IMG/VR virus record: IMGVR_UViG_3300037882_002110
Location: 1 to 54,623 of that record
Direction: 5' to 3' (one strand)
From: a virus
Length of the DNA: 54,623 bases
Shown here: positions 1 through 54,623 of the stretch, piece by piece
Numbering within the stretch: position 1 is the stretch's first letter
Layout of the letters: each line of letters starts with the position of its first letter
Made by a program: the position numbers and the translations under genes
Notes under the pieces: generated by a model
Seen by the model: only the letters and a program-made list of their open reading frames with translations
Told to the model about the DNA's origin: nothing
The model's database searches: none

Positions 1-327
1 ATTCACAACTGTTTCTTGGCTCTCAAAGTCTCCTTCATGAACGAAATCTTCGAACTCACCCAAACACAAGGGCTCGATTTCGACGACATAGTTCGGATGG
101 CGGCTTCTCAAGACAGAATAGGTCACACTCACAATTCGGTCCCAGGTCCCGATGGTCGCAAAGGCTTCGGTGGCACCTGCTTCCCGAAAGACATGGCTGC
201 TCTCATCCAATGGTCACATGACCAAGGCGTTTCGATGGACACCCTCAAAGCAGCCCATTTCAACAATTTCGACCGTCGAGATGACCTCGATATCGAGAAT
301 CACGTTCCCCATATGAACGTTGGTTGA
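1..327 (+). CDS. UDP-glucose/GDP-mannose 6-dehydrogenase, C-terminal part (5' end outside window)
   Basis: The reading frame is open from base 1, so the true start lies upstream. The visible part matches the central helical domain of nucleotide-sugar dehydrogenases (NCFLALKVSFMNEI) followed by the active-site loop GGTCFPKD, whose Cys forms the thioester intermediate when UDP-glucose is oxidised to UDP-glucuronate. Only about 55 residues follow this Cys; cellular enzymes usually have a further NDP-sugar-binding domain of about 100 residues, so the protein is short at its C terminus. A glycosyltransferase gene lies two genes downstream, and a role in supplying UDP-glucuronate to it is inferred. 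The exact sugar cannot be told from this fragment. Confidence 0.85.
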   Translation: MHNCFLALKVSFMNEIFELTQTQGLDFDDIVRMAASQDRIGHTHNSVPGPDGRKGFGGTCFPKDMAALIQWSHDQGVSMDTLKAAHFNNFDRRDDLDIENHVPHMNVG

Positions 328-362
328 CCCAGTCCCTGAAACCCTCCCTTTTAGGAGTCACC

Positions 363-767
363 ATGAACCGGTTCTTTGTGTTCCTCATGTCTTTCGTCGC
401 CATGTGTATGCTCTCGGCCCCCGCTTTCGGAGAAGGAGAGTCCTCGGGCTCTCTCACTTCCAGCTACAAGTATGACCTCCTGGAAAAAGAACACAAGACG
501 GCTTACGGCTTCTCGCTGTCGGCTTCGAAGTGTTGCGGAGTGGCTTGGTGGAGCTGGACCGGTTTCGGCCAGAACATCCCAGATTCCGGCAAGCTCTCCC
601 AGAGCCAGTGGTTCTCCCACACTCAGGGCATCGACTTCAACATGTTCAAGAGCCGTTTGGCTGTTGGCCCTGTGTTCGACGTGAAGCGTGAACTCGAAGG
701 CACCACATGGGCCGAAGGCGAGAATTTCTTCTCGGCTGGGGTTCGCGCCAAGCTCAAGGTGTGGTGA
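363..767 (+). CDS. small secreted protein with signal peptide
   Basis: About 134 residues. The start is the ATG at 363, placed 5 bases after AGGAG at 353-357; a longer frame begins upstream but lacks a ribosome site. Residues 1-20 are a clear signal peptide (Phe/Leu/Met-rich core, then SAPAFG). The mature part is rich in Ser, Trp and Phe, with alternating polar and hydrophobic stretches, and ends in ...AKLKVW. A terminal aromatic residue after a beta-like strand is typical of outer-membrane beta proteins, but that is only suggestive. It sits between the dehydrogenase and the glycosyltransferase, so a role in export or anchoring of a surface glycan is possible. No family recognised. Confidence 0.75.
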   Translation: MNRFFVFLMSFVAMCMLSAPAFGEGESSGSLTSSYKYDLLEKEHKTAYGFSLSASKCCGVAWWSWTGFGQNIPDSGKLSQSQWFSHTQGIDFNMFKSRLAVGPVFDVKRELEGTTWAEGENFFSAGVRAKLKVW

Positions 768-773
768 TCTAAA

Positions 774-2375
774 TTGACGAACCAGATATCTCCCCCATCC
801 GAAAATGAAAAATGGGCCTATTCCCGTCAGAATAGGCCCTACATTCTATGGACAGGTCTCGCGGCTACCATACCCTTGATTCTGGGGATGGCGGCTTTCG
901 TACTTGGACACATGGAAGCTATCTGGTTCGTCCCTCTCCTCGTCTTGAACGCGGCCTATCTAGTTATATCCTATGCCATTGGCATCTTTGCTTCTGCTTG
1001 GGACAAGGCTAGACATCAAAAGGTATACGACTGGTTCCACCGCCAGTTTATGCCCATGATGAACCCGCCTTCGGTGGACGTGTTCCTGCCCGTATGCAGG
1101 GAGGACGAATCCATAGTCCTCAATGCCTGGGATGCCACCAAGAGACTTCGTTGGTGCGGAGACCTGACAGTCTACGTGCTTGACGACGGTGATTCTGACT
1201 TCCTCAAAGAAGAAGCTCTAAAGAGGGGCTTTCAGTATATTCGTCGTGAAGTCAAATCCATGAAGAAGGCTGGCAACATCCTTAACGCCTTTTCTCAGAC
1301 CAAAGGCGACCTGATTCTGATCTTGGATGCCGACTTCGCCCCAAGAGCGGACTTCCTTGAAGAAGCTGTTCCCTATCTGGTGTATGACCCCAGATGCGCT
1401 ATCGTTCAGACCCCCCAATACTTCGAGGTAGCCCCTTGGATGAGCTGGGTCGAACGCGGGTCGGGTTACGTCCAAGAGCTTTTCTACAGACTGATTCAAG
1501 TGTCTAGAAACTCTTTCAAGGGTTCGATTTGTGTGGGCTCCTGTGGGCTCTACAAAAGGTCCGCCATGGAGCGCATCGGCGGACCAGTCCAGATTGAACA
1601 CTCTGAGGACGTTTGGACCGGATTCACTCTGTCCAACGCTGGATATTATCTTGAATATCTGCCCCTGAATCTGGCCAAAGGTAGGTGTCCGGACTCTCTC
1701 CGAAACTACTTCAACCAGCAGTATAGGTGGTGCTCGGGGTCCATGTCCCTGTGTTTCACCAAATATTTCTGGAAGTCTAATCTGACTTTTGGCCAAAAGT
1801 TTTGTTATTTCTCGGGAATGTTGTATTACATCGCCACGGCCTTTTCAATGTTCACGCTTCCACTCCCCGGAATCTTCATGATTCTGTGGCTTCCCGAGTT
1901 CATCAAATGGTATAACGTATTCTTTTATCTTCCATCGTTCCTGTTCGGGACCATCATAGTGGTGCTCTGGTCTCACTATGGTGCGGGCTGGAATTATCTC
2001 CTCCTTCGCAACATATCCTATTACGCTCACTTTTTGGCCATCGTGGACAAAATGAGGGGCAAAGTTCAGGGATGGGTGGCCACCGGCCAAAAGGTTAAGA
2101 CAAACTCCAAGTTCACGCTCGCCAAGCGCATATGTCTTATCTGGTCATCTCTGATAGCTACCATCAATTTCACCATGGTGGGATTCAGGATAAACGAGGG
2201 CATGGACCCGACCGACTTCATCCCAGTGGTCCTGTTCTCCATATTCCATTTGACTGTAGCCCAGATGTCCTTCCTCCGGCCCGAGGGTGTCAAAGAAGAT
2301 TTAACCCCAGAGCCCAACCAAGTTCACTTTCCAGATGAGAGTCGAACGTTCCAAGATCAAGGAGTCTCCGCATGA
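774..2375 (+). CDS. processive family 2 glycosyltransferase (cellulose/hyaluronan-synthase-like)
   Basis: 533 residues, integral inner-membrane enzyme. Two membrane helices lie near residues 25-75, a cytosolic GT2 domain in the middle, and several membrane helices in the C-terminal half. GT2 signatures are visible in order: DDGDSD, DADFAP (metal/UDP binding), HSEDVWTGF (acceptor region, ED) and QQYRW (the QxxRW motif of processive synthases). This pattern is that of enzymes which polymerise and extrude a beta-linked polysaccharide. The start appears to be TTG at 774, because no in-frame ATG lies near and the upstream gene stops at 767. With the UDP-glucose-dehydrogenase-like gene upstream, a glucuronic-acid-containing polymer is a plausible product, as in chloroviruses that encode hyaluronan synthase; the sugar is inferred only. 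Confidence 0.9.
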   Translation: MTNQISPPSENEKWAYSRQNRPYILWTGLAATIPLILGMAAFVLGHMEAIWFVPLLVLNAAYLVISYAIGIFASAWDKARHQKVYDWFHRQFMPMMNPPSVDVFLPVCREDESIVLNAWDATKRLRWCGDLTVYVLDDGDSDFLKEEALKRGFQYIRREVKSMKKAGNILNAFSQTKGDLILILDADFAPRADFLEEAVPYLVYDPRCAIVQTPQYFEVAPWMSWVERGSGYVQELFYRLIQVSRNSFKGSICVGSCGLYKRSAMERIGGPVQIEHSEDVWTGFTLSNAGYYLEYLPLNLAKGRCPDSLRNYFNQQYRWCSGSMSLCFTKYFWKSNLTFGQKFCYFSGMLYYIATAFSMFTLPLPGIFMILWLPEFIKWYNVFFYLPSFLFGTIIVVLWSHYGAGWNYLLLRNISYYAHFLAIVDKMRGKVQGWVATGQKVKTNSKFTLAKRICLIWSSLIATINFTMVGFRINEGMDPTDFIPVVLFSIFHLTVAQMSFLRPEGVKEDLTPEPNQVHFPDESRTFQDQGVSA

Positions 2376-2899
2376 AAGCATCTGTCTGTCCTGAATTCGT
2401 CCAGGTCCTCGATTTCGTCAAGTCTGCCGCCTTGGGATACAAGGAAGCCAAAGCTGACGACGGCAAGGTTGAACTCGACGAAGTCCTCGAAGTGGCTCAG
2501 AAAAATGTCGGTCTCGCCGTTCAGGCCGTCGAAGGCGCTGACAAGATCCCTGCCGAACTCAAGGCTCATCCCTTGGTTTGCGCCGAACTCGCAGTCGACA
2601 TGGCCATCGACGTGATCTGTGATGTCGTCGGGGCCAAAGATGGCCAAAGCGACCTCAAAGAAATCACTGAAGTCATGGGAGCCGTCGAAGCCCTCACGGC
2701 TGGTGTCATCAAGGCCCTTCCCGGTGGCGTCGACACGTTCGAAGTCATCCAGCTTGCTCTCGGCAACGTCGGCAAAGTCGTGGCCGCGTTCAAGGACATG
2801 GGCCAGATTCCTGCCGAGGCTAAAGAAGACCTCCGTGACTTCCTCAAGACCGTCGCTCTCGGCGCGTTCAAGTTCTTCAAGGTCGCAGTTCCGGCCTGA
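2372..2899 (+). CDS. Ala/Val/Asp-rich helical protein of unknown function
   Basis: 175 residues; its ATG overlaps the stop of the glycosyltransferase (ATGA), so translation is probably coupled. The sequence is almost all amphipathic helix. It shows internal similarity: DDGKVELDEVLEV resembles KDGQSDLKEITEV, and GADKIPAELK resembles MGQIPAEAKEDL, suggesting a duplicated helical unit with acidic loops. No signal peptide or membrane helix. A strong terminator follows at 2928, so this gene closes the first operon. Function not recognised. Confidence 0.8.
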   Translation: MKASVCPEFVQVLDFVKSAALGYKEAKADDGKVELDEVLEVAQKNVGLAVQAVEGADKIPAELKAHPLVCAELAVDMAIDVICDVVGAKDGQSDLKEITEVMGAVEALTAGVIKALPGGVDTFEVIQLALGNVGKVVAAFKDMGQIPAEAKEDLRDFLKTVALGAFKFFKVAVPA

Positions 2900-2927
2900 G
2901 TATTGTCCATCTTTCCTTAACAATCCC

Positions 2928-2960
2928 CTGACCCTCCCCTTCCCGGGAGGGTCAGTTTTA
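2928..2960 (+). terminator. rho-independent terminator
   Basis: A perfect 11-base stem (CTGACCCTCCC, 2928-2938, with GGGAGGGTCAG, 2945-2955) encloses a six-base loop and is followed by TTTTA. It lies between the helical protein and the next gene and would end the transcript of the glycan cluster. Confidence 0.9.
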
Positions 2961-2981
2961 TGACTCTAAGGGAGGGCTTGA

Positions 2982-3380
2982 ATGCTGGTTGGAGAAATTT
3001 TGGAAAAGACTGCTGAGGGTATTCAAAAGGTCCACACTACAGAGATAGGTCTGATTCTTCAGAATTCTCTTTGGGGTATCTGGCTTCTTTTGCCTGCCTC
3101 CACCATGAGTGGTCCCGGTTACGCTGTACTTCGTCAGGTGGCCCCAGAAATTGTGTGGGGTAGCATATCTTTTGTTCTCGGTATCGGCATCATGTTCTCT
3201 CGTTTGTTCAGACTTTCCGGACTGGCTACTGGGTTCCTGTTCGCTTCGTTTGTTTGGTGGACTATCGTGGCTATATCCTTTGGAATGCTGAATGTGACTT
3301 CAACTGCCGTCCCAACCTACGCAGCTCTGGCTGTAATGGCTGCGATGTCCTATTTGAAATCGGCTGCTCGGAGTGTTTAA
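2982..3380 (+). CDS. four-helix membrane protein, possible holin
   Basis: 132 residues with about four predicted membrane segments (around residues 24-40, 58-73, 78-98 and 108-125) and short soluble ends. It overlaps the next gene by one base (TAATG). A small multi-span membrane protein followed by a single-span coiled-coil protein resembles a holin plus lysis-accessory arrangement, but the endolysin of this phage is about 9 kb away on the other strand. Holin function is therefore only a guess. Confidence 0.7.
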   Translation: MLVGEILEKTAEGIQKVHTTEIGLILQNSLWGIWLLLPASTMSGPGYAVLRQVAPEIVWGSISFVLGIGIMFSRLFRLSGLATGFLFASFVWWTIVAISFGMLNVTSTAVPTYAALAVMAAMSYLKSAARSV

Positions 3381-3664
3381 TGTCGACGACCGAAGTGGTT
3401 ACCATAGCAACGACCGTAGCTGGTGCCCTCGGGGTCGGCCTTCGCATATTTGCCAAGTGGTATACTGAGAGAGCCGCAAAGAGAGAAGAGTTGGAGAGAG
3501 AGATAATCTCGATCGAGAGGGCTAGAGCCAACGAGGTCACCAATTCTTTGCTCGCTGAACTCAGAGACAGAATCAAAGACCTTGAAGCTGAGGTCAAGTC
3601 TCTCAGAGAAGAATCTTGTATTCTCAAAGGATGCAAGTTCAGGCAGAACCCTATTCCGGCCTGA
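3380..3664 (+). CDS. single-span membrane protein with coiled coil
   Basis: 94 residues. A hydrophobic N-terminal segment (about residues 6-24) is followed by a strongly charged heptad-like region and a C-terminal CxxxxC pair (CILKGC). This is the architecture of inner-membrane spanins and of other phage lysis-accessory proteins. The start at 3380 overlaps the stop of the previous membrane protein; a frame open further upstream lies inside that gene and is not used. Its 3' end overlaps the convergent gene 3651-3950 by 14 bases. Confidence 0.7.
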   Translation: MSTTEVVTIATTVAGALGVGLRIFAKWYTERAAKREELEREIISIERARANEVTNSLLAELRDRIKDLEAEVKSLREESCILKGCKFRQNPIPA

Positions 3665-3950
3665 AATGGACAGAGTGATGTTCCAGAACGCACCTAATCA
3701 TATAGTCAAGAACTTTTGGACGAACGAATTCGAAGCCATGTTTGGCTCTGACGTCCGTTCTTACCATACAGACTAAATGGTTAGTCGGAACGGCATCGTC
3801 AGTGTCATTCACATAGTAGACACCGTCTATCCCGATGGCCAATCCCAGTTCTCTAAGTCTGGTTTGAATGGCCACCACCACGGGGTCTGCAGCGCCCGAA
3901 TCTTGAAGACGGATAGCTTCTGCTTTAATAGACGCAGACACTTTGACCAT
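3651..3950 (-). CDS. hypothetical protein
   Basis: 99 residues, no recognised family, mixed alpha/beta composition with an HLVCMVRTDV strand-like segment. It is a lone minus-strand gene between plus-strand genes. AT-rich, TATAGT-like sequence precedes the ATG at 3950, fitting a promoter of its own. Coding status rests on length, normal amino-acid composition and gene packing. Confidence 0.55.
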   Translation of the reverse strand: MVKVSASIKAEAIRLQDSGAADPVVVAIQTRLRELGLAIGIDGVYYVNDTDDAVPTNHLVCMVRTDVRAKHGFEFVRPKVLDYMIRCVLEHHSVHFRPE

Positions 3951-3988
3951 GTACTATACCTATACAACTATAACGAGGAGGGACGTTA
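3951..3988. promoter_or_regulatory. divergent promoter / ribosome-site region
   Basis: The gap between divergent genes is AT-rich with TATAC, TATAG and TATAAC elements on both strands, followed on the plus strand by GAGGAGGG at 3975-3982, six bases before the GTG start of the tail-collar gene. The ribosome site is clear; the promoter hexamers are only suggestive. Confidence 0.4.
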
Positions 3989-4756
3989 GTGGAAATACCT
4001 GTTGGGGCTCTTTTGCCATTTGCCGGTCTCAACGCTCCCGATGGATTTTTGGTGTGTGACGGAAGAGACATCTCCAGAGCGGCTTACGGAAATTTGTTTT
4101 CGGTCCTGGGGGTGACATACGGGGCTGGCGACGGCAATTCCACTTTTACCCTTCCAGACCTCCGTGGTCGAGTCATAGCTGGGGTTGATGCCTCCGAAAT
4201 CAGGCTTTCCAATCTCGTAGCGGGGTTCACCCCCCGAATTGGTGGAGCCGGTGGGGTCCAAAGTGTGGAACTTGCAGTGGCCGACCTCCCAGCCCACACC
4301 CACGGTTCTAGCCTTACGGTTTCCGGGACGAACGCACCTTCGAACGTCACTGGGACGGCTGGAACGTCTGGGAATGCAGCCCTGACCAACCACTCCCACT
4401 CCCTGTCTGGGGCCACATCTCAGAATGACACGGCTACTCTTGAATCTCATGTCCACGCGTTCTCCAACCCAGTTCTCAGGAGAACGGCTGGATCTCAGGA
4501 CCTGCAATTAACTTCCGGGTCATACTCGTTCGGGGTCGATTCCCAGACCGAACCCTCCAACATCGACCACACCCACCCGAACGCCGGAGCGGCTAGTTCC
4601 GTGAACATTGACCACACCCACCCCATTTCTGGGGTGGCAGAAGCTCAAGCATGGACGGGAACAGTAGGAGGGTCGACTTCAAGCATAGGGGGCGGAGGGT
4701 CTCACTTAAACGTTCAACCCACAATCGTCATGAACTATATCATTCGCGCCATTTAA
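3989..4756 (+). CDS. phage tail-collar / fibre-tip protein
   Basis: 255 residues, GTG start after GAGGAGGG. The N terminus (PVGALLPFAG..APDGFLVCDGRDISRAAYGNLFSVLG) is the phage tail-collar domain found in short tail fibres and microcystin-dependent proteins. The rest is Gly/Ser/Thr-rich with repeated HxH motifs (AHTHG, NHSHS, SHVHA, DHTHP twice), which in fibre needle domains coordinate metal ions along a trimer axis. The C terminus (QPTIVMNYIIRAI) is the usual end of this family. Likely part of the receptor-binding apparatus of the virion. Confidence 0.9.
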   Translation: MEIPVGALLPFAGLNAPDGFLVCDGRDISRAAYGNLFSVLGVTYGAGDGNSTFTLPDLRGRVIAGVDASEIRLSNLVAGFTPRIGGAGGVQSVELAVADLPAHTHGSSLTVSGTNAPSNVTGTAGTSGNAALTNHSHSLSGATSQNDTATLESHVHAFSNPVLRRTAGSQDLQLTSGSYSFGVDSQTEPSNIDHTHPNAGAASSVNIDHTHPISGVAEAQAWTGTVGGSTSSIGGGGSHLNVQPTIVMNYIIRAI

Positions 4757-4769
4757 AGGAGTGTCGGTT

Positions 4770-5072
4770 ATGCTTTTCGGAAAAAGCTTTCTCATCTCGA
4801 TCCTGTTCAGATACGTCCTTCCAAAAGGCGTGGAGTGGCTCGAAGACTTCACCGAAGAGAAGAAGGAAGAAATTCGGGTTTTCGTTCGGGAGACTGTCCC
4901 GGGAGAACTCTATGACGAAAGAGCAGTACGTCTGGTCGAAATGGCCATGGATGCCGTGATAGGGATGGCCAAAGTCATCCTTTGGAAGAACGCCGACAAG
5001 TCTCTGGACTCTCAGGTGGCTATTGGGGTTGCCAGCTTGGAAGGCATTGCGAAGGCCGAAGCCCAGGTGTAA
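4770..5072 (+). CDS. hypothetical small protein downstream of tail-collar gene
   Basis: 100 residues. The ATG at 4770 lies nine bases after AAAGGAG (4754-4760); a GTG at 4761 is too close to that site. A short hydrophobic N terminus is followed by charged amphipathic helices. Not recognised. It could be a membrane-associated protein or a chaperone for the upstream fibre protein. Confidence 0.7.
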   Translation: MLFGKSFLISILFRYVLPKGVEWLEDFTEEKKEEIRVFVRETVPGELYDERAVRLVEMAMDAVIGMAKVILWKNADKSLDSQVAIGVASLEGIAKAEAQV

Positions 5073-5088
5073 GGTCCGGATACCTCAT

Positions 5089-5169
5089 CCACAGGCTTCG
5101 CCACCTGTGGTCTTCCACGCCGGTCTCCACAACCGGTTTCGCCCCAGCGAACTCCAAGGTTCCTGGGGC
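5089..5169. terminator. three hairpins between convergent operons
   Basis: Three inverted repeats follow each other: CCACAGG/CCTGTGG (5089-5110), CCGGT/ACCGG (5120-5136) and a strong one, GCCCCAG(C)GAAC/GTTCCTGGGGC (5141-5169), followed by TCATTTATGTTT. They lie between a plus-strand gene ending at 5072 and a minus-strand gene ending at 5196, so they probably stop transcription from both sides. Confidence 0.75.
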
Positions 5170-5195
5170 TCATTTATGTTTGGGGCTCGGAGTTC

Positions 5196-6347
5196 TCAGT
5201 AGGCTTCGGTCACAACCCGGGACCGAGCTTGATAGGCCGCGTTGTTCCCAAGGGTGGTTCCATAGGCTGGCATCGTGTATCCGTTCCAACCGGCCATGTA
5301 CAGGGAGCTGTTTTCGAGTCCTGTGTAAAAGTCGGTGAAGGAGATGCCAAGCATCATCGGGGATGCGAGCAGGGTGCCAGCCGCATTGGTGTCTCTGGTC
5401 AACATGATCTTCTGGATGAGTCCAGCGAAGCTAGAGCCACACTTGCGTTCCCAAACGCCAGAGCTAATCATCCAGGTTCCGAGATGGTCCAGGGGGGCGT
5501 CCCAATAACGCAGGGTCCAGCTTCCATCGACGCACTTTTGGCCGTTGGTGAGAGTGATCTTGCGGACTATAGCGGACACTTTCTCCGAGTCCCCATTGCC
5601 ATAGCGCAGTCCGAAGGATGTACCACCACTGTGGGGCCAGAATTCAACATGGTGGATTTCGGAGACCGTGCCCGGGTCGACGACGGGGGCATCCTGGCCA
5701 GCCGCACCCGTAGCCCCTGTGGCTCCTGTCGCACCAGTGGCCCCCACGGCTCCAGCAGCACCGTTCGCCACGAATACCGTCTGACCACCACACGTGACGT
5801 TGGCACCATTGGCCACAGAAGTCACCGAGCAAGAGGCCCCTGCTTGGCCTTGAGCCCCCTGGGCTCCGGCAACACCGTCGAGAATGTCAGCCGTCTGGCT
5901 ACCACAAGAAACCCTGGCTACTCCGTTGGTCTTGACCACCGAGCAGGACTGGCCGTCGCGCCCATCTTGGCCATCGACTCCATCACGTCCGGAAGCTCCA
6001 ACTACCGAAAGGCCATCCTTGCCGTCTTTCGGCTTGAGGTCCACGAGAGTCCATTCCTTGCCGTCGCACGAAAAGAAACTCTTCTCCAGCTTCACGTAGG
6101 CCAGATTGTGGAGACGAATTTCAGAGCATTCTGGGAGAGTCTGGACGGACTCAGCCAGGAAAGATATCGGCTGAACGGCTTCGGAGGGCTCTTCTGCAGC
6201 GGCCTTGGATGGGACGGCTACTCTAGCCTCTGTCTTGGCTTCAGGCTCAACGGAGACCTTCTCGGAAGCTTGGGGGAGAGCTGGTTCCTGGGCTCCGCAA
6301 GCGGTCGAGAGAAGGGAGAGGGCGAGGAGAGAGTGGGTGGTCTTCAT
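5196..6347 (-). CDS. collagen-like repeat lipoprotein
   Basis: 383 residues. Starts with a lipoprotein-type signal ending in LSTAC, so Cys17 may be lipidated, followed by an Ala/Glu/Pro-rich linker. Three Gly-X-Y tracts (about residues 106-132, 158-170 and 194-218, the last with GAT repeats) are separated by two Cys-containing beta modules of the form SCSV..NGV..CG. The C-terminal ~150 residues look like a globular beta domain. The mixed Gly-X-Y / Cys-module design is, to my knowledge, common in surface lipoproteins of Bdellovibrio-like bacteria, suggesting host origin. It could be displayed on the infected cell or be a fibre. A sigma-28-like promoter (6401-6437) precedes it. Confidence 0.8.
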   Translation of the reverse strand: MKTTHSLLALSLLSTACGAQEPALPQASEKVSVEPEAKTEARVAVPSKAAAEEPSEAVQPISFLAESVQTLPECSEIRLHNLAYVKLEKSFFSCDGKEWTLVDLKPKDGKDGLSVVGASGRDGVDGQDGRDGQSCSVVKTNGVARVSCGSQTADILDGVAGAQGAQGQAGASCSVTSVANGANVTCGGQTVFVANGAAGAVGATGATGATGATGAAGQDAPVVDPGTVSEIHHVEFWPHSGGTSFGLRYGNGDSEKVSAIVRKITLTNGQKCVDGSWTLRYWDAPLDHLGTWMISSGVWERKCGSSFAGLIQKIMLTRDTNAAGTLLASPMMLGISFTDFYTGLENSSLYMAGWNGYTMPAYGTTLGNNAAYQARSRVVTEAY

Positions 6348-6400
6348 GGTCTTTGGGTCCTTCCAGTGAGTTTCAGAATTCAGGGGTCTTCATCTCCCCC

Positions 6401-6437
6401 TATTTTCTTTTTCGTCATGGAAGTTTCCGGACTTTAG
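6401..6437 (-). promoter_or_regulatory. sigma-28-like promoter element, copy a
   Basis: On the minus strand: CTAAAGT (6437-6431), exactly 15 bases, then ACGAAAAAGAAAATA (6415-6401). It lies about 55 bases upstream of the start of the collagen-like lipoprotein and directly after the stop of the upstream gene. The other four copies share block 1 and spacer length. It resembles the FliA consensus (TAAAGTTT-N11-GCCGATAA). Confidence 0.6.
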
Positions 6438-6438
6438 C

Positions 6439-6867
6439 CTAACGTTTGCGATCCGCGTCCGACGCGACTGGAAACACACACATCTTAGGGGCCGCTTCCA
6501 AAGCGGCTCGAAGACTGGACAGGAGTCCAGGCAGGACTTCGTACCCCCAAGAATGGAAATAGGTCTCGTCTTTAGTGAACTGCTCGCTGGATGTATGGGT
6601 CCAGAGGAGACCTGTCTCCGAATAGTCCACCTGAATCACCCTTTTTCTCCAACCCAACACGATGTGTCCGAAATTGGTGTTGAATCTCCACCAGGGTGTG
6701 GAGACGCACCTGGACCACATTTCGTATTCGTTCAAGACGGGTTTGTGGTCCTCTACCTTGAATCCAGCCAAGAGAAGGGCCCCGAGGAACTTGTCTCGGT
6801 GGTCCTTCGAACGCTCCTCCAGCTTGCCCCAATATTGGGGGTCTATTTCTATCACCATGCTGGTCAT
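6439..6867 (-). CDS. hypothetical protein
   Basis: 142 residues with many aromatic residues and a beta-rich middle (WWRFNTNFGHIVLGWRKRVIQVDY). Its ATG overlaps the stop of the upstream gene (ATGA). Not recognised. Confidence 0.65.
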   Translation of the reverse strand: MTSMVIEIDPQYWGKLEERSKDHRDKFLGALLLAGFKVEDHKPVLNEYEMWSRCVSTPWWRFNTNFGHIVLGWRKRVIQVDYSETGLLWTHTSSEQFTKDETYFHSWGYEVLPGLLSSLRAALEAAPKMCVFPVASDADRKR

Positions 6868-7241
6868 GATTTAGGTCCGTCCTTCAGCTTTTCCAACACT
6901 TTGTCGAACCGTTCCCTAAAGGTCTCGGTTTCTATAGCGTCTGGGGCCTCCTTTTTGAGTTCCTCCAGAAGACCCGGCGGGTAGGAGAAGTGGATGTCGC
7001 AATAGGTGGAGTCGAAATCGTCATCTTCATCTTTCAACCATAACGGGTGCTGGCTAAGCCCATCGAGGTCGCCCTGATACTCTTCACGGTTCCCTCCCCC
7101 GGCCCGAGTCCTCACGACTATCGACTCTTCCATGAACATGGCGTCTCTGAAGCGGGGGAAGTCGTCGGGTTTGAGACCCAAAACGGCTAGGACCATGGGG
7201 GCAGCTTTGTTGATTCCGAACATCATGTTGTAAAGACTCAT
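6864..7241 (-). CDS. conserved phage protein with RTRxGGGNREEY motif
   Basis: 125 residues, ATG preceded by GAGG. The N terminus (MSLYNMMFGINKAAPMVLAVLGLKPDDFPRFRD is its general shape) and the RTRAGGGNREEY motif match, from memory, a widespread but uncharacterised phage/bacterial family. Function unknown; a cytosolic regulator or inhibitor is possible. Confidence 0.75.
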   Translation of the reverse strand: MSLYNMMFGINKAAPMVLAVLGLKPDDFPRFRDAMFMEESIVVRTRAGGGNREEYQGDLDGLSQHPLWLKDEDDDFDSTYCDIHFSYPPGLLEELKKEAPDAIETETFRERFDKVLEKLKDGPKS

Positions 7242-7242
7242 T

Positions 7243-7590
7243 TTACCTCGCCTTTGTGTTATCGCGTGTGCTTAAAAATTCGTTCAACGTTCTTTCAAAT
7301 TCTTCGTCATCCTGAATCCTGGATGTCCATTCTACTGGAACAAACTTACCGTTCCGGTCCCTAAGGTGTTCTTCGTTGGGGTCGTACATCTGAGCTGAAT
7401 CCGTGGAATCCAAGTAGGTACCGACCACAATCCCGTTTCGAGCAAGCTCATGAAGAATACGGAAGGCCCCCACCTTCGAGCCTTTGGTCCCAACACCCAG
7501 CAGGGCTTCAACGACGTTCATAGTGGTCACCGTTTGGCGGTTTCGGATAAACCTAGCCACAAATTCCCTGGGGTCTATCTTGATGTCCAC
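7243..7590 (-). CDS. hypothetical protein, possible winged-helix fold
   Basis: 115 residues. The GTG start at 7590 follows AAAAAGGAGG with six intervening bases. Residues 10-70 (helix, VVEALLG..GSKVGAFRILHELARNGIVVG) have the look of a winged helix-turn-helix, so DNA binding is possible but unproven. Acidic C terminus. Ends one base before the next gene. Confidence 0.65.
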   Translation of the reverse strand: MDIKIDPREFVARFIRNRQTVTTMNVVEALLGVGTKGSKVGAFRILHELARNGIVVGTYLDSTDSAQMYDPNEEHLRDRNGKFVPVEWTSRIQDDEEFERTLNEFLSTRDNTKAR

Positions 7591-7681
7591 CGGAAGCCTC
7601 CTTTTTCCTGCGCTCCACTTCTTGGATTATGGCTCGGACCACGTGGTCATCAAGCCAAGTTCCTCTGAACATTTCGTGCAT
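7553..7681 (-). CDS. 42-residue protein
   Basis: A short frame from the ATG at 7681: an amphipathic helix (LDDHVVRAIIQEVERRKKEA) and a polar tail. It overlaps the end of 7650-7994 and the start of 7243-7590, and contains the ribosome site of the latter, so it may couple their translation. Coding status is uncertain. Confidence 0.4.
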   Translation of the reverse strand: MHEMFRGTWLDDHVVRAIIQEVERRKKEASGGHQDRPQGICG

Positions 7682-7994
7682 TTCGCTCAGGGTTTTTGAC
7701 CTTAGGTCCAGGTCGACGCTTTGTGTAGTGGAACGGGGAAGGCTTGAACCATTCAAATCCGTCACTCTCCATGGCAGTTTCAATGACATAAGCTACCCCT
7801 TCAGCTTCATCTAGACTAGTGTTGACAGGCAGTTCCCCCAAGACCTGAAACGGCATGTTTCTGGAACGGGTGAACCAAACCGTGCGACCGTTTACCATCA
7901 GGCTGAAGTAGCGCCCTGGGATTCGAGTTTTTAGTTCTTCCAGGAGAGCCAAGCCAGCTTCTAAGACATGGTCCCTGATATTTTCTTTTTTCAT
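7650..7994 (-). CDS. hypothetical protein
   Basis: 114 residues. Helical N terminus, a beta hairpin (YFSLMVNGRTVWFTRS) and a basic C-terminal tail (RRPGPKVKNPERNARNVQR) that could bind nucleic acid. The start lies next to the stop of the upstream gene at 7995. Not recognised. Confidence 0.65.
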   Translation of the reverse strand: MKKENIRDHVLEAGLALLEELKTRIPGRYFSLMVNGRTVWFTRSRNMPFQVLGELPVNTSLDEAEGVAYVIETAMESDGFEWFKPSPFHYTKRRPGPKVKNPERNARNVQRNLA

Positions 7995-8300
7995 TTAAAC
8001 TGGTCCCCACTCGACGGACCGGCTGCTGAGGGTTATTTCAACCCATTCGGCCAAGTCGTCCGAAATGTCGGTGGCCAGGGGTACCGTGGAGATTCGAGCC
8101 CGGGTTGTTTCTGTTCTGGGGGTTTCTATGGACAAGTGAGCGTGGACGACCCGATAATCCCCGTGTTCCACTTCCCGAGCCACGACTTGCCCTCCACGAC
8201 CGTCAGACTCGGTTTCCTCGACCATATCTTGTTCGATGGACAACAGAATGGAGGTGGTGGGATTGACGGTGAAGCAAAGGGTGGCTTGGAGTGTTCTCAT
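7995..8300 (-). CDS. hypothetical protein
   Basis: 101 residues; ATG six bases after AAGGAG. Mostly beta-like composition with many Thr, Glu and Arg. First gene after promoter-like copy b, so it probably heads a transcript running down to 6439. Not recognised. Confidence 0.65.
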   Translation of the reverse strand: MRTLQATLCFTVNPTTSILLSIEQDMVEETESDGRGGQVVAREVEHGDYRVVHAHLSIETPRTETTRARISTVPLATDISDDLAEWVEITLSSRSVEWGPV

Positions 8301-8330
8301 CGGGGTCTCCTTAAGCAGGTAGTCGTTCTC

Positions 8331-8372
8331 AGCCTTCTTTTTCTTTTCGGCACTAGAGGCTCAGAACTTTAG
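8331..8372 (-). promoter_or_regulatory. sigma-28-like promoter element, copy b
   Basis: Minus strand: CTAAAGT (8372-8366), 15 bases, CCGAAAAGAAAAAGAAGG (8350-8333). Block 1 overlaps the last codons of the upstream gene. About 35 bases separate the element from the start of the gene at 8300. Confidence 0.65.
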
Positions 8373-8681
8373 TCCGGCCCTTTCGAGAAGGTCTTTAATC
8401 CCTATCAGCACCCCAATATTGGTACAGCGTCCGACCGCTTCCTGAATTTTGTGTCTGTTATCTTTAATCCAAGCCGTATCGTCGAACCCTTCTTTGGTGA
8501 ACCATTGCCTGTCACCCATGTCCTTCCCGTAACCGCTGTATTCGACCATGTTCGACTTCCGGACCTTCTGCTTCCCGATGAGCCAGCTCACCCTGGTTTC
8601 TCCGGTGATAACAGCGCTATGGGTCCTGCGGCCACCCCGGTCGAAGCTGTATATCGTGTCTCCAACCCGAATCTCAGTCAT
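8361..8681 (-). CDS. hypothetical protein with small beta-barrel N terminus
   Basis: 106 residues; ATG six bases after AAGGAG. Residues 1-45 (VGDTIYSFDRGGRR..AVITGETRVSWLIG) look like a KOW/SH3-type barrel, and the second half is helical. Such small phage proteins are widespread, function unknown. Its last codons contain the CTAAAGT block of promoter copy b. Confidence 0.65.
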   Translation of the reverse strand: MTEIRVGDTIYSFDRGGRRTHSAVITGETRVSWLIGKQKVRKSNMVEYSGYGKDMGDRQWFTKEGFDDTAWIKDNRHKIQEAVGRCTNIGVLIGIKDLLERAGLKF

Positions 8682-8698
8682 GGAAGTCTCCTTAAGAT

Positions 8699-9472
8699 TT
8701 AGAGAGCCTGGATGCCGAGATATTCTTCCAAGAACTGGCGGGGCTGGCCCTTGCGGGGCATCACCAGAGTCTGGTCGATCTCTTTCTCGATAGCCACAAT
8801 CTCAGAGAACGCTTCAGGGTTAAGACGAGCAGCAGTTTGAAGGTCTCCTTTTGAAGCCATGATACAGAACCGGCATGATAGGCGACCCATTCCGGCGGCA
8901 TAGGCCCAATGGGGCTCTTGGCCCTCGTCGGCAATAGCCTGAAAGACCTCTTCCTCGGACCAATCATGGATGGGGAGCATGTCGTACCATTCACGACCGG
9001 CTTTAGAATTCCCCTCGTTCAGCTTCAGGGGAGATTCGCAGGTCTTCTTACGGGTGCAGGACTCCTGGGCCCGGAGACCCATGCAGTTCACCACCAACTT
9101 GTTGTCGCGGTCCTTGACGGCGTGACGGATGGCCTTCTCGATAGGGCCCCTCTTGAGGTCCGAGGTGCATTGGCGATACTTGGGGGACGGCCACATCTTG
9201 CGATGGCGGACCATGTCATAGAAGGTCTTTTCGGCCCTAACGACCATATAGGCGAATCCGAGGTCTCCCGTGTAACGACGAGCTTGGGCTTCGGTACCTT
9301 CCCACTCAACCCCAGGAAGGTCGGCGTGGATGACCAGGATTTGGTCCTTGGGAACGAGGGCCGAGACCTTGATGAACATCGCCTGGGAATCTTTTCCGCC
9401 GGAGTGGTTCACGACAAAGAGAGCACCACGGGCCGCGAGTTCTTTGATTTTCAGGTCGACTTGAAAGCTCAT
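8699..9472 (-). CDS. PP-loop ATPase, PAPS-reductase-like
   Basis: 257 residues. The PP-loop SGGKDS near residues 23-28 binds ATP. Downstream features of the PAPS/APS-reductase-like superfamily are visible: RQCTSDLKRGP, CMGLRAQES, and CRFCIMASKGDL with a CxxC that could bind metal. Members reduce PAPS, load sulfur for DNA phosphorothioation (DndC) or modify nucleotides; phage members are common and mostly unassigned. The ATG at 9472 is preceded by AAGGGAG; the frame extends upstream but into promoter copy c. It would be the first gene of its transcript. Confidence 0.85.
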   Translation of the reverse strand: MSFQVDLKIKELAARGALFVVNHSGGKDSQAMFIKVSALVPKDQILVIHADLPGVEWEGTEAQARRYTGDLGFAYMVVRAEKTFYDMVRHRKMWPSPKYRQCTSDLKRGPIEKAIRHAVKDRDNKLVVNCMGLRAQESCTRKKTCESPLKLNEGNSKAGREWYDMLPIHDWSEEEVFQAIADEGQEPHWAYAAGMGRLSCRFCIMASKGDLQTAARLNPEAFSEIVAIEKEIDQTLVMPRKGQPRQFLEEYLGIQAL

Positions 9473-9485
9473 CTTGTTCTCCCTT

Positions 9486-9526
9486 GCTTCTTTTTTCTTT
9501 TCGGCACGAAGAAGCAAAGACTTTAG
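9486..9526 (-). promoter_or_regulatory. sigma-28-like promoter element, copy c
   Basis: Minus strand: CTAAAGT (9526-9520), 15 bases, CCGAAAAGAAAAAAGAAGC (9504-9486). It directly precedes the PP-loop gene, whose ATG is at 9472. With the base before it, block 2 reads GCCGAAAA. Confidence 0.65.
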
Positions 9527-9547
9527 TTTTGCAAGTAAGAGCTTGAT

Positions 9548-9925
9548 TTAGATCAAGTCTTTCTCGCACGCTGCAGAACAGGCGTAACCCTTTTTGTAGA
9601 AGTACCTGCCGCAGTTCATGCATTTATTCATCACCTTGGTGTCTTCCGGAGCCTCTTCGTAAACCAGCTCTCCAAGAAGCATGAACTGCCCAACCGTTGG
9701 GTCTACTATGTTGCCTTGTGGGTCTTCAAGCCACATGTGTGGGTACTGCTTCTGGACTTTGCCATGGTTGTCCGTATTCTCGTGTGACCAGACCACCCCA
9801 GTCTTGATCTTGAGTTCCGGGAACTCCTTGGCCATGAGAGGAGAAAAGTGGGTACACTGTCCAGCCTGTCCGAATACGTCACGAGGGACGTTGGCGTTTA
9901 TCCATTGTTCATACTTCGGGTTCAT
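9548..9925 (-). CDS. small protein with Cys-His-Asp residues and a zinc ribbon
   Basis: 125 residues; ATG six bases after GGAGGG. GQCTHFS, PHMWLE and NIVDPT supply Cys, His and Asp in the order seen in papain/transglutaminase-like folds, so a cysteine hydrolase is possible. The C terminus has CMNC...CSAAC, a likely zinc-binding site. The frame continues upstream of 9925 but that part overlaps another gene and has no ribosome site. Family not recognised with confidence. Confidence 0.7.
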   Translation of the reverse strand: MNPKYEQWINANVPRDVFGQAGQCTHFSPLMAKEFPELKIKTGVVWSHENTDNHGKVQKQYPHMWLEDPQGNIVDPTVGQFMLLGELVYEEAPEDTKVMNKCMNCGRYFYKKGYACSAACEKDLI

Positions 9926-10199
9926 GCTGAGCCCTCCTACGGTTAGACTTGGGGAACTCAGTCTTGAACTCTTTGCCCTGATGAAGCAATGCGGCCTGGA
10001 ATTCCATGGCTTCTTTGAAGGACAGAGTCTCGAACGTGGTGTCGAATCCATCCTTCTTTGGGTCCATCGTCGGAGACCTATACAGTATCCGAATCCAGCC
10101 ATGCTTGGCGTGGTCGTAGCTTTCGGACATGGCGAATAGTTCTTTGAACGACTCCCAGACCGCACCCCATATCATGGACCAAGACAGAGCTGGCATCAT
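9909..10199 (-). CDS. hypothetical protein
   Basis: 96 residues. Two adjacent ATG codons (10199, 10196) follow GGAGG by nine or more bases. The C terminus (KSNRRRAQ) is basic and overlaps the next gene by 17 bases. Preceded by promoter copy d. Not recognised. Confidence 0.6.
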   Translation of the reverse strand: MMPALSWSMIWGAVWESFKELFAMSESYDHAKHGWIRILYRSPTMDPKKDGFDTTFETLSFKEAMEFQAALLHQGKEFKTEFPKSNRRRAQHEPEV

Positions 10200-10241
10200 A
10201 AATTCAGACCTCCGAGAAGAAAACGAAAAGGATGAAACCTT

Positions 10242-10281
10242 CCCTATTTTTCTTTTCGGAACCCTTGGTTCACAACTTTAG
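10242..10281 (-). promoter_or_regulatory. sigma-28-like promoter element, copy d
   Basis: Minus strand: CTAAAGT (10281-10275), 15 bases, CCGAAAAGAAAAATAGGG (10259-10242). It sits between the stop at 10285 and the start at 10199. Confidence 0.65.
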
Positions 10282-10284
10282 TCG

Positions 10285-10545
10285 TTAGACGTTGGTGGCG
10301 TTTCCGAACCGTTGGGTAGAGTCTTTGAGACACGACCAGTAGTGGGTCTGGTGCTTGCCTATGGTTTTGGAGTGGAACCCGGAGAATCCAAGGCTGGACG
10401 GCGGATACCCCATGGCGGATTGGACGTTCTTGGCTTCTTCAGCCGAAATGTCCTGGTCCAAAGCCAGGATGAAATAGGCAAGAGAGTCCTTGGGGGGTTG
10501 GACTTTGACTGTCAGGGAGACGAGCTTGCGAACTCTGTCGTTCAT
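10285..10545 (-). CDS. hypothetical protein
   Basis: 86 residues from the ATG at 10545, which has an excellent ribosome site (AAGGAGG, five bases). The frame stays open to an ATG at 10710, giving 141 residues, but that longer start overlaps the start of an opposing small gene and lacks a site. Contains a DxxISAEEAKNVQSAMG helix that may be a UBA-like or ribosome-associated motif. Not recognised. Confidence 0.6.
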   Translation of the reverse strand: MNDRVRKLVSLTVKVQPPKDSLAYFILALDQDISAEEAKNVQSAMGYPPSSLGFSGFHSKTIGKHQTHYWSCLKDSTQRFGNATNV

Positions 10546-10702
10546 TTGGGCCTCCTTCACTGTGGGATTCCTTGATGGGGTTTGAGGGCTGCTCAGCCTC
10601 ATTCCAATCAGGGAGAACGCTTCGGACGGGGCACGGAACCATACCATGGATTCCTCATCCATGATATCATGAACAAAATCGCAATACCAGGAAGGACGTT
10701 CA

Positions 10703-10828
10703 ATGAGCATGACCGAATATTATGTTCACAAGATATCGGAAGCTCTTGCGGCCCTGGAAACTGGAGATTTTGATGTCGCGGAAGAGATATTGAGGGAAGC
10801 TCTGGCAGGGGACGATGTGGAGGATTGA
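10703..10828 (+). CDS. 41-residue helical protein, lone plus-strand gene
   Basis: ATG at 10703 lies six bases after AAGGA; a second in-frame ATG is at 10709. The product is two amphipathic helices (ISEALAALETG / FDVAEEILREALAG) with an acidic tail, similar to one TPR-like helical hairpin. It is the only plus-strand gene I accept between 5.1 and 37.9 kb, and a terminator-like hairpin follows at once, so it may be a separately regulated small protein. Confidence 0.55.
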   Translation: MSMTEYYVHKISEALAALETGDFDVAEEILREALAGDDVED

Positions 10829-10836
10829 ATACGGAA

Positions 10837-10865
10837 AGACCCCGGACTTTGTAGCCTCGGGGTCT
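10837..10865. terminator. hairpin between convergent genes
   Basis: Perfect eight-base stem AGACCCCG/CGGGGTCT with a 13-base loop. Read on the minus strand it is followed by TTCCGTATTC, a weak T-tract. It lies between the plus gene ending at 10828 and the minus gene ending at 10878 and may stop both. Confidence 0.55.
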
Positions 10866-10877
10866 CGCTTGGGGTCT

Positions 10878-11168
10878 TTAGGCTTCGGGAGCTTGAGGAG
10901 TCTGGGACTTCTCGAAGGCCAGAGCCTTCTGGATGATAGAGCCCACCGAGTCCAGGTGTCCCTGGTATTCGCCAATGGCGAGACGAGCTTTCTCGACACC
11001 TTCTGAATCGTTTGCCAAAAAGGCTTCCACGAGAGCCTTGTAGCTGTCCTGAATGCCGGTCAGCGCGGTAGAAACCTGAGCCGTAAGGCCCTGGCCACCG
11101 GCCCGAAGGGTCTTCACGTCTTCCATAGAATTTACCTCGGCTTGGAGAAAAGGTTTGTTCTCGCTCAT
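10878..11168 (-). CDS. helical hypothetical protein
   Basis: 96 residues, ATG seven bases after AAGGAG. Almost entirely amphipathic helix with Ala, Gln and Glu, and a Pro/Ala-rich end. Could be a small structural or scaffold-like protein; not recognised. Confidence 0.7.
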   Translation of the reverse strand: MSENKPFLQAEVNSMEDVKTLRAGGQGLTAQVSTALTGIQDSYKALVEAFLANDSEGVEKARLAIGEYQGHLDSVGSIIQKALAFEKSQTPQAPEA

Positions 11169-11224
11169 TGAAAAACTCCTTGAGAGTTGGGGGTGGCTGG
11201 GGACGCGGGGATTATGTCATGCTT

Positions 11225-11887
11225 TCAGAGAGAACGCAACGGCCAAAGCTTGGGTACTTCCCCAAAGACTATGTCCTGACCCTTGCCATTGAGAAGGACT
11301 TCCGAAGCCCCGGAGGACGACCACATGTAGCCCTGGACCTTGGAGTCTTTGACCAGAAGTCGCATGGTCCCACGGCCCACCCCACCAGTGTCCTCGCCTG
11401 TCTTGAGCCTTCTGGTGTCTCCGACCCCGTGGGACGACCTACAGGAATCCACGATGTCCAGGGCATAAACCTGCATGGTGCCAAAGGGTTCGGGCAGAAG
11501 CCTAGGCTCGGAGACCACCAAGAAGACATGTCCCGTGGCCCCGACCTTGGCCGGATAATACTTGATGGAGCCCACATCACCGGCCTGAATTTCCTGAACC
11601 GTCGAAGCCTTCAGGAGGATTCCCCGGTTCGTGGACTCGAAGAACCTGGATGCGGTCGGGAACTTTGCTCCAAAAGCGTGCAGCCACTCCCCCGGGGTCA
11701 GGTCCAAGACTTGATTCATGTGCATGGTCATGAAAGAAGAGCAAGAGACGCTGGCGAAATAGGGGGACCGAGTCAGGACCGGACGAGCACCAGTACCGGA
11801 TTCCAAGAAGAAGTTATTGGCAGGAGTCAGGTTCTTCACATACTCGTCGGCCAGTTTCACGAGGGCAGACCGGATTGCGGCAGTCAT
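11225..11887 (-). CDS. NlpC/P60-CHAP-like cysteine peptidase
   Basis: 220 residues. SCSSFM near residue 50 supplies a catalytic-type Cys at the start of a helix and TGHVFLVV near residue 120 supplies a His on a strand, followed by ALDIVDS: the order of the papain-like NlpC/P60 and CHAP folds. The later part (SHGVGDTRR, GGVGRGTMRLLV..GYMWSS) recurs, from memory, in uncharacterised bacterial peptidases. Together with the endolysin encoded just upstream it probably cleaves peptidoglycan peptides, either in lysis or in a virion. The start lies after AAAGGAA. Confidence 0.7.
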   Translation of the reverse strand: MTAAIRSALVKLADEYVKNLTPANNFFLESGTGARPVLTRSPYFASVSCSSFMTMHMNQVLDLTPGEWLHAFGAKFPTASRFFESTNRGILLKASTVQEIQAGDVGSIKYYPAKVGATGHVFLVVSEPRLLPEPFGTMQVYALDIVDSCRSSHGVGDTRRLKTGEDTGGVGRGTMRLLVKDSKVQGYMWSSSGASEVLLNGKGQDIVFGEVPKLWPLRSL

Positions 11888-11964
11888 TCAGGGGTTCCTT
11901 TGAGTCGGGGACCCCGAATGTGAGGCCCACCTGGAAAAGCCCCCTTAGACAGCCAACCCGACAG

Positions 11965-13380
11965 TCAAGCGGCCTTGAGTCCCCAATCGACGATACATTC
12001 CTTGGGGTCGTGCTTGCGGAGGGCTTCGACGAAGGATTTGAGTTCAGCCAACGAGTAGAACACCACGCACCCGGCAGAGCCAGGGGCACCATCAATGTTG
12101 GAGTCCAAGTGGAAACCAAACGCTCCACGGTCATCCTTGAAGGTAGCCACGATCGGGATGAATGCCGCTCCCAAGCCAGGACCATGGGATGCGCTGTAGT
12201 TGTCTTTCCCGTTCGCCCATTGAATGGCACCAAGGGTATACTTGCCCTGGGGGATGGGTTCCATGTTCCCGGGGACAGAGCCCGGGTCCCAAGGGAGATC
12301 GAAGTCCTGAGCCCAGGACTGACCGGAAGCGCAAACCCAATCCTTGCCAGCGAACGACACCACTATCGGAACCAAGCCACGCCACTGAGGACGCGACAGA
12401 CGTTCGTCACCCTTACGGATGTAAACAGTCTTGGTATTCATAGGGACTGCGGGTTCGTCGTCCTTGGGCTTGCCTCCAGAACGAGCATCCGTAAGCATCT
12501 TTTCCATGCGAGAGATGGTTTCGGGTCCGACGACACCGTCCACTTCAAGTTTCTGGGACGTCTGAAACCAGATCACCGCATCCTGGACGTTGCTGTTGAA
12601 AACGTCGGTCACTTTGTCAGCTTTTCCCAGAAACCCGAGCCCCATCATGGCTGTGATGAGCCAACGGACGGACTCGGACTTGTCGCCCATCCTGAGGAAT
12701 CCGGTGATCTTCGACGGAACGACGGCCCCACCGCTCGGATAGTCAGTTTCGGTGGCTTCAGGGACTTCAACTTTCTTCCCAAAAGTTACCAGACCGGCTG
12801 CTTCGAGGACCTTGAAGATTCCGGCCACACCAAATTGAGCAGAACCAGCCCAAGGGTCAAACGAACCGTCCGAGGTGTACTTGCCGCGCACCCATTGATT
12901 GGTACCGGACCACAGGTAGGGAGAACGCTTTGGAGGGGTCGAGTTCCGGCCCGCACCAGTCTGATATCCCCAGCCATTGTACGCTTCACAGTAATACAGA
13001 CACTCTTCGACAGTGTCCATGGGGCCGTCGAGGGAAGCCAGAATCACCCTTTTCATCCCCAGGGCATCCGCTGCAGACTCTTCCCAGGTGTACGGAGGAT
13101 TGACCCCTGGGATACGACCGGCGGGAACCCAAAAGGTCTTGCCAGAAAGCGGGTTACCGTTATGCAGGTGTTTGGTGAAGCTGAAAGAAGCTTCCATGGC
13201 GTGAATCGCCGCGATGACTGGCCACCATACACCCGTTCGCTTCTGGGTCTCCTTGTACCTGTTCAGGTTGGACTTGATGATAGACAGATGCCAGTCGGCT
13301 TGTTTCTGCCAAGACGGGTTGATCTGGCAGTTCTTCCAGCAAGCAGAATAAAGCGGTTTAAGTTCGGAAAAGGTAGGCAT
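11965..13380 (-). CDS. modular endolysin: lysozyme-like, PG-binding and YkuD-like domains
   Basis: 471 residues. Domain 1 (about 1-165) has the TGVWWPVIAAIHAMEASF..HLHNG signature of lysozyme/transglycosylase-like muramidases, with Glu in AMEAS as likely catalyst. Domain 2 (about 230-300) is a peptidoglycan-binding repeat (MGDKSESVRWL..GVVGPETISRM). Domain 3 (about 310-455) resembles an L,D-transpeptidase/YkuD fold, with GFHLDSN and GSAGCVVF supplying His and Cys. The last domain could hydrolyse cross-links or be structural. No signal peptide, so it needs a holin. Its ribosome site lies in a hairpin (see 13381-13424). Confidence 0.85.
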   Translation of the reverse strand: MPTFSELKPLYSACWKNCQINPSWQKQADWHLSIIKSNLNRYKETQKRTGVWWPVIAAIHAMEASFSFTKHLHNGNPLSGKTFWVPAGRIPGVNPPYTWEESAADALGMKRVILASLDGPMDTVEECLYYCEAYNGWGYQTGAGRNSTPPKRSPYLWSGTNQWVRGKYTSDGSFDPWAGSAQFGVAGIFKVLEAAGLVTFGKKVEVPEATETDYPSGGAVVPSKITGFLRMGDKSESVRWLITAMMGLGFLGKADKVTDVFNSNVQDAVIWFQTSQKLEVDGVVGPETISRMEKMLTDARSGGKPKDDEPAVPMNTKTVYIRKGDERLSRPQWRGLVPIVVSFAGKDWVCASGQSWAQDFDLPWDPGSVPGNMEPIPQGKYTLGAIQWANGKDNYSASHGPGLGAAFIPIVATFKDDRGAFGFHLDSNIDGAPGSAGCVVFYSLAELKSFVEALRKHDPKECIVDWGLKAA

Positions 13381-13424
13381 ACTTGAACTCCCTGGATTGG
13401 ACGAAATGTCCAGGGAGCAGTATA
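13381..13424 (-). promoter_or_regulatory. endolysin leader: ribosome-site hairpin with internal promoter
   Basis: On the minus strand a nine-base stem, CTCCCTGGA (13417-13409) with TCCAGGGAG (13396-13388), buries the ribosome site GGGAG of the endolysin, seven bases from its ATG. A TATACT hexamer lies at 13424-13419, so a transcript begun there would start near 13413-13411, after most of CTCCC. That shorter RNA can only form GGAC/GTCC, leaving GGGAG free. Long transcripts from upstream would hide it. Confidence 0.6.
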
Positions 13425-13449
13425 TCAGGTGGGCATGTATAGGCGGAAT

Positions 13450-14049
13450 TCAGAGGGGTTGGTAGTCAGCAGCCTTGAAGACAGCCTCCACCCGTTTCAC
13501 AGGGTCGAGTTCCGTAAGCTCCAGATAGGTTTCGGTTTCCGACATGAAAGGCCCCAAGCCCCCATACAAAACCTGCGAATACGCGTAACTCATGCGTTCT
13601 GGAGAGTGTTTCTCGAAAACATCTCCTGCCTCTGGGACTCGAAAGGTTCGTCCTGGATTCACGTGTACGATAAGGACCTGATAATGCTTCAACGCTCGCA
13701 AGTACACGGACTGGTAGATCTTGGCTAGAAGATGCAAATTCTCTTTAGAGACGCCGCCCAGACCCCCATACACCATGCCGGAAATCCAGCACCTGTCCAT
13801 CACAACATCGCGAGACTGGTCGAACGTTGCAGCGTCCCAAACGTGGGAACAAGCTATCAGAAGCTGGCGCTCGAAAGGGCCAAAGCTGGGGTCGAATTTG
13901 GAAACGTCTCTCAGGAACCCCAGGGGTGAATCGGACGCTGGCTGGCGCATGGTCCTGGTGTACAGGCTACCCATTTTTTCGTACAAGTCTTTGGCCAGGG
14001 TAGACTTACCTACCCCGTCGCTGCCTTCCAACACAATAAGCTTTGGCAT
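13450..14049 (-). CDS. tmk: thymidylate kinase
   Basis: 199 residues. P-loop EGSDGVGKST near the N terminus, then VVMDRCWISGMVYGG, the DR(x) motif of dTMP kinases that binds the nucleotide phosphate, and VLIVHVNPGRTF as the strand before the lid. Phosphorylates dTMP to dTDP, following ThyX encoded just upstream. The ATG at 14049 is chosen over a GTG at 14052 because GGGGGTGA is better spaced from it. Promoter copy e lies directly upstream, so tmk and possibly the lysis genes start from there. Confidence 0.9.
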   Translation of the reverse strand: MPKLIVLEGSDGVGKSTLAKDLYEKMGSLYTRTMRQPASDSPLGFLRDVSKFDPSFGPFERQLLIACSHVWDAATFDQSRDVVMDRCWISGMVYGGLGGVSKENLHLLAKIYQSVYLRALKHYQVLIVHVNPGRTFRVPEAGDVFEKHSPERMSYAYSQVLYGGLGPFMSETETYLELTELDPVKRVEAVFKAADYQPL

Positions 14050-14057
14050 CACTTCAC

Positions 14058-14097
14058 CCCCATTTTACTTTTCGGCCCCCACGACCCGGAACTTTAG
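14058..14097 (-). promoter_or_regulatory. sigma-28-like promoter element, copy e
   Basis: Minus strand: CTAAAGT (14097-14091), 15 bases, CCGAAAAGTAAAATGGGG (14075-14058). The thymidylate kinase start is only about ten bases further on. Confidence 0.65.
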
Positions 14098-14098
14098 T

Positions 14099-14776
14099 TT
14101 AAATGTTCCAGCCGTTCTTTTCGAGACTCTCAAGAGCCACTGGACATACGTTTGCCTTGACGACTTCCTCGTACATGAGACGAGCCACCAATCTGATTTC
14201 GTCTTGAGCCTTCGGGGAGTTCCGTTGCTTTTGGAAGTTCGCCCATGACCTGAGATTGATAACAGTGACTCTTTCAGTCATGTTGTTTTGGGGCAAAACC
14301 CCTCGGTAGAATTCCCGCATCCGTTTGAACTGGTCGTTCGTCAGATTGCCCAGACCCTCTGCTGTTTTGAGGATCTGAAGGGTTCCCTCGTAGAAATCGT
14401 TCGCGGCTTTGCAGAGTTCGTCATATTGGCTCGATATGTTTTCGAATCCCATGGCCTTGATGTCGTCTGGAACCGCAAGCCATTCTCTGGGCATAGTCCG
14501 GTATCTACCGCTCATACCGTTGTGACTGGCTATCCTATGTGTCACGTGTTGACGGTCCGACGTGATGGGCATTTTTATCCAGAATCTCAAGACCACCGAT
14601 TCGAATGGTGTGGAGTGGCGGTCGTCGGCCAAACGCCGAACCAGCCTTTCGACGTCCTCATCAGTTCTTTTAGCCTTCCCGACCAATGTGGTGGACGAGG
14701 TCCATGCCGCTTCCGCGATGCTACGGTCGGAGCCCATGTGGTCCTGAAGCTGGACCCGGATTTGTGAATCAGTCAT
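14099..14776 (-). CDS. thyX: flavin-dependent thymidylate synthase
   Basis: 225 residues, usual length for ThyX, which methylates dUMP to dTMP using FAD, NADPH and methylene-tetrahydrofolate. The central motif reads QHVTHRIASHNGMSGRY, matching RHRxxSxNExSxRY with two changes: Thr for the first Arg and Gly for the Glu. Supporting segments are STPFESVVLRFWIKMPI at the N-terminal side and NMTERVTVINLRSWANFQKQR near the C terminus. It lies between the AP2-like protein and thymidylate kinase. Confidence 0.88.
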   Translation of the reverse strand: MTDSQIRVQLQDHMGSDRSIAEAAWTSSTTLVGKAKRTDEDVERLVRRLADDRHSTPFESVVLRFWIKMPITSDRQHVTHRIASHNGMSGRYRTMPREWLAVPDDIKAMGFENISSQYDELCKAANDFYEGTLQILKTAEGLGNLTNDQFKRMREFYRGVLPQNNMTERVTVINLRSWANFQKQRNSPKAQDEIRLVARLMYEEVVKANVCPVALESLEKNGWNI

Positions 14777-15017
14777 CCTTGGGCTTCTCCATCTTTGGTA
14801 TTATGCGTTGACCCTTGGGGGGAGGCCAATTGCCCTCGGCTTCCATCCGGACAGCTTCGTTGTAATAGTGGGCGCAAACGTCTTCGTCTGTGGAAGAACC
14901 CACGAACCTGCCTTTGAATTGGGCTCTGAAGACCTTCAACGTGGCGTCATAGTAGACACCCTTGTGTTTGGACGTTTTGGTCTTCGGGAACGGCGGGTCT
15001 TTTCTCTTGCTAGCCAC
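14769..15017 (-). CDS. AP2-domain DNA-binding protein
   Basis: 82 residues, nearly all one AP2-like domain: TSKHKGVYYDATLKVFRAQF..GRFVGSSTDEDVCAHYYNEA has the three-strand-plus-helix pattern of AP2 domains from phage HNH endonucleases and integrases. Basic N terminus. It lacks an endonuclease part, so it is either a small regulator or a remnant of a homing endonuclease. Overlaps the start of thyX by eight bases. Confidence 0.75.
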   Translation of the reverse strand: MASKRKDPPFPKTKTSKHKGVYYDATLKVFRAQFKGRFVGSSTDEDVCAHYYNEAVRMEAEGNWPPPKGQRIIPKMEKPKDD

Positions 15018-15023
15018 GATTGT

Positions 15024-16154
15024 TCACCCTCTCCAGATGAAGGAGTTGTGGTCCGCGCCGGTCCCGAGCATGACCACTTGGAGCCCCGTCACGTCTTCCA
15101 TCCTGTCCACGTAGGCCCTGACCTTCGGATGAAGCTCGCGGAATTCCTTCTCTCCTCCCCGGACGTCCGTCGACGACCAATGGATGTAGGAGGTGAAGTT
15201 CAGCACTATCTTCGTGGCCCCGCAGAGCTTAGCGGACTTCTCAAGGAGGGCCCACGAGGGGGTGAACACCCGGCGCAGTCGCTTGGTGACCGTGGTTAAT
15301 TCCTTGGACAGGAGAGCCTGAATCTCAGCTTCTGGCATTTCGGCGTCTACCCCGATCTGCTCCCAAGATGTCTCTTCCGAGTCGTCCATGAAACTGCCAG
15401 ACGAATGGACTTCGCCGGACTCGTCCTTGAAGTTTCCGACTCGAATCGGATACGACCTGCAGTTCATGTAGACGTCGCCCACCTGATGGGGCAGAATCAT
15501 CATGTCGGCTAGAGCCTGCTGAGGGGTGCAGTTCCGATAGGTGCCTTTGCGCAGTTCCGTCCCGTAGTCTAGTGACAGGGCGAATCCCTGGGCTACTTCG
15601 TGAAGGAACCCTCTGCCCTTAGCAAGCTCTGCCTGGATACCTTCGGCGAAGTCCCAAGGCTGAAGCGAAAGCTCCGGCGTCTTTTCACCCCAAAGCAGGG
15701 TGTCTCGCATCCGCATGGCCTTCATTGCGTAGGTAGCCCCGGCCCCAGACATGGTAGAAGCCACGTGAGCCACCGAGAGACCCCCACCAGGGGCTTCGAG
15801 AGCCTTATGGTGGGCCTGGGTGATAGCAGCCCTGGCATGAATGAAGAGGTCATAGCCGGGTTTGTATCCGGTGTGCTCAAACTCTTTGATGAGCGTATCG
15901 ATCTCGAAGGACGAGTTTGGCCCTATCCAGGCTTGCGGTTTGTGGCCCGTGATTTTGGGCAGAAGGCAGGGAGACGGCATGGCCTTGAAGACGAACTCGG
16001 CTTCAGGACTGCGCACCCAATGGCCTGCGTTAGGCCCGTTGCATGTGGCTACGTTCGGAATCTTGAATATATCCGCTAGTCTGGTAGATACAGCACCCTT
16101 GCCAGACGAACCGTGACTCGCGTCGTACAACAGATTATATGCTCCAAGCTTCAT
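15024..16154 (-). CDS. purZ: PurZ-type adenylosuccinate synthetase homologue (2-aminoadenine synthesis)
   Basis: 376 residues; ATG at 16154 seven bases after GGAG (a TTG lies 13 codons upstream). PurA joins IMP and aspartate using GTP. Here the GDEGKG loop reads GSSGKG at residues 15-20, so the catalytic Asp (Asp13 of E. coli PurA) is Ser, the change described for PurZ of Z-genome phages, which uses dGMP and aspartate to make the 2-amino-deoxyadenylate precursor. The NAGH motif with the conserved His is kept (residues 42-45). At the region matching the guanine-selective TKxD motif I see LNFTSY, so GTP may not be the phosphate donor. Shorter than bacterial PurA (~430), like PurZ. A replication-gene neighbourhood supports this reading. 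Confidence 0.82.
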   Translation of the reverse strand: MKLGAYNLLYDASHGSSGKGAVSTRLADIFKIPNVATCNGPNAGHWVRSPEAEFVFKAMPSPCLLPKITGHKPQAWIGPNSSFEIDTLIKEFEHTGYKPGYDLFIHARAAITQAHHKALEAPGGGLSVAHVASTMSGAGATYAMKAMRMRDTLLWGEKTPELSLQPWDFAEGIQAELAKGRGFLHEVAQGFALSLDYGTELRKGTYRNCTPQQALADMMILPHQVGDVYMNCRSYPIRVGNFKDESGEVHSSGSFMDDSEETSWEQIGVDAEMPEAEIQALLSKELTTVTKRLRRVFTPSWALLEKSAKLCGATKIVLNFTSYIHWSSTDVRGGEKEFRELHPKVRAYVDRMEDVTGLQVVMLGTGADHNSFIWRG

Positions 16155-16217
16155 CTGAAAACTCCATCCATAAACAGTTTCAGTAGTAGTCAAACGAAGA
16201 AGGAGTGGCGCTAGAGT

Positions 16218-16799
16218 TTAGGCTAGCGACGCGATCGTGAATCCTCTGTCAGTGAGATAGGCTCTGAGAGACACCAGCAGCTTCCTTGACGCCATGGCGT
16301 TGAATCCCAGGATGGACACGAGAGTCGTGAATGGGACGTCTTCATATTGATTGTACGATGGACAAGCCAGCGACTTTTCTCTAAAAGCTCGCAGGGTGCG
16401 ATCAGACGGAGCAATCAGCTCCTCCACAAGAATCGCGGCCCTTGGGGTTTTACGGGTCTTCGCCCACTCCCTCATGGCCTCGCAAAGCTCTCGATGGCAC
16501 ACCGCCTGGAATCCAGTCACCAAGGTGCTGAGAGGAGACTCAAACTGGTCCGAGAACTCTTCTGTGTCTCTCGTGTCCAGTCTCGCATCGAGGAATCGCC
16601 CCAAGTCCACGAACCTGTTCTTGAGGACAGTCATCACCATCCCCTTCTTGTCGGACTCGGACAAATGGTCAAGCTTCGGCAAGAGCTGCACCAGCTTGAG
16701 GCAGAGTTCCTGCTCCACATCCTCAACCGTCATGAGCCTGGACTTCTTGCATTTCTTGGCGTAGAATTTGACCATCTTCAAATAGGGCGACAGATCCAC
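16218..16799 (-). CDS. RNA polymerase sigma-factor-like protein
   Basis: 193 residues from a GTG at 16799, eight bases after AAGGAG; the frame continues six codons upstream without a site. Residues 10-70 resemble sigma region 2 (YAKKCKKSRLMTVEDVEQELCLKLVQLL...MVMTVLKNRFVDLGR), with DVEQE in the place of the usual DLxQE and NRFVDLGR like the -10-binding helix. The C-terminal part (FTTLVSILGFNAMASRKLLVSLRAYL) may be a region 4-like helix-turn-helix. Probably a phage sigma factor or antagonist; it lies between polymerase and PurZ. Confidence 0.65.
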   Translation of the reverse strand: MDLSPYLKMVKFYAKKCKKSRLMTVEDVEQELCLKLVQLLPKLDHLSESDKKGMVMTVLKNRFVDLGRFLDARLDTRDTEEFSDQFESPLSTLVTGFQAVCHRELCEAMREWAKTRKTPRAAILVEELIAPSDRTLRAFREKSLACPSYNQYEDVPFTTLVSILGFNAMASRKLLVSLRAYLTDRGFTIASLA

Positions 16800-16829
16800 A
16801 GGGCAGGCTCCTTCCACAGGGTGCAGGCG

Positions 16830-19706
16830 TCAGATGGTCGGGGACTCCTTCTTGCAGACGGTGATTCGAACTGTCTGCTCCACCGTGTCGGTGTAGAAGA
16901 TGTCGTCTCCGAATGAAGCGGGGTCGATGGGCTTTTCGTCGATGATATTGGTGTGTACCACGTAGGCCATACCCATGTCAAGTACCATATCCCCGATATC
17001 GCGACGAAGCCCGTGACAAACAAAAACGAGAGAGTCCTCGGACACGGATTCTATCTCACTTTTAACGGCACCACCCCAAGAGCGTCCGATTTCAAAGTCG
17101 ATTCGTGTGGGGCAGATCATCCAGGGATGCGCGGTCTGGATGTTGTCCTCGCCGTGGAATTTCAAGATTCGCACCAGTTCGAAGATCTCGCCCGGATAAA
17201 CGTCAAGCTCCAAGGAGTCGTGCACCGTGGCCAGGAATCGCGTTCTCATGCCACGGTCGACCAGCTCTTTGCCTACTTTCTTGACCATGTCGAACACGAT
17301 GTCAGAGCCTGCGCTCTGGATGGGGTAGTTGACCGCTAAGCGCTTAGCTTCCGCGATCTCCCATTCTTTCTTCGAGAACGCTTGCGGGACCGGAATGACT
17401 CTGCCAAACATCGTCTGCACGGTGCCCGTTTTGAGTGTGAATTTCTCGACGGACTTTTTCCACGCGGCCAGATGTCCGGCCCCAGAATAGAAGTTCCGCA
17501 TGATGGAACCCGCTTCTTCCTTGGAGCACCCGATTTCGTCTGCTAGCCCTTCCTCGCCTTTGCCGTACAGGATGGCGAAGTTCACCCGTTTGCCAATAGA
17601 GCGCTGGACCGAGGTGACTTCTTCAGTCTTGCATTTGTAAATGACAGCAGCCGTGGCCGTGTGCGCGTCCACGCCTTGCTTGAACGGCTCGATGAAACTT
17701 GGTTCCTGGGCGACAGCGGCCACAACCCGAAGTTCGAGCTGGCTAAAGTCCACGGCCACGATGATTCCGCCGTCCTCCCTCCACCGAGACGAGATGAGCC
17801 TCTTGAGGTCGCACCTGTTGGGCATTGAGTGGAACGCGCTGGCGAGCCTTCCAGTCACAGTCCCGTTCAGTCTGAACTCAGGCTTGTAGAGTCCGTTGTG
17901 GGCCGAGTTCGGCATCGAATAGACGTAGTCCTTAAGCAGCTTCGATATGCGCTTGAACTCGGAAACTTTCTTCACGAAGAGCTTGGCCTCGCGCCATTTC
18001 GCAGCCTTGACCGGGTCCTTCTCTTCTAACGTTTCCAGATGGGTGTCGACGAGAACTTTGCTTAGAAAGAACCCTCTGGCGTCCTTGTTGAGGGACGGCA
18101 TTTTCTTCTCAGTCATGAAGTCTTCCATGGCTGGCAAAGCGTAAAACCTCTTGTCGTAGGCGATTTCGGAAACCTTAGCCGCGTTGTTCAAGTTGAAAGC
18201 GTTCTCCCGGAGCTGTTCCATGGAGACTGGTTTCTTCTTTTTGAGATTCGCCTCGATGAGAGGCGCGAGATAGGGAGCCGTATAGGCGTCGACGATGGGC
18301 AGAGCGTCGAGTTCGGCACGCTTGCGAACCAGATATTCGGTGTAAGAAGTCTCCAGGAACTTCCACGCCTCCATATCCATATACATCCCAGAAGTTTCGC
18401 AATCAGCGAACATAGGGATAGCCTCGGTCACAAACGCGGCCATCCTCTTTTGACCTTCAGGTATGACATGCTCGAAATGCTTAAACAGCAAGCGGTTGAA
18501 ATAGGAGTCGAGAGCCGCATACTCCCCTAGGACCGATGTAGGGATATTGGAGTAAGTCCGTTCTTTGATAAGCTTGAATTTCTTGAGGTACTCTTGGACC
18601 TGAAGTTCCCAGTCGTCTTTGACGTCGAAATACCTGCGGCAGAGACCCTTGAGAGAATTGTCGATTCCAAAGCCCATCGAGTTGAACTGAACCGACGAGT
18701 TGAAGGTATCGTTCAGAATCCTGATCTTGGATGCCTTCGCGACATTGTGATACAGAATCCAACGGATATCGAACAGAAGGTTGTGACCAACGATAGGGAT
18801 AGTCTCGATGACCTCCCCTATCTTGGACAGCAGCTTGGCCCGTTCCGACTCAGACACGTTGAACGGGGTCTCTGGGCACTTGAAGGATAGGTCCTTGTGG
18901 TGAACCACATTAGTGACCTCTAGAGGGATGGCGATGCCTCTGGAATCCGCGTCGTGGGCAAACGATGCCATGATGATTCGGCCATCCCAAGGGGTCAGGG
19001 CCGAAGTTTCAAGGTCAAAAATGACGTAGGAAATCTCGCCAGCCTTGTAGAGCCTCAAGGCTTCGTCCATGTAGGCCATGGAGTCGTCGGGATTCAAGGT
19101 GGCGAACCGTTCATTAGACTCTAGATTGTTGTGGTTCTTGCCATCCACCTGCAGGTGCTCTCCACCCCCTCTAAACACTCTGTCGATGTAGGTCTTGAGT
19201 TCGGAGGTCATCGCCGGAGATTTTTCGGCGTGTCGTGGGTCCAGGTTCACCGTGAGGTCGAATTTCACACCCCCAGCCGTAGCCGGTCTGGTGGAACCCC
19301 TGTCCTTGGTTATCTTGAATTCCTTATCCTTGAGCAGGGATTTGGCCACCAGCGCTCCAAAGCCCATGACCCGGGGTTTGGATTCGAACGACTGCAGTTC
19401 CATGCCCAGATAGTTCGAACATTGGGATATCTGTTTATCCGAAGGTTCGGCGAAGGACTCCCGGGAGATGGAATTCTCATACTTCGGACATTTGACCAAA
19501 TAGGTCAAATACCAGGAGTCATCATCCGGTAGCATGGCTCGAATCGACGTGGCCACGGGGCCCTCAAACGCCTTCCCGAAATCGTCTTTCTTTTCTGGAA
19601 ACGGAAGGATGAGAACCACATCTGGATTCGTGGAGTTCCCCATCCCAGCGGTTCTTGGGGTCTGGCATTGAGAAAAGAGACCACACTCTCTGCAAATCTT
19701 ATTCAT
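16830..19706 (-). CDS. family A DNA polymerase with N-terminal UDG4-like domain
   Basis: 958 residues; ATG at 19706 seven bases after GGAG. N-terminal ~150 residues resemble family 4 uracil-DNA glycosylase: Cys pairs CREC at 5-8, VKCP near 72 and QCSNYL near 95 match the iron-sulfur ligands, and LPFPEKKDDFGKAFEGP matches GEAPGxxEDxxGxPFVG, but the catalytic Glu is not kept. Next a 3'-5' exonuclease with FDLE (about 230), HNLLFD (308) and YAALD (396), then the polymerase with VDFSQLELR (652), RSIGKRVNFAILYG (702) and HDSLE (829). A C-terminal tail of ~75 residues follows. The proofreading family A type next to purZ matches DpoZ of Z-genome phages; phage SPO1 polymerase also has a UDG-like N terminus. 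Confidence 0.92.
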   Translation of the reverse strand: MNKICRECGLFSQCQTPRTAGMGNSTNPDVVLILPFPEKKDDFGKAFEGPVATSIRAMLPDDDSWYLTYLVKCPKYENSISRESFAEPSDKQISQCSNYLGMELQSFESKPRVMGFGALVAKSLLKDKEFKITKDRGSTRPATAGGVKFDLTVNLDPRHAEKSPAMTSELKTYIDRVFRGGGEHLQVDGKNHNNLESNERFATLNPDDSMAYMDEALRLYKAGEISYVIFDLETSALTPWDGRIIMASFAHDADSRGIAIPLEVTNVVHHKDLSFKCPETPFNVSESERAKLLSKIGEVIETIPIVGHNLLFDIRWILYHNVAKASKIRILNDTFNSSVQFNSMGFGIDNSLKGLCRRYFDVKDDWELQVQEYLKKFKLIKERTYSNIPTSVLGEYAALDSYFNRLLFKHFEHVIPEGQKRMAAFVTEAIPMFADCETSGMYMDMEAWKFLETSYTEYLVRKRAELDALPIVDAYTAPYLAPLIEANLKKKKPVSMEQLRENAFNLNNAAKVSEIAYDKRFYALPAMEDFMTEKKMPSLNKDARGFFLSKVLVDTHLETLEEKDPVKAAKWREAKLFVKKVSEFKRISKLLKDYVYSMPNSAHNGLYKPEFRLNGTVTGRLASAFHSMPNRCDLKRLISSRWREDGGIIVAVDFSQLELRVVAAVAQEPSFIEPFKQGVDAHTATAAVIYKCKTEEVTSVQRSIGKRVNFAILYGKGEEGLADEIGCSKEEAGSIMRNFYSGAGHLAAWKKSVEKFTLKTGTVQTMFGRVIPVPQAFSKKEWEIAEAKRLAVNYPIQSAGSDIVFDMVKKVGKELVDRGMRTRFLATVHDSLELDVYPGEIFELVRILKFHGEDNIQTAHPWMICPTRIDFEIGRSWGGAVKSEIESVSEDSLVFVCHGLRRDIGDMVLDMGMAYVVHTNIIDEKPIDPASFGDDIFYTDTVEQTVRITVCKKESPTI

Positions 19707-21021
19707 ATCCAGACTCCAATTCCACAAACGAACATATGCTCATATCTCTTTTAGCTCGAATTTTGGTTTTGCCCTTTCCGCGTCTGACCATATCAACGAA
19801 CAAGATGCCGTTGTCAGATTCGTCGGTGAAGTTCAGGGTAGTGATGGAATACAGCAGGTGGGCCTTTTTTGCCGAGTGGGCCAGATTGTCAGCCTTCAGA
19901 AGCTTGTCCTGGTTGGCGTTATCCCAGGAGTCTCGTTGGGGCTGGGCGAAGGTGACGATTGGACACTTCAGAGAGTCTGCCAGCGAGATGAGGTCCATGT
20001 AGATCTTGCCAGAGTTCTCATACATAGACTCGTCTTTGCCCCCAGACGGAATCAAAAGGTCGTCGTAATCTATGAGAACGATGTCTGGCTTCTGACCAGT
20101 CTTGGTCATGACCTTCGTTATCCAAGCCCGGATGGTCGTCGTGTTGATAGTGTTCGGCGACCAGTAGTTCATGTAAAGGTTGGGCTTGACCTTGTTGTAC
20201 TTGTTCATCCGCTGGGCATACTGCGGGTTGTTCTCCGAGATGATATCGTCGATGGTCATCTCGGTCATGTTCATCGCATACTTCATCGCCAAGTCAATAA
20301 GCTTGATTTCGAGCGAGATATGGAAGACGACCTTACCGGCTTTCAGGTTGGCTGCACCGATGCAAACCCCTAGACTCGTTTTGCCGCTCTTGGGAGGAGC
20401 GCAACACACGTGAAGTTCCCCAGCCCCGAAGCCCCCCATCAGGCAGTCATCCCAAGACGGGAACCCTGTGGTGCAAAGCTTCGACCGGTCGTAGGCCAGT
20501 CTGTAAATTTCTGGCAAAGAAGCGAGGTCCTTGAATTCCATCCCGACTCGGTTACCGACCCCGACCGCTACCGCATCGTCGATGAGTTTGATGCATCTCT
20601 CGTAAGGCTGGTTCTGTTCGAACACCTCGACGGACTTGTAGAGAGCGATCTTCAGGGCCTGCCTGCGAACGAACGAAATCATGGACTCAATGACGGAGCG
20701 GTCGGACCCAACGTCCACCTTGGCTATCACCCTGGCTTCGGTCGCGAGTTCCTTGGCCATGGCGGAGTTCACATCGCGCCCGTGCATGATGTATTCTTCG
20801 ACCTTGACCGACAGGAGGTCCGAATCTATTGGTGTCTCGTAGGTGTAGACGTGGTTTTTGATTAGCTCCAGCAGGATTCTGCAAGGGGACGTTTCGAAGT
20901 ATTCTGGCTTGAGTTCCGACCCATATTGGTGTGCAAAGGTCACATCAGACATCAGAAGCCTGAGGACCCGTCGCTGGAACTCAAGCGAATACATAGACTC
21001 GACAAGGTCTTCACTATCCAC
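19699..21021 (-). CDS. DnaB-like replicative helicase
   Basis: 440 residues; GTG start nine bases after AAGGAG. N-terminal helical domain as in DnaB, then a RecA-fold ATPase with Walker A PPKSGKTS (about 210), Walker B DIVLIDYDDLL (about 320) and VTFAQPQRDS as motif H3-like segment. Should unwind DNA at the fork as a hexamer with the primase encoded upstream. Overlaps the polymerase gene by eight bases, so the two are co-translated. Confidence 0.88.
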   Translation of the reverse strand: MDSEDLVESMYSLEFQRRVLRLLMSDVTFAHQYGSELKPEYFETSPCRILLELIKNHVYTYETPIDSDLLSVKVEEYIMHGRDVNSAMAKELATEARVIAKVDVGSDRSVIESMISFVRRQALKIALYKSVEVFEQNQPYERCIKLIDDAVAVGVGNRVGMEFKDLASLPEIYRLAYDRSKLCTTGFPSWDDCLMGGFGAGELHVCCAPPKSGKTSLGVCIGAANLKAGKVVFHISLEIKLIDLAMKYAMNMTEMTIDDIISENNPQYAQRMNKYNKVKPNLYMNYWSPNTINTTTIRAWITKVMTKTGQKPDIVLIDYDDLLIPSGGKDESMYENSGKIYMDLISLADSLKCPIVTFAQPQRDSWDNANQDKLLKADNLAHSAKKAHLLYSITTLNFTDESDNGILFVDMVRRGKGKTKIRAKRDMSICSFVELESGYE

Positions 21022-21100
21022 GTGCCGCGACTCCTTGGAACAGAGCCAGGGTCAAAAGAAGACGGAGTTTAAAGAGTTCAGCTTCCCTGGGGGTCAGCAT
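21014..21100 (-). CDS. 28-residue protein between primase and helicase
   Basis: ATG at 21100 has a perfect ribosome site, AAAGGAG with six bases. The product is one helix (TPREAELFKLRLLLTLALFQG), amphipathic to hydrophobic. Its stop overlaps the helicase start and its 3' half contains the helicase ribosome site, so it may act as a translational coupler or as a helicase partner. Confidence 0.5.
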   Translation of the reverse strand: MLTPREAELFKLRLLLTLALFQGVAARG

Positions 21101-21137
21101 TTTAGGCTCCTTTGAGGGTGGTCCACAGAGAAAACGT

Positions 21138-22034
21138 TTACATGTGGACACGACGAGCTGTTCGGACAAGAGACTTGAACTCTCTGGTTGAAAGCTCATC
21201 TGGGTCTTTGCCGAGCGGCAGGATGACCGAGTTCACTTTGAACCCGGCCTGCAGAAATCTTCGATGCATTCGATTCCGAGTCTGGACAGTCACGTCCTCG
21301 GTCCCGTCGAGACAAACATAAACTTCATCCGACCTCGACCGTAGCTTGGATATCTGTATGTCGGTCAAGTTCTTTCCCAAGAGGCAGACGGCGGGAATCC
21401 CTGTGGACCTATGGACCGCGATCGCGGATATGATACCCTCGCAAAGAATGAAAGGGTCGGAAGTCACAGAATCCAGACCATAGATCACACCCGATTTGTC
21501 TCCGACCGAGTTCAGATACTTAATATTGGCATCAATATAGCTACGACCAACGACGTAGGTGACTTCTCCGTCTTCCACGAATGGGAACAGAACGCGCCCT
21601 GACCACCTGGAGACCTTCGTCTCGCCCTCGAAATAGGTCACCCCTGTTCGGAGACCATACTTTTCTATCTCAGCGTCGGTGAACCTACGCTTCTTGGTCA
21701 TGAAGTCATAGGCTATTGGTGTCTTCTCTTTGGTCAGAGGCAGAGAAATCAGGTCTAAATCGAATTTGACCGTAGGGAATTTTGGTCCTAGGAGTCTGGC
21801 TTTCAGGGTGGACAGGTTCTCGGAAACCGCATTGCTGTCCTGAGCAGCCAGCCCGAGTTCCCTGATGGCACCCCTAGATTCGCATCTGTAGCAGAAGAAA
21901 AGGCCCTTCCGGACATTCACTGTCAGGTTCTTGTGGGTGACCCGATGCCCCAGAGACTCGCAAAATGGACAGTATGACCTGACCTCCCCCTTGGGAGATA
22001 TTTCGCCTAAGCTAGCTAGGTCAAATGGTGCCAT
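21138..22034 (-). CDS. Toprim DNA primase with zinc finger
   Basis: 298 residues from ATG 22034 (a TTG 11 codons upstream is possible). The zinc-binding domain reads CPFCESLGHR..KNLTVNVRKGLFFCYRCESRGAI, with four Cys. The Toprim core shows LCEGIISAIA (Glu), VYVCLDGTED (DxT in place of DxD) and LPLGKDPDEL. Makes RNA primers for the lagging strand with the DnaB-like helicase. Starts inside the 3' end of the deaminase-like gene. Confidence 0.87.
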   Translation of the reverse strand: MAPFDLASLGEISPKGEVRSYCPFCESLGHRVTHKNLTVNVRKGLFFCYRCESRGAIRELGLAAQDSNAVSENLSTLKARLLGPKFPTVKFDLDLISLPLTKEKTPIAYDFMTKKRRFTDAEIEKYGLRTGVTYFEGETKVSRWSGRVLFPFVEDGEVTYVVGRSYIDANIKYLNSVGDKSGVIYGLDSVTSDPFILCEGIISAIAVHRSTGIPAVCLLGKNLTDIQISKLRSRSDEVYVCLDGTEDVTVQTRNRMHRRFLQAGFKVNSVILPLGKDPDELSTREFKSLVRTARRVHM

Positions 22035-22968
22035 CGTTTGGTCCGAACTCTCTTTCAAGGTATTCAAGCGGATGAAGCAGGAACTCGCGTTCTCTGATGA
22101 GAGAAGTCTCTAAAGAAGCGAACGCGTCGGTGCAAATAGTAAAACTAAGTCCAGACTGCTGGAACCCGGTCACTATCCGCTTCATATCGGCCACCGAGCG
22201 GACAGCGCCCGAAGCTAGGTTCGACGACGGACACACCTCGAACATAATCTCACGGCTTTTAGCAGCTTCCACGAGGTCAGGGGACTTTAGTATCCAAATC
22301 CCATGCCCGATACGCCTCACGTTAAGCTCATGGATGACATAGTCAAGCTCGGACTCGGTGGCATCCGTTAAGACTTCACCCGCGTGACAGGTAGTTTCTA
22401 AACCTTTGTCCGACGCTTGATGAAAAAGCGCCCTGAAATTCTCGTAGGGCTGGACACCGTAAGGCCCAGCAAGATCTATGGCCCTCACTCCGTCCGAGGA
22501 TTTGTATTTGATGGCTTTAGCCAAGATGGCTTCATTCTCGTTCTGGGTGCAGTCGGTACCCATGCAAAAGGCCAAACTACCGGATATACCGTAAGTCCAA
22601 CAAGCTCTCCTCATCCCGGACAGAGCAGACTGGATAATGGCGTCGAGGTCGATTTGTCCCTTAAGGGACCTCTTGACCGGATTGAAGCGAACTTCGAGAA
22701 CGTCGACTCCAGACAGAGCGGCATGTTTGAAGGCGTTAAACGACGACAGCTCCACACCCATAGGGGAGGACTGCAGACGGTCTATCTCATGGAGGAGTGA
22801 CAGATATACTTCCAGAGATTCCCTTTTGCCCATCTGCATTGTCCGGGCGAATTCTTTGTAGGTCCGAACTGAAAGCTTGACCCCAGATTCAACGACAATC
22901 TCCCAAAGAGCGTCAGAAGAGACAGAGCCTGAGAGGTGCGCGTGAGTATCTATATTCAAAGCGGACAT
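22021..22968 (-). CDS. adenosine/AMP-deaminase-like protein
   Basis: 315 residues, usual ADA length. Metal and catalytic motifs appear in order: DTHAHLSG (HxH), IDLAGPYG, TCHAGE (His and catalytic Glu), RIGHG (His) and FEVCPSSNL. The last motif, normally STDDP, reads CTDAFAS: the metal-binding Asp stays but the following Asp, which in ADA contacts the purine, is Ala. It should be a zinc deaminase of an adenine (deoxy)nucleoside or nucleotide with altered substrate binding. Its place among replication genes of a likely Z-genome phage suggests it removes adenine deoxynucleotides or their precursors; that is inference. Confidence 0.82.
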   Translation of the reverse strand: MSALNIDTHAHLSGSVSSDALWEIVVESGVKLSVRTYKEFARTMQMGKRESLEVYLSLLHEIDRLQSSPMGVELSSFNAFKHAALSGVDVLEVRFNPVKRSLKGQIDLDAIIQSALSGMRRACWTYGISGSLAFCMGTDCTQNENEAILAKAIKYKSSDGVRAIDLAGPYGVQPYENFRALFHQASDKGLETTCHAGEVLTDATESELDYVIHELNVRRIGHGIWILKSPDLVEAAKSREIMFEVCPSSNLASGAVRSVADMKRIVTGFQQSGLSFTICTDAFASLETSLIREREFLLHPLEYLEREFGPNDGTI

Positions 22969-22973
22969 ATAGA

Positions 22974-24614
22974 TTAAACTTCCTTGTCGTTGTGAGAAGC
23001 TATTTGACGCCAGAATTCTTTGTCGTCTGTCAGAATAGTGGCTCCAACCTGTTTGTACAGATGAAGCCGGGTTCGGGAATGATTCAGCAAAAACCCGTGA
23101 CTTTTGTCCATGTAGTCGAGGACGTAGACCCGATTGAGGCCAGATTTTTTCTTACGAACCCCTCGACCCAGTCTTTGCAGAGACTTGATGGCAGATTTGC
23201 CCCCACCAGCCAGGATCACGGCCCCAATGGAGGGAATGTTGAAACCCGTATCTAGAGCCGACGACCCTATCAGGATATCGATTTCACCCCCGGCCACCTG
23301 ATAACGAACTGAATCGTAGTCGATAGGGGAATCTTCGACCTGACCCAAGGGGTCGACAATAAGGCCCTTAGAGCCCCCGAACGCGCAAACTACCCTGACT
23401 TGCCTCAAAGCCTCCATCAGGGTCCGGGCATGTTCCAGACGTTGCACCAGGATCAGGACTTGATGGCCCCATTTGACCATTTCCAGCGCGGATTTCACTA
23501 TATGCAAATTCCTGTCCCTGGACTGAACGATATTTTCGTCGTAGACCTTCTGAAAGTTGAAGCCCGACGACGTGGGAGAGCCGATAGGCTTGAAACACAT
23601 CACGGGTTCCGCGATGTATCCGTTGTCGATCAGGAATTTGTAGTCTATGGAGAAAATGGGGCCACCGGACATAGCCCAAACCATGGCATCGCCAGGGTCT
23701 TTGGTGGGGTCCTCGTTGAGGAACGGAGAACCCGTCATAGCTATCTTAAACTTGTACTCGTGACAATGCTTTACGATAGAAGAAACCGACTCCGACCGCA
23801 TCCCGTGCCCTTCGTCTATGACGAAAGTGTCTGCAGCTTCAAGGAGTTCCAGAGTCTTCGGGTCGTTGGCCTTGATTCCCGAAGCCAGCGACTGGAACGT
23901 GGCTACGGTTATCAGATTTCCCTTCTTAGACCTACCGTCCCAGGACGACACTCTGGATTCGAATAGCGGCTCTACCTTGAAATCGTCCACGAACTGGTGA
24001 ATCAGGGCCGTGGTCGGGACCACCACAACGGCCCTTTTGGACGAGGTCAGGTCTCCCCTGTCCAAAAGAGTCTTTAGGAAGCCTATTGCGCAAAGGGTCT
24101 TTCCAGCCGACGTGGGGAGGACGAGTATCCCAGATTTATGGGTAACTGCAGCGTTGATAGCAGCCACCTGATATGGATACAGCGAGAACTCCCCGACTTG
24201 GAGTTCGGATAGTTTCAGCCTGTCCTTGGGTGTGGGTTCCACGTCGTCGACGAGTTCGACCGGATACGGGGATTTTTTCTTGATGAGAGAATACAAATTC
24301 TTGTAGGTCTTCAGATTGTCCAAGGACCCCCAGACCAGACGAATCTGGACCATGCGAGTGACTTGAAATATAGGAAGAGCCTGTTCGGCAGGCGACCCCG
24401 GTTCTCTGAAATAGACCTTGTTCCCGAGAATCCGAGTCACTTTACAAATCTGATTTCGCTTAGAACCCTGAGAAGGCTTGATATAGTCTTCCGGCAATAG
24501 GTCCTTGAGAGTCCCCTCTCTGACATACCAAGTGAAGGTAGCGTTCAGGAAGCTGACCTCGGCGTCGGTGGCTTCTATCAACCTTATCAGGTAGCCCTTA
24601 GCTTTGAATTTCAC
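22974..24614 (-). CDS. superfamily 2 helicase, UvsW-like
   Basis: 546 residues. N-terminal ~140-residue accessory domain, then YPYQ (Q motif region), LPTSAGKT (Walker A), VVVVPTTAL (Ia), DEGH (II), AMTGSP (III), SALDTGFNIP (V) and QRLGRGVRKK (VI). T4 UvsW has the same layout and remodels replication and recombination intermediates. ATG overlaps the stop of recA (ATGA). Slight note: motif II is DEGH rather than DEAH. Confidence 0.88.
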   Translation of the reverse strand: MKFKAKGYLIRLIEATDAEVSFLNATFTWYVREGTLKDLLPEDYIKPSQGSKRNQICKVTRILGNKVYFREPGSPAEQALPIFQVTRMVQIRLVWGSLDNLKTYKNLYSLIKKKSPYPVELVDDVEPTPKDRLKLSELQVGEFSLYPYQVAAINAAVTHKSGILVLPTSAGKTLCAIGFLKTLLDRGDLTSSKRAVVVVPTTALIHQFVDDFKVEPLFESRVSSWDGRSKKGNLITVATFQSLASGIKANDPKTLELLEAADTFVIDEGHGMRSESVSSIVKHCHEYKFKIAMTGSPFLNEDPTKDPGDAMVWAMSGGPIFSIDYKFLIDNGYIAEPVMCFKPIGSPTSSGFNFQKVYDENIVQSRDRNLHIVKSALEMVKWGHQVLILVQRLEHARTLMEALRQVRVVCAFGGSKGLIVDPLGQVEDSPIDYDSVRYQVAGGEIDILIGSSALDTGFNIPSIGAVILAGGGKSAIKSLQRLGRGVRKKKSGLNRVYVLDYMDKSHGFLLNHSRTRLHLYKQVGATILTDDKEFWRQIASHNDKEV

Positions 24615-25927
24615 TTGGCCGCGTCCAGGAGGATTTGAGCAGCCTCCTTTTCCTTCTCTGTAAGCAGAGTTTGCTGCTTGCCGAAGAACTTCATCTCGTA
24701 GGCCCAGATTTTGACGATGTTCTTAATCTTGGTCAACGGAGACAGAGCGGCAAAATGCATGTAGATCTTGTAGTCCGACCACTCTTTGATGATAGGGAGT
24801 TCTTCACACTTCTTCCGGTAGATGCGTGAGGTCTGGATGTTAAGGTCCAGCATTTTGGGTTCGTCCACAGGTTCCTTGGCGTAAGAATCCGGCCAGGACA
24901 CTGTCAGGAAGTTGCCGTTGGGCTTGAATATCGCGTTTTTGCGGAGGAATGCCCACTGGGTTTCCCAAATGTCCACCCCTTCTTCGGGGTTGAGGAAATA
25001 AACCAGATCGTAGTCCTTCATGCCGGTGAGCTTGTTCTTAATCATCTTGATAGAACACTCGTAAAACCGCTTTTTGGACCCATCCTCGTAAGTCACTTCC
25101 TTGGCAGTCTTGGCTGAAGACACCATACCCCGAATAGAAGCGTAGTGCTTGATCCCGTAGCCACCCGAAGAGTCCAGGACAGGGCCGTGACGGGAGAACG
25201 TTCCGACTTGCGTTGTCACCTGATTCACCACGATGAAACAGGAATGGGTCAAACCAAGCTCGGTCGTGATGTCTCTGAACATCTCACGAATCTTACGGGG
25301 TTTCTCCATCATGCCACCGGGGTTCATGGCCTTTTCTTTGGAGTCGTCATCCTCGTCGTCCGTCGACCCTTTGACCTTCTTTTTGGCTGTCTGGAAAGAG
25401 GCTTCTTTGGTCTTCTCGGTGGTGACAGCCGCGATTGTGTCCCACACGATGAGGAGCTTCATGTTCTTTTTGACTATGCAGCGCTGCAGGAACTCTTTAA
25501 TCTTGGTGTGACCACCCTCGACCGTGTCGGTCTCGTGAAAGACGAACCTGTCGATAGGGCACCCCATGTAGGAGGCTCGAACCTTGTCGATGGCAGACTC
25601 AGACTCTATCCAGAGAACCGCATATCTGTCATCGTTTCTGGCCTTCCAATAGTTGGCGAAAGCTTTGGTGAACTCTTGGGCCAGGGTACTCTTTCCGGAC
25701 GATTCTTTCCCAAAAAGCTCGACAACTTTACCCCCAGGCAGTCCACCGCCGAATGGGATGTCGATCGGTGGGCAATTGAGGGGAAACATGTGGACAAGGT
25801 CCGAGGACAATTCCTCCTGAAAGGTCTTGACCTCGTCGTCTCCATCCAAAAAGTCAGACATGGAAAAGTCTGCAGCTTCTTGGGGTTCAGGAATTGGGTC
25901 TTTGGCTTTCGCTTTCTTAGTCGCCAT
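24611..25927 (-). CDS. RecA/UvsX recombinase
   Basis: 438 residues. Walker A GKESSGKST (about 75), LWIESESAID, Walker B LLIVWDTIAAV (about 155), FIVVNQVTTQ and SSGGYGIKHYAS follow the RecA order. An acidic/basic insertion (TDDEDDDSKEKAMNP) lies in the loop L1 region, longer than in T4 UvsX. Forms filaments on ssDNA for strand exchange and recombination-dependent replication, with the gp32-like and UvsW-like partners nearby. Confidence 0.92.
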   Translation of the reverse strand: MATKKAKAKDPIPEPQEAADFSMSDFLDGDDEVKTFQEELSSDLVHMFPLNCPPIDIPFGGGLPGGKVVELFGKESSGKSTLAQEFTKAFANYWKARNDDRYAVLWIESESAIDKVRASYMGCPIDRFVFHETDTVEGGHTKIKEFLQRCIVKKNMKLLIVWDTIAAVTTEKTKEASFQTAKKKVKGSTDDEDDDSKEKAMNPGGMMEKPRKIREMFRDITTELGLTHSCFIVVNQVTTQVGTFSRHGPVLDSSGGYGIKHYASIRGMVSSAKTAKEVTYEDGSKKRFYECSIKMIKNKLTGMKDYDLVYFLNPEEGVDIWETQWAFLRKNAIFKPNGNFLTVSWPDSYAKEPVDEPKMLDLNIQTSRIYRKKCEELPIIKEWSDYKIYMHFAALSPLTKIKNIVKIWAYEMKFFGKQQTLLTEKEKEAAQILLDAAK

Positions 25928-25930
25928 ATT

Positions 25931-26200
25931 TCAACTAGACCTCTTTGAAGACAAAGACAAAAATTCCGCTTGCCGAATCGAATGGTAGTTGTCCAAGAAA
26001 TAATCAAGCGAGCAGGTCAGGACCCCAAAGTTCGTGGATTTGGGGTCGTTGTCGACTCTGGGGATAATCCCATGGAAATCGTCGATTATCACACAGGTGT
26101 TGGCTGTGACCTCTGGGGTCGTCAAATCCAAGAGGTCGGGATGGCGACGGGCGATTTCCGTTGCCTGGAACTCAGTACACTTAATGAACTTGACTTTCAT
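25931..26200 (-). CDS. hypothetical protein
   Basis: 89 residues; the ATG at 26200 follows GGTGAG and sits just after the dUTPase stop. Beta/alpha mix with CVIIDDFHGIIP. The frame extends upstream antiparallel to no useful start. Not recognised. Confidence 0.65.
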   Translation of the reverse strand: MKVKFIKCTEFQATEIARRHPDLLDLTTPEVTANTCVIIDDFHGIIPRVDNDPKSTNFGVLTCSLDYFLDNYHSIRQAEFLSLSSKRSS

Positions 26201-26204
26201 AATC

Positions 26205-26645
26205 TCACCGTCCAGAAGAGCCCCAGCCGTTGGCCCCGCGCGTTCCAGGAACATGTTCAAATTCAGCGACCTCTTCCCATACTTCAGGGTCGAAAACGGG
26301 ATTGAACTTAAGCTGACCAATCCGGTCCCCGGGTTGGATTATGTACGTCTCTTTCGAGAAGTTGGTCAACACGACTCTAATTTCGCCTTGGTAAAAGGCA
26401 TCACACAGACCCAAGGAAGCCTGGATGCCTCTTCGGGACAGACCTGACCGACCACGCAGGTCATAGCTCCACCCTTCCCCGACTTCTACCGCGAGCCCAG
26501 TCCCAACGTTGATATGGTCTCCAGGTGCCACTTCAGCCCCTTCGACACCATAAACGTCATAAGCTCCGTCCTGTTCGTATCCTTTGGTGGGTTTAACAGC
26601 TTCCGGATGGATTTTTTTCCATCTAACAATCAGTGGTTTTAACAA
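26205..26645 (-). CDS. dut: dUTPase, possible internal start
   Basis: 146 residues, the normal size for a trimeric dUTPase, if translation starts at the TTG at 26645. CGGAGG lies four bases before it. The five motifs are present: AYDVYG (1), RSGLSRRGI (2), GLCDAFYQGEIRVVLTN (3), PGDRIGQL (4) and RGANGWGSSG (5; Trp for the usual Phe). Converts dUTP to dUMP, the substrate of ThyX, and keeps uracil out of DNA. Confidence 0.7.
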   Translation of the reverse strand: MLKPLIVRWKKIHPEAVKPTKGYEQDGAYDVYGVEGAEVAPGDHINVGTGLAVEVGEGWSYDLRGRSGLSRRGIQASLGLCDAFYQGEIRVVLTNFSKETYIIQPGDRIGQLKFNPVFDPEVWEEVAEFEHVPGTRGANGWGSSGR

Positions 26646-27356
26646 GTTGCCTCCGACATTTCTAAGGTTGACGTCTGGATGGATTAGTCGAATCTGACTT
26701 AACACCTCGCGAAAGTGTTTTTCGTCAGCGTCATTCTTGGCCAAATTGGCTATTTTAGAGGACCACACCACATTGTTTTCTACGTAACCAGACTTGCTAT
26801 CTAGCCTCTCCAGATGAGCGGAACACAGATGTTTTTCACCGAACCTGAGCATCAACCCGAAGTAGTGACATCTACCGTTCTGCTCTGACCACAGTTTGTT
26901 CAGGTAATCTGGAGTCAGGTCAAATTCTAGTCCGAACTTCTTGGAATGCTTGCGCTTAGCGTACACCAAACGCCGTATCCAATGTTGAATATTTGACTTG
27001 TTTAAAGCTGCATTTGCGATATCTTTTCTAACATTCGACGAACTCAACTTTTTGCAATCCACACATACAGCGGACAGACCATCATGCCTAGCTTTGTTTT
27101 TAGAAAACGCTGCCAAAGTCAAAAACTGGCCACATGTGTTGCACCACTTAAGCTCGACTCCGTCGTCTCTGATTTGACGCGTAGGACAATTGTGTAGTTG
27201 GTATAGCTTTCGAACTTCCCTGAGGAATTCTGCATTACAGCGGGTGCACCTGACTACGGCTCTAACCCTTGGCATGGATTCGACTCGGTCAGGGTGGATG
27301 TTGAACCGCTGGAAAGTTTCTTCTTTTAAAAGCTCAACTCGCCCTTTGCCATACAC
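26205..27356 (-). CDS. HNH endonuclease fused in frame to dUTPase
   Basis: A single open frame of 383 codons (GTG at 27356). Residues 1-237: two CxxC zinc pairs (CTRC, CNTC..CVDC) and an HNH motif with CHYFGLML, SAHLERLDS and GYVENNVVW, as in phage homing endonucleases. Residues 238-383 are a complete dUTPase. The HNH part looks richer in A and T than its neighbours, a sign of insertion. The whole may be made as a fusion, or the dUTPase may be started internally (see 26205-26645). Confidence 0.8.
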   Translation of the reverse strand: MYGKGRVELLKEETFQRFNIHPDRVESMPRVRAVVRCTRCNAEFLREVRKLYQLHNCPTRQIRDDGVELKWCNTCGQFLTLAAFSKNKARHDGLSAVCVDCKKLSSSNVRKDIANAALNKSNIQHWIRRLVYAKRKHSKKFGLEFDLTPDYLNKLWSEQNGRCHYFGLMLRFGEKHLCSAHLERLDSKSGYVENNVVWSSKIANLAKNDADEKHFREVLSQIRLIHPDVNLRNVGGNLLKPLIVRWKKIHPEAVKPTKGYEQDGAYDVYGVEGAEVAPGDHINVGTGLAVEVGEGWSYDLRGRSGLSRRGIQASLGLCDAFYQGEIRVVLTNFSKETYIIQPGDRIGQLKFNPVFDPEVWEEVAEFEHVPGTRGANGWGSSGR

Positions 27357-27394
27357 TTTTTAACTCATCCCTCAGTCAAATGTCCGGCCATTTA

Positions 27395-27428
27395 CCAGTT
27401 TTTCGACTCAAAACGGCACTCCCGCTAG
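27395..27428 (-). promoter_or_regulatory. degenerate sigma-28-like element
   Basis: Minus strand: CTAGCGG (27428-27422), 15 bases, TCGAAAAACTGG (27406-27395), matching spacing and the CGAAAA core of the five good copies but not block 1. It would drive the HNH-dUTPase gene. Weak candidate. Confidence 0.3.
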
Positions 27429-28372
27429 TCTTCCTCCGAAGGTGTCGTGGTTTCCTTCTTGGACATTTTCTTGATGGCGCTGGCACACGAGAATTCATGT
27501 GGGCAATCGCCACACACTTCCGTTTCCGGATTGTAAACCTTCGGATTTGAGAAGCACGCCGGAGCCCCAGCCGGACGAGGGGTGGACGTGGAAGAAGCAG
27601 TCTTAGATTTCTGGGCTTCCTTCTTCAGACCGGCAGGTTCTTCATCAGCGTCATGGTCGTTATGACCTTTCACCGACCCTGTCTCAGCCTTCATCATGAG
27701 ATTGTTTTCGAAATGGTCACGGAGGGCATCCGCCATCTCCTGAACTTCTTTGACTTTGTCGTCCGAGGGGTCTGGAAAGATTTTGTCGAGGTTGTAGAGC
27801 TTGGACAGAATGGCTTCGATCCCATCTGCTGTGGGAGCAATAGCACGGGCCGACATCGACGGACGGATGTCGAAGGCCCCGCCCTTCTTTTTACGATGAA
27901 CTCGAAGGTCACGACCGAGCTTCGGGTCGAAGAAAACCCGCTCATCTTCGTCTTCCCAGCACGCCATGATGAGGTCGATGAAGGCTTTAGACCCAGACGC
28001 GATGTGGACCTGATTGGGGTCGATATTCGCCTTGGTTTTGTCAGACAAAATCAGAGCGTTGAAGTTGATCTGGGGTGCAGAAGCCATTCTGGAAGTGTCG
28101 ATGCGATGCTCGAATTCCGTGAGGACGTTGCACACGGGGCATTCCAAATCATAGATGCGCAAACATTTGCACATCTTGTTGTCTGGCATCTGATAGTGGG
28201 ACATGCCGATCTTAAACGGCATTTCCATTTGTGGGTGTTTGGGCAAAACACGGATTTTGACTTCCTCAGTCCCGTTTGGGAACTTGTAGAATTCAAGATC
28301 TCCACCACTGCGTCCAGGGGTCTTACCAGAGAGGACCTTCTTGAGGAAACTGACGCTGTTAGCATTGGCCAT
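27425..28372 (-). CDS. gp32-like single-stranded DNA-binding protein
   Basis: 315 residues. N-terminal FLKKVL..; DNA-binding core with zinc-type Cys (CKCLRIYDLECPVC, about 68-82) and FDPKLGRDL; an acidic linker (HNDHDADEE) and a second Cys cluster near the C terminus (CFSNPKVYNPETEVCGDCPHEFSC) ending in acidic residues. The layout matches T4 gp32-like proteins, which coat ssDNA and recruit replication partners through their acidic tail. AGGAG lies 11 bases before the ATG. Confidence 0.82.
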   Translation of the reverse strand: MANANSVSFLKKVLSGKTPGRSGGDLEFYKFPNGTEEVKIRVLPKHPQMEMPFKIGMSHYQMPDNKMCKCLRIYDLECPVCNVLTEFEHRIDTSRMASAPQINFNALILSDKTKANIDPNQVHIASGSKAFIDLIMACWEDEDERVFFDPKLGRDLRVHRKKKGGAFDIRPSMSARAIAPTADGIEAILSKLYNLDKIFPDPSDDKVKEVQEMADALRDHFENNLMMKAETGSVKGHNDHDADEEPAGLKKEAQKSKTASSTSTPRPAGAPACFSNPKVYNPETEVCGDCPHEFSCASAIKKMSKKETTTPSEED

Positions 28373-28417
28373 TGTCTAGGATGCTCCTGTTGTGACTGGT
28401 CTATGATGAGAACGGGG

Positions 28418-29038
28418 TCAGGCAGAGGGTAAATGTGATTCGAATACCGGGTGCGACCCGGGGATGTATCGATGGAGGAGTTCTTCGAAGGGCAGGAGGA
28501 TGAAGAACCCCCGGTCGGCTGCTCTCCAAAAGAGCACCGTGGAATCCTCTCCGAATTCACCATCGAAGGAAGCTTCGAAATCGGCGACTTTCATCATGGC
28601 CAGACTTGGGTATAGGTTCTTGGAGAACACTACCATGGGTTTCTTGTCTATGCCTGATTTTTTGACGTCACGTTCGGCTTGAGCGAACCAATCTAGGAAG
28701 GACTTCTCAGCGGCCTTGGTGAAGACAGACTCTAACTTCCACCCTTGCCGACACTTGCATTCGATGACCCAGGGCAGACAACCAGCCACCGTTGGGTCCT
28801 TGGGGGTGATGTCCCCCACCGGGGTCCAGCCACCGGACATCGGAGTCCGCTTAAACTCCACCCCGAACTTTTCTGTAAACAGCTTTGCGATCCTGCGCTC
28901 AAACGCACTCCCCTTGGACCTGCCATTTACCGGCTTCTTCGGAGCCTTGACTTCCTCAACCGGGAGAGGTGACTTTGATATCAATGCCCGCAATTTTTGA
29001 TTCGTATTCTTTGAGCTGCTCGACCGAGACTTGGACAT
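28418..29038 (-). CDS. PD-(D/E)XK nuclease, Holliday-junction-resolvase-like
   Basis: 206 residues. After a basic N terminus the core reads KGSAFERRIAKLF..KRTPMSGGWTPVGDI...WVIECKCRQGW: Glu of FER, Asp of GDI and the ECK pair are the PD-(D/E)XK catalytic residues in the order of archaeal-type resolvases. Likely cuts branched DNA during recombination and packaging. The ATG at 29038 overlaps the HIRAN gene by 83 bases with only a weak site (AGGGG). Confidence 0.75.
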   Translation of the reverse strand: MSKSRSSSSKNTNQKLRALISKSPLPVEEVKAPKKPVNGRSKGSAFERRIAKLFTEKFGVEFKRTPMSGGWTPVGDITPKDPTVAGCLPWVIECKCRQGWKLESVFTKAAEKSFLDWFAQAERDVKKSGIDKKPMVVFSKNLYPSLAMMKVADFEASFDGEFGEDSTVLFWRAADRGFFILLPFEELLHRYIPGSHPVFESHLPSA

Positions 29039-29318
29039 TCTCTACCCCTGCTTTGTGGATGGGTTCGGTATTGGTCCTAGGAATATGGCCAACATGCATG
29101 AAATTCACAGATTCCAGAGATTCGCCGGGGATTCGAAGACCGGCCAAAACAGCGATCGCTCTATTGTCGAACTTGTTTTGGGGTTCAGCCTTCAACTTGG
29201 CCACGACCTCGGCGTCATCCCGGTCCGAGTTCTCCATGATGACCTGGAGAGCCTGAACGTTTTCTTTGGCTGGAGAAAAGGTGATACCGACGACTTTGCC
29301 CGAATATAGTGTGGTCAT
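28956..29318 (-). CDS. HIRAN-domain protein
   Basis: 120 residues. VVGITF...NVQALQVIMENS..KAEPQNKFDNRAIAVLAG.....VGHIPRTNTEPI is the HIRAN pattern, a small barrel that in SWI/SNF-type helicases binds 3' ends of ssDNA at damaged or stalled forks. Stand-alone copies occur in phages. Encoded between the gp46-like and resolvase-like genes, it probably recognises DNA ends. Confidence 0.78.
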   Translation of the reverse strand: MTTLYSGKVVGITFSPAKENVQALQVIMENSDRDDAEVVAKLKAEPQNKFDNRAIAVLAGLRIPGESLESVNFMHVGHIPRTNTEPIHKAGVENVQVSVEQLKEYESKIAGIDIKVTSPG

Positions 29319-29324
29319 TGTAGT

Positions 29325-30980
29325 TCACTCCAAGTAGGATACGCCGTCTCTCTTGACAGCGTGGATGAATTGATTGAATCTGGACTTAAGCTCGCTCATG
29401 TGGGTCACTACATATATACACTTCTCCTGACCATACATTTCCTCCAGAGCTTCCAAGACAGAAGACACCCCGGAAGCATCCAGCGAATCGAACACCTCGT
29501 CAAAGACTGCGAGATTGAACGACACACCAGACGAGTGTTCCATTAGCTTCTGTATGGAGAGAACGATAGCCACGTCGAACCGACGCTTCTCCCCCCCAGA
29601 CATCCCGTTGAACTCGACCTGCTCTCCCCCGTCGAAACATTGAATTTCGAGACCGGATTCTTTGGGTGACAGAGAAATCCGACAGGTCATGGATGAGAAG
29701 AAGAAACCGATAATCTGAGACAGGATTCTGTTGAGGGTCTCAAGGTGTCCCCCCAGGACTCGCGACCTGAAGACCCCAGACGGGGACAGGATGTCATACA
29801 GAGCTTGCAAAGACTCCCGCTTGGACTCCAACGATAGAAGCTGCTCTTGGACGGCATTAGCATTCGAGGCCAGCTCCATCAGCTTCTCAGACTTCCCCTG
29901 TATATCCACGGACTGGGACAAGGACGCGAGTTCAGCGGCAAGTCTGGTCAGATTGGTGTTGACCTGAGCCCTAGCTGTCTCTCGGGCGTTGCGCTCCCTC
30001 TCGTAAACCTCCAGCTTCTTGGACCTCAAGACCGCCCTATGGTTCAAGTCCTTCAAAATCTGAAGTTCTTCTGTCAGGCTAACGACAGCCGCTCTTTGGG
30101 CTTCGATGTGGCTTTGTTCAAACGGACGATTGCAGGCCATGCAGGAAGAGTTTATCAGAGACTCTTTAGCAGACTCGACCGCGCGTTCCTTCATCCTGAG
30201 TTCCACACCCAGGGCCTGGATTTTCTGGAGGGCTCTGTCGAGAGCTTCTGCCTGAGAATCCAAATTCGGGATCTCGGCAAGCTGGAATTCCTGGTCCTTG
30301 ATCTTGGATTGGATGTCCAGTTCTCTGTCCGAGGTGATGGAAGACAGGACTTCAATTTCCTTACGCAGAGTGGCGACTTCTTTGTCCAGAGCAGCGTAGG
30401 ACGCGGATTGAATCTTCAGGGACTTGTCCAGAGATTTTATCTTGGGGCCCAAGTTCTCCCGAAACGAATCCCATATGCCCATTTGAACGACTTCCTCGAA
30501 GAACACCTTTCGAGGAGTAGGGGACAACCTGGAGAAGTTGACTGGCATTCCCTGGGCTATAAGAACCGTGGAAATGAAGGTTTCGTACGAAAGTGGTATT
30601 AGCTTAGCTATCTCAGCGTCCACCATGCTCGAAAGCCTGTGAGACACATTCTCGCCATCTCGGAACAGATGAACCTGGGATTCAAATTCCCTATGCTTAA
30701 GGTACCTGTCTATCCTGAAACCATGGCCCGCGACCCGGAATTCCAAGGAGACCTTCAGGTTTCCGCCCTTCTTGTGGGTCGGGTCCCTTGGGTCTCTCGG
30801 AGTCTTCTTATAAATGGCGAACAGGATAGCTTCGACTATTGAAGACTTCCCGCTAGCATTTGACGACCCAGTATCTGTATTTAAACCAGATAATAGGGTT
30901 TGCCCAGGAAGGAACTCCAGGTCAAATTCTCTGTAAGACAGGAAATTTTCGGCAGAAATCCTGGTGAATTGTATTCTCAT
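29325..30980 (-). CDS. gp46/SbcC/Rad50-like ATPase
   Basis: 551 residues. Walker A GSSNASGKSSIVEA (about 38-51), long coiled coils broken by a zinc hook CMAC near residue 275, ABC signature NGMSGGEKRRFDVA (about 460), Walker B LAVFDEVFDSLD and VTHMSEL. With the gp47-like nuclease it should form the end-processing complex that resects dsDNA for recombination-dependent replication. Much shorter coiled coils than bacterial SbcC, as in T4 gp46. The two partners are 6 kb apart here. Confidence 0.92.
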   Translation of the reverse strand: MRIQFTRISAENFLSYREFDLEFLPGQTLLSGLNTDTGSSNASGKSSIVEAILFAIYKKTPRDPRDPTHKKGGNLKVSLEFRVAGHGFRIDRYLKHREFESQVHLFRDGENVSHRLSSMVDAEIAKLIPLSYETFISTVLIAQGMPVNFSRLSPTPRKVFFEEVVQMGIWDSFRENLGPKIKSLDKSLKIQSASYAALDKEVATLRKEIEVLSSITSDRELDIQSKIKDQEFQLAEIPNLDSQAEALDRALQKIQALGVELRMKERAVESAKESLINSSCMACNRPFEQSHIEAQRAAVVSLTEELQILKDLNHRAVLRSKKLEVYERERNARETARAQVNTNLTRLAAELASLSQSVDIQGKSEKLMELASNANAVQEQLLSLESKRESLQALYDILSPSGVFRSRVLGGHLETLNRILSQIIGFFFSSMTCRISLSPKESGLEIQCFDGGEQVEFNGMSGGEKRRFDVAIVLSIQKLMEHSSGVSFNLAVFDEVFDSLDASGVSSVLEALEEMYGQEKCIYVVTHMSELKSRFNQFIHAVKRDGVSYLE

Positions 30981-30986
30981 CCAGGG

Positions 30987-31406
30987 TCAGTTCCTAACGC
31001 ATACGAGAGGCGAGTCCCATACGAAATATCCGGTGGCATTCTGTCCCTGATTGAACAGAACAGCCTGACCAGACGGAGTCCTGCCCAGAATTTTGGACGC
31101 CGTATCATAAAAGTCATTCAGAGCAGCCTTCGTGACGAATTCCGCTTCGAAGACCTGACCGGTGGCAAAAGTCAGAGACAGGGTGTCCCACTCGTCCGAG
31201 ACTTCAGAAAAACCTACAGTCATGGATTTGATAGCTTTCGACGACACCCTGAAGAGATGCTTATCATCCGAGAAGTCTATATCGAAGTCTGCACCCTCGT
31301 TCGCCCAAGACTCACGGAATTTGGCTACGACATTTTCGTAGGCGGAGGCTTGAACCTTGAGTTCGTGGACAATGCCGCCTGCGTTCAGGGTTATGTAGGC
31401 TATCAT
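30987..31406 (-). CDS. hypothetical protein
   Basis: 139 residues; ATG at 31406 after GGAG (seven bases). Beta-rich, with FDIDFSDDKHLFRV and WDTLSLTF strands. Possibly a small virion or clamp-like protein; not recognised. Its start overlaps the stop of the upstream membrane protein. Confidence 0.7.
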   Translation of the reverse strand: MIAYITLNAGGIVHELKVQASAYENVVAKFRESWANEGADFDIDFSDDKHLFRVSSKAIKSMTVGFSEVSDEWDTLSLTFATGQVFEAEFVTKAALNDFYDTASKILGRTPSGQAVLFNQGQNATGYFVWDSPLVCVRN

Positions 31407-31597
31407 GAGTTTTCTCCGTAGATGAACTTGTTGCACTGCGACCTAGCTTTGGCAAACGACTGCATTCGTTTGGCGTCCAATCTAGACCTCTTAAGATTTC
31501 GAACGAACACCCAAAGTCTGGTCTCAGCCACTAAGTTGAAGACCCCCCAGGCAGTCAGAACTATAGCCACCGTGACCTTGACCAAATCTGGACTCAT
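31403..31597 (-). CDS. small membrane protein
   Basis: 64 residues. One membrane helix at about residues 6-25 followed by a basic cytosolic tail (RNLKRSRLDAKRMQS). Overlaps both neighbours by four bases (ATGA), the mark of a translated gene here. Confidence 0.65.
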   Translation of the reverse strand: MSPDLVKVTVAIVLTAWGVFNLVAETRLWVFVRNLKRSRLDAKRMQSFAKARSQCNKFIYGENS

Positions 31598-31896
31598 TTG
31601 GACACCTCTTCTCTCAACCGGGCCATAGCAATCTGGAACTTGGTGAAATTGTATTGGTCCATGGTGACACCCAAAAAGGCAAAGCCGAACGCAAGAGACC
31701 TTAAAGTCTTATGGGTGACCCCCATGTGAGTAGCCAAAACCCTGAAAGTTCCGGCTGGACACTTGGTAAGCCATCTCTGAACAGCTTCTGGAGTTTGGAC
31801 TTTGACATGCCGGTCAAAAGATGCCAGAATGACCGGTCTCACATCTGGCCTGGGCTTGTTGGGACCTCTTGGATTTTTGGGGGCCGGTCTCGTCAT
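31594..31896 (-). CDS. hypothetical basic protein
   Basis: 100 residues from the ATG at 31896, five bases after GGAG; an ATG ten codons upstream has no site. Basic Pro-rich N terminus, then VLATHMGVTHKTLRSLAFGFAFLG, which could be a helix-turn-helix. Not recognised. Confidence 0.6.
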   Translation of the reverse strand: MTRPAPKNPRGPNKPRPDVRPVILASFDRHVKVQTPEAVQRWLTKCPAGTFRVLATHMGVTHKTLRSLAFGFAFLGVTMDQYNFTKFQIAMARLREEVSK

Positions 31897-31948
31897 CCGC
31901 ACTCCGTCGAAGCAGAAGTTCGCCATGAAGAGAACGTCCCATATCCCT

Positions 31949-32251
31949 TCAAAAGGATTTGGCCACGTACGTTCGAGAACGTGTCCGAAATTTGACCTCG
32001 GTCGAGTCTTCGTTCACAGACAGAATCTCAAGGACTGGAGAAGTCCTCCACCAATCCTGAGACTGATAAGACCGAGCGAAGATAGACCCACACTTGGCCA
32101 AATGGCCAACCCTGATTTCGCCAGCGACTCCAACTATTTCGAGAGTTTCTGGGTCCAGGCATTCGAACGCGGGACCAGAATCACCTACGGACTGGTCCTC
32201 TGAATACAGGCTAAACCTGCCAGATTTCAAGACGACACTATTTCTGTCCAT
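31949..32251 (-). CDS. hypothetical protein
   Basis: 100 residues of beta-like composition (EIVGVAGEIRVGHLAKCG; TEVKFRTRSRTYV). Overlaps the end of the upstream gene by 25 bases. No family recognised. Confidence 0.55.
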   Translation of the reverse strand: MDRNSVVLKSGRFSLYSEDQSVGDSGPAFECLDPETLEIVGVAGEIRVGHLAKCGSIFARSYQSQDWWRTSPVLEILSVNEDSTEVKFRTRSRTYVAKSF

Positions 32252-32631
32252 GGCAGAGCTTCCTTTTTGGATTTATATTCCTCCATGGCCTCGTTCAACA
32301 AAGCCCGGAAGTTCCGTATCTGATCACTCATGGACTGGTCTCTAGTGGGAGACGCTAACATCTGTTCCAGGACCGTCCCAAAAGCCTGAAGGAGCATAAC
32401 CATGCCGTTCTCGACATCAGTGAAGTCCTTAACCAGACCGAGCAAGGCGACCTGAAGGTCTTTCCTGTCCTCTATGACCCTGACTGCAAAGGAATCTTTC
32501 GAAGCAGGAACCATCGTGAATGGCGAGGCCAGTCTAACGTCGCATTCTTCCACGGTGGTTTTGAGCTTTAGAGCAGAGAGCAACTTGGATTCGTCTACAT
32601 GGGATGCGTAATGCCCTAAAATATCCGCCAT
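32227..32631 (-). CDS. hypothetical helical protein
   Basis: 134 residues, long helices with periodic hydrophobic residues (DLQVALLGLVKDFTDVENGMVMLLQAFGTVLEQ is the general region at 75-110). No catalytic motif visible. Confidence 0.65.
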   Translation of the reverse strand: MADILGHYASHVDESKLLSALKLKTTVEECDVRLASPFTMVPASKDSFAVRVIEDRKDLQVALLGLVKDFTDVENGMVMLLQAFGTVLEQMLASPTRDQSMSDQIRNFRALLNEAMEEYKSKKEALPWTEIVSS

Positions 32632-32632
32632 T

Positions 32633-32872
32633 TTAACGGCCCCCGCGTTCGATTGTTGTGAAGGTGCTGACTATCCATAATACCCCAGCCGAAATTACTG
32701 CACCAGACAACAACAGACACACGGATATGATAAGGAAGTCCGGATTCAAAGCCACAATTTCAGGTCTGACCATATCCGCAAAGAACATGGCCACCGGGAC
32801 CCCACCAGAGACAAGTAGCACCAGCCCCAGAGCCCCGAGACGGTTCAGGAACTTACGGTCAGAGGGTGTCAT
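32633..32872 (-). CDS. two-span membrane protein
   Basis: 79 residues; membrane helices at about 12-32 and 46-68 with a short periplasmic loop between. Small proteins of this shape can act as superinfection-exclusion or lysis factors; no evidence which. Confidence 0.65.
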   Translation of the reverse strand: MTPSDRKFLNRLGALGLVLLVSGGVPVAMFFADMVRPEIVALNPDFLIISVCLLLSGAVISAGVLWIVSTFTTIERGGR

Positions 32873-33131
32873 CTTGGGGCTTCTCCGAGACGAACATGTC
32901 CAACAGGTCCCGGACGGTCAGGATATCGCCGTCCGGCATCGTAAGATGACATCCTCCCCTGGTGGAAGCGTACTCGATGTCCTCAGGGTCCTTCAGAAGC
33001 CCCAGGCACTCCATCGCGACCGCTGCAGTCGAGCTTGAATATATCACCGAAGCGTCGGGTTCCAGACTTCCGGTTTCTTCCAGGAGCAGGGCTTTGGCTA
33101 TCTGTTCCCGACTGAATTTTGACTTCGACAT
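32859..33131 (-). CDS. hypothetical protein
   Basis: 90 residues from the ATG at 33131, seven bases after GGAG. Helical N terminus and an acidic C terminus. Not recognised; overlaps the gene upstream by about 150 bases in another frame. Confidence 0.6.
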   Translation of the reverse strand: MSKSKFSREQIAKALLLEETGSLEPDASVIYSSSTAAVAMECLGLLKDPEDIEYASTRGGCHLTMPDGDILTVRDLLDMFVSEKPQDDTL

Positions 33132-33351
33132 TCGTGGACTCCAAAGGTGGTTTCTCTTCAACGACAACGTCCATTATCTTCTGGACGGAGTCTGGAGTCC
33201 ATAAATGCCAGCCCCTACAGCCGACACACGGCAAGGGTTTGGGTCTGCTTTTTCCTTTGCCCAGCCTGTCTGCCTCGGTGTGGGCTTCGAAGGCCGTCTT
33301 GGACTGGAACCCGTCGATGCAATGTGTAAGTCTGGTAGGAACTTCAGTCAT
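32983..33351 (-). CDS. zinc-ribbon-like small protein with long 3' overlap
   Basis: 122 residues. The first ~65 residues look real: FQSKTAFEAHTEADRLGK and CVGCRGWHLW resemble small phage zinc-ribbon proteins. The remainder is low-complexity (SGTDSQSPAPGRNRKSG) and lies within the gene 32859-33131, so the real protein may end earlier, through a frameshift or a sequence error near 33130-33180, or the overlap may be genuine. Confidence 0.5.
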   Translation of the reverse strand: MTEVPTRLTHCIDGFQSKTAFEAHTEADRLGKGKSRPKPLPCVGCRGWHLWTPDSVQKIMDVVVEEKPPLESTNVEVKIQSGTDSQSPAPGRNRKSGTRRFGDIFKLDCSGRDGVPGASEGP

Positions 33352-33650
33352 TTGGAAAAGGACTCCGTCCTGACCCCCGGTTCGCATTCGACGGGGCAGG
33401 TGAATATGACGTTGACAGGTGCGTGACCCATCTCCCGTTCGATGACTTTTGAGGTCCATCTATTGGAGAATTTTTGAGCCTGAGAGCACGAATGCCAATA
33501 GGACGGTTTGACCCGGATATCCAAAGTCGAGACCCTCGGGTCGAACTTGGCCTTTCGCAAAGCATCCACCAGCATTTCGTCTCTGGCCTTTGGAGAAAAA
33601 ACGGACGAAAGACTTAGCGAACATATGTATAGGGCCACTGAAGGAGTCAT
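33348..33650 (-). CDS. hypothetical protein
   Basis: 100 residues; ATG overlaps the stop of the upstream gene (ATGA). SVALYICSLSLSS at the N terminus and Cys-containing VIFTCPVECEPG near the end. Not recognised. Confidence 0.6.
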   Translation of the reverse strand: MTPSVALYICSLSLSSVFSPKARDEMLVDALRKAKFDPRVSTLDIRVKPSYWHSCSQAQKFSNRWTSKVIEREMGHAPVNVIFTCPVECEPGVRTESFSK

Positions 33651-34006
33651 TCCGCCTTCCACTCGACTTCGACGGCATAGTCCATGTAATCGGAGTCTCC
33701 AAGGTGAATAGTCATCTTGAGGGATTTCCCGAGACCATTTTCCACCAGCAAACGCCTGATGAAATTGCCCATGGCCTCGTCGAACATTTCTCCGTCTGGG
33801 ACTCCGGAGACTTTGAACTCATACTCGCCTTCTGCGTCGTGTCCTCGTTCGTACAAGATATCATCAGCAATCGCGCCCACCAGTGGAGCAGTGAAAATCG
33901 TGAAACTGGCTTCTTGATTGAAGTCGTTGGTCAGAACCCTGACCATGCCTTCGACGGTGTCCGTCAAATCTTCGAACTTGATGTCCAGGACTTCATTCTT
34001 TTCCAC
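33647..34006 (-). CDS. hypothetical acidic protein
   Basis: 119 residues, GTG start five bases after AAGGAGA. Acidic, mixed alpha/beta (KMTIHLGDSDYMDYAVEVEW). Not recognised. Confidence 0.65.
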   Translation of the reverse strand: MEKNEVLDIKFEDLTDTVEGMVRVLTNDFNQEASFTIFTAPLVGAIADDILYERGHDAEGEYEFKVSGVPDGEMFDEAMGNFIRRLLVENGLGKSLKMTIHLGDSDYMDYAVEVEWKAE

Positions 34007-34049
34007 GATGTCTCCTTAAAGGACTATTACACTTCTAAGATATTACGAG

Positions 34050-34268
34050 TCATTCGTCTTCTTCCTCGTCCGAATCTTCTTCGTCGTCTTCATCCTCATC
34101 ATCCCAATCGTCCGAGTCGTCATCTTCTTCTTCTTCATCCATGACTTCCAGGTCTTCATCATCCTCGTCCGAGTCCTCGTCGTCTTCGGATTCTTCCTCT
34201 TCAAGGTTAACTGCCCCAGGAACGGGCAATTCGTGTTCGAAAGGGTCAGCGGATTCGAATTTCATCAT
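34050..34268 (-). CDS. extremely acidic small protein, DNA-mimic candidate
   Basis: 72 residues; ATG at 34268 seven bases after AAGGAG. After about 25 ordinary residues the remainder is nearly all Asp and Glu, with Ser and a few hydrophobic positions. Such proteins can mimic DNA and block restriction or other DNA-binding enzymes (Ocr is the known example), or act as chaperone-like tails. Low-complexity makes homology uninformative. Confidence 0.65.
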   Translation of the reverse strand: MMKFESADPFEHELPVPGAVNLEEEESEDDEDSDEDDEDLEVMDEEEEDDDSDDWDDEDEDDEEDSDEEEDE

Positions 34269-34291
34269 TAGGTAGCTCCTTGGGTTTATGG

Positions 34292-34783
34292 TTAACATTC
34301 TTTCGGTTTGACTCGTCCTACGACATAATCTGGTCTTCTCTGGTCCGGCTGAACACAGACAGCCAGAATCTTCCACCCCACTTCTAGCTCTTTTGCAAGC
34401 TCCATGGTGCAGAAGTCTTCCAGAACCTTGACTTCATCTATCAACATAAGCCCAAATCCACCCACGTGGACATGGACCTTCTCGTTCAGACTTGCTTTGG
34501 TGTCCGACGTTAACCGCTCAAGCTTGTCGTGGATTAACATCAGGTGGGACGCCAAATTGCCCTCTACCGCATCCCATACCTTTAGAACCTTGACCGGCCC
34601 TATCATCCTCACGACATCTTCAAGGACTCCGACAATCGGACTAAATCCAAAGGTATTTGAGTCCGGGTCGATGTTGACCATCAGTTTGAACTCTCGAAGC
34701 TTGTCTGGGTCGCTTTCCAGCGTCCTTTTGGCTTCCCAATCAAGCTCGAACGTAACCATGGTTCCAGGGGTTTTTCTAGTCAT
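34292..34783 (-). CDS. hypothetical protein
   Basis: 163 residues of alternating strands and helices (VGVLEDVVRMIGPVKVLKVWDAVEG; VHVHVGGFGLMLIDEVKVL). No motif I know. Its ATG overlaps the upstream stop. Confidence 0.65.
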   Translation of the reverse strand: MTRKTPGTMVTFELDWEAKRTLESDPDKLREFKLMVNIDPDSNTFGFSPIVGVLEDVVRMIGPVKVLKVWDAVEGNLASHLMLIHDKLERLTSDTKASLNEKVHVHVGGFGLMLIDEVKVLEDFCTMELAKELEVGWKILAVCVQPDQRRPDYVVGRVKPKEC

Positions 34784-35052
34784 AGGGTGCCGTTCTCGAT
34801 TTCCAGGTTCCTAACGTCCGTCAAAGCCTCATCTGCCATTGCTTCTATGGACACATAGCGGTTGTCGATGTCGTCCAGAGGAATGTCCACAATCTCTGAC
34901 AAAACCTTCTTGAGTATCCGGACTTTTTCCTGTTCCACTTCGAACAGTCTTTCAAGGCGCTCCACCCTTGAACAGGACCATTCTTCTTCTGGGGTCGGAA
35001 TTTTGTAGCCAGCCATGAAAAGGGCCCGAAGCTTGGCAGAGATGGCCATCAT
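34780..35052 (-). CDS. hypothetical coiled-coil protein
   Basis: 90 residues from ATG 35052, which overlaps the upstream stop (ATGA). SRVERLERLFEVEQEKVRILKKVL is a likely coiled coil. Not recognised. Confidence 0.6.
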   Translation of the reverse strand: MMAISAKLRALFMAGYKIPTPEEEWSCSRVERLERLFEVEQEKVRILKKVLSEIVDIPLDDIDNRYVSIEAMADEALTDVRNLEIENGTL

Positions 35053-35324
35053 TTGGACACCTTCACGACATCGAACAGCGTGTCCGACTTGCTTTCGCCT
35101 TTCAGGGTCATATACATGCACGACCGGAAGCCCGGAATGAAATCACACCTGACTTCCAAGATTCCTGGGACATGAAGTTTCGAGCTTACGATCCTACCCG
35201 AGATTCCATTCCTCAGAGTCACGACCTTTGGATATTCCAACACGTGAGCCTGTCCATCCGGGGTCAGGATAGACACCGGAGGGAGATTCTGAAGTTCGAC
35301 TTTTGGTTTGAATGGCCACATCAC
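35049..35324 (-). CDS. hypothetical beta protein
   Basis: 91 residues, beta-rich (VSILTPDGQAHVLEYPKVVTL; GILEVRCDFIPG). Overlaps both neighbours by four bases. Not recognised. Confidence 0.6.
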   Translation of the reverse strand: MMWPFKPKVELQNLPPVSILTPDGQAHVLEYPKVVTLRNGISGRIVSSKLHVPGILEVRCDFIPGFRSCMYMTLKGESKSDTLFDVVKVSK

Positions 35325-35587
35325 TTGTAGCCCATCAGCTTGAGCTTTCTATCCACAAGACCCTCGACGTACTGAGGAAAGATATCGGTCGCGATTTTGA
35401 TGAAAGCCTGAGTGGCTTCGTCCGTCGACGAAAACCCATTGAACTGAATGGTGCCCTCTGGGGTCAGCTCAATCCACAGGTCTCCATCTGCCCCTTTCGG
35501 AAAGAACTTGAGCCCATATGGCATCTTCAAAAATGTCATGGGCTGGTCCTGATAGACGGGACCATCAATTTGACCGACAACGTCCAC
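35321..35587 (-). CDS. hypothetical protein
   Basis: 88 residues, GTG start at 35587. LWIELTPEGTIQFNGFSSTDEATQAFIKIATD has a beta-beta-alpha shape. Not recognised. Confidence 0.6.
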   Translation of the reverse strand: MDVVGQIDGPVYQDQPMTFLKMPYGLKFFPKGADGDLWIELTPEGTIQFNGFSSTDEATQAFIKIATDIFPQYVEGLVDRKLKLMGYK

Positions 35588-35628
35588 TTACGCACCTGCC
35601 TTCCCTGAAACAGTCGTCAAAAGCGCAG

Positions 35629-36003
35629 TCAAACTCCTGGAGCCGCAATAGGTTCTGGACCTTGGTCTTTATGGATTTGAGCGCTCTTTGAACCCACTTG
35701 ATTAGGTGCCACGCTTTCTTCTGCAGCTTTACGCATCGCCCTCTGTTCAAGCCACAACTCCCTTCTACAGTCTGCTTCATACCTGTTGAGACCAACCATA
35801 ATCTCCAGGTTCTCCAGGTCCAGCTTCCGATAAACCCTGTCGTCGTCGCGGTTAGACCTGTGAAAGTCCATCTCCTCCTGACGCTGAGATATGAACTTGT
35901 CATGGTTCGACTTCATTCTGAAAGCCTGAGCCCAGAACGCTGCTGCAGACACTGCCTGACCGATAGCCAAAACCCAAACCGCCAAAGTCAAATTATCACT
36001 CAT
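35629..36003 (-). CDS. membrane-anchored coiled-coil protein
   Basis: 124 residues. Hydrophobic N terminus (about 6-26), then a highly charged helix with many Arg and Glu and a Pro-rich end. Resembles an i-spanin-like or membrane-tethered scaffold protein in shape only. Confidence 0.65.
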   Translation of the reverse strand: MSDNLTLAVWVLAIGQAVSAAAFWAQAFRMKSNHDKFISQRQEEMDFHRSNRDDDRVYRKLDLENLEIMVGLNRYEADCRRELWLEQRAMRKAAEESVAPNQVGSKSAQIHKDQGPEPIAAPGV

Positions 36004-36220
36004 CCGGAAACGCTCCTTTGCTAGCTTCTACCCTAATCTTCTCAAGAACTTCTTCCATAGACTCCACGGTCCGCTGGCCGTGCTTAAGTTCGTTTCGAGC
36101 CAAGCCGTAGATCTCATACACTACGTTGTGAAGAGTTTGGGCTTCCTTCTTGGCGTTCATTATGGCGTCGTATTCTGGCTGCTCATCGGGCAGGTTGAAT
36201 TCAATTATGGCTTTCGGCAT
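35996..36220 (-). CDS. hypothetical helical protein
   Basis: 74 residues from ATG 36220. Strand IIEFNLPDEQPEYDAIMNA followed by helices. In phages a similar shape is found in small proteins near recombination genes; not recognised with confidence. Confidence 0.6.
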   Translation of the reverse strand: MPKAIIEFNLPDEQPEYDAIMNAKKEAQTLHNVVYEIYGLARNELKHGQRTVESMEEVLEKIRVEASKGAFPDE

Positions 36221-36467
36221 TGCTTGGTTTCCAGTCTGGATTAGGTTTGAACAGACCCGACACAGTCCTCGTTTCAAGTTTAACCTTCATAGCCTCGCTA
36301 CCTATGACTCTGATGTAGGAACCCTGTCCTCCGTCCAGGCTCAGGCCCCCACAAGCGCAGGTCTGGAAGTCGTGGCCATAAGAGCTGTACACAAAGTCAC
36401 TGCAAACGGGGCACGTCCCACCGGTCACAGTTCTCAGTTTCTGCTTTTCGGGCTGAGTTGAACTCAT
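36201..36467 (-). CDS. small zinc-ribbon phage protein
   Basis: 88 residues from ATG 36467 (GAGGAA before it). CPVC...HDFQTCACGGLSLDGGQGSYIRVIG matches, from memory, a common phage family (DUF7695-like) with two Cys pairs and the DGG..Y.R..G ending. Function unknown. Confidence 0.7.
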   Translation of the reverse strand: MSSTQPEKQKLRTVTGGTCPVCSDFVYSSYGHDFQTCACGGLSLDGGQGSYIRVIGSEAMKVKLETRTVSGLFKPNPDWKPSNAESHN

Positions 36468-36685
36468 GGCTTCCTCTCGTTCATCTCGATGAGATGACCC
36501 CATCTGACCTCTCGTACGGGAACGCGAACAGCATTGCCAGAAACATCCTCCAGGGTGACGGTTTTGGCGGAGGGGTCGAAGGAAGCGATAGTCCCGAACA
36601 CCCTAGGCTGGCTCTGTGGGACCCAGGTTACCTTCTCACCAAGTTCGGCCACAGTAAGGGTTTTGGACTCGATCATGAGATTCAT
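36464..36685 (-). CDS. hypothetical KOW/SH3-like protein
   Basis: 73 residues, all beta: VAELGEKVTWVPQSQPRVFGTIASF..KTVTLEDVSG..VRVPVREVRW reads as a small barrel. Overlaps the next gene by four bases. Confidence 0.6.
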   Translation of the reverse strand: MNLMIESKTLTVAELGEKVTWVPQSQPRVFGTIASFDPSAKTVTLEDVSGNAVRVPVREVRWGHLIEMNERKP

Positions 36686-36740
36686 GGGGTCTCCAGTTTA
36701 GACATGGGGTTGGTGTACACCTCCACCTTATACCATTGGG

Positions 36741-37802
36741 TCAGTCCGCGTCCATAAGCTCCTTCGAAACTTCCTCAAAGTCTGAAAGTAGTTCCGGGTG
36801 GTTCTGACTCAGGAACTCGCGGAGAGACTCCCTTGGGGAAGAGGCATCGGAAGGCGTGTGGTCGGAATGGTCTTCGGAGAGCCTGGAAACCACGTGGACG
36901 TGCCAAAAGGGTCCGAGCACCTTGGCCATGTCGTCTGGAAGCTCCGGGGCTCTCAGGGACACTATGACTTCGTCTGGCTTGAAGAATTTCAGAGTGTCCA
37001 GATGTTCCGGAGTCATCTTCAGGTAGTGGCGCGACTTGTGATTCCTGACTCGACGAACAGTGTACCCATCTGGGTGGTTCTCGTCGAAATCGAACAGCAG
37101 AACCCCACCGGCCCCGGACAGGTCCATACGATTGAATCTGTTCTGCACCAGAGACCCCGGATAGTGAACATCTCCAACGGATTGGGCCAGATGTTGGTCT
37201 CCAGCGATGATAGGACAAGGCCAGGGCGAGGAAGGGACGGCGGATTTGGACGAAATCCCGGTCTCGTAGAGAGCCCCCTGGAACTCGAAATGGGTCACCA
37301 GAACGGCATGGGTCTCAGACATCCTCCGAAGGCTGTCGAAGAAAGCTTCAGGGTCCTTGCAGTAGGGAACGACCCCCAAGGGTCCGCCTTTCAAGGGAAT
37401 GGTCTTCTCGACCGCGAGAAGAATGGGGTGTCCGTGGGGGGTGTGACTCAAACTTGGGCAAAGGGCAGACAGCAAGTGAATCCCAAGGTCATCGTTGAAG
37501 GTGTCGTGGTTCCCCGGGAGCAGGTAGAAATGGGCTCCGACCGTGGCGCAGGCTGAAGAGATGGTAGACAAACCCAGCGATGCCGCATGCAGGACCGTGG
37601 TGGTCACGGAATCTGGGTGGTGGAAGAGGTCTCCGAGGAAGAAGACTGCTTCCGGCTTATGGAGACGGATCTGTTCGGCGACGAATTCAAATCCAAGGAG
37701 GGTGTTCTCAAGCTCCATGGAGAGCCCCCGGGACCCTGGCAGATTAAACGGCGGAAAGGAGGACCGGTCACGGAGATGAACATCGGCAAAGGCCAGAATC
37801 AT
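36741..37802 (-). CDS. gp47/SbcD/Mre11-like nuclease
   Basis: 353 residues from ATG 37802; an upstream ATG/GTG (37880-37883) would add 27 residues without family similarity. Phosphoesterase motifs: FADVHL (DxH), FFLGDLFH (GD), LLPGNHD and THFEF; the last, usually GHxH, reads GDQH, so one metal ligand may differ. Works with the gp46-like ATPase in DNA end resection. It is the first gene of the long minus-strand block and follows an AT-rich promoter-like stretch. Confidence 0.88.
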   Translation of the reverse strand: MILAFADVHLRDRSSFPPFNLPGSRGLSMELENTLLGFEFVAEQIRLHKPEAVFFLGDLFHHPDSVTTTVLHAASLGLSTISSACATVGAHFYLLPGNHDTFNDDLGIHLLSALCPSLSHTPHGHPILLAVEKTIPLKGGPLGVVPYCKDPEAFFDSLRRMSETHAVLVTHFEFQGALYETGISSKSAVPSSPWPCPIIAGDQHLAQSVGDVHYPGSLVQNRFNRMDLSGAGGVLLFDFDENHPDGYTVRRVRNHKSRHYLKMTPEHLDTLKFFKPDEVIVSLRAPELPDDMAKVLGPFWHVHVVSRLSEDHSDHTPSDASSPRESLREFLSQNHPELLSDFEEVSKELMDAD

Positions 37803-38232
37803 TGGTGTGGGGCTCCAGGAGTTAGGGTCATCCTGAAGAGAACGGAGGCCAGCTCGGGGAGACCTCTTTGAGATTCTCATCACAGATATAATATGCTCCC
37901 CTCGAAGGGGCTCCGTTCTCCTCTCTCGCTGGCTACTTATGATTTGCTGCCTGCTCGCCTATGCCGTGGGGTCTCCCCTGGATGGACGGAAGAAATCTCC
38001 CCTACTCCTTGGGCTTCACGGCCTTTGTCATGAGTGGGTCTGGGGTGATTTCCTCCTCTCCCAAACCAACCTGTCCAGGGGTCCAAGGCCGCAGAAGCGA
38101 AGGCAGAGCCGCAGCGGCGGCCCCGGGGAAAGATCGACCAAACACTCGAAAGGACAGAAACCCAACCCGAAACCCAGAAGGAACCCAGGAAGCCAATTCT
38201 ACGACTAACCTAAACTACACTTGAGGACCTCA
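37803..38232. other. divergent intergenic region, promoter and repeat-rich
   Basis: About 430 bases between divergent operons, partly used by the possible longer gp47 start. TATAAT occurs at 37887-37892 (+), and the minus strand reads TATTATAT there. GC-rich inverted repeats follow (CCCC TCGAA GGGG at ~37900; GGGG TCT CCCC at ~37970; CCCCTGG paired with CCAGGGG). At 38157-38190 an AAACCCA/AACCCA unit repeats three times with 12-base spacing. Open frames of 87-89 codons occur but lack ribosome sites and look unlike proteins. A replication origin or regulatory region is possible. Confidence 0.4.
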
Positions 38233-38916
38233 ATGAAACTCATCCCCCCGCTCATCCTGCAGTCTCTCTCTGGAAAGAACTGGCTGTATATCGATTCTCT
38301 CAGAAGCCCCTCGTCGGGCTACACGACCTGTCTGCTGGCCATTTGGACCGGGGGTGGTCACGGTGAGCCTGCTTTGAATCGCATGTTTGAGACTGGCACG
38401 TCCTGTTATCCAGAAGCCTGTTGGACTGCAGCCGTAGCGGGTCTTAGATGTGTAGCGGACATGGGGATAAAGTCGGTCAACGTGATGTCTTCGAGTCCCT
38501 TCATGGTGGATTCCATCGCCAGAATGACTCCGTCCGGCTGGAGACAAAGCAAAGACTTCTTCAACATGGCCCTTGAACACAAAATATGGATGATCGGTCT
38601 TCTGGCCACCAGAGATATGATACTGGAGGGTCGAGCGGAAATGTCCGGCGGTCAGGTCATCATAAAGAAGGCGGTTGAGATTGAAGAGGCAAGAGGGGGC
38701 CTCTCCAGAATGTCTTCCAGGAAACTCCGTGGGCTCGCCGACACAGGTTCTAAGGAAGCTCTCCTAGAAATTCAACATAGGGTGTCGCAAAGCATCGACA
38801 TAGCCTCCATGGCTAGAAATGTTGAGTGTCTCCGTAAGCATGGTCTTGGGTCAAAACCTATTGCGATCCCCAAATCCGAATCATCGACGGGGGCCGAGAG
38901 TGAAAGATTCTTTTGA
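38233..38916 (+). CDS. RNase-H-fold-like protein without full active site
   Basis: 227 residues from ATG 38233 (GAGGACC before it). The first ~110 residues follow the RNase H order: strand with LYIDS, hairpin, then YPEACWTAAVAGLRCVADMG helix and SVNVMSSSPFMVDSIAR, where active enzymes have (S/T)DS. Asp and Glu may remain but the third acidic residue is Ser. The C-terminal half is helical. Probably a nucleic-acid-binding relative. First gene of the plus-strand operon. Confidence 0.55.
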   Translation: MKLIPPLILQSLSGKNWLYIDSLRSPSSGYTTCLLAIWTGGGHGEPALNRMFETGTSCYPEACWTAAVAGLRCVADMGIKSVNVMSSSPFMVDSIARMTPSGWRQSKDFFNMALEHKIWMIGLLATRDMILEGRAEMSGGQVIIKKAVEIEEARGGLSRMSSRKLRGLADTGSKEALLEIQHRVSQSIDIASMARNVECLRKHGLGSKPIAIPKSESSTGAESERFF

Positions 38917-39145
38917 CGTCGAGGCCACCAGAGAGGAACTGTTCTACAAGGTCAAAGAAGTATCTGTCCACCTGATAGGTCCCTTTCAGAACCATGGTGT
39001 CGTTCTCTCCCCAGACGACCTTGAAAACTACAGGAACGCCGTGGAATTCAACCTGCTTGAAGAGTCCAAAAGGCTCGAACGGTCCAGGGTCGTGATGAAG
39101 AAGGCTATCAAATTCCTGGAACTATATTGTGTGGAGCCGAAATGA
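38900..39145 (+). CDS. hypothetical protein
   Basis: 81 residues from GTG 38900, overlapping the previous gene by 17 bases. Helical and charged (LEESKRLERSRVVMKKAIKFLEL). Not recognised. Confidence 0.55.
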   Translation: MKDSFDVEATREELFYKVKEVSVHLIGPFQNHGVVLSPDDLENYRNAVEFNLLEESKRLERSRVVMKKAIKFLELYCVEPK

Positions 39146-39402
39146 AGATATGGGTGGATTTCTACAAGCCAAGAGGCAAATGGTACACCGGGGGTGTGGT
39201 GGACCTCGGAGACGTGAAGCCCTACCAGGGTCGGGACCTGATGCTTGAAGCCGTCTGGAAGAACCAGGACCTACTCAAAGCGTCCACTGATCGGACCTAT
39301 TGGACGGTGGTCTCGGACGACCTTCGAAGCTTGGCCAGAGACCCAGAATACAAAGACTTTGCCAAGGCTGTTCTCCAGATTGGGGTGAATGGCGATGAGT
39401 GA
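39142..39402 (+). CDS. hypothetical protein
   Basis: 86 residues; ATG overlaps the upstream stop (ATGA). Beta N terminus (IWVDFYKPRGKWYTGGVVDL), helical end. Its 3' end carries the GGGGTGAATGG junction also seen at 39791-39814. Confidence 0.6.
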   Translation: MKIWVDFYKPRGKWYTGGVVDLGDVKPYQGRDLMLEAVWKNQDLLKASTDRTYWTVVSDDLRSLARDPEYKDFAKAVLQIGVNGDE

Positions 39403-39814
39403 GTCCAGACCCAAAGACAACACTGCTACCACGGCCTTCCGTCTCATGAGGACAGCCCTTCGGGATATAGCAGCGGTGGACCCAGCCGAAGAGAACCCCC
39501 GTATGTCTCGCATGGGTATGTTCAGGCTAGCAAATTCGGTCATGGACCAAGTCGACAAACTCGAAGTCATAGGGAGACAGCAGACAGCCGACCCGTCTCT
39601 GTTTTACCACACAGATGCCAATCCTCCTGGGCCCAGCGGATGCCTGGAGCAGGTTAAAGCTGAGGACTTGATAGAATCCTTTTACGCGAGTTTCACCAGA
39701 GACATCCCCAGGGCTCTGATTCACAACTGGATGCAACAGTTTGTTTTTGTGGCCAGGATTCCGAAATCAGAGAGGCCCGAATACCACCCTGTTGGGGTGA
39801 ATGGTGACGAGTGA
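39395..39814 (+). CDS. hypothetical protein
   Basis: 139 residues from ATG 39395 (an ATG two codons upstream is equally possible). Helical; no motif recognised. Ends with the same GVNGDE residues as the previous gene, owing to a duplicated junction sequence. Confidence 0.6.
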   Translation: MSESRPKDNTATTAFRLMRTALRDIAAVDPAEENPRMSRMGMFRLANSVMDQVDKLEVIGRQQTADPSLFYHTDANPPGPSGCLEQVKAEDLIESFYASFTRDIPRALIHNWMQQFVFVARIPKSERPEYHPVGVNGDE

Positions 39815-39905
39815 AAGATGGGAACTCCTTAAGGTTCTGTTGACCTTGTGTTTATACTTTGCGTTCGGGTATCTGGCTGGAAGGTCTAGCAGGAAGGCGA
39901 AATGA
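39804..39905 (+). CDS. 33-residue membrane protein
   Basis: GTG at 39804 (ATG at 39801 also in frame) inside the end of the upstream gene. One membrane helix (LLKVLLTLCLYFAFGYLAG) followed by RSSRKAK, so cytosolic C terminus. Its stop overlaps the next ATG (ATGA), supporting translation. Confidence 0.5.
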   Translation: MTSERWELLKVLLTLCLYFAFGYLAGRSSRKAK

Positions 39906-40171
39906 TAGATCATGGCGAATATCGGCATATTGCTACTCTAATGATCAAATCCATCAAGATGACTCTGAACGAGTCGGGTGTTAAGCATCGTTTGGTTCCT
40001 CTAGAACATCTCCTGGACGTGTTGAATGTTTTTGCTTCCGGGTGTCGCGCTGTACTGACCGAAGATGCTACCTCTATCTCCATACTAATCGAAGATTATC
40101 CCTCTACCGCTGGTGAAAGGTCTCCTAACGATGTGGATTCTAAGGTCGAACCCCATGCGGGGCAGAGCTGA
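39902..40171 (+). CDS. hypothetical protein
   Basis: 89 residues, helices then strands (SGVKHRLVPLEHLLDVLNVFASG; SISILIED). Not recognised. Overlaps the next gene by about 40 bases. Confidence 0.55.
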   Translation: MIDHGEYRHIATLMIKSIKMTLNESGVKHRLVPLEHLLDVLNVFASGCRAVLTEDATSISILIEDYPSTAGERSPNDVDSKVEPHAGQS

Positions 40172-40451
40172 AACTAAAATTGCAATAGCCGCTTCTGAAT
40201 CCAAAGAGAAGTTGGTAGCCTGGGTGGACTCCTTCAGGGTTCCGGATTACAAGGAAACGGACGAGTCTAATTTTCACTTCCCTGGTCAGTCTTACACATG
40301 GAACAAGTATTTCGCCAAAGATTCCCCTATGGAACCCTTTAACGTCCCTACGGACGAAGATTATATCGATATCGGGACCGAGCAGGACGCTGCTCGTGAA
40401 GCTGTTCTGCAGTATCGCAATTTCATAAAGTCTCTGGTCGAGGTGGACTGA
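40131..40451 (+). CDS. hypothetical protein
   Basis: 106 residues from ATG 40131 (40155 is an alternative). Contains VAWVDSFRVPDYKE and a run of acidic and aromatic residues. Not recognised. Confidence 0.55.
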   Translation: MWILRSNPMRGRAETKIAIAASESKEKLVAWVDSFRVPDYKETDESNFHFPGQSYTWNKYFAKDSPMEPFNVPTDEDYIDIGTEQDAAREAVLQYRNFIKSLVEVD

Positions 40452-40909
40452 TGAGAAGTCTCGAAGAGATAGTCCAAAAGGTTCGAGAAGCAGGAAACCG
40501 GTTTCTCATCTTCACACCCGAAGTCCTGGTTCCACATCTGCCATTTGCTATGGCCCAGGAGTTCCTGAAACCCGAGGTCGACCCCAAGGACTGGAGCCCC
40601 ATGGACCTGACCAGGGAAGCCGTCCTGGCGGAGATGAAAAGGTATATGGAGTTTGCCTGGAGCAAGGTGGAAGGTCATAGGGGTCTTTCAGCAAGCAGGT
40701 CTGTCTCCAAGATGAGATACTGGGTTTGGCTCCTTGGGGACGACGAGATACTGGAGAGATTCCAGAGCACCTCATATTCACCCTATGGTGCGCCTCAACT
40801 CAAACTGGTGTCGGAAATTTACGGGTTCCCCATCCCGTATGGCCCGGGACTCCTTCGGATGACAGAGGGACAACCCTGCTCTCCAGATTGTGATGGGTGC
40901 ACGTCGTGA
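40451..40909 (+). CDS. conserved phage protein with GLSASRS...WVWLLGDD motif
   Basis: 152 residues; ATG overlaps the upstream stop. The pattern LPFAMAQEFLK..W......YMEFAWSKVEGHRGLSASRSVSKMRYWVWLLGDDE matches, from memory, a widespread uncharacterised phage family. The C terminus has CSPDCDGC, a possible metal site. Function unknown. Confidence 0.75.
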   Translation: MRSLEEIVQKVREAGNRFLIFTPEVLVPHLPFAMAQEFLKPEVDPKDWSPMDLTREAVLAEMKRYMEFAWSKVEGHRGLSASRSVSKMRYWVWLLGDDEILERFQSTSYSPYGAPQLKLVSEIYGFPIPYGPGLLRMTEGQPCSPDCDGCTS

Positions 40910-41127
40910 CTGTGTCTCAAGCTGTCAAACGTTTACGGAAATATCTGAAGGCTAGCTCTAAGGAATATGTTTTGGACGGTAGACGGATGGTTCTGGTTCG
41001 CTGCAAAGACCTCAAGGTCCTCTTAGACCAGTTTGCGGAACCGGACCCAGAAGAAATACAGCGGGACATGAGAACTCGTCATGCCAGATACTTGTTGAGT
41101 GGAAAGAAGGCGTGGGGTCCATGGTGA
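40897..41127 (+). CDS. hypothetical basic protein
   Basis: 76 residues, GTG start inside the end of the upstream gene. VTVSQAVKRLRKYLK and VLVRCKDLKVLLDQF; basic, perhaps nucleic-acid-binding. Not recognised. Confidence 0.5.
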   Translation: MHVVTVSQAVKRLRKYLKASSKEYVLDGRRMVLVRCKDLKVLLDQFAEPDPEEIQRDMRTRHARYLLSGKKAWGPW

Positions 41128-41504
41128 ACAAAAAAGTGAGTCCTCATACTACTCGTGAACAGCGTGATGGCCTAGTGGCTGACAAGATGAACAAGCAGAA
41201 GTTCACCCTTAAGAAATTAGCGGAAGACGCCAATGCGTTCGAAGATAAGTCACTTAGCTTGCAAAAAGAGTTGGACGAGGCCCGTCGTCCTCGTGTCTCC
41301 AACCCCAATGTGACGTGCATAGACAAGCGGATTCTTGAAAGAATGCAGGAACGCCTAGATTCTATGGAACAGGTTGTGTCTGCAGCCTTCGGAGAACTCC
41401 ATTTTGGCCCTGCCGCCAGAATTGACCACCCAGTGTTGCGAAAAGCGCTTGAGAGACACAAAGCTCGTATAGGACCACAGGATGACAACATTGATGGCAC
41501 GTGA
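41121..41504 (+). CDS. coiled-coil hypothetical protein
   Basis: 127 residues from ATG 41121. Charged helical protein with heptad-like regions. First of a group of coiled-coil small proteins (41.1-45.9 kb) whose base use looks somewhat less GC-rich than flanking genes. Not recognised. Confidence 0.55.
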   Translation: MVNKKVSPHTTREQRDGLVADKMNKQKFTLKKLAEDANAFEDKSLSLQKELDEARRPRVSNPNVTCIDKRILERMQERLDSMEQVVSAAFGELHFGPAARIDHPVLRKALERHKARIGPQDDNIDGT

Positions 41505-41676
41505 ACTTGAAGAGGCCCGGGAGCGCGTTAAGCTGGCAGAAAATGCCATAATTGATGCGCGTAAAGAGCTTCAGGATTACATAGACGACCCCCGCGAGGT
41601 CACCATAAACGACCAGTCGGTGAACGCCGCAAAAGATGAACTTGATCGTTACATCAAACGTTTTGGGGTGTTGTGA
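41494..41676 (+). CDS. 60-residue coiled-coil protein
   Basis: ATG at 41494 (41482 also possible). One long charged helix (ARELEEARERVKLAENAI) and a short polar tail. Overlaps neighbours at both ends. Confidence 0.5.
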   Translation: MARELEEARERVKLAENAIIDARKELQDYIDDPREVTINDQSVNAAKDELDRYIKRFGVL

Positions 41677-42143
41677 TGACTAACATAAACAAAGCCGTAG
41701 AACGACTACGTGCTTTTTCTGTTTTACTTGGGCAGGACGAGTCTTGGCAAATGGAAGAGGGGGCAGGTTCTAAATATGCCGCCAGAGACGAATACCGAGA
41801 GAATCTCCATTCACATGCTAGACAGTCACACGAAGATATCCGTTCTGTTCTGGACCTCCTGACATCCACCCAACAAGAGCTTGAGAAGAGAAACGAAGCC
41901 TTCCGCATCGTTTCGTTGAACTACAAGAAGGCCCTCGCTGAACGCGACGCTTTTGCCGCTCAAGCAGACATTAATAAACTAGAGGTGGAACTGAAGGCAG
42001 ACGCCATTGAAACGTTCGTGAGCCAGCGGGACGCCTTGAGCCGAAAACTGGAAGTATCCGAACGTGAAAACGCGGAATGGCGTAAGGGTGTCACCCCGGC
42101 AATGACGTCTGCCATGAGCTTTCGGCAAACGACGGAGCAATGA
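41676..42143 (+). CDS. coiled-coil hypothetical protein
   Basis: 155 residues, nearly all helix, with regular hydrophobic spacing from about residue 60 to 135. No motif recognised. Overlaps the upstream stop by one base. Confidence 0.55.
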   Translation: MTNINKAVERLRAFSVLLGQDESWQMEEGAGSKYAARDEYRENLHSHARQSHEDIRSVLDLLTSTQQELEKRNEAFRIVSLNYKKALAERDAFAAQADINKLEVELKADAIETFVSQRDALSRKLEVSERENAEWRKGVTPAMTSAMSFRQTTEQ

Positions 42144-42186
42144 GAGCGTTGGCACAAGCGGTTACTGGAGCACTTTGGGGGTCGCA

Positions 42187-42246
42187 ATGACAAAACCTGA
42201 ATTGGCGGGAATTGTTATATTGGTGCTGCTCGTGTTCTGGAACTAG
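42187..42246 (+). CDS. 19-residue membrane peptide
   Basis: ATG at 42187 gives MTKPELAG followed by a pure hydrophobic stretch (IVILVLLVFW). It is preceded by a 16-codon frame (42140-42190) that overlaps it by ATGA. Both are too short to be certain, but the overlaps fit translated mini-genes. Confidence 0.35.
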   Translation: MTKPELAGIVILVLLVFWN

Positions 42247-42255
42247 GGGGTTCTG

Positions 42256-42396
42256 ATGGTTAGGCGTGGAAGCGTAGCGTATCGACGCAGTGATGAGTTT
42301 ACAGTTTTGGAGGGTAGGTATGGGCCAAACCCTGATAGATTTGAAAAGCGTCGTCGTAAACGTGGTGCCAGAAGCAGGTGGTCAGAATGGAAGTGA
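42256..42396 (+). CDS. 46-residue Arg-rich protein
   Basis: ATG at 42256 five bases after AGGGGG. Very basic, with RFEKRRRKRGARSRW near the end; could bind nucleic acid. Overlaps the next gene by ten bases. Confidence 0.45.
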   Translation: MVRRGSVAYRRSDEFTVLEGRYGPNPDRFEKRRRKRGARSRWSEWK

Positions 42397-42767
42397 TGTA
42401 CATGCAGGACAGAATCGACACCCTCGAAGCCGAACGTGCATGTGAAGAGACTGCCAAGTCCGACCGTATGTTGATAGTGGCGAACGAACAGGCCATTAAA
42501 TACATGAAGGAACGTGACAAGCTGCGCGAACAAGTGAAGGACCTTGAAGCAAAGGCGCTCTTGGAGAAGGGTGTAAAAAAATTGATGCGTGAGGAGCTGG
42601 AAGCGGCACGGAGAATATACACCTCAGCCGTCAAACTTTGCGATTGGACTCACCAGATGAACGAGTCTACCGAATGCTTTGTCGGCACTGAGCTTATCGA
42701 CGTTATGACTGACACCATTGGTCTGACCTGTGCAGACTATAAGCGACGCTTCGGAGACCGCAAATGA
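42387..42767 (+). CDS. coiled-coil hypothetical protein
   Basis: 126 residues from ATG 42387. Coiled coil over residues 5-75 and a smaller C-terminal part with Cys and Trp. Not recognised. Confidence 0.55.
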   Translation: MEVMYMQDRIDTLEAERACEETAKSDRMLIVANEQAIKYMKERDKLREQVKDLEAKALLEKGVKKLMREELEAARRIYTSAVKLCDWTHQMNESTECFVGTELIDVMTDTIGLTCADYKRRFGDRK

Positions 42768-42898
42768 CAATCTTCATCCCAATGTGGGTTTTGTGGACGA
42801 TTGCGGGGGTGGTCGGCATACCGATTGTCCTATTGATTTTGTGGCTGGCGCTGTTGGGCGCGGCTCTCGTCCTGTCTTTAAAGGGTGGGTGGAGATAG
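42764..42898 (+). CDS. 44-residue membrane protein
   Basis: ATG overlaps the upstream stop (ATGA). One long or two short membrane segments (WVLWTIAGVVGIPIVLLILW, LALLGAALVLSL) and a GGWR end. Holin-like size, but no direct evidence. Confidence 0.5.
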   Translation: MTIFIPMWVLWTIAGVVGIPIVLLILWLALLGAALVLSLKGGWR

Positions 42899-42912
42899 TT
42901 TCTGGGGATGGC

Positions 42913-42978
42913 ATGTCGTTTTCGCCTTGGGGTCTGGAAGAGACCGATTTCAACCTGTTGCGAGGATTTAAACCTTAG
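42913..42978 (+). CDS. 21-residue peptide before the flotillin gene
   Basis: ATG at 42913, five bases after GGGG; ends exactly before the ATG of the flotillin-like gene. Acidic and aromatic (FSPWGLEETDFNLLRGF). Could be a translated leader; weak case. Confidence 0.3.
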   Translation: MSFSPWGLEETDFNLLRGFKP

Positions 42979-44286
42979 ATGTTTATGAATATAGTTCTGA
43001 TTGTGTCCGCTGTTCTCATCCTGATTGTGCTTCTGGTCCTGGCCATAAACATTCTGTCCTTGCGCAGGGTCGTCCCGGTCAACGAAGTCCATATCGTCCA
43101 GACCAACCGGTCCACGATCAGCTACGGCAACAATATGCCGTCTGGCAACACCTATTACAAGTGGCCAGCCTGGATTCCAATTTTGGGACGCTCCGCCACC
43201 ACTCTGCCGATCTCCATCTTCGACGTGGACCTCATCAATTATGAATCCTTCGACCAGGGTCGTTTGCCCTTTGAGGTCGACGTGAAGGCGTTTTTCAGGG
43301 TGTCCGACTCCAACATGGCGGCTAACCGGGTGGCGTCTTTCGAGGAGCTTAAGGACCAGCTCAACGCCGTTGTCCAGGGGGCAGTTCGGTCCATTCTGGC
43401 CAAGTCCGACATTGAAGAGATTCTGGAAGGCCGTTCCAAGTTCGGTGACGACTTCACTTCCGAGGTCAAGGCTCAGATCACCTCTTGGGGGGTGGAAGTC
43501 GTCAAGAATATCGAACTCATGGACATCAGGGATTCCAAGACTTCCAAGTCTATCTCCTTCATCATGGAGAAAAAGCGCTCTTTGATTGAAGCCGATTCCA
43601 GGACGGCTACTGCCGAGAATAACCGTCGGGCTACCACGGCTGAAATTGATGCTCGCCAGCAGATCGAACTTCGGAACCAAGAGTCTCACATGATAACGGG
43701 CCTTAAACAGGTCGAGGCCACGAACGCAGTCAAGATCTCCCAGGAAAAAGCCGAACAGGACCTAAAGGTCGAACAGAAGGTCACCACCGAGAAGGCTCTC
43801 GAAGTGGAGCAGGTCCAGAAGGTCAAGACGGCTGAGATTGAAAAGCAAGTCGAGATTGTCCGGGCCGAGCAGGACAAAGCCACCAAGCAGACCATTTCCG
43901 AAGGCATCCTGATTGAGAAGCAGAACGAGTCCAAGGGTGTGCAGGCCGAGGGTGAAGCTAAGGCAGAAGCTGAGAAGGCTATGCAGCTTGCCCCTGTCCA
44001 GGCTCAGATTACGCTAGCCAAGGAGATTGGTGAGAACAAGTCCTACCAAGAGTATCTGACCAAGATTCGTGAGGTCGAGGCCACTGAGAAGGTGGGCATG
44101 GAACAGGCCCGAGCCCTGGTCAAGGCTGAAGTCAAGATCATCTGTAATACTGGCACCGTCCAGGGTGGTTTGAACAAACTCGGAGACATCTTCTCGGCCA
44201 AAGGCGGGACGGAGGTCGGAGCTATGCTCGAAGCCCTGGCCAACACCCCAGTAGCTAAATCCCTTTTGGAGAAAGCCCAGTCGTGA
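42979..44286 (+). CDS. flotillin/SPFH-domain protein
   Basis: 435 residues. One membrane helix (about 4-25), an SPFH/band-7 domain (about 35-200, VPVNEVHIVQTNRS, FEVDVKAFFRVSD, DIEEILEGR) and a long Ala/Glu/Lys coiled coil (about 210-385) with the EAKAEAEKAMQ repeats of flotillins. Bacterial flotillins form membrane microdomain scaffolds; phage copies may remodel the membrane or counter membrane-based defence. Overlaps the next gene by ATGA. Confidence 0.9.
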   Translation: MFMNIVLIVSAVLILIVLLVLAINILSLRRVVPVNEVHIVQTNRSTISYGNNMPSGNTYYKWPAWIPILGRSATTLPISIFDVDLINYESFDQGRLPFEVDVKAFFRVSDSNMAANRVASFEELKDQLNAVVQGAVRSILAKSDIEEILEGRSKFGDDFTSEVKAQITSWGVEVVKNIELMDIRDSKTSKSISFIMEKKRSLIEADSRTATAENNRRATTAEIDARQQIELRNQESHMITGLKQVEATNAVKISQEKAEQDLKVEQKVTTEKALEVEQVQKVKTAEIEKQVEIVRAEQDKATKQTISEGILIEKQNESKGVQAEGEAKAEAEKAMQLAPVQAQITLAKEIGENKSYQEYLTKIREVEATEKVGMEQARALVKAEVKIICNTGTVQGGLNKLGDIFSAKGGTEVGAMLEALANTPVAKSLLEKAQS

Positions 44287-44633
44287 AATTCGAAGAGGTC
44301 ATGCCATTCTTCAGGGACGGTCACGATATCTACCGAGAGGCATGGGTGTTCGAGCCCCCGGTCAGTATACCTCGTCTCGGACTGCGTCAGGTTTCCCACA
44401 GGGTCCTGACGCGTTCCTGCGCCATCATGCCGGATGACCTATTCAAAGAGGACTGGAGGTACCTCCCGAAGCCTACTGTGGTGGCTGATTTCTGGGTGTA
44501 TTCTCACACTGAGGACAGACTATACTCAAACGGCGGCTCGGATAAAGTGAAGGTGGCTGACCTGGAGACGCACCGGATGGGGTCCGAGCCCAAGGGTGCA
44601 GTATTAGTCCCTGGGACAGAGAGGACAGTTTAA
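44283..44633 (+). CDS. DUF2829/Tad2-like protein, possible anti-Thoeris
   Basis: 116 residues. MKFEEVMPFFRDGHDIYREAW matches the start of the DUF2829 (Tad2) pattern (MxFxEALxxLKxGKxVxRxxW), and IMPDDLFKEDWRYLP and VVADFWVYS fit later strands. Tad2 sequesters the signalling molecule of Thoeris defence. The match is from memory and the middle is divergent, so function is a hypothesis. Lies directly after the flotillin gene (ATGA overlap). Confidence 0.45.
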   Translation: MKFEEVMPFFRDGHDIYREAWVFEPPVSIPRLGLRQVSHRVLTRSCAIMPDDLFKEDWRYLPKPTVVADFWVYSHTEDRLYSNGGSDKVKVADLETHRMGSEPKGAVLVPGTERTV

Positions 44634-44830
44634 TGACGGTTGTCCCGGAAGTCGTTGCTATAGTTTTCATAGTGCTGAAGCTAACTGGGGTCGTGGACTG
44701 GTCCTGGTTAGCCGTTTTGTCTCCTTTGTTCGTTGCCGTTGGCCTACACATCTTGATTGTGGTTGGTGTGAAAGTTTGGGCCAGACTGAAATTTGGTTCT
44801 AAAGAGGACCGACGGAAAAGAGAGGCTTGA
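44633..44830 (+). CDS. two-span membrane protein, Fragile-X-F-like family
   Basis: 65 residues. IVFIVLKLTGVVDWSWLAVLSPLFVAV is the signature of a small phage membrane family listed as transmembrane Fragile-X-F. Two helices and a basic cytosolic end. Function unknown. Confidence 0.7.
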   Translation: MTVVPEVVAIVFIVLKLTGVVDWSWLAVLSPLFVAVGLHILIVVGVKVWARLKFGSKEDRRKREA

Positions 44831-44831
44831 A

Positions 44832-45515
44832 ATGGTAGACGACCTGTTTCCTCATGTCACCAACGAACCTGTCGAGAGAAAGACTCCAAGGTCCGATACT
44901 TGGATCGTCAATGCTCTTCGCATCAACTCGGACGAAGATAACGCTAGGGCTGGTGAGCAGATTCTCAAGATAGCCCAGGACGCAGAAACCGAACTTTACG
45001 ACACTCGCAAGGAACTCGACCGTGTACGTGGGGAGCTTAAAAGGCGACGAGATTATGATGAGACACGAGAAATAGCGTTTCGAAGCCTGGAAAAATGTGT
45101 TTCTCAAGGTGCTGATGAGGTGGATAGATTAGAAAAGGAGCGCGACAGGTGGAAGAATGTTGCACAAAAGCCGGAAGAGCGCAATTTTGTAACTGGCGAT
45201 GATCCTGTGCAGGCGCTGATAGACCTAACGCAAACTTTTCAGGCATGTGGTCTTGACGCACCGACTTCCTTTTCGATGACACCACGAACTGTTAATTTAC
45301 TTCGCATTCTGCTTGCACGAGTTGACCGACTTGCGCCACCGCCGGGAACTGCTTCTCTTGGCATGCGGATCTGCGAAGGTGGGTGTGTAGTGGGTGTTCA
45401 TGAGTATTATGTTGAAGGTCGCGATGTTGTAGTTGACGATAGTGCTCCATCTCAGGCTCAAATATTTGCCGCCGGTATAATCAAAAGAGAGGTTTCCGGG
45501 GGTCACCATGAGTGA
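44832..45515 (+). CDS. coiled-coil hypothetical protein
   Basis: 227 residues from ATG 44832. Coiled coil over about 40-115, then a globular end (PVQALIDLTQTFQACGL; RICEGGCVVGVHEYYVEG). Not recognised. Confidence 0.6.
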   Translation: MVDDLFPHVTNEPVERKTPRSDTWIVNALRINSDEDNARAGEQILKIAQDAETELYDTRKELDRVRGELKRRRDYDETREIAFRSLEKCVSQGADEVDRLEKERDRWKNVAQKPEERNFVTGDDPVQALIDLTQTFQACGLDAPTSFSMTPRTVNLLRILLARVDRLAPPPGTASLGMRICEGGCVVGVHEYYVEGRDVVVDDSAPSQAQIFAAGIIKREVSGGHHE

Positions 45516-45855
45516 TAAAGTTGGACATCACGTTTCTCTTGGCCGTTCTGAACAGGGTGGTGTGTCGTTCGTGGCCACTGAAGACCTCAATGCGTTAACG
45601 GACCAATGCAAAGCCGCACTCGCCAGAATAGCCGAGCTTGAGATTCAGTCGCGTTTGAACCTGAGGGACTGGCTCGAAAAAGCTGGGGCTTTGCGTGAAG
45701 GTGCGCGTATCGCCTGGGAGTCGGTTACGTGGACTGTTGAGAGACATTATGGCGGGCTACAAGGGCTATATCTTCTGAACGACGAAACGCGTGACCGTCT
45801 TGACCTTGGCACCTGCTCTTCTCTTCCCGCTCAGGGCTGGAGGGTGGTCAGTTGA
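45508..45855 (+). CDS. hypothetical protein
   Basis: 115 residues. Helical middle (LTDQCKAALARIAELE), then Trp/Arg-rich region. Overlaps the upstream gene by eight bases. Not recognised. Confidence 0.55.
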   Translation: MSDKVGHHVSLGRSEQGGVSFVATEDLNALTDQCKAALARIAELEIQSRLNLRDWLEKAGALREGARIAWESVTWTVERHYGGLQGLYLLNDETRDRLDLGTCSSLPAQGWRVVS

Positions 45856-45898
45856 AATACAATCATGGTTTGGGTTCCGATTTAGAACTGGTGGGAAG

Positions 45899-46036
45899 AT
45901 GAGTAATACATACCCATCGAAATGTTTTTTGTGTCATCAAAAAGTGGTGACTGGGGCTGGTCGACCCAAAACTGTGAACGGCAAAACTCAGTTCTTTCAT
46001 CAAAAATGTTTTTTCGAGTTCAAACAGCTTAGATGA
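45899..46036 (+). CDS. 45-residue zinc-finger protein
   Basis: ATG after GGGAAG. CFLC...HQKC supplies CxxC and HxxC, a single zinc knuckle. Basic tail. Not recognised further. Confidence 0.55.
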   Translation: MSNTYPSKCFLCHQKVVTGAGRPKTVNGKTQFFHQKCFFEFKQLR

Positions 46037-46082
46037 ATCTTGAGGCCCCTTTGTGAACAACCCAGTGTTAAGGATACACCAA

Positions 46083-46421
46083 ATGAAAGTTGAAATCATT
46101 GCTAAAGTCTGTCACGAAGTGAACCGCGCCTATTGCATCGGGATTGGCGACAATTCTCAGCCTAGTTGGGAGGATGCACCAGATTGGCAGAAAGAATCCG
46201 CCATCAAAGGCGTCGAATACAAACTGGCCAACGCTGGGGCCAGCCCAGACATGTCCCACCAGTCTTGGCTGGAAGAAAAAGAGCGCACTGGCTGGAAATA
46301 TGGTCCGGTCAAAGATCCAGAGAAGAAAGAACACCCCTGTTTTGTCCCGTACGACGAGCTTCCACAAGAACAACGCATTAAGGACTATCTGTTCATCGCG
46401 GTCGTGGATTCTCTCAAATGA
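46083..46421 (+). CDS. RyR-domain protein
   Basis: 112 residues from ATG 46083. IAKVCHEVNRAYC..IGDNSQPSWEDAPDWQKESAI...SHQSWLEEKERTGWKYGPVKDPEKKEHPCFVPYDELP is the RyR domain, common as a stand-alone protein in phages. Recent work links RyR domains to binding nucleotide signals in defence contexts; the role of phage copies is unknown. Confidence 0.85.
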   Translation: MKVEIIAKVCHEVNRAYCIGIGDNSQPSWEDAPDWQKESAIKGVEYKLANAGASPDMSHQSWLEEKERTGWKYGPVKDPEKKEHPCFVPYDELPQEQRIKDYLFIAVVDSLK

Positions 46422-46945
46422 GTGACTTCGACGGTCACGTGATACATCTGCACGAGGGCTCGGCGTCTCTACAACAGTTTGTGTGGAAGAATCCCACCCA
46501 ATCTGCATATTGGATGCGGTTTGTCTTCTGGGACCAAGGCGTGGCCGTCACTGGGGATTGTGGCGACCTGCTGTTGAATCCTTACGGGGCCAAGGATTCC
46601 TTGGGCTGGTTCAAGGGTGCGCTCGACAGTCCACGATACATACTGTCCAAGGCCCCAAGCAATATGAAGGATGGTTTGTACAGGTACGACCAAGACCGGG
46701 CTAAACAGGCTGTCATAAACGTCCTTGAACATTGTTCGGAGAGTGAGAGAGACGGGTTCAAGGACCTGCTCACAGAAATCGAAGGTGGCGACATCTGCAA
46801 TGAGCACGATTTCCAGAGGGAGTTTTACAATGTCTCCTCTAACTTCGATCTGCCGGACCCTAGGTCGTTGTCCTTTTCCACGCTGACTATCCTTGAAGGC
46901 TCGAAGGCGTTTTGCAGAGCCCATGACCTTTGGATGCCCAAATGA
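46418..46945 (+). CDS. conserved phage hypothetical protein
   Basis: 175 residues; ATG overlaps the upstream stop. MRFVFWDQGVAVTGDCGDLLL..DSLGWFKGALDSPRYILSKAP resembles, from memory, an uncharacterised phage family with this WxxFxxWxGxVxVxGDxG core. Mixed alpha/beta; function unknown. Confidence 0.7.
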   Translation: MSDFDGHVIHLHEGSASLQQFVWKNPTQSAYWMRFVFWDQGVAVTGDCGDLLLNPYGAKDSLGWFKGALDSPRYILSKAPSNMKDGLYRYDQDRAKQAVINVLEHCSESERDGFKDLLTEIEGGDICNEHDFQREFYNVSSNFDLPDPRSLSFSTLTILEGSKAFCRAHDLWMPK

Positions 46946-47163
46946 TTCCAAAGCGTGATGAACTTCCAGACAAACTCGACGAAGTCTTCCCTCTCGACAC
47001 CATAGCGGTTCACGTGACCTATCGATATGTGGTAGCTTGGGCTGAAGACCCTAAGACGAGAGAGCGGAAACCCGTTTACGGCGGTGACATGGCTAGGTAT
47101 TTGGCCGAGACTGGATTTGAACTCGACCGTGGTGGTCTTAGGCCAGACGTGAACAGGGGGTAG
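46942..47163 (+). CDS. hypothetical protein
   Basis: 73 residues from ATG 46942 (overlaps upstream stop). VHVTYRYVVAWAED strand pair and RYLAETGFEL helix. Not recognised. Confidence 0.55.
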   Translation: MIPKRDELPDKLDEVFPLDTIAVHVTYRYVVAWAEDPKTRERKPVYGGDMARYLAETGFELDRGGLRPDVNRG

Positions 47164-47164
47164 T

Positions 47165-47773
47165 GTGGGCAAGCTAGGCGGTGGCAAAGTCAACAGAAGG
47201 CCCAAAGAGGAGAGGTCGGAAGCCGACTTCTATCCGACCCCGGCTTATGCGACCCAAGCTTTAATCGATGATGTCGGGATAGTGCCCAGGGCAGGTGGGA
47301 TTTGGGAACCGGCATCGGGTGACGGGGCTATCTCCAAGGTCTTCTTGGCCCAAGGATTCGAGGTCGAGTCCTCAGACCTACGGACTGACGCTGGCATTTT
47401 TGGCACCCCTGGGCTGGACTTTCTGAAGCTTGAGGGGCCGTCCAACCCGGGGTTCAGACACCTGATAACCAACCCTCCTTACAGTCACGTTCGTCCTTTC
47501 CTAAAGCATGCCCTCTCCATGTTGGATTCCGGTCGTTTGGACTCGGTTTCCTTTCTGGTCCGTCTGGCCTTTCTCGAAAGCGCCCATCGAGGGGCCATAT
47601 TTCTGTCTAAGCCCCCGTCCAGAGTGTTGGTGTTCTCCAAGAGGCTCCCATGGTTCAATCCAGAGACCAGGACCATGGAGGACAAATCGGGACAATTCGG
47701 CCACATTTGGATTCGTTGGGACCGCTTCTACAAGGGTCCCACCACAATCGGCTGGTACTTGCGTCCCACCTAA
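47165..47773 (+). CDS. N6-adenine DNA methyltransferase-like protein
   Basis: 202 residues, GTG start. DFYPTPAYATQALID, WEPASGDGAISKVF (SAM-binding motif I) and LITNPPYSHV (NPPY catalytic motif IV) are typical of small phage N6-adenine methyltransferases. It would protect phage DNA from restriction or mark it. In a Z-containing genome its target could be 2-aminoadenine, which still has an N6 amino group. No target-recognition domain is evident. Confidence 0.82.
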   Translation: MGKLGGGKVNRRPKEERSEADFYPTPAYATQALIDDVGIVPRAGGIWEPASGDGAISKVFLAQGFEVESSDLRTDAGIFGTPGLDFLKLEGPSNPGFRHLITNPPYSHVRPFLKHALSMLDSGRLDSVSFLVRLAFLESAHRGAIFLSKPPSRVLVFSKRLPWFNPETRTMEDKSGQFGHIWIRWDRFYKGPTTIGWYLRPT

Positions 47774-47853
47774 TATATGGTTGACCCCATAGTATATCCC
47801 ATGCTAGGCTAGGGCTTTTTTAGGCCCTTTCAAGTCTCGTGGAGTATGCGTAC

Positions 47854-48405
47854 ATGGGAAAGCTTCGGAGCGTACTAGGGGTTGAAATAGATGAGAATTC
47901 TTTGTCTCCAGAACAACGGGAAACTCTGTTTTCGGAGCTTCGTCTGAAGGCTTCGGCAGTGGTCAAATCCTTTGTCGACCACCAGTCTTCTGTCCTGTTC
48001 CGAAATAAACCCAGAGTCGCTGTCCACGTGGCCGCGAGATCCTTCGGGCACCCCGGTAGGTCTTTCATCTCTTTCGCTTACACCTGGGAAAAGAAGCCTT
48101 ACACCCATGTCAGGGCTCTGTCCAACTATCACACCCAGGATGAAGCCACCTACATAGCAGTTATAGAAGCCATCAGGGCAGTGTCTTCCCACGTGTCAAA
48201 GGTTCCGATTTTGATCCGGTGTTCTAACAAGAACGTGGTCCTTCAAGCCATCGGAGACTACAAGGTCAGGTCGCCATCTATGAAGGCTCTATCTAAAGAG
48301 CTGGAGTCTCTGGCCAAAGACTTGCAGGTGTTCTATGAACTTGTTCCTCAGGCCCTTGTTTTCGAACCCTTGACCATGATATCTACTTATGCTAAAGCTT
48401 CCTGA
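47854..48405 (+). CDS. RNase-H-fold-like protein with degenerate active site
   Basis: 183 residues from ATG 47854, nine bases after GGAG. VAVHVAARS (first strand, Asp replaced), then DEATYIAVIEAIRAV and IRCSNKNVVLQAIGDYK (where RNase HI has the (S/T)DS..v motif) followed by LSKELESLAKDL follow the RNase H topology. All three catalytic acidic positions look altered. Second such protein in the window (see 38233). Function unknown. Confidence 0.6.
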   Translation: MGKLRSVLGVEIDENSLSPEQRETLFSELRLKASAVVKSFVDHQSSVLFRNKPRVAVHVAARSFGHPGRSFISFAYTWEKKPYTHVRALSNYHTQDEATYIAVIEAIRAVSSHVSKVPILIRCSNKNVVLQAIGDYKVRSPSMKALSKELESLAKDLQVFYELVPQALVFEPLTMISTYAKAS

Positions 48406-48420
48406 CTCGGAGTTACTAAC

Positions 48421-48479
48421 TTAAGCTCGTTCTTTCTTCACCGAAAGGTTCCCTTTTCACCTATCCTACTTCTTATACT
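48421..48479 (+). promoter_or_regulatory. promoter region with sigma-28-like and TATACT elements
   Basis: TTAA (48421-48424), 15 bases, then ACCGAAAG (48440-48447) is a near match to the sigma-28-like element. A separate TATACT lies at 48474-48479, about 12 bases before the AGGA ribosome site of the next gene. Confidence 0.4.
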
Positions 48480-48497
48480 ACACACTAGGATTTAACC

Positions 48498-49082
48498 ATG
48501 AATATCAACATCCCAAAGCTCGTATCAGACCTCAGAGATTCAACGGATGAAGAAGTAGACGATTTCTTCGACAAATATTTGTCCATCCCACCAGTCGTGA
48601 CACGTCTTCTAAAGATGGTTCCCCTCTTTTACAGACATTCCTCATCCGCGTCTCCAGACCCCATCGGACTCAGGCTCTCCTTGGACATGTCACTGGTCAC
48701 TGGCGAGCCTTTTGACCTCAACCAGTGTTTCGTAATGCTGGTGGCTGGAAAAGACGGAACCCTACACATGTCCGAGACCAGGGAGAGGATTTCGATGTTC
48801 GTCCACAAGGCGGAATCTATTCTGGCCCTTTATCGCAAGGACAAAGATTCTGAAGCCACCAGAGCCAAAGTTCTGGAGGATCTGAAGAATAACCTTCCGA
48901 CTTTGCCTCCTCAAGTCTCCTCCAGGGTTTCTCTTGACCCTGTGGCTAAGCTGGCTTCTCCTGTTCTAGAACTTAGGTTTAAGACTCTCGACGCCTACAA
49001 GGATTTTGTCCAAACCTTCCAGTCGAAGAGAGTCATTCGCTACGTCAACAGGAAGCCCAACTTCGGAGAACTCGTTCAATGA
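48498..49082 (+). CDS. hypothetical protein
   Basis: 194 residues. Acidic helical N terminus, a beta stretch (LRLSLDMSLVTG) and a helical C-terminal half. First gene after the 48.4 kb promoter region. Not recognised; could be a virion protein. Confidence 0.65.
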   Translation: MNINIPKLVSDLRDSTDEEVDDFFDKYLSIPPVVTRLLKMVPLFYRHSSSASPDPIGLRLSLDMSLVTGEPFDLNQCFVMLVAGKDGTLHMSETRERISMFVHKAESILALYRKDKDSEATRAKVLEDLKNNLPTLPPQVSSRVSLDPVAKLASPVLELRFKTLDAYKDFVQTFQSKRVIRYVNRKPNFGELVQ

Positions 49083-49435
49083 GCATCCAAATTAATGCCA
49101 CCCCCTGGGTCATCGAATTCGTGGACACAGATGGCGCTAAGGCTCATGCTGAAGTGACTTTGGCTGTGGTAGACAAAACCATTTTGCCCAAGTTCAGACT
49201 TCTTGGGGATGAAGTGGCCAGGGAACGCCTTGCCAGATTTCTGGCTTTAAACTTTGCGGACCCTCTGGTTGAACATGACACGACTTTGACTTACCCGGTG
49301 GTGTCCAGGCTCCACGCGTCCAAAGGTTTGAACACTGAACAGGCTCCTCACTACAACTATCGTCCTGTATTTGACAATGTGGATAGCTTTCCCGACAGGC
49401 TTCGCACTATGAACAGGGCTCCGGCCCCTAACTGA
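49079..49435 (+). CDS. hypothetical protein
   Basis: 118 residues; ATG overlaps upstream stop. Beta N terminus (WVIEFVDTDGAKAHAEVTLAVVD), helix, Pro-rich end. Not recognised. Confidence 0.6.
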   Translation: MSIQINATPWVIEFVDTDGAKAHAEVTLAVVDKTILPKFRLLGDEVARERLARFLALNFADPLVEHDTTLTYPVVSRLHASKGLNTEQAPHYNYRPVFDNVDSFPDRLRTMNRAPAPN

Positions 49436-49467
49436 CCTTATCCTTTCGCCTCGACGTCTATCTATGA

Positions 49468-49473
49468 TATACT
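49468..49473 (+). promoter_or_regulatory. TATACT -10-like element
   Basis: TATACT ends seven bases before the ATG at 49481, so a transcript would start at or next to the start codon. No ribosome site is visible, consistent with a leaderless mRNA. Confidence 0.4.
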
Positions 49474-49480
49474 GGTATTT

Positions 49481-50137
49481 ATGGATAGACTTACCCTTAG
49501 AAAATTCGCCACGGCCCTCTTGAACGCTCCTCAATCTGAAGTCAAAGCTCGTCTTCAGAATGCGGACTTGTCCGCTATCGAACTGTCCATAGTTAAAGCA
49601 GTGGAGAGGTCGACCTCTACAGGGGACTTTGAACCTGTTTGGGCTCTGGTGAACTCGGCTCCAGTTCTCGAATCCTCGGAAGTCCAGGATGCGGAGCTTC
49701 TTCCGTCTGCAGACAAGACCAGTACCCATCTGGACATTCCAGCTTTGAAGCAAGCCTTGACCGAGGGCATCTTTGCTTCTGTGGCGACGCTTGCTTCCCA
49801 ATCCAAGCATGACTATGCCAGAATGGACACCCTTCGGCGGTCCATAGTTGAGATGGAATCGAGGCTCTTCACTCCAGAGAACATCAAGGGGATGTCCCAG
49901 GGGCAGCTTACCAAGCTTTATGCCGTGGCTTCCAATAATCTGACATCAACCATGGCTCACCTTAGGGGAGTCACGGCCAATATCGCGTTTGGTGCTGAAG
50001 CTTTGTCTCAGATTGAAAAGTTCGAACCGGACGTGGCTCCCAAATCTGGGATGACTCCAGAGGCTACTCAGGCCCTCTTTTCCGTCCGGTTGAAGATCAG
50101 GCAACTCTTGGAAGCTAAGTCCAAGAAGTCAGATTAA
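49481..50137 (+). CDS. hypothetical helical protein
   Basis: 218 residues, helix-rich. The N terminus (LTLRKFATALLNAPQSEVKARL) and the regular helices could suit a terminase small subunit or scaffold, but no motif proves it. Overlaps the convergent metalloprotease gene by four bases. Confidence 0.65.
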   Translation: MDRLTLRKFATALLNAPQSEVKARLQNADLSAIELSIVKAVERSTSTGDFEPVWALVNSAPVLESSEVQDAELLPSADKTSTHLDIPALKQALTEGIFASVATLASQSKHDYARMDTLRRSIVEMESRLFTPENIKGMSQGQLTKLYAVASNNLTSTMAHLRGVTANIAFGAEALSQIEKFEPDVAPKSGMTPEATQALFSVRLKIRQLLEAKSKKSD

Positions 50138-50967
50138 GGCGCGTACCAGCAGGTAGGACGCTTCCCGATAGAGACTTGGCAGGCCGCGTCAGCGGATTTG
50201 GTTTTCGGGATCACGTTGAACGGAAAGGTCTTTCCGCAAACGGCCCCGGCCAAATAGGTATCCAACCGGCATTGAGCCCTTGGGTGCGAGACTTGAGTCC
50301 TCGAAACCACTTGCCTGTCTGGTGTGGAGAAGGACGGAGTCTGAGCCCCATTCAAGGATGCAAGCAAGTTGGCCAGAGACTGGCCAGCAGCCGCTTGGCG
50401 GTAGCAGAGGTCCCGGTTCCCCTGGGACTTCCAGGTCTGGTCGCATTTCGATTTCTCGATTTGACCCACAGTGTCTCTGAAGGTGGCGTTCACAGACGCT
50501 TCGGATTTCCACACCAAGCGTCCGCACGCTTGAGTGGCGAACATGTCCGATTGGCCTTCTGAAGCGGCCCATTCTCCAGACCCATACAGGGGGAATCCAC
50601 CGAGGTGGTGACCCAGCTCATGACATACCACCAGGGCGAACCCGTCCAGTGTGACTTCGGGCCTTCTCGCGAGCCCTCCGTACATATTGAGAATCCAGGT
50701 TTTGCCCTGTTGTTCGGCGGATGCGTTCACGGTCGAGTTCGTCCAGAGACGGTTGACTTTCAGTGAAGCCCCGTGTCCAGCCACGGCTGCTCGGTACTTG
50801 TTTACCACTTTGTCGATTTCAGCGTTGAATTCCTGTTCGGTGGTGCCAGCTCCCTCGCACCACAAACAGTCTTCTTTCCACAGGTCGTTCTCTGGGAATC
50901 CGGCCTTGGCCGTTCCAGACAGAAGTCCCATCGTCACGAGGCCGAAGGCAAGCAGATTCTTCGTCAA
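50134..50967 (-). CDS. secreted zinc metalloprotease
   Basis: 277 residues. Signal peptide (about 1-22, ending SGTAKA). The HELGHHLGG motif near residue 112 supplies two zinc-binding His and the catalytic Glu; EGQSDMFATQ about 25 residues later probably gives the third ligand. Eight or more Cys in the mature part suggest disulfides in the periplasm or outside. From memory the HELGHHLGG..GEWA..EGQSD form is frequent in Bdellovibrio-like genomes. Isolated on the minus strand between plus-strand operons, it looks like an acquired cargo gene. Confidence 0.85.
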   Translation of the reverse strand: MTKNLLAFGLVTMGLLSGTAKAGFPENDLWKEDCLWCEGAGTTEQEFNAEIDKVVNKYRAAVAGHGASLKVNRLWTNSTVNASAEQQGKTWILNMYGGLARRPEVTLDGFALVVCHELGHHLGGFPLYGSGEWAASEGQSDMFATQACGRLVWKSEASVNATFRDTVGQIEKSKCDQTWKSQGNRDLCYRQAAAGQSLANLLASLNGAQTPSFSTPDRQVVSRTQVSHPRAQCRLDTYLAGAVCGKTFPFNVIPKTKSADAACQVSIGKRPTCWYAP

Positions 50968-51099
50968 GGTGTGTCTCCTAGGTTTCCAGTCCCAGTCTGG
51001 GCTGTTACCAGGAGAATCGCTGGCTGGGTGGCCAAACCCTGGTCCTTCTCGTTTGGGTTCTCCAGGTAGCAGTTACAACTCAAATCAGGAGATGTCCGT

Positions 51100-51537
51100 A
51101 TGACGGCCCAGAACCAAAGACTGAACCCTATATCTGTCATTCGGATCGTGGACGGAGACACTTTTGTGGCCTGGATGGACCTTGGTCATGGGGTTCGAAT
51201 CCAAAAGCATTTCCGGTTGGCCAGAATCGACACCCCAGAGGTTAATTCCAAAGACCCCGACGAGCGGGAAAGGGCTAAGATAGCTACCAGGGCTCTCCAG
51301 GCGTTTTTAGACGTGCCAAAGCTTGAATGCCGTGTGGACACCTACGATAGATATGGGCGCATGGTGGCTGAGGTACTCCTGCCCTCTGGGGAGTTCGTCT
51401 CCGACAAAATGCTCGAAGGTGGATATGCAGTTCCCTATCTCAACCCCAAGCCTCCCCCGAAACCAGCGGAGACAGTCAAGGTCTCCGATGCTCATTTCAC
51501 AGAAGGCGTATCTTTCGGCACTCTTTCCGACGACTAA
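51100..51537 (+). CDS. staphylococcal-nuclease-like (SNase) protein
   Basis: 145 residues, ATG eight bases after AGGAG. VIRIVDGDTFVAWMDLG, FRLARIDTPE and DRYGRMVAEVLL are the SNase core motifs (Asp, Arg and Asp/Glu of the active site); RERAKIATRAL is the following helix. No signal peptide. Could degrade host DNA or RNA during infection. Confidence 0.85.
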   Translation: MTAQNQRLNPISVIRIVDGDTFVAWMDLGHGVRIQKHFRLARIDTPEVNSKDPDERERAKIATRALQAFLDVPKLECRVDTYDRYGRMVAEVLLPSGEFVSDKMLEGGYAVPYLNPKPPPKPAETVKVSDAHFTEGVSFGTLSDD

Positions 51538-51835
51538 TTCAGTCCGTAAACATCTGGACCCGTTGTTTACTTACGCCATAGACAGACTCCGCACTTTGAA
51601 TATCTTTGCCGCTCTGTCTGGTGGATACATTAACCCGTTTACGGGCGACACCTTTCCTCCAAACCACGTGTTTCTCATTCTCAGGGGTGACCTTATCCAG
51701 GAGTTTAGCAGCGTGGTTTCGAAAGATGACATCAACTTCGTGACTCGTAGGACTCTGGAACTGCTCCCCAGAGCCATGCTGGAATGCGCAGACGAAGTGG
51801 ACCTTAAGATCGTTCCGTTCGAACCACTGGAGTAA
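51488..51835 (+). CDS. hypothetical protein
   Basis: 115 residues from ATG 51488 (AAGG before it), overlapping the nuclease gene by 50 bases; without this the first codon would have to be a TTG near 51560. Contains SGGYINPFTGDTFPPNHVFLIL. Not recognised. Confidence 0.55.
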   Translation: MLISQKAYLSALFPTTNSVRKHLDPLFTYAIDRLRTLNIFAALSGGYINPFTGDTFPPNHVFLILRGDLIQEFSSVVSKDDINFVTRRTLELLPRAMLECADEVDLKIVPFEPLE

Positions 51836-51839
51836 ACTT

Positions 51840-52004
51840 ATGTCTCTCATCCTGATTCTTAAATTTGTGTGTCTGTTGCTGACCGTCATGTATGGAGTGG
51901 TGATAGTGGCTTCAGTCATCCACAAGAAGTCGATATCCAGCTCTCCCATCGTGGCTTTTGGCATTGGACTAGCGGGGTTTATCACTCTTCAATGGCTGAT
52001 GTAG
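51840..52004 (+). CDS. 54-residue two-span membrane protein
   Basis: ATG at 51840, seven bases after GGAG in the end of the upstream gene. Membrane helices at about 3-24 and 34-50 with a KKS turn. Holin-sized; function unknown. Overlaps the next gene. Confidence 0.55.
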   Translation: MSLILILKFVCLLLTVMYGVVIVASVIHKKSISSSPIVAFGIGLAGFITLQWLM

Positions 52005-52273
52005 ATATGAGAGATAGACCCTTCCCGCCGATGTGCTACAAACACTTCGTCATGTTTGGGGGTCCAGGTCATACCATAGACGGCGTCCATGCTGACCTGA
52101 TGGTTCAGTTGGAAACAGAGAGAGACATGTTGGTAGAGGCAATTCAAGCCGTCATACTGGTGAAAGACCCGGTAGAAATCCGCAAGTCTATCTTTAGCGC
52201 ACTTCACCGAGTGGCCAAATCCAGGGCGATGTACGAACTTAAGCTTGCCAAGGGTATGTCCAATGCCCCGTAG
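51992..52273 (+). CDS. hypothetical protein
   Basis: 93 residues from ATG 51992. RPFPPMCYKHFVMFGGPGHT then a long helix (LETERDMLVEAIQAVILVK). Not recognised. Confidence 0.55.
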   Translation: MADVDMRDRPFPPMCYKHFVMFGGPGHTIDGVHADLMVQLETERDMLVEAIQAVILVKDPVEIRKSIFSALHRVAKSRAMYELKLAKGMSNAP

Positions 52274-52616
52274 CGTCGGAGACCCAAATTTCCCAAAGAG
52301 ACTTGGGGCTCTGCTAAGAGAAAACAGGCTCATTAAAGGCATGTCTCAGGCTCAACTGGCAAAGAAAGTCGGGTGCTCGAAAGACTTGGTGTCTTCGGTG
52401 GAACAGGGCAAAACCTGTCCGTCAGTCCCGTTTCTGTTCTCGATGGCAGACCACCTGCAGATATCTTTGGACTCTCTTCGCAAGCCTTTAGAGCATCCAG
52501 TTCAAAGAGACCTTCAGAATGCCCAGACTTGGAGATACCGGGCCGAAAGGGCTGAGAAGAAGCTCGAACTCATACAAGAAGTCTTGAAACCAGCGTATCT
52601 GAAGGTGATGTCGTGA
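52263..52616 (+). CDS. XRE-family helix-turn-helix regulator
   Basis: 117 residues from ATG 52263. LGALLRENRLIKGMSQAQLAKKVGCSKDLVSSVEQGKTCPSVPFLFSMADHLQISLDSL is a full Cro/CI-type HTH domain (residues ~10-70). The C-terminal helix (WRYRAERAEKKLELIQEVL) may dimerise. Likely a transcription regulator of this plus-strand region. Confidence 0.85.
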   Translation: MPRSVGDPNFPKRLGALLRENRLIKGMSQAQLAKKVGCSKDLVSSVEQGKTCPSVPFLFSMADHLQISLDSLRKPLEHPVQRDLQNAQTWRYRAERAEKKLELIQEVLKPAYLKVMS

Positions 52617-52900
52617 AAAAAGTAGCCCATTCTACCTACTTGTCCTTGAGATTCTATGGGAGTTCCGGGTGGACTCGTGAGGAGTTGGAAGCTTGTCTCT
52701 TGTCCGGCTCCGTCGAGGATTCCCACAAGACTTTCGGGGATCCTCATGCAAGGGCTTATTTCTACAAGTCCAACGGGTCTCAATGGGACTTCGACAAGCT
52801 TGACGGTTTGGTGTCTGAAGTTAGCAGATACTCTGGGGCTCCTGCTAGTGACTTTGAAATGTCCACTCTGGAGTATATGAAGTCTATAGACTTCTGGTAG
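52613..52900 (+). CDS. hypothetical protein
   Basis: 95 residues, GTG start overlapping the regulator stop. Aromatic-rich with SGSVEDSHKTFGDPHARAYFYKSNG. Not recognised. Directly upstream of the tmRNA gene. Confidence 0.6.
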   Translation: MKKVAHSTYLSLRFYGSSGWTREELEACLLSGSVEDSHKTFGDPHARAYFYKSNGSQWDFDKLDGLVSEVSRYSGAPASDFEMSTLEYMKSIDFW

Positions 52901-52925
52901 ACCCAGTGGTATTCTGGATCTTGAC

Positions 52926-53285
52926 GGGTCTGAATTGGTCTCGACAGAGTCAGAGTTGGCCTTGATGTTCGTGCAGGTGATGCCAGCGGTTCGCCTTAAC
53001 CCATCGCTGGAAGCCGTAACTGGCAATGTTCCAATGCCTCTCGCGGCCTAAACAATCGCGAGCGACCCCAAACGGACGGGCAGCCTAGGTCCCTTGGTCA
53101 GTCGAAATTTCTAGGCGGTTCCCAAGGTGAGAGTTCGTCGAAAGTAGCCAGGGATCTGACACAAAGACGCGAGAGAAGAATCTGATGCCCAAAGCAGACT
53201 TCTCGGGAATTCCTTAAGGGCACGCACGTAAGACGGATAGGTAGACAGTCTCTGGACCCGGGTTCGATTCCCGGCAGATCCACCA
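52926..53285 (+). ncRNA. ssrA: transfer-messenger RNA (tmRNA)
   Basis: 360 bases. The 5' end GGGTCTG pairs with CAGATCC at 53275-53281, giving the acceptor stem, followed by A and an encoded CCA. The 5' arm reads AATTGGTCTCGACAG, like other tmRNAs, and the 3' T arm reads GGGTTCGATTCCCG. The tag frame (53022-53048) encodes GNVPMPLAA followed by TAA at 53049, preceded by GTAAC. CTCGCG/CGCGAG around the stop would form the helix next to the tag. Rescues stalled ribosomes and tags peptides for ClpXP-type proteolysis. Phage-borne copies are rare. Confidence 0.93.
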
Positions 53286-53300
53286 ACTTTTGAGGTTTAA

Positions 53301-53537
53301 ATGTTCACCAAAAGGACGATAGTCTTGGGTTCCACTTCCTCCAAGGAAGCAGACGAAGCCTTTGGTCGCATGAGCGAGGCTTTCTCCCACATGGGTGACG
53401 CCTTCGGAAAAATGAACTGGGACAACCTGGGGTCAGGTTCCGGCATCGAGTGTACCGAAGCAGACGGGACCGTGACTCTTAAGGGTGAGGTTAAGAACGT
53501 CATCGTCAACGGCAAAGTCGTCTGGAGCGCGCAGTGA
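53301..53537 (+). CDS. hypothetical protein
   Basis: 78 residues. Helical N terminus with repeated Met/Phe/Gly (FGRMSEAFSHMGDAFGKM) and a beta C terminus (GTVTLKGEVKNVIVNGKVVW). Not recognised. Starts 15 bases after the tmRNA. Confidence 0.6.
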   Translation: MFTKRTIVLGSTSSKEADEAFGRMSEAFSHMGDAFGKMNWDNLGSGSGIECTEADGTVTLKGEVKNVIVNGKVVWSAQ

Positions 53538-53734
53538 AATTCGACATCAATTTGTCGCCAGATGCTTCGTTAGAGAGTGTCATCATGCTTCTCAACGGAC
53601 TAGGGCTTGTTTTTAATGGCGAGATAGACAGTCCTCGGTATCAAGAACTCGCAGCTCTACCGGGGGTCACTCTCACCCCCTCAAAGCCAAACCCACCTAT
53701 CGATATTTCAAAGCTGCTCTCCGAACCCGCATAG
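53534..53734 (+). CDS. hypothetical protein
   Basis: 66 residues, GTG start overlapping the upstream stop. Helix (LESVIMLLNGLGLVF) then Pro-rich tail. Not recognised. Confidence 0.55.
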   Translation: MKFDINLSPDASLESVIMLLNGLGLVFNGEIDSPRYQELAALPGVTLTPSKPNPPIDISKLLSEPA

Positions 53735-53754
53735 ACTCTCCCTCCAGTCTGTGC

Positions 53755-53760
53755 TATTAT
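53755..53760 (+). promoter_or_regulatory. TATTAT -10-like element for the RNA downstream
   Basis: TATTAT followed by ATCTGT, with no clear -35 box. It would start a transcript near 53767 that contains no convincing gene. Confidence 0.35.
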
Positions 53761-53765
53761 ATCTG

Positions 53766-54010
53766 TCTTAGATCCTAGCGATTGAACCCAGCAATGGGGG
53801 ATGGGCTGCTAGGGAGTTCGGCGGCTCTTTCTCCTTAACAAATCTCCGCCGGAGTGATAATCCAAGTTCCGTCTGGCTTGGTACTAGGCATCACACACGG
53901 ACTCAACCCTACGCCGCTCACGCGGAATGGGCAGTCGGATAGGATAAATTGGGTCCCTGGGAGTAGCTTCCGCTTCGGTGGCGGCGATGATACCCAGGGG
54001 CCCTTTTTTT
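53766..54010 (+). ncRNA. candidate structured noncoding RNA
   Basis: About 245 bases without a good plus-strand gene. Several local hairpins are visible: CCTAG..CAGC/GCTG..CTAGG (53774-53812), CTCC-GCC-GGAG (~53843-53854) and CCGC-TCAC-GCGG (~53912-53923), and the end is a strong terminator. No known RNA family recognised. A 60-codon minus-strand frame across it has a CPF...SPCV pattern seen in some PAAR-like proteins, so coding on the other strand is not excluded. Confidence 0.4.
53951..54010 (+). terminator. rho-independent terminator with long stem
   Basis: GGGTCCCTGGG (53951-53961) pairs with CCCAGGGGCCC (53993-54003), 11 pairs with one G-U, then seven T. An inner CCGC/GCGG stem fills part of the loop. 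Confidence 0.85.
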
Positions 54011-54068
54011 GTATCAAATCGTCCCGGCGGGGGCGTAGTCAGCCGCTAGCAGACCGGTCAAAGTCTGC

Positions 54069-54581
54069 TTACCCTAGTCGGCCTTCGCAAATGGGTCCGA
54101 TCGCTCTTTCGATGCTGATGGGGTCGGTCAGTTTAAGTCCGCACACCGAGCAATGTCCGGTGATTCTGCCGTAGTTCCTAACGGACTCCTTCACGTCCAC
54201 GCTTGCTACCCTCAGGGTTTCAAGGACAGCTTCCGAGCACGTATTGTAGGGCTCGAAGGTTCCGTCTGGACGGATTCTGCCGAGGGTCTTCCGCGACTCG
54301 AAGGACTCGTCGGTGTTGACCCACAGGGAGCCTTCATACTTGCCCGACCCCAGAGTGACCCGGATTCTGGTCTCCCCGTGCGCCAGCCTTAGAATAGGTC
54401 TCTTGAGACCTTCTGCCACCTTCAGGAACTTCTCACGCACTGGTCCCAGGTCTATCGACTTGACTTCTGGCTTGACCTTTTCTACCTCAGCCTTCTTGTC
54501 GATGGACTCCTGTCCCAGGTAGATGAGCCACAGGACCTGTTTGTCCGATAAGGAGAAGGGGTCGGCCTTGTACTTGGACAT
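54069..54581 (-). CDS. phage protein with C-terminal zinc ribbon (DUF6011-like)
   Basis: 170 residues. Helical N terminus, a beta middle (ETRIRVTLGSGKYEGSLWVN) and HCSVCGLKLTDPISIERAIGPICEGRLG at the end, which matches from memory the DUF6011 zinc motif common in phage and plasmid proteins. Function unknown. The last 40 bases of the window beyond its start show nothing further. Confidence 0.75.
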   Translation of the reverse strand: MSKYKADPFSLSDKQVLWLIYLGQESIDKKAEVEKVKPEVKSIDLGPVREKFLKVAEGLKRPILRLAHGETRIRVTLGSGKYEGSLWVNTDESFESRKTLGRIRPDGTFEPYNTCSEAVLETLRVASVDVKESVRNYGRITGHCSVCGLKLTDPISIERAIGPICEGRLG

Positions 54582-54623
54582 CGGGTCTTGAGCGAAGCTA
54601 GATTTGGTTCCTTCCAGGGCAAT

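Follow-up and report, generated by a model that had tools for sequence, protein, structure and literature searches.

Five putative FliA (sigma-28)-type promoters ahead of gene units in an uncultivated phage

INTRODUCTION

Phages use the housekeeping sigma factor of their host or bring their own, as in the case of SPO1 (gp28 and gp33/34) and T4 (gp55). The regulation of phage genes by a motility-tied host protein has its nearest description in the pili- and flagellotropic phages of Alphaproteobacteria, where CtrA-controlled genes were discussed as "lytic deferment" (PMC9437464). Regarding the flagellar sigma factor itself, the E. coli FliA (sigma-28) consensus is TAAAGTTT-n11-GCCGATAA, mutations in TAAAG drop activity to near background, and one natural promoter, aer, reads GCCGACAT (PMC2859248). 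In Bdellovibrio, the FliA-type consensus is TTAAG-N16-CCGATA (PMC3627812). No description of FliA-type promoters in phages was found in the literature searched. Here, we analyzed positions 1 to 54,623 of the IMG/VR record IMGVR_UViG_3300037882_002110 (54.6 kb, the window), in which a repeated, promoter-like element had been predicted from the sequence.

RESULTS

The element CTAAAGT-N15-(C)CGAAAA occurs in five near-identical copies, all on the minus strand and nowhere else in the 54.6 kb searched, so that the pattern search bore out the original prediction of an exact first block, a fixed 15-base spacer and a CGAAAA core with an A-rich tail. The exact form CTAAAGT-N15-CCGAAAAG is found four times, as E2 (8343..8372), E3 (9497..9526), E4 (10252..10281) and E5 (14068..14097), and never in 100 dinucleotide shuffles, while E1 (6408..6437) reads CTAAAGT-N15-ACGAAAAA and differs from this form by two mismatches. 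With at most one mismatch to CTAAAGT-N16-CGAAAA, the same five copies were the only matches in the window, and the reversed pattern gave none there with one mismatch allowed. The A-run continues past the block originally defined (CGAAAA followed by AAAA in all five copies), and the G at +39 is also invariant. When all 6+6 dyads whose spacers had diverged were counted de novo, the element ranked first with its five copies, and the highest value in 63 other phage loci (15 to 21 kb) was three. The spacers are fixed in length and diverged in sequence (mean identity 0.37), which argues against recent duplication. A reading of the copies as chance matches or as a dispersed repeat is thus refuted by the shuffles, by the spacer divergence and by the recurrence of the element at a similar gene in another contig (L265, see below).

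All five elements lie within 8 kb, each before one of five gene units, and each starts at, within or shortly past the end of the gene preceding it. As predicted, every copy precedes a gene start, located 16 to 61 nt beyond the second block. E1 stands before the gene of a predicted lipoprotein with collagen-like repeats (5196..6347, minus strand; lipobox LSTAC recognized by eye). E2, which overlaps the 3' end of gene 8361-8681, precedes a six-gene unit running from 7995-8300 to 6439-6867, and E3 precedes a PAPS-reductase-like gene (8699..9457, minus strand; PHROG 424, E 1.7e-39; Pfam PF01507, E 4.9e-12). Downstream of E4 are the genes 9909-10199 and 9548-9925. E5 is followed by a thymidylate-kinase-like gene (13450..14052, minus strand; PHROG 761, E 9.1e-16; PF02223, E 2.3e-9) and then by an endolysin-like gene with a peptidoglycan-binding domain (11965..13380, minus strand; PHROG 1493, E 3.3e-10; PF01471, E 7.6e-11). 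Such a location between co-directed genes would also suit an RNA-level signal, namely a processing site or terminator within longer transcripts, and processing had been named as an alternative from the outset. However, a shared structure was looked for in the six-copy alignment and no pairs were obtained, and terminator patterns in the region were at chance level, so that we regard this explanation as very improbable.

The sequence, spacing and placement observed were compared with those of sigma-28 promoters. The -35 box (C)TAAAG is present, with CTAAAGT exact in all five elements; in the -10 box, compared with (G)CCGATAA, CGA-AA is kept and T is replaced by A in five of five. The spacing between TAAAG and CCGA is N16 throughout, inside the FliA range of N15/16, and the elements are located upstream of gene starts in mostly non-coding DNA, as sigma-28 promoters are. 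When the window was scanned with an outside consensus (CTAAAG-N14..18-CCGATAA), the elements were the top minus-strand sites (four at 12/13, one at 11/13, identical spacer length); two plus-strand sites with a different spacer also scored 11/13, and Markov nulls gave an expectation of 0.28 sites at or above 12/13 per window. The elements share with E. coli FliA promoters the -35 CTAAAG, the -10 CCGA-AA and the position before genes, with a spacing one longer, and with those of Bdellovibrio the N16 spacing. In contrast to both, they sit in a phage, carry A for T throughout, are followed by a long A-run and have no motility genes downstream. In E. coli, the -10 position in question is tolerant, given that the aer promoter departs from the consensus there. 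Taken together, the five elements are very probably FliA-type promoters that show a single constant deviation, CCGAAAA in place of CCGATAA, and the predicted resemblance is supported by both boxes, the spacing, the bacterial CCGAAAAG promoters and the FliA-type arrays of other phages.

It could be argued that the boxes are bound by a transcription factor or by another phage polymerase, since the conserved A-run extends past the -10 box and the ATAGGG in which E1 and E4 terminate faintly resembles the start site of a single-subunit polymerase. Nevertheless, ATAGGG is absent in E2, E3, E5 and the L265 copy, the protein scan, which covered a subset of the ORFs of a window that is itself a fragment, revealed no single-subunit polymerase, and both boxes match sigma-28. 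Furthermore, an arrangement of two short boxes, two helix turns apart and with an unconstrained spacer between them, suits sigma regions 2 and 4. We thus consider a binder of another kind improbable.

Bacterial genomes were searched for the element by sequence pattern alone, with no gene as bait. In Bdellovibrionota, 11 of the 13 exact matches to CTAAAGT-N15-CCGAAAAG were intergenic, versus 1 of 12 for the reversed control, as were all 14 matches to the CCGATAAG form. The plain counts show no enrichment of CCGAAAAG, either there (13 versus 12 reversed, only placement differing) or in Desulfobacterota (six matches, reversed about equal). The orthologous promoter of a PilZ gene has CCGAAAAG in one species (L287) and CCGATAAG in two related ones (L299 and L303), with PilZ proteins that are 42-50% identical. 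In Desulfobacterota, the CCGAAAAG element precedes flagellin by 184 nt (L307) and 140 nt (L308), and this element type is therefore not confined to Bdellovibrionota. Judged by sequence and position, the A variant is found at bacterial FliA-type promoter positions. On the other hand, the tie to Bdellovibrio proposed in the original prediction gained no support, as no homologue of the protein behind E1 was found in 59 Bdellovibrionota genomes, searched with a repeat-rich query and no positive control. A 19-base search of genome contigs located the element in L265, where the gene of a collagen-like lipoprotein follows it. This copy and E3 have 21 identical bases in common (CCGAAAAGAAAAAAGAAGCAA), and the lipoprotein behind it is similar in design to that encoded behind E1; the element and this design are the only links between the contig and the window. 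L265 probably represents a phage-like fragment that was wrongly joined to an archaeal contig.

Arrays of the canonical T-form were identified in 21 uncultivated phage records (90 copies), where the reversed pattern had no match and spacing outside N15-17 was nearly absent. DNA searches with two of these array phages gave no relative that could be named. Exact CCGAAAAG matches in IMG/VR were set aside as largely due to chance; 15 of 49 were intergenic, and a second copy was rarely present. Searches for close relatives of the window phage through its DNA polymerase and its sigma-like protein found none. PurZ relatives (43-53% identical) showed no synteny with the window and no element above control, and thus were not usable for comparison.

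Alternatively, the reader could be a sigma factor of the phage itself, the simplest candidate being the protein 16218..16799 (minus strand), which weakly resembles a sigma-70 region 2. This protein would be expressed with the replication operon and would next activate the gene units directly behind it. Its gene shares the strand of the element cluster and precedes it by a few genes, a degenerate region 4 can be made out by eye at the C-terminus of the protein, and weak sigma matches were obtained in three libraries, namely TIGR02937 (22 bits, E 1e-4; cut-off 42.9), PF04542 (19.6 bits, E 8e-4; cut-off 24 bits) and PHROG 1740 (E 2.4e-3). In addition, the A-for-T change in all five copies and in L265 hints at a reader with a taste of its own, which counts against host FliA, and sigma-like proteins are present in some of the other phages with arrays, in the case of G323 encoded directly between array elements. 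However, no match to the sigma-70 family models TIGR02937 and PF04542 exceeds the curated cut-off, searches with the protein gave no relative, the fold predicted from the lone sequence is too poor for a structure search (pLDDT 48.5), and phages with arrays do not carry sigma genes more often (7 of 21) than PurZ phages that lack arrays (8 of 13, from larger records). The record with the most copies (G305, 17) shows no sigma gene at all. FliA-type boxes are the target of host FliA, and ECF-sized sigma factors usually recognize other sequences. An XRE-type HTH protein at 52323 also scored as a weak sigma match and does not resemble one. Between the two readers initially proposed, the host flagellar sigma and the 16218-16799 protein, the type of the boxes speaks for the former and the sub-cut-off scores of the region 2 matches against the latter. 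Host FliA is favored and the 16218-16799 protein is the main rival, which we hold to be possible, yet doubtful.

DISCUSSION

What follows on promoter activity, on the positions where transcription starts and on the sigma factor involved is inferred. CTAAAGT would serve as the -35 box and (G)CCGAAAA(G) as an extended -10 box, with the A-rich stretch after it as the melting or discriminator region; transcription is predicted to start about 7 nt past the -10 box, with the ribosome site soon after. RNA polymerase carrying a flagellar-type sigma would initiate anew at five points downstream of the replication genes and so produce separate transcripts of the surface lipoprotein, the small genes without known function, the PAPS-reductase-like gene and the kinase-endolysin unit. 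That these are sigma-28-type promoters read by the host's own FliA is, in our judgment, likely with moderate confidence, and in that case expression of the genes would peak in host cells that are motile or flagellated. The phage probably times the downstream genes, including the cell-bursting enzyme, by a flagella-type control system. More tentatively, many uncultivated phages, including this one, may have placed lysis and late-type genes under the host flagellar sigma, an arrangement evolved many times, and the burst or the switching on of genes would then follow the motile state of the host. If true, the FliA-type regulon and the arrays in at least a score of other phages would represent a direct, sigma-based reading of the cell's motile state, and such arrays would allow the physiology of a host to be guessed from the sequence of its phage.

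Among known systems, lytic deferment by CtrA appears the nearest precedent. In both, phage gene units would stand under a motility-tied host regulator, and the likely targets include a lysis gene; the elements described here would be the sigma-28 counterpart. The difference is that CtrA, a response regulator, has been demonstrated to bind and control its targets, whereas the window holds a predicted sigma-type promoter. Similar to SPO1 and T4, a repeated promoter type precedes phage operons and a weak sigma-like gene lies upstream; however, the SPO1 and T4 promoters do not resemble FliA sites, and the window elements do.

An element recurring ahead of five gene units

The pattern CTAAAGT-N15-CCGAAAAG occurs exactly four times in the window, always on the minus strand (E2 to E5, at 8343-8372, 9497-9526, 10252-10281 and 14068-14097), versus no occurrence in 100 shuffles, and a fifth minus-strand copy (E1, 6408-6437) reads CTAAAGT-N15-ACGAAAAA. 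The full-record motif search suggested in the original prediction recovered these five copies in their predicted places and none elsewhere in 54.6 kb: at up to one mismatch, CTAAAGT-N16-CGAAAA gave no further site in the record and its reversed pattern no match at all. To guard against post hoc pattern fitting, the window was also scored with an outside consensus, CTAAAG-N14..18-CCGATAA; the only sites at 12/13 were four of the five copies (the fifth scored 11/13), all five sharing one spacing, while Markov nulls predict 0.28 sites of at least 12/13. In a blind count of repeated 6+6 dyads with diverged spacers the element ranked first in the window with its five copies, against a maximum of three in 63 control phage loci of 15-21 kb. 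The five-copy element is real and not a product of chance.

Block 1 (CTAAAGT, the -35 box) and the spacing do not vary between copies, the spacer sequences are dissimilar (mean identity 0.37), and conserved columns extend beyond block 2 (the -10 box) as an A-run. A pair of boxes separated by two helix turns, with the spacer free to vary, indicates a sigma-type promoter, and by sequence both point to the flagellar sigma FliA (sigma-28). The E. coli FliA promoter is TAAAGTTT-n11-GCCGATAA, equivalent to TAAAG-N15-CCGATAA, and changes within TAAAG reduce E. coli sigma-28 promoter activity to near background (PMC2859248). Bdellovibrio attack-phase promoters, TTAAG-N16-CCGATA (PMC3627812), have the same N16 spacing as E1-E5. 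The -10 box differs from that of FliA promoters by an A in place of T in all five copies, a position at which the natural aer promoter of E. coli (GCCGACAT; PMC2859248) likewise lacks T. The proposed FliA resemblance is supported by the boxes, with this one fixed departure in the -10 box, and, through Bdellovibrio, by the spacing. E1-E5 are most likely five FliA-type promoters.

As also predicted, every copy precedes a gene start: it sits where one gene ends, with the next main start 16-61 nt further on. The units behind them comprise a lipoprotein with collagen-like repeats (E1), six small genes of unknown function (E2), a PAPS-reductase-like gene (E3), two genes of unknown function (E4), and a thymidylate-kinase-like followed by an endolysin-like gene (E5). 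Directly behind E1 and its GGGGGAG, before the lipoprotein start, a six-codon frame (ATGAAGACCCCTGAATTCTGA, 6385-6405, minus strand) is a possible leader peptide. The cluster starts after an extended series of replication and nucleotide genes on the same strand (DNA polymerase A, RecA/UvsX-like, PurZ, ThyX), and this series itself holds no copy.

Genomic context

This record represents a fragment: the window proteins scanned, a subset of the ORFs, included no terminase or portal. A PurZ-like synthetase (15024-16151, minus strand; 134.7 of 300 bits), a family A DNA polymerase with a weak DpoZ match (16830-19727, minus) and an adenosine-deaminase-like gene (22021-22968, minus) may together point to 2-aminoadenine (Z) DNA chemistry. 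The plus strand carries a tmRNA gene (52926-53285; Rfam RF00023, 101.7 bits; ARAGORN tag ASDPKRTGSLGPLVSRNF) and a cellulose-synthase-like glycosyltransferase (774-2375; TIGR03030, E 3.7e-52, below cut-off), whose closest phage match is Synechococcus phage S-CBWM1 (31%).

The element in other phages

IMG/VR was scanned with CTAAAGT-N15/16-CCGATAAG. Among the matches listed, 72 of 120 selected ones were intergenic; N15 counted from CTAAAG, a spacing outside the selection, gave 15 additional matches in 119 loci, and spacings of N10-14 and N18-21 gave none in the same loci. Of the 49 matches from the CCGAAAAG scan, most of them chance, 15 were intergenic. Ninety copies, versus none reversed, were counted in 21 hand-picked phage records, most of them chosen because they had a second copy; as the records were selected for carrying the motif, these counts establish that arrays exist and say nothing on their frequency. 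One record (G305) has 17 copies in 54.5 kb and another has 16 in 108 kb. None of the array records examined was uniformly A-form, so the window represents a separate flavour.

In G305 (loci L160 and L102), the 17 copies of CTAAAG-N16/17-CCGATAA, many directly followed by CGGAGTATCATG, form a near-fixed cassette of promoter, ribosome site and start in front of single genes, and transcripts would be nearly leaderless if FliA spacing holds. In one phage group (23 loci by a loose pattern, including L060, L076, L109, L155, L171 and L172), FliA-type boxes are interleaved with sigma-70 TTGACA-TATAAT boxes, which could be either overlapping dual-sigma promoters or an operator. Another phage record, G323 (L309), encodes an RpoD-like sigma (about 37185-38216; 173 bits to an RpoD model) between FliA-type elements at 37181 and 38216, possibly allowing self-regulation.

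The element in bacterial genomes

The long form CTAAAGT-N15-CCGAAAAGAAAA has six matches in the species-genome collection, where by our estimate, assuming even base composition, about two would arise by chance. One (L265) precedes a lipoprotein gene designed like that behind E1, with collagen-like repeats (26% identity; E 4e-8 calculated for this one comparison, composition-biased), and is identical to E3 over 21 bases starting at the -10 box. L265:1-3450, small and phage-like, occupies one end of a contig assigned to a Woesearchaeota archaeon; the contig is probably chimeric or misbinned. Another (L266) lies 17 nt ahead of a small gene that by eye resembles flagellar regulators and has no Pfam match, and a third, from Halobacteriovorax (L264), precedes a ClpP-like gene.

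Across 191 Bdellovibrionota genomes, centred on Halobacteriovorax, exact CCGAAAAG matches show no excess by count (13 versus 12 for the reversed pattern), but 11/13 are intergenic versus 1/12, and 8/13 versus 0/12 have a called start on the same strand no more than 250 nt away; CCGATAAG matches are intergenic in 14/14 cases. Of three related PilZ-domain genes (42-50% identical), one has CTAAAGTTGAGACA...CCGAAAAG and the other two, from two further species, have ...CCGATAAG; A and T thus substitute for each other at one promoter. In Desulfobacterota, two CCGAAAAG matches precede flagellin genes, confirmed as such by Pfam.

Reader, host and known systems

Host FliA is the simplest reader of E1-E5, a reading we favour with some reserve. 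The phage's own protein at 16218-16799 would be a less probable reader: three libraries match it weakly to sigma region 2 and its gene is well placed in the map, but no relatives were found and its lone-sequence fold was useless. Sigma genes occur in 7/21 array phages versus 8/13 PurZ phages without arrays (larger records), by a whole-record search insensitive enough to miss the 16218-16799 candidate itself; being no commoner in array phages, they are not tied to the arrays by these data. The N16 spacing, together with the A variant seen at real promoters, would fit a Bdellovibrionota host, and the element before flagellin genes would fit Desulfobacterota, though the host may also be another; the suggested link of these units to the Bdellovibrio attack phase is therefore a lead only.

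The open-access papers searched did not describe FliA-type promoters in any phage, which is weak evidence as subscription papers lay outside the search. The closest known parallel is the regulation of pili- and flagellotropic phages by CtrA, termed "lytic deferment" (PMC9437464). If host FliA reads the elements, E5 would subject an endolysin unit to a regulator of motility and so arrive at the same idea by a different route.

What the first reader, a model, noticed from the sequence alone, without database searches (positions are those of the whole stretch)
15024..19706. PurZ-type enzyme beside a proofreading family A polymerase: candidate 2-aminoadenine (Z) genome
Seen: PurA homologue with GSSGKG instead of GDEGKG (catalytic Asp to Ser), NAGH kept, no TKxD at the expected place, short length, two genes from a PolA with exonuclease motifs. 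Known: these traits mark PurZ and DpoZ of phages S-2L and VC8, whose DNA replaces A by 2-aminoadenine. Inference: this phage belongs to that group, but its set differs: DatZ and MazZ were not found in this window.
Basis: partly seen in the sequence, partly recalled or inferred. Interest (0 to 1): 0.85.

Follow-up and report, generated by a model that had tools for sequence, protein, structure and literature searches.

The report
PurZ cluster with an adenosine deaminase
This fragment of a large phage carries a real PurZ-type gene, the enzyme known phages use to replace adenine with 2-aminoadenine in their DNA; it belongs to a large-phage PurZ group I found no report of, with an adenosine deaminase in the place of the usual dATP-removing partner gene.

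Summary
The protein at 15024-16154 (-) is PurZ-type: Ser at the PurA catalytic Asp13, NAGH and TTVT kept, no TKxD, and most of the S-2L dGMP pocket conserved. In a tree with PurA as outgroup it sits deep among PurZ, in a clade (SH-aLRT 99) of PurZ mostly from large phage contigs (up to 437 kb) that I found in no paper of the library searched. Its sister's phage carries the classical PurZ-pyrophosphohydrolase-DatZ row. The "DpoZ" part is not supported: the polymerase joins neither known DpoZ clade and lacks the phiVC8-type insertions and signature residues. DatZ and MazZ are absent from this 54.6 kb fragment.

A colinear relative (G081) keeps the deaminase with PurZ and adds the lyase PurB. Deaminases are rare in phages, yet 5 of 10 IMG/VR contigs found with one also carry a Ser-type PurZ; over 65 PurZ records, 9 have the deaminase, 13 DatZ, none both. 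I propose that the deaminase replaces DatZ as the sink for deoxyadenosine (inferred). Whether the genome really contains Z is untested. New variant of a known kind.

The parts
15024..16154 (-). PurZ-type 2-amino-(deoxy)adenylosuccinate synthetase, 376 aa (mechanical ORF reaches 16193)
   Evidence: Pfam PF00709, PHROG 1211, PDB hits, tree, S-2L pocket mapping
16218..16817 (-). sigma-70-region-2-like protein, between polymerase and PurZ, kept in relative G081
   Evidence: PF04542 E 8e-4, below cut-off; PHROG 1740; 23% identical to the gene in G081
16830..19706 (-). family A DNA polymerase with 3'-5' exonuclease domain, 958 aa; not a DpoZ of either known clade
   Evidence: PF00476, PF01612; tree; signature residues; motifs
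19699..21021 (-). DnaB-like replicative helicase
   Evidence: PF03796, PHROG 19; 44% in G081
21138..22067 (-). DnaG-like primase (Toprim); start uncertain, frame overlaps ADA by 47 bases
   Evidence: PF13155, PHROG 47; 45% in G081
22021..22968 (-). adenosine-deaminase-family enzyme; zinc and catalytic residues kept, second Asp of the TDD motif is Ala
   Evidence: PF00962 E 1.9e-39; alignments; AF2 model and Foldseek to V. cholerae ADA
22974..24614 (-). UvsW-like helicase
   Evidence: PHROG 16, PF04851
24611..25927 (-). UvsX/RecA-like recombinase
   Evidence: PHROG 97, PF00154
26205..27356 (-). dUTPase domain (residues about 244-383) fused to an N-terminal endonuclease VII/HNH domain; possible dATP-hydrolysing partner, unproven
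   Evidence: PF00692 E 4e-16; PHROG 135 and 1035; unfused dUTPase at the same place in G081
14769..15017 (-). 82 aa HNH-like fragment
   Evidence: PHROG 99 E 0.004
14099..14776 (-). ThyX thymidylate synthase
   Evidence: PF02511 E 2e-36
13450..14052 (-). thymidylate-kinase-like deoxynucleotide kinase
   Evidence: PF02223 E 2e-9; 40% in G081, next to PurZ there
27425..28372 (-). gp32-like single-strand binding protein
   Evidence: PF08804 E 0.0014; 30% to the colinear gene in G081
29325..30980 (-). Rad50/gp46-like nuclease subunit
   Evidence: PF02463, PF13476; colinear in G081
36741..37883 (-). Mre11/gp47-like nuclease subunit
   Evidence: PF00149; colinear in G081

Best explanation
This is a PurZ-centred nucleotide and replication cluster of a large phage whose DNA most likely carries 2-aminoadenine (Z) in place of some or all adenine. 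PurZ joins aspartate to dGMP; a PurB lyase (host-encoded here, phage-encoded in relative G081) yields dZMP, and kinases yield dZTP. A second arm lowers competing deoxyadenosine nucleotides. Known Z phages use DatZ, or DutZ with DmtZ. Here I propose a different end point: dATP is hydrolysed (by PurZ itself, the cluster dUTPase or host phosphatases) to dAMP and deoxyadenosine, and the phage adenosine deaminase irreversibly converts deoxyadenosine (or a near substrate) to deoxyinosine, keeping adenine out and returning purine to the guanine pool that feeds PurZ. The polymerase looks like an ordinary proofreading family A enzyme, so selectivity may come mainly from the nucleotide pool, as in S-2L. 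Shown here: gene identities, Ser at Asp13, conserved pocket, tree placement, conserved synteny, and co-occurrence of deaminase with PurZ. Inferred: substrates, Z in the virion, and the deaminase's role. The confidence is for the Z-DNA reading as a whole; the deaminase step alone I hold at about 0.4.
For: PurZ identity; Ser in all 80 IMG/VR relatives; tree within PurZ with PurA outgroup support 100 and sister G002 support 99. S-2L pocket residues kept: S29, N55, A56, G57, H58, S146, T147, R161, Q202, T218, R251, V252, TTVT, R307, N332, F333, G379 (residue roles from PMC8342488). The sister phage G002 has PurZ, a dATP/dGTP-pyrophosphohydrolase-like gene and DatZ (PF12917 1.8e-9, PHROG 7076) in a row. 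Deaminase: identity; cluster kept in G081 with PurB added. Deaminase found in 9 of 65 PurZ records against 0 of 46 PurZ-negative polymerase relatives, and in only about 10 of 50,697 phage records. 5 of 10 IMG/VR contigs found with a deaminase carry PurZ, all with Ser, including a separate PurZ lineage (G074, G076). Deaminase and DatZ never coincide: 9 and 13 of 65, 0 both.
Against: No substrate assay or virion nucleoside data exist. The polymerase shows no DpoZ signature. DatZ and MazZ are absent, though the contig is a fragment. The deaminase/DatZ exclusion is clade-confounded: hypergeometric p about 0.04 on 28 contigs over 150 kb, and independent pairs are too few to reach 0.05. G003 carries the deaminase together with a dUTPase-DmtZ-Adk row, so it is not a simple swap in every case. 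The window deaminase has Ala at the second Asp of the active site, so its substrate may not be adenosine. Ser at Asp13 also occurs in chromosomal kinase-PurZ fusions of unknown function. The window has a DNA methyltransferase gene with an NPPY motif (47165-47773), which could act on ordinary adenine. The deaminase control contigs were mostly shorter than the PurZ contigs.
Confidence: 0.7

Rival explanations
1. PurZ makes dZTP, but Z is only partly incorporated or is used for something other than wholesale genome substitution, because the polymerase is ordinary and dATP removal is incomplete.
For: Polymerase outside both DpoZ clades and without the signatures; no DatZ or MazZ in the window; adenine-type methyltransferase motif NPPY.
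Against: S-2L substitutes fully with a Z-unspecific PrimPol (PMC8065100 abstract; PMC8599892), so an ordinary polymerase does not exclude it; the sister phage has the classical set.
Confidence: 0.17
2. The enzyme is a phage PurA: it makes adenylosuccinate from IMP to raise the adenine nucleotide supply.
For: Same fold; Foldseek ranks P. horikoshii PurA level with PurZ structures.
Against: Ser for the catalytic Asp; TKxD lost; the Val that blocks the ribose 2'-OH kept; tree outside PurA with support 100. A deaminase that destroys adenine nucleosides would work against it.
Confidence: 0.06
3. PurZ is as proposed, but the adenosine deaminase is unrelated to Z: a general salvage or anti-defence enzyme that large phages pick up. 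(This competes with the deaminase step only, not with the Z reading.)
For: The window deaminase has a changed active-site Asp; 5 of 10 deaminase-bearing viral contigs lack PurZ; the family includes ATP-deaminating defence effectors (Cad1 among the structural hits).
Against: Co-occurrence with a rare gene, PurZ, in at least four places on the PurZ tree; conserved neighbourhood in G081; never with DatZ in 65 records.
Confidence: 0.35

Closest known systems
PurZ of phiVC8 and S-2L (Z-cluster purZ-mazZ-datZ)
   Same: Enzyme family, Asp13-to-Ser, NAGH, TTVT loop, most dGMP pocket residues
   Different: About 30% identity; separate large-phage clade; DatZ and MazZ not in the window; polymerase is not DpoZ; adenosine deaminase and dUTPase in the cluster; W59 for T53 and A380 for P336 in the triphosphate/adenine site
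PurZ0 system of Arthrobacter, Gordonia and Microbacterium phages (PurZ0, DutZ, DmtZ)
   Same: PurZ-type synthetase with a dUTPase gene and no DatZ
   Different: PurZ0 is a distant clade (support 100); the window dUTPase is fused to an HNH domain and is not shown to be DutZ; no DmtZ; a deaminase instead
Bacillus phage vB_BpsS-140
   Same: Nearest isolate by PurZ (33%); also has thyX, dut, UvsW and a RecA
   Different: GSEGKG motif, separate branch, adenylate kinase gene, no deaminase found
Adenosine deaminase (V. cholerae 6n91, mouse 1add)
   Same: Fold (TM-score about 0.83) and metal/catalytic residues HxH, HAGE, HG, first Asp
   Different: 20-27% identity; second Asp (mouse Asp296, which contacts N7 of the base by my knowledge) is Ala

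Membership tests
PurZ (2-amino-deoxyadenylosuccinate synthetase) | homology to PurA/PurZ over the full length and same fold | tested here: met
   AF2 model pLDDT 88, Foldseek to PurA/PurZ about 1e-25
PurZ (2-amino-deoxyadenylosuccinate synthetase) | catalytic Asp13 of PurA replaced by Ser | tested here: met
   S29; also in all 80 IMG/VR relatives
PurZ (2-amino-deoxyadenylosuccinate synthetase) | dGMP pocket and 2'-OH-excluding Val of S-2L PurZ | tested here: met
   N55, A56, T147, R161, Q202, R251, V252, TTVT, R307 kept; Y203 and C204 changed to K and G
PurZ (2-amino-deoxyadenylosuccinate synthetase) | placement with PurZ and outside PurA in a tree | tested here: met
   own clade apart from phiVC8/S-2L PurZ and PurZ0
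PurZ (2-amino-deoxyadenylosuccinate synthetase) | dGMP, not IMP, as substrate | not testable with these tools
   needs purified enzyme
DpoZ (Z-selective family A polymerase) | membership in the phiVC8-like or Wayne-like clade | tested here: not met
   tree: both clades 100, window outside
DpoZ (Z-selective family A polymerase) | phiVC8-like insertions and residues L455, F459, G548 | tested here: not met
   criteria from PMC8599892
DpoZ (Z-selective family A polymerase) | preference for dZTP over dATP | not testable with these tools
   needs primer extension assay
Z-cluster (PurZ + DatZ + MazZ) | DatZ near PurZ | tested here: not met
   PF12917 absent at E<=10; present in sister G002
Z-cluster (PurZ + DatZ + MazZ) | MazZ or DUF550 near PurZ | tested here: not met
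   local models and Pfam on 64 ORFs; fragment, so the whole genome is not excluded
PurZ0 system | PurZ0-clade enzyme | tested here: not met
PurZ0 system | DutZ-clade dUTPase | tested here: inconclusive
   dUTPase present; nearest phage hits of the G081 orthologue are mostly ordinary dUTPases; no tree built
Adenosine deaminase | HxH, HAGE, HG, Asp zinc and catalytic residues | tested here: met
Adenosine deaminase | second Asp that contacts the base (TDD) | tested here: not met
   TDA in window, TDS in G081, TDN or TDD elsewhere
Genome with 2-aminoadenine | 2-aminoadenine in virion DNA | not testable with these tools
   needs LC-MS

The most novel reading that the evidence does not exclude
Large and jumbo phages hold an unreported lineage of Z-DNA systems in which an adenosine-deaminase-family enzyme replaces DatZ (or DutZ/DmtZ) as the step that removes deoxyadenosine, recycling it toward the guanine pool from which Z is made; the deaminase's altered active site would reflect a deoxyadenylate-type substrate.
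Probability: 0.4. Interest if true: 0.75.

Novelty: new variant of a known kind. Interest (0 to 1): 0.62.

Why it matters
If true, Z-DNA extends from the 38-82 kb isolates seen here to phages of 100-437 kb, which would be the largest Z genomes I know of. It would also add a further independent enzyme solution to adenine exclusion, next to DatZ and DutZ/DmtZ. The 2026 survey (PMC12884076) used NCBI viruses only and mentions no deaminase; no paper in the library searched joins PurZ with jumbo phages as a subject, or 2-aminoadenine with adenosine deaminase.

Tried and rejected
Polymerase as DpoZ: rejected by tree and signatures. dUTPase as DutZ: not shown, since the colinear orthologue's nearest phage relatives are mostly ordinary dUTPases. 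Single-protein scans of IMG/VR with PurZ and with the deaminase found nothing; alignments were needed. A deaminase alignment with all types was too diverse to scan. Ser at Asp13 as proof of a Z phage: rejected, because chromosomal kinase-PurZ fusions have it too. Deaminase/DatZ exclusion as a statistical proof: rejected as too weak and clade-confounded. PurZ of G081 as a close orthologue: its sequence is only 28% identical on a very long branch, so its place in the tree is unsure.
Full report
WHAT IS THERE. The window is a 54,623-base IMG/VR virus record, a linear fragment. The minus strand from about 37.9 to 13.4 kb is a replication and nucleotide module in this order: Mre11-like, Rad50-like, RusA/PDDEXK nuclease, gp32-like, dUTPase (fused to an HNH/endonuclease VII domain), UvsX, UvsW, adenosine deaminase, primase, DnaB, family A polymerase, sigma-like, PurZ, a small HNH-like ORF, ThyX, thymidylate-kinase-like. 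From UvsX to the kinase most genes are spaced by -47 to +63 bases, with one 116-base gap.

OBSERVATION. The PurZ-type protein is confirmed by Pfam, PHROG 1211 and PDB sequence hits. It has Ser29 where PurA has Asp13, NAGH, TTVT, and no TKxD. Mapped onto S-2L PurZ, the base-pocket and 2'-OH-excluding residues named in PMC8342488 are mostly kept; exceptions are H27, A145, K216, G217 in the dGMP site and W59, S335, A380 in the triphosphate/adenine site. An AF2 model from 15 related proteins has pLDDT 88 and matches PurA and PurZ structures about equally, so the fold alone does not decide between them. The gene probably starts at ATG 16154 and the polymerase at ATG 19706.

TREE. A scan of IMG/VR with a PurZ alignment found 403 relatives, of which 80 were kept; all have Ser at the Asp13 position. 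With canonical PurA from bacterial and archaeal genomes as outgroup, PurA and PurZ0 are each separate with support 100, and the window is sister to L019 with support 99, inside a large-phage clade (37 rows, support 99). A second build gives the same picture (50 rows, support 99). Contigs in this clade reach 437 kb, though some are short fragments. The isolates phiVC8, S-2L, ZP6 and their kin form another clade. I found no paper in the library that treats PurZ in jumbo phages; a 2026 review of jumbo phages does not mention 2-aminoadenine, PurZ or deaminases. Most subscription papers are not covered.

GENE CONTENT OF THE RELATIVES. The sister phage G002 (118 kb) has PurZ, a gene with weak similarity to dATP/dGTP pyrophosphohydrolase, and DatZ in a row. 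G003 has PurZ, the deaminase, and a ThyX-dUTPase-DmtZ-Adk row. The DatZ tally is 13 of 65 PurZ records, one of them under the curated cut-off. The deaminase tally is 9 of 65. No record has both. Among 28 contigs over 150 kb the counts are 9 and 7, hypergeometric p 0.043 for no overlap. On the tree the deaminase needs at least four changes and DatZ at least three, and independent pairs never go the same way, but they are too few for significance.

THE DEAMINASE. The protein at 22021-22968 is a full-length member of PF00962 with HxH, HAGE, HG and the first Asp of TDD; the second is Ala. Foldseek of the model gives V. cholerae adenosine deaminase first. In phage records the family is rare: 8 to 10 of 50,697, several of which may be bacterial contigs. 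In IMG/VR an alignment scan found 10 contigs with a relative; 5 carry PF00709 and all five are Ser-type, two of them from a PurZ lineage far from the window's. As a control I took 50 contigs with the polymerases most like the window's: 4 have PurZ, 1 has the deaminase, and that one (G081) has PurZ; 0 of 46 without PurZ have it. These control contigs are mostly shorter than the PurZ contigs, so the control is imperfect.

COLINEAR RELATIVE. G081 (67.5 kb) has Mre11, Rad50, gp32, dUTPase, UvsX, UvsW, PurB, deaminase, primase, ThyX, DnaB, polymerase, sigma-like, PurZ and kinase, colinear with the window except for ThyX. Identities to the window are 40-45% for the deaminase, primase, helicase, polymerase, UvsX and kinase, but only 28% for PurZ. 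So deaminase and PurZ stay in one neighbourhood across wide divergence, and the relative adds the lyase that follows PurZ in the pathway.

POLYMERASE. The window polymerase lies outside both DpoZ clades, nearest to SPO1-like polymerases of phages not known for Z and to other polymerases beside PurZ, without resolution. It lacks the three phiVC8-type insertions and the L455, F459 and G548 signatures. By sequence it cannot be called DpoZ. That does not exclude a Z genome, because S-2L uses a polymerase without Z preference (PMC8065100, PMC8599892).

MECHANISM. Shown: genes, residues, placement, synteny, co-occurrence. From established pathway knowledge: PurZ plus PurB make dZMP from dGMP and aspartate; known Z phages also deplete dATP by DatZ, or by DutZ/DUF5664 and DmtZ (PMC12884076). 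Inferred: here deoxyadenosine is removed by deamination, which is irreversible and returns purine toward guanine. The altered Asp leaves open that the true substrate is a nucleotide or the free base.

VERDICT. The PurZ call stands; the DpoZ call does not; the deaminase is the new element. Novelty: new variant of a known kind. Main uncertainty: I know of no chemistry done on any phage of this clade.

Noticed in passing
L236, L227, L225, L255, L267 and others (PurZ-like domain near 8001-9044 of most of these loci): A 530-600 aa chromosomal family in diverse bacteria and archaea fuses an N-terminal P-loop kinase-like domain to a PurZ0-like domain with GSEGKG; most genomes checked that carry it also have a canonical PurA. 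Function unknown to me.
   Followed up: partly
L045 and L079, PurZ ORFs of 820 and 1212 aa: PurZ genes of two large phages are interrupted in frame by intein-like insertions, one at NAGH|C and, in L079, a second in the YPQC loop, i.e. at active-site motifs.
   Followed up: no
window 26205-27356 (-): dUTPase fused in frame to an N-terminal endonuclease VII/HNH domain; the colinear relative G081 has an unfused dUTPase at this place.
   Followed up: partly
window 47165-47773 (+): DNA methyltransferase-like protein with an NPPY motif typical of adenine-N6 enzymes, odd in a phage expected to lack adenine.
   Followed up: partly
window 16-2375 (+): End of a UDP-sugar dehydrogenase-like ORF (GGTCFPKD, by my reading) and a family 2 glycosyltransferase of cellulose-synthase type, unusual cargo for a phage.
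   Followed up: no
window 42979-44286 (+): SPFH/Band 7 domain protein with strong coding signal.
   Followed up: no
window 8699-9517 (-): PAPS-reductase-like protein (PF01507, PHROG 424).
   Followed up: no
window 34050-34376 (-): Extremely acidic Asp/Glu-rich C-terminal half in a 108 aa ORF.
   Followed up: no
L332 1420-3373 (+): In large phage G061 the deaminase lies directly before a methionine-aminopeptidase-like gene.
   Followed up: no
L358 3807-8330 (+): A 13 kb viral contig with a window-like polymerase and a DatZ-like gene but no PurZ on the fragment.
   Followed up: no
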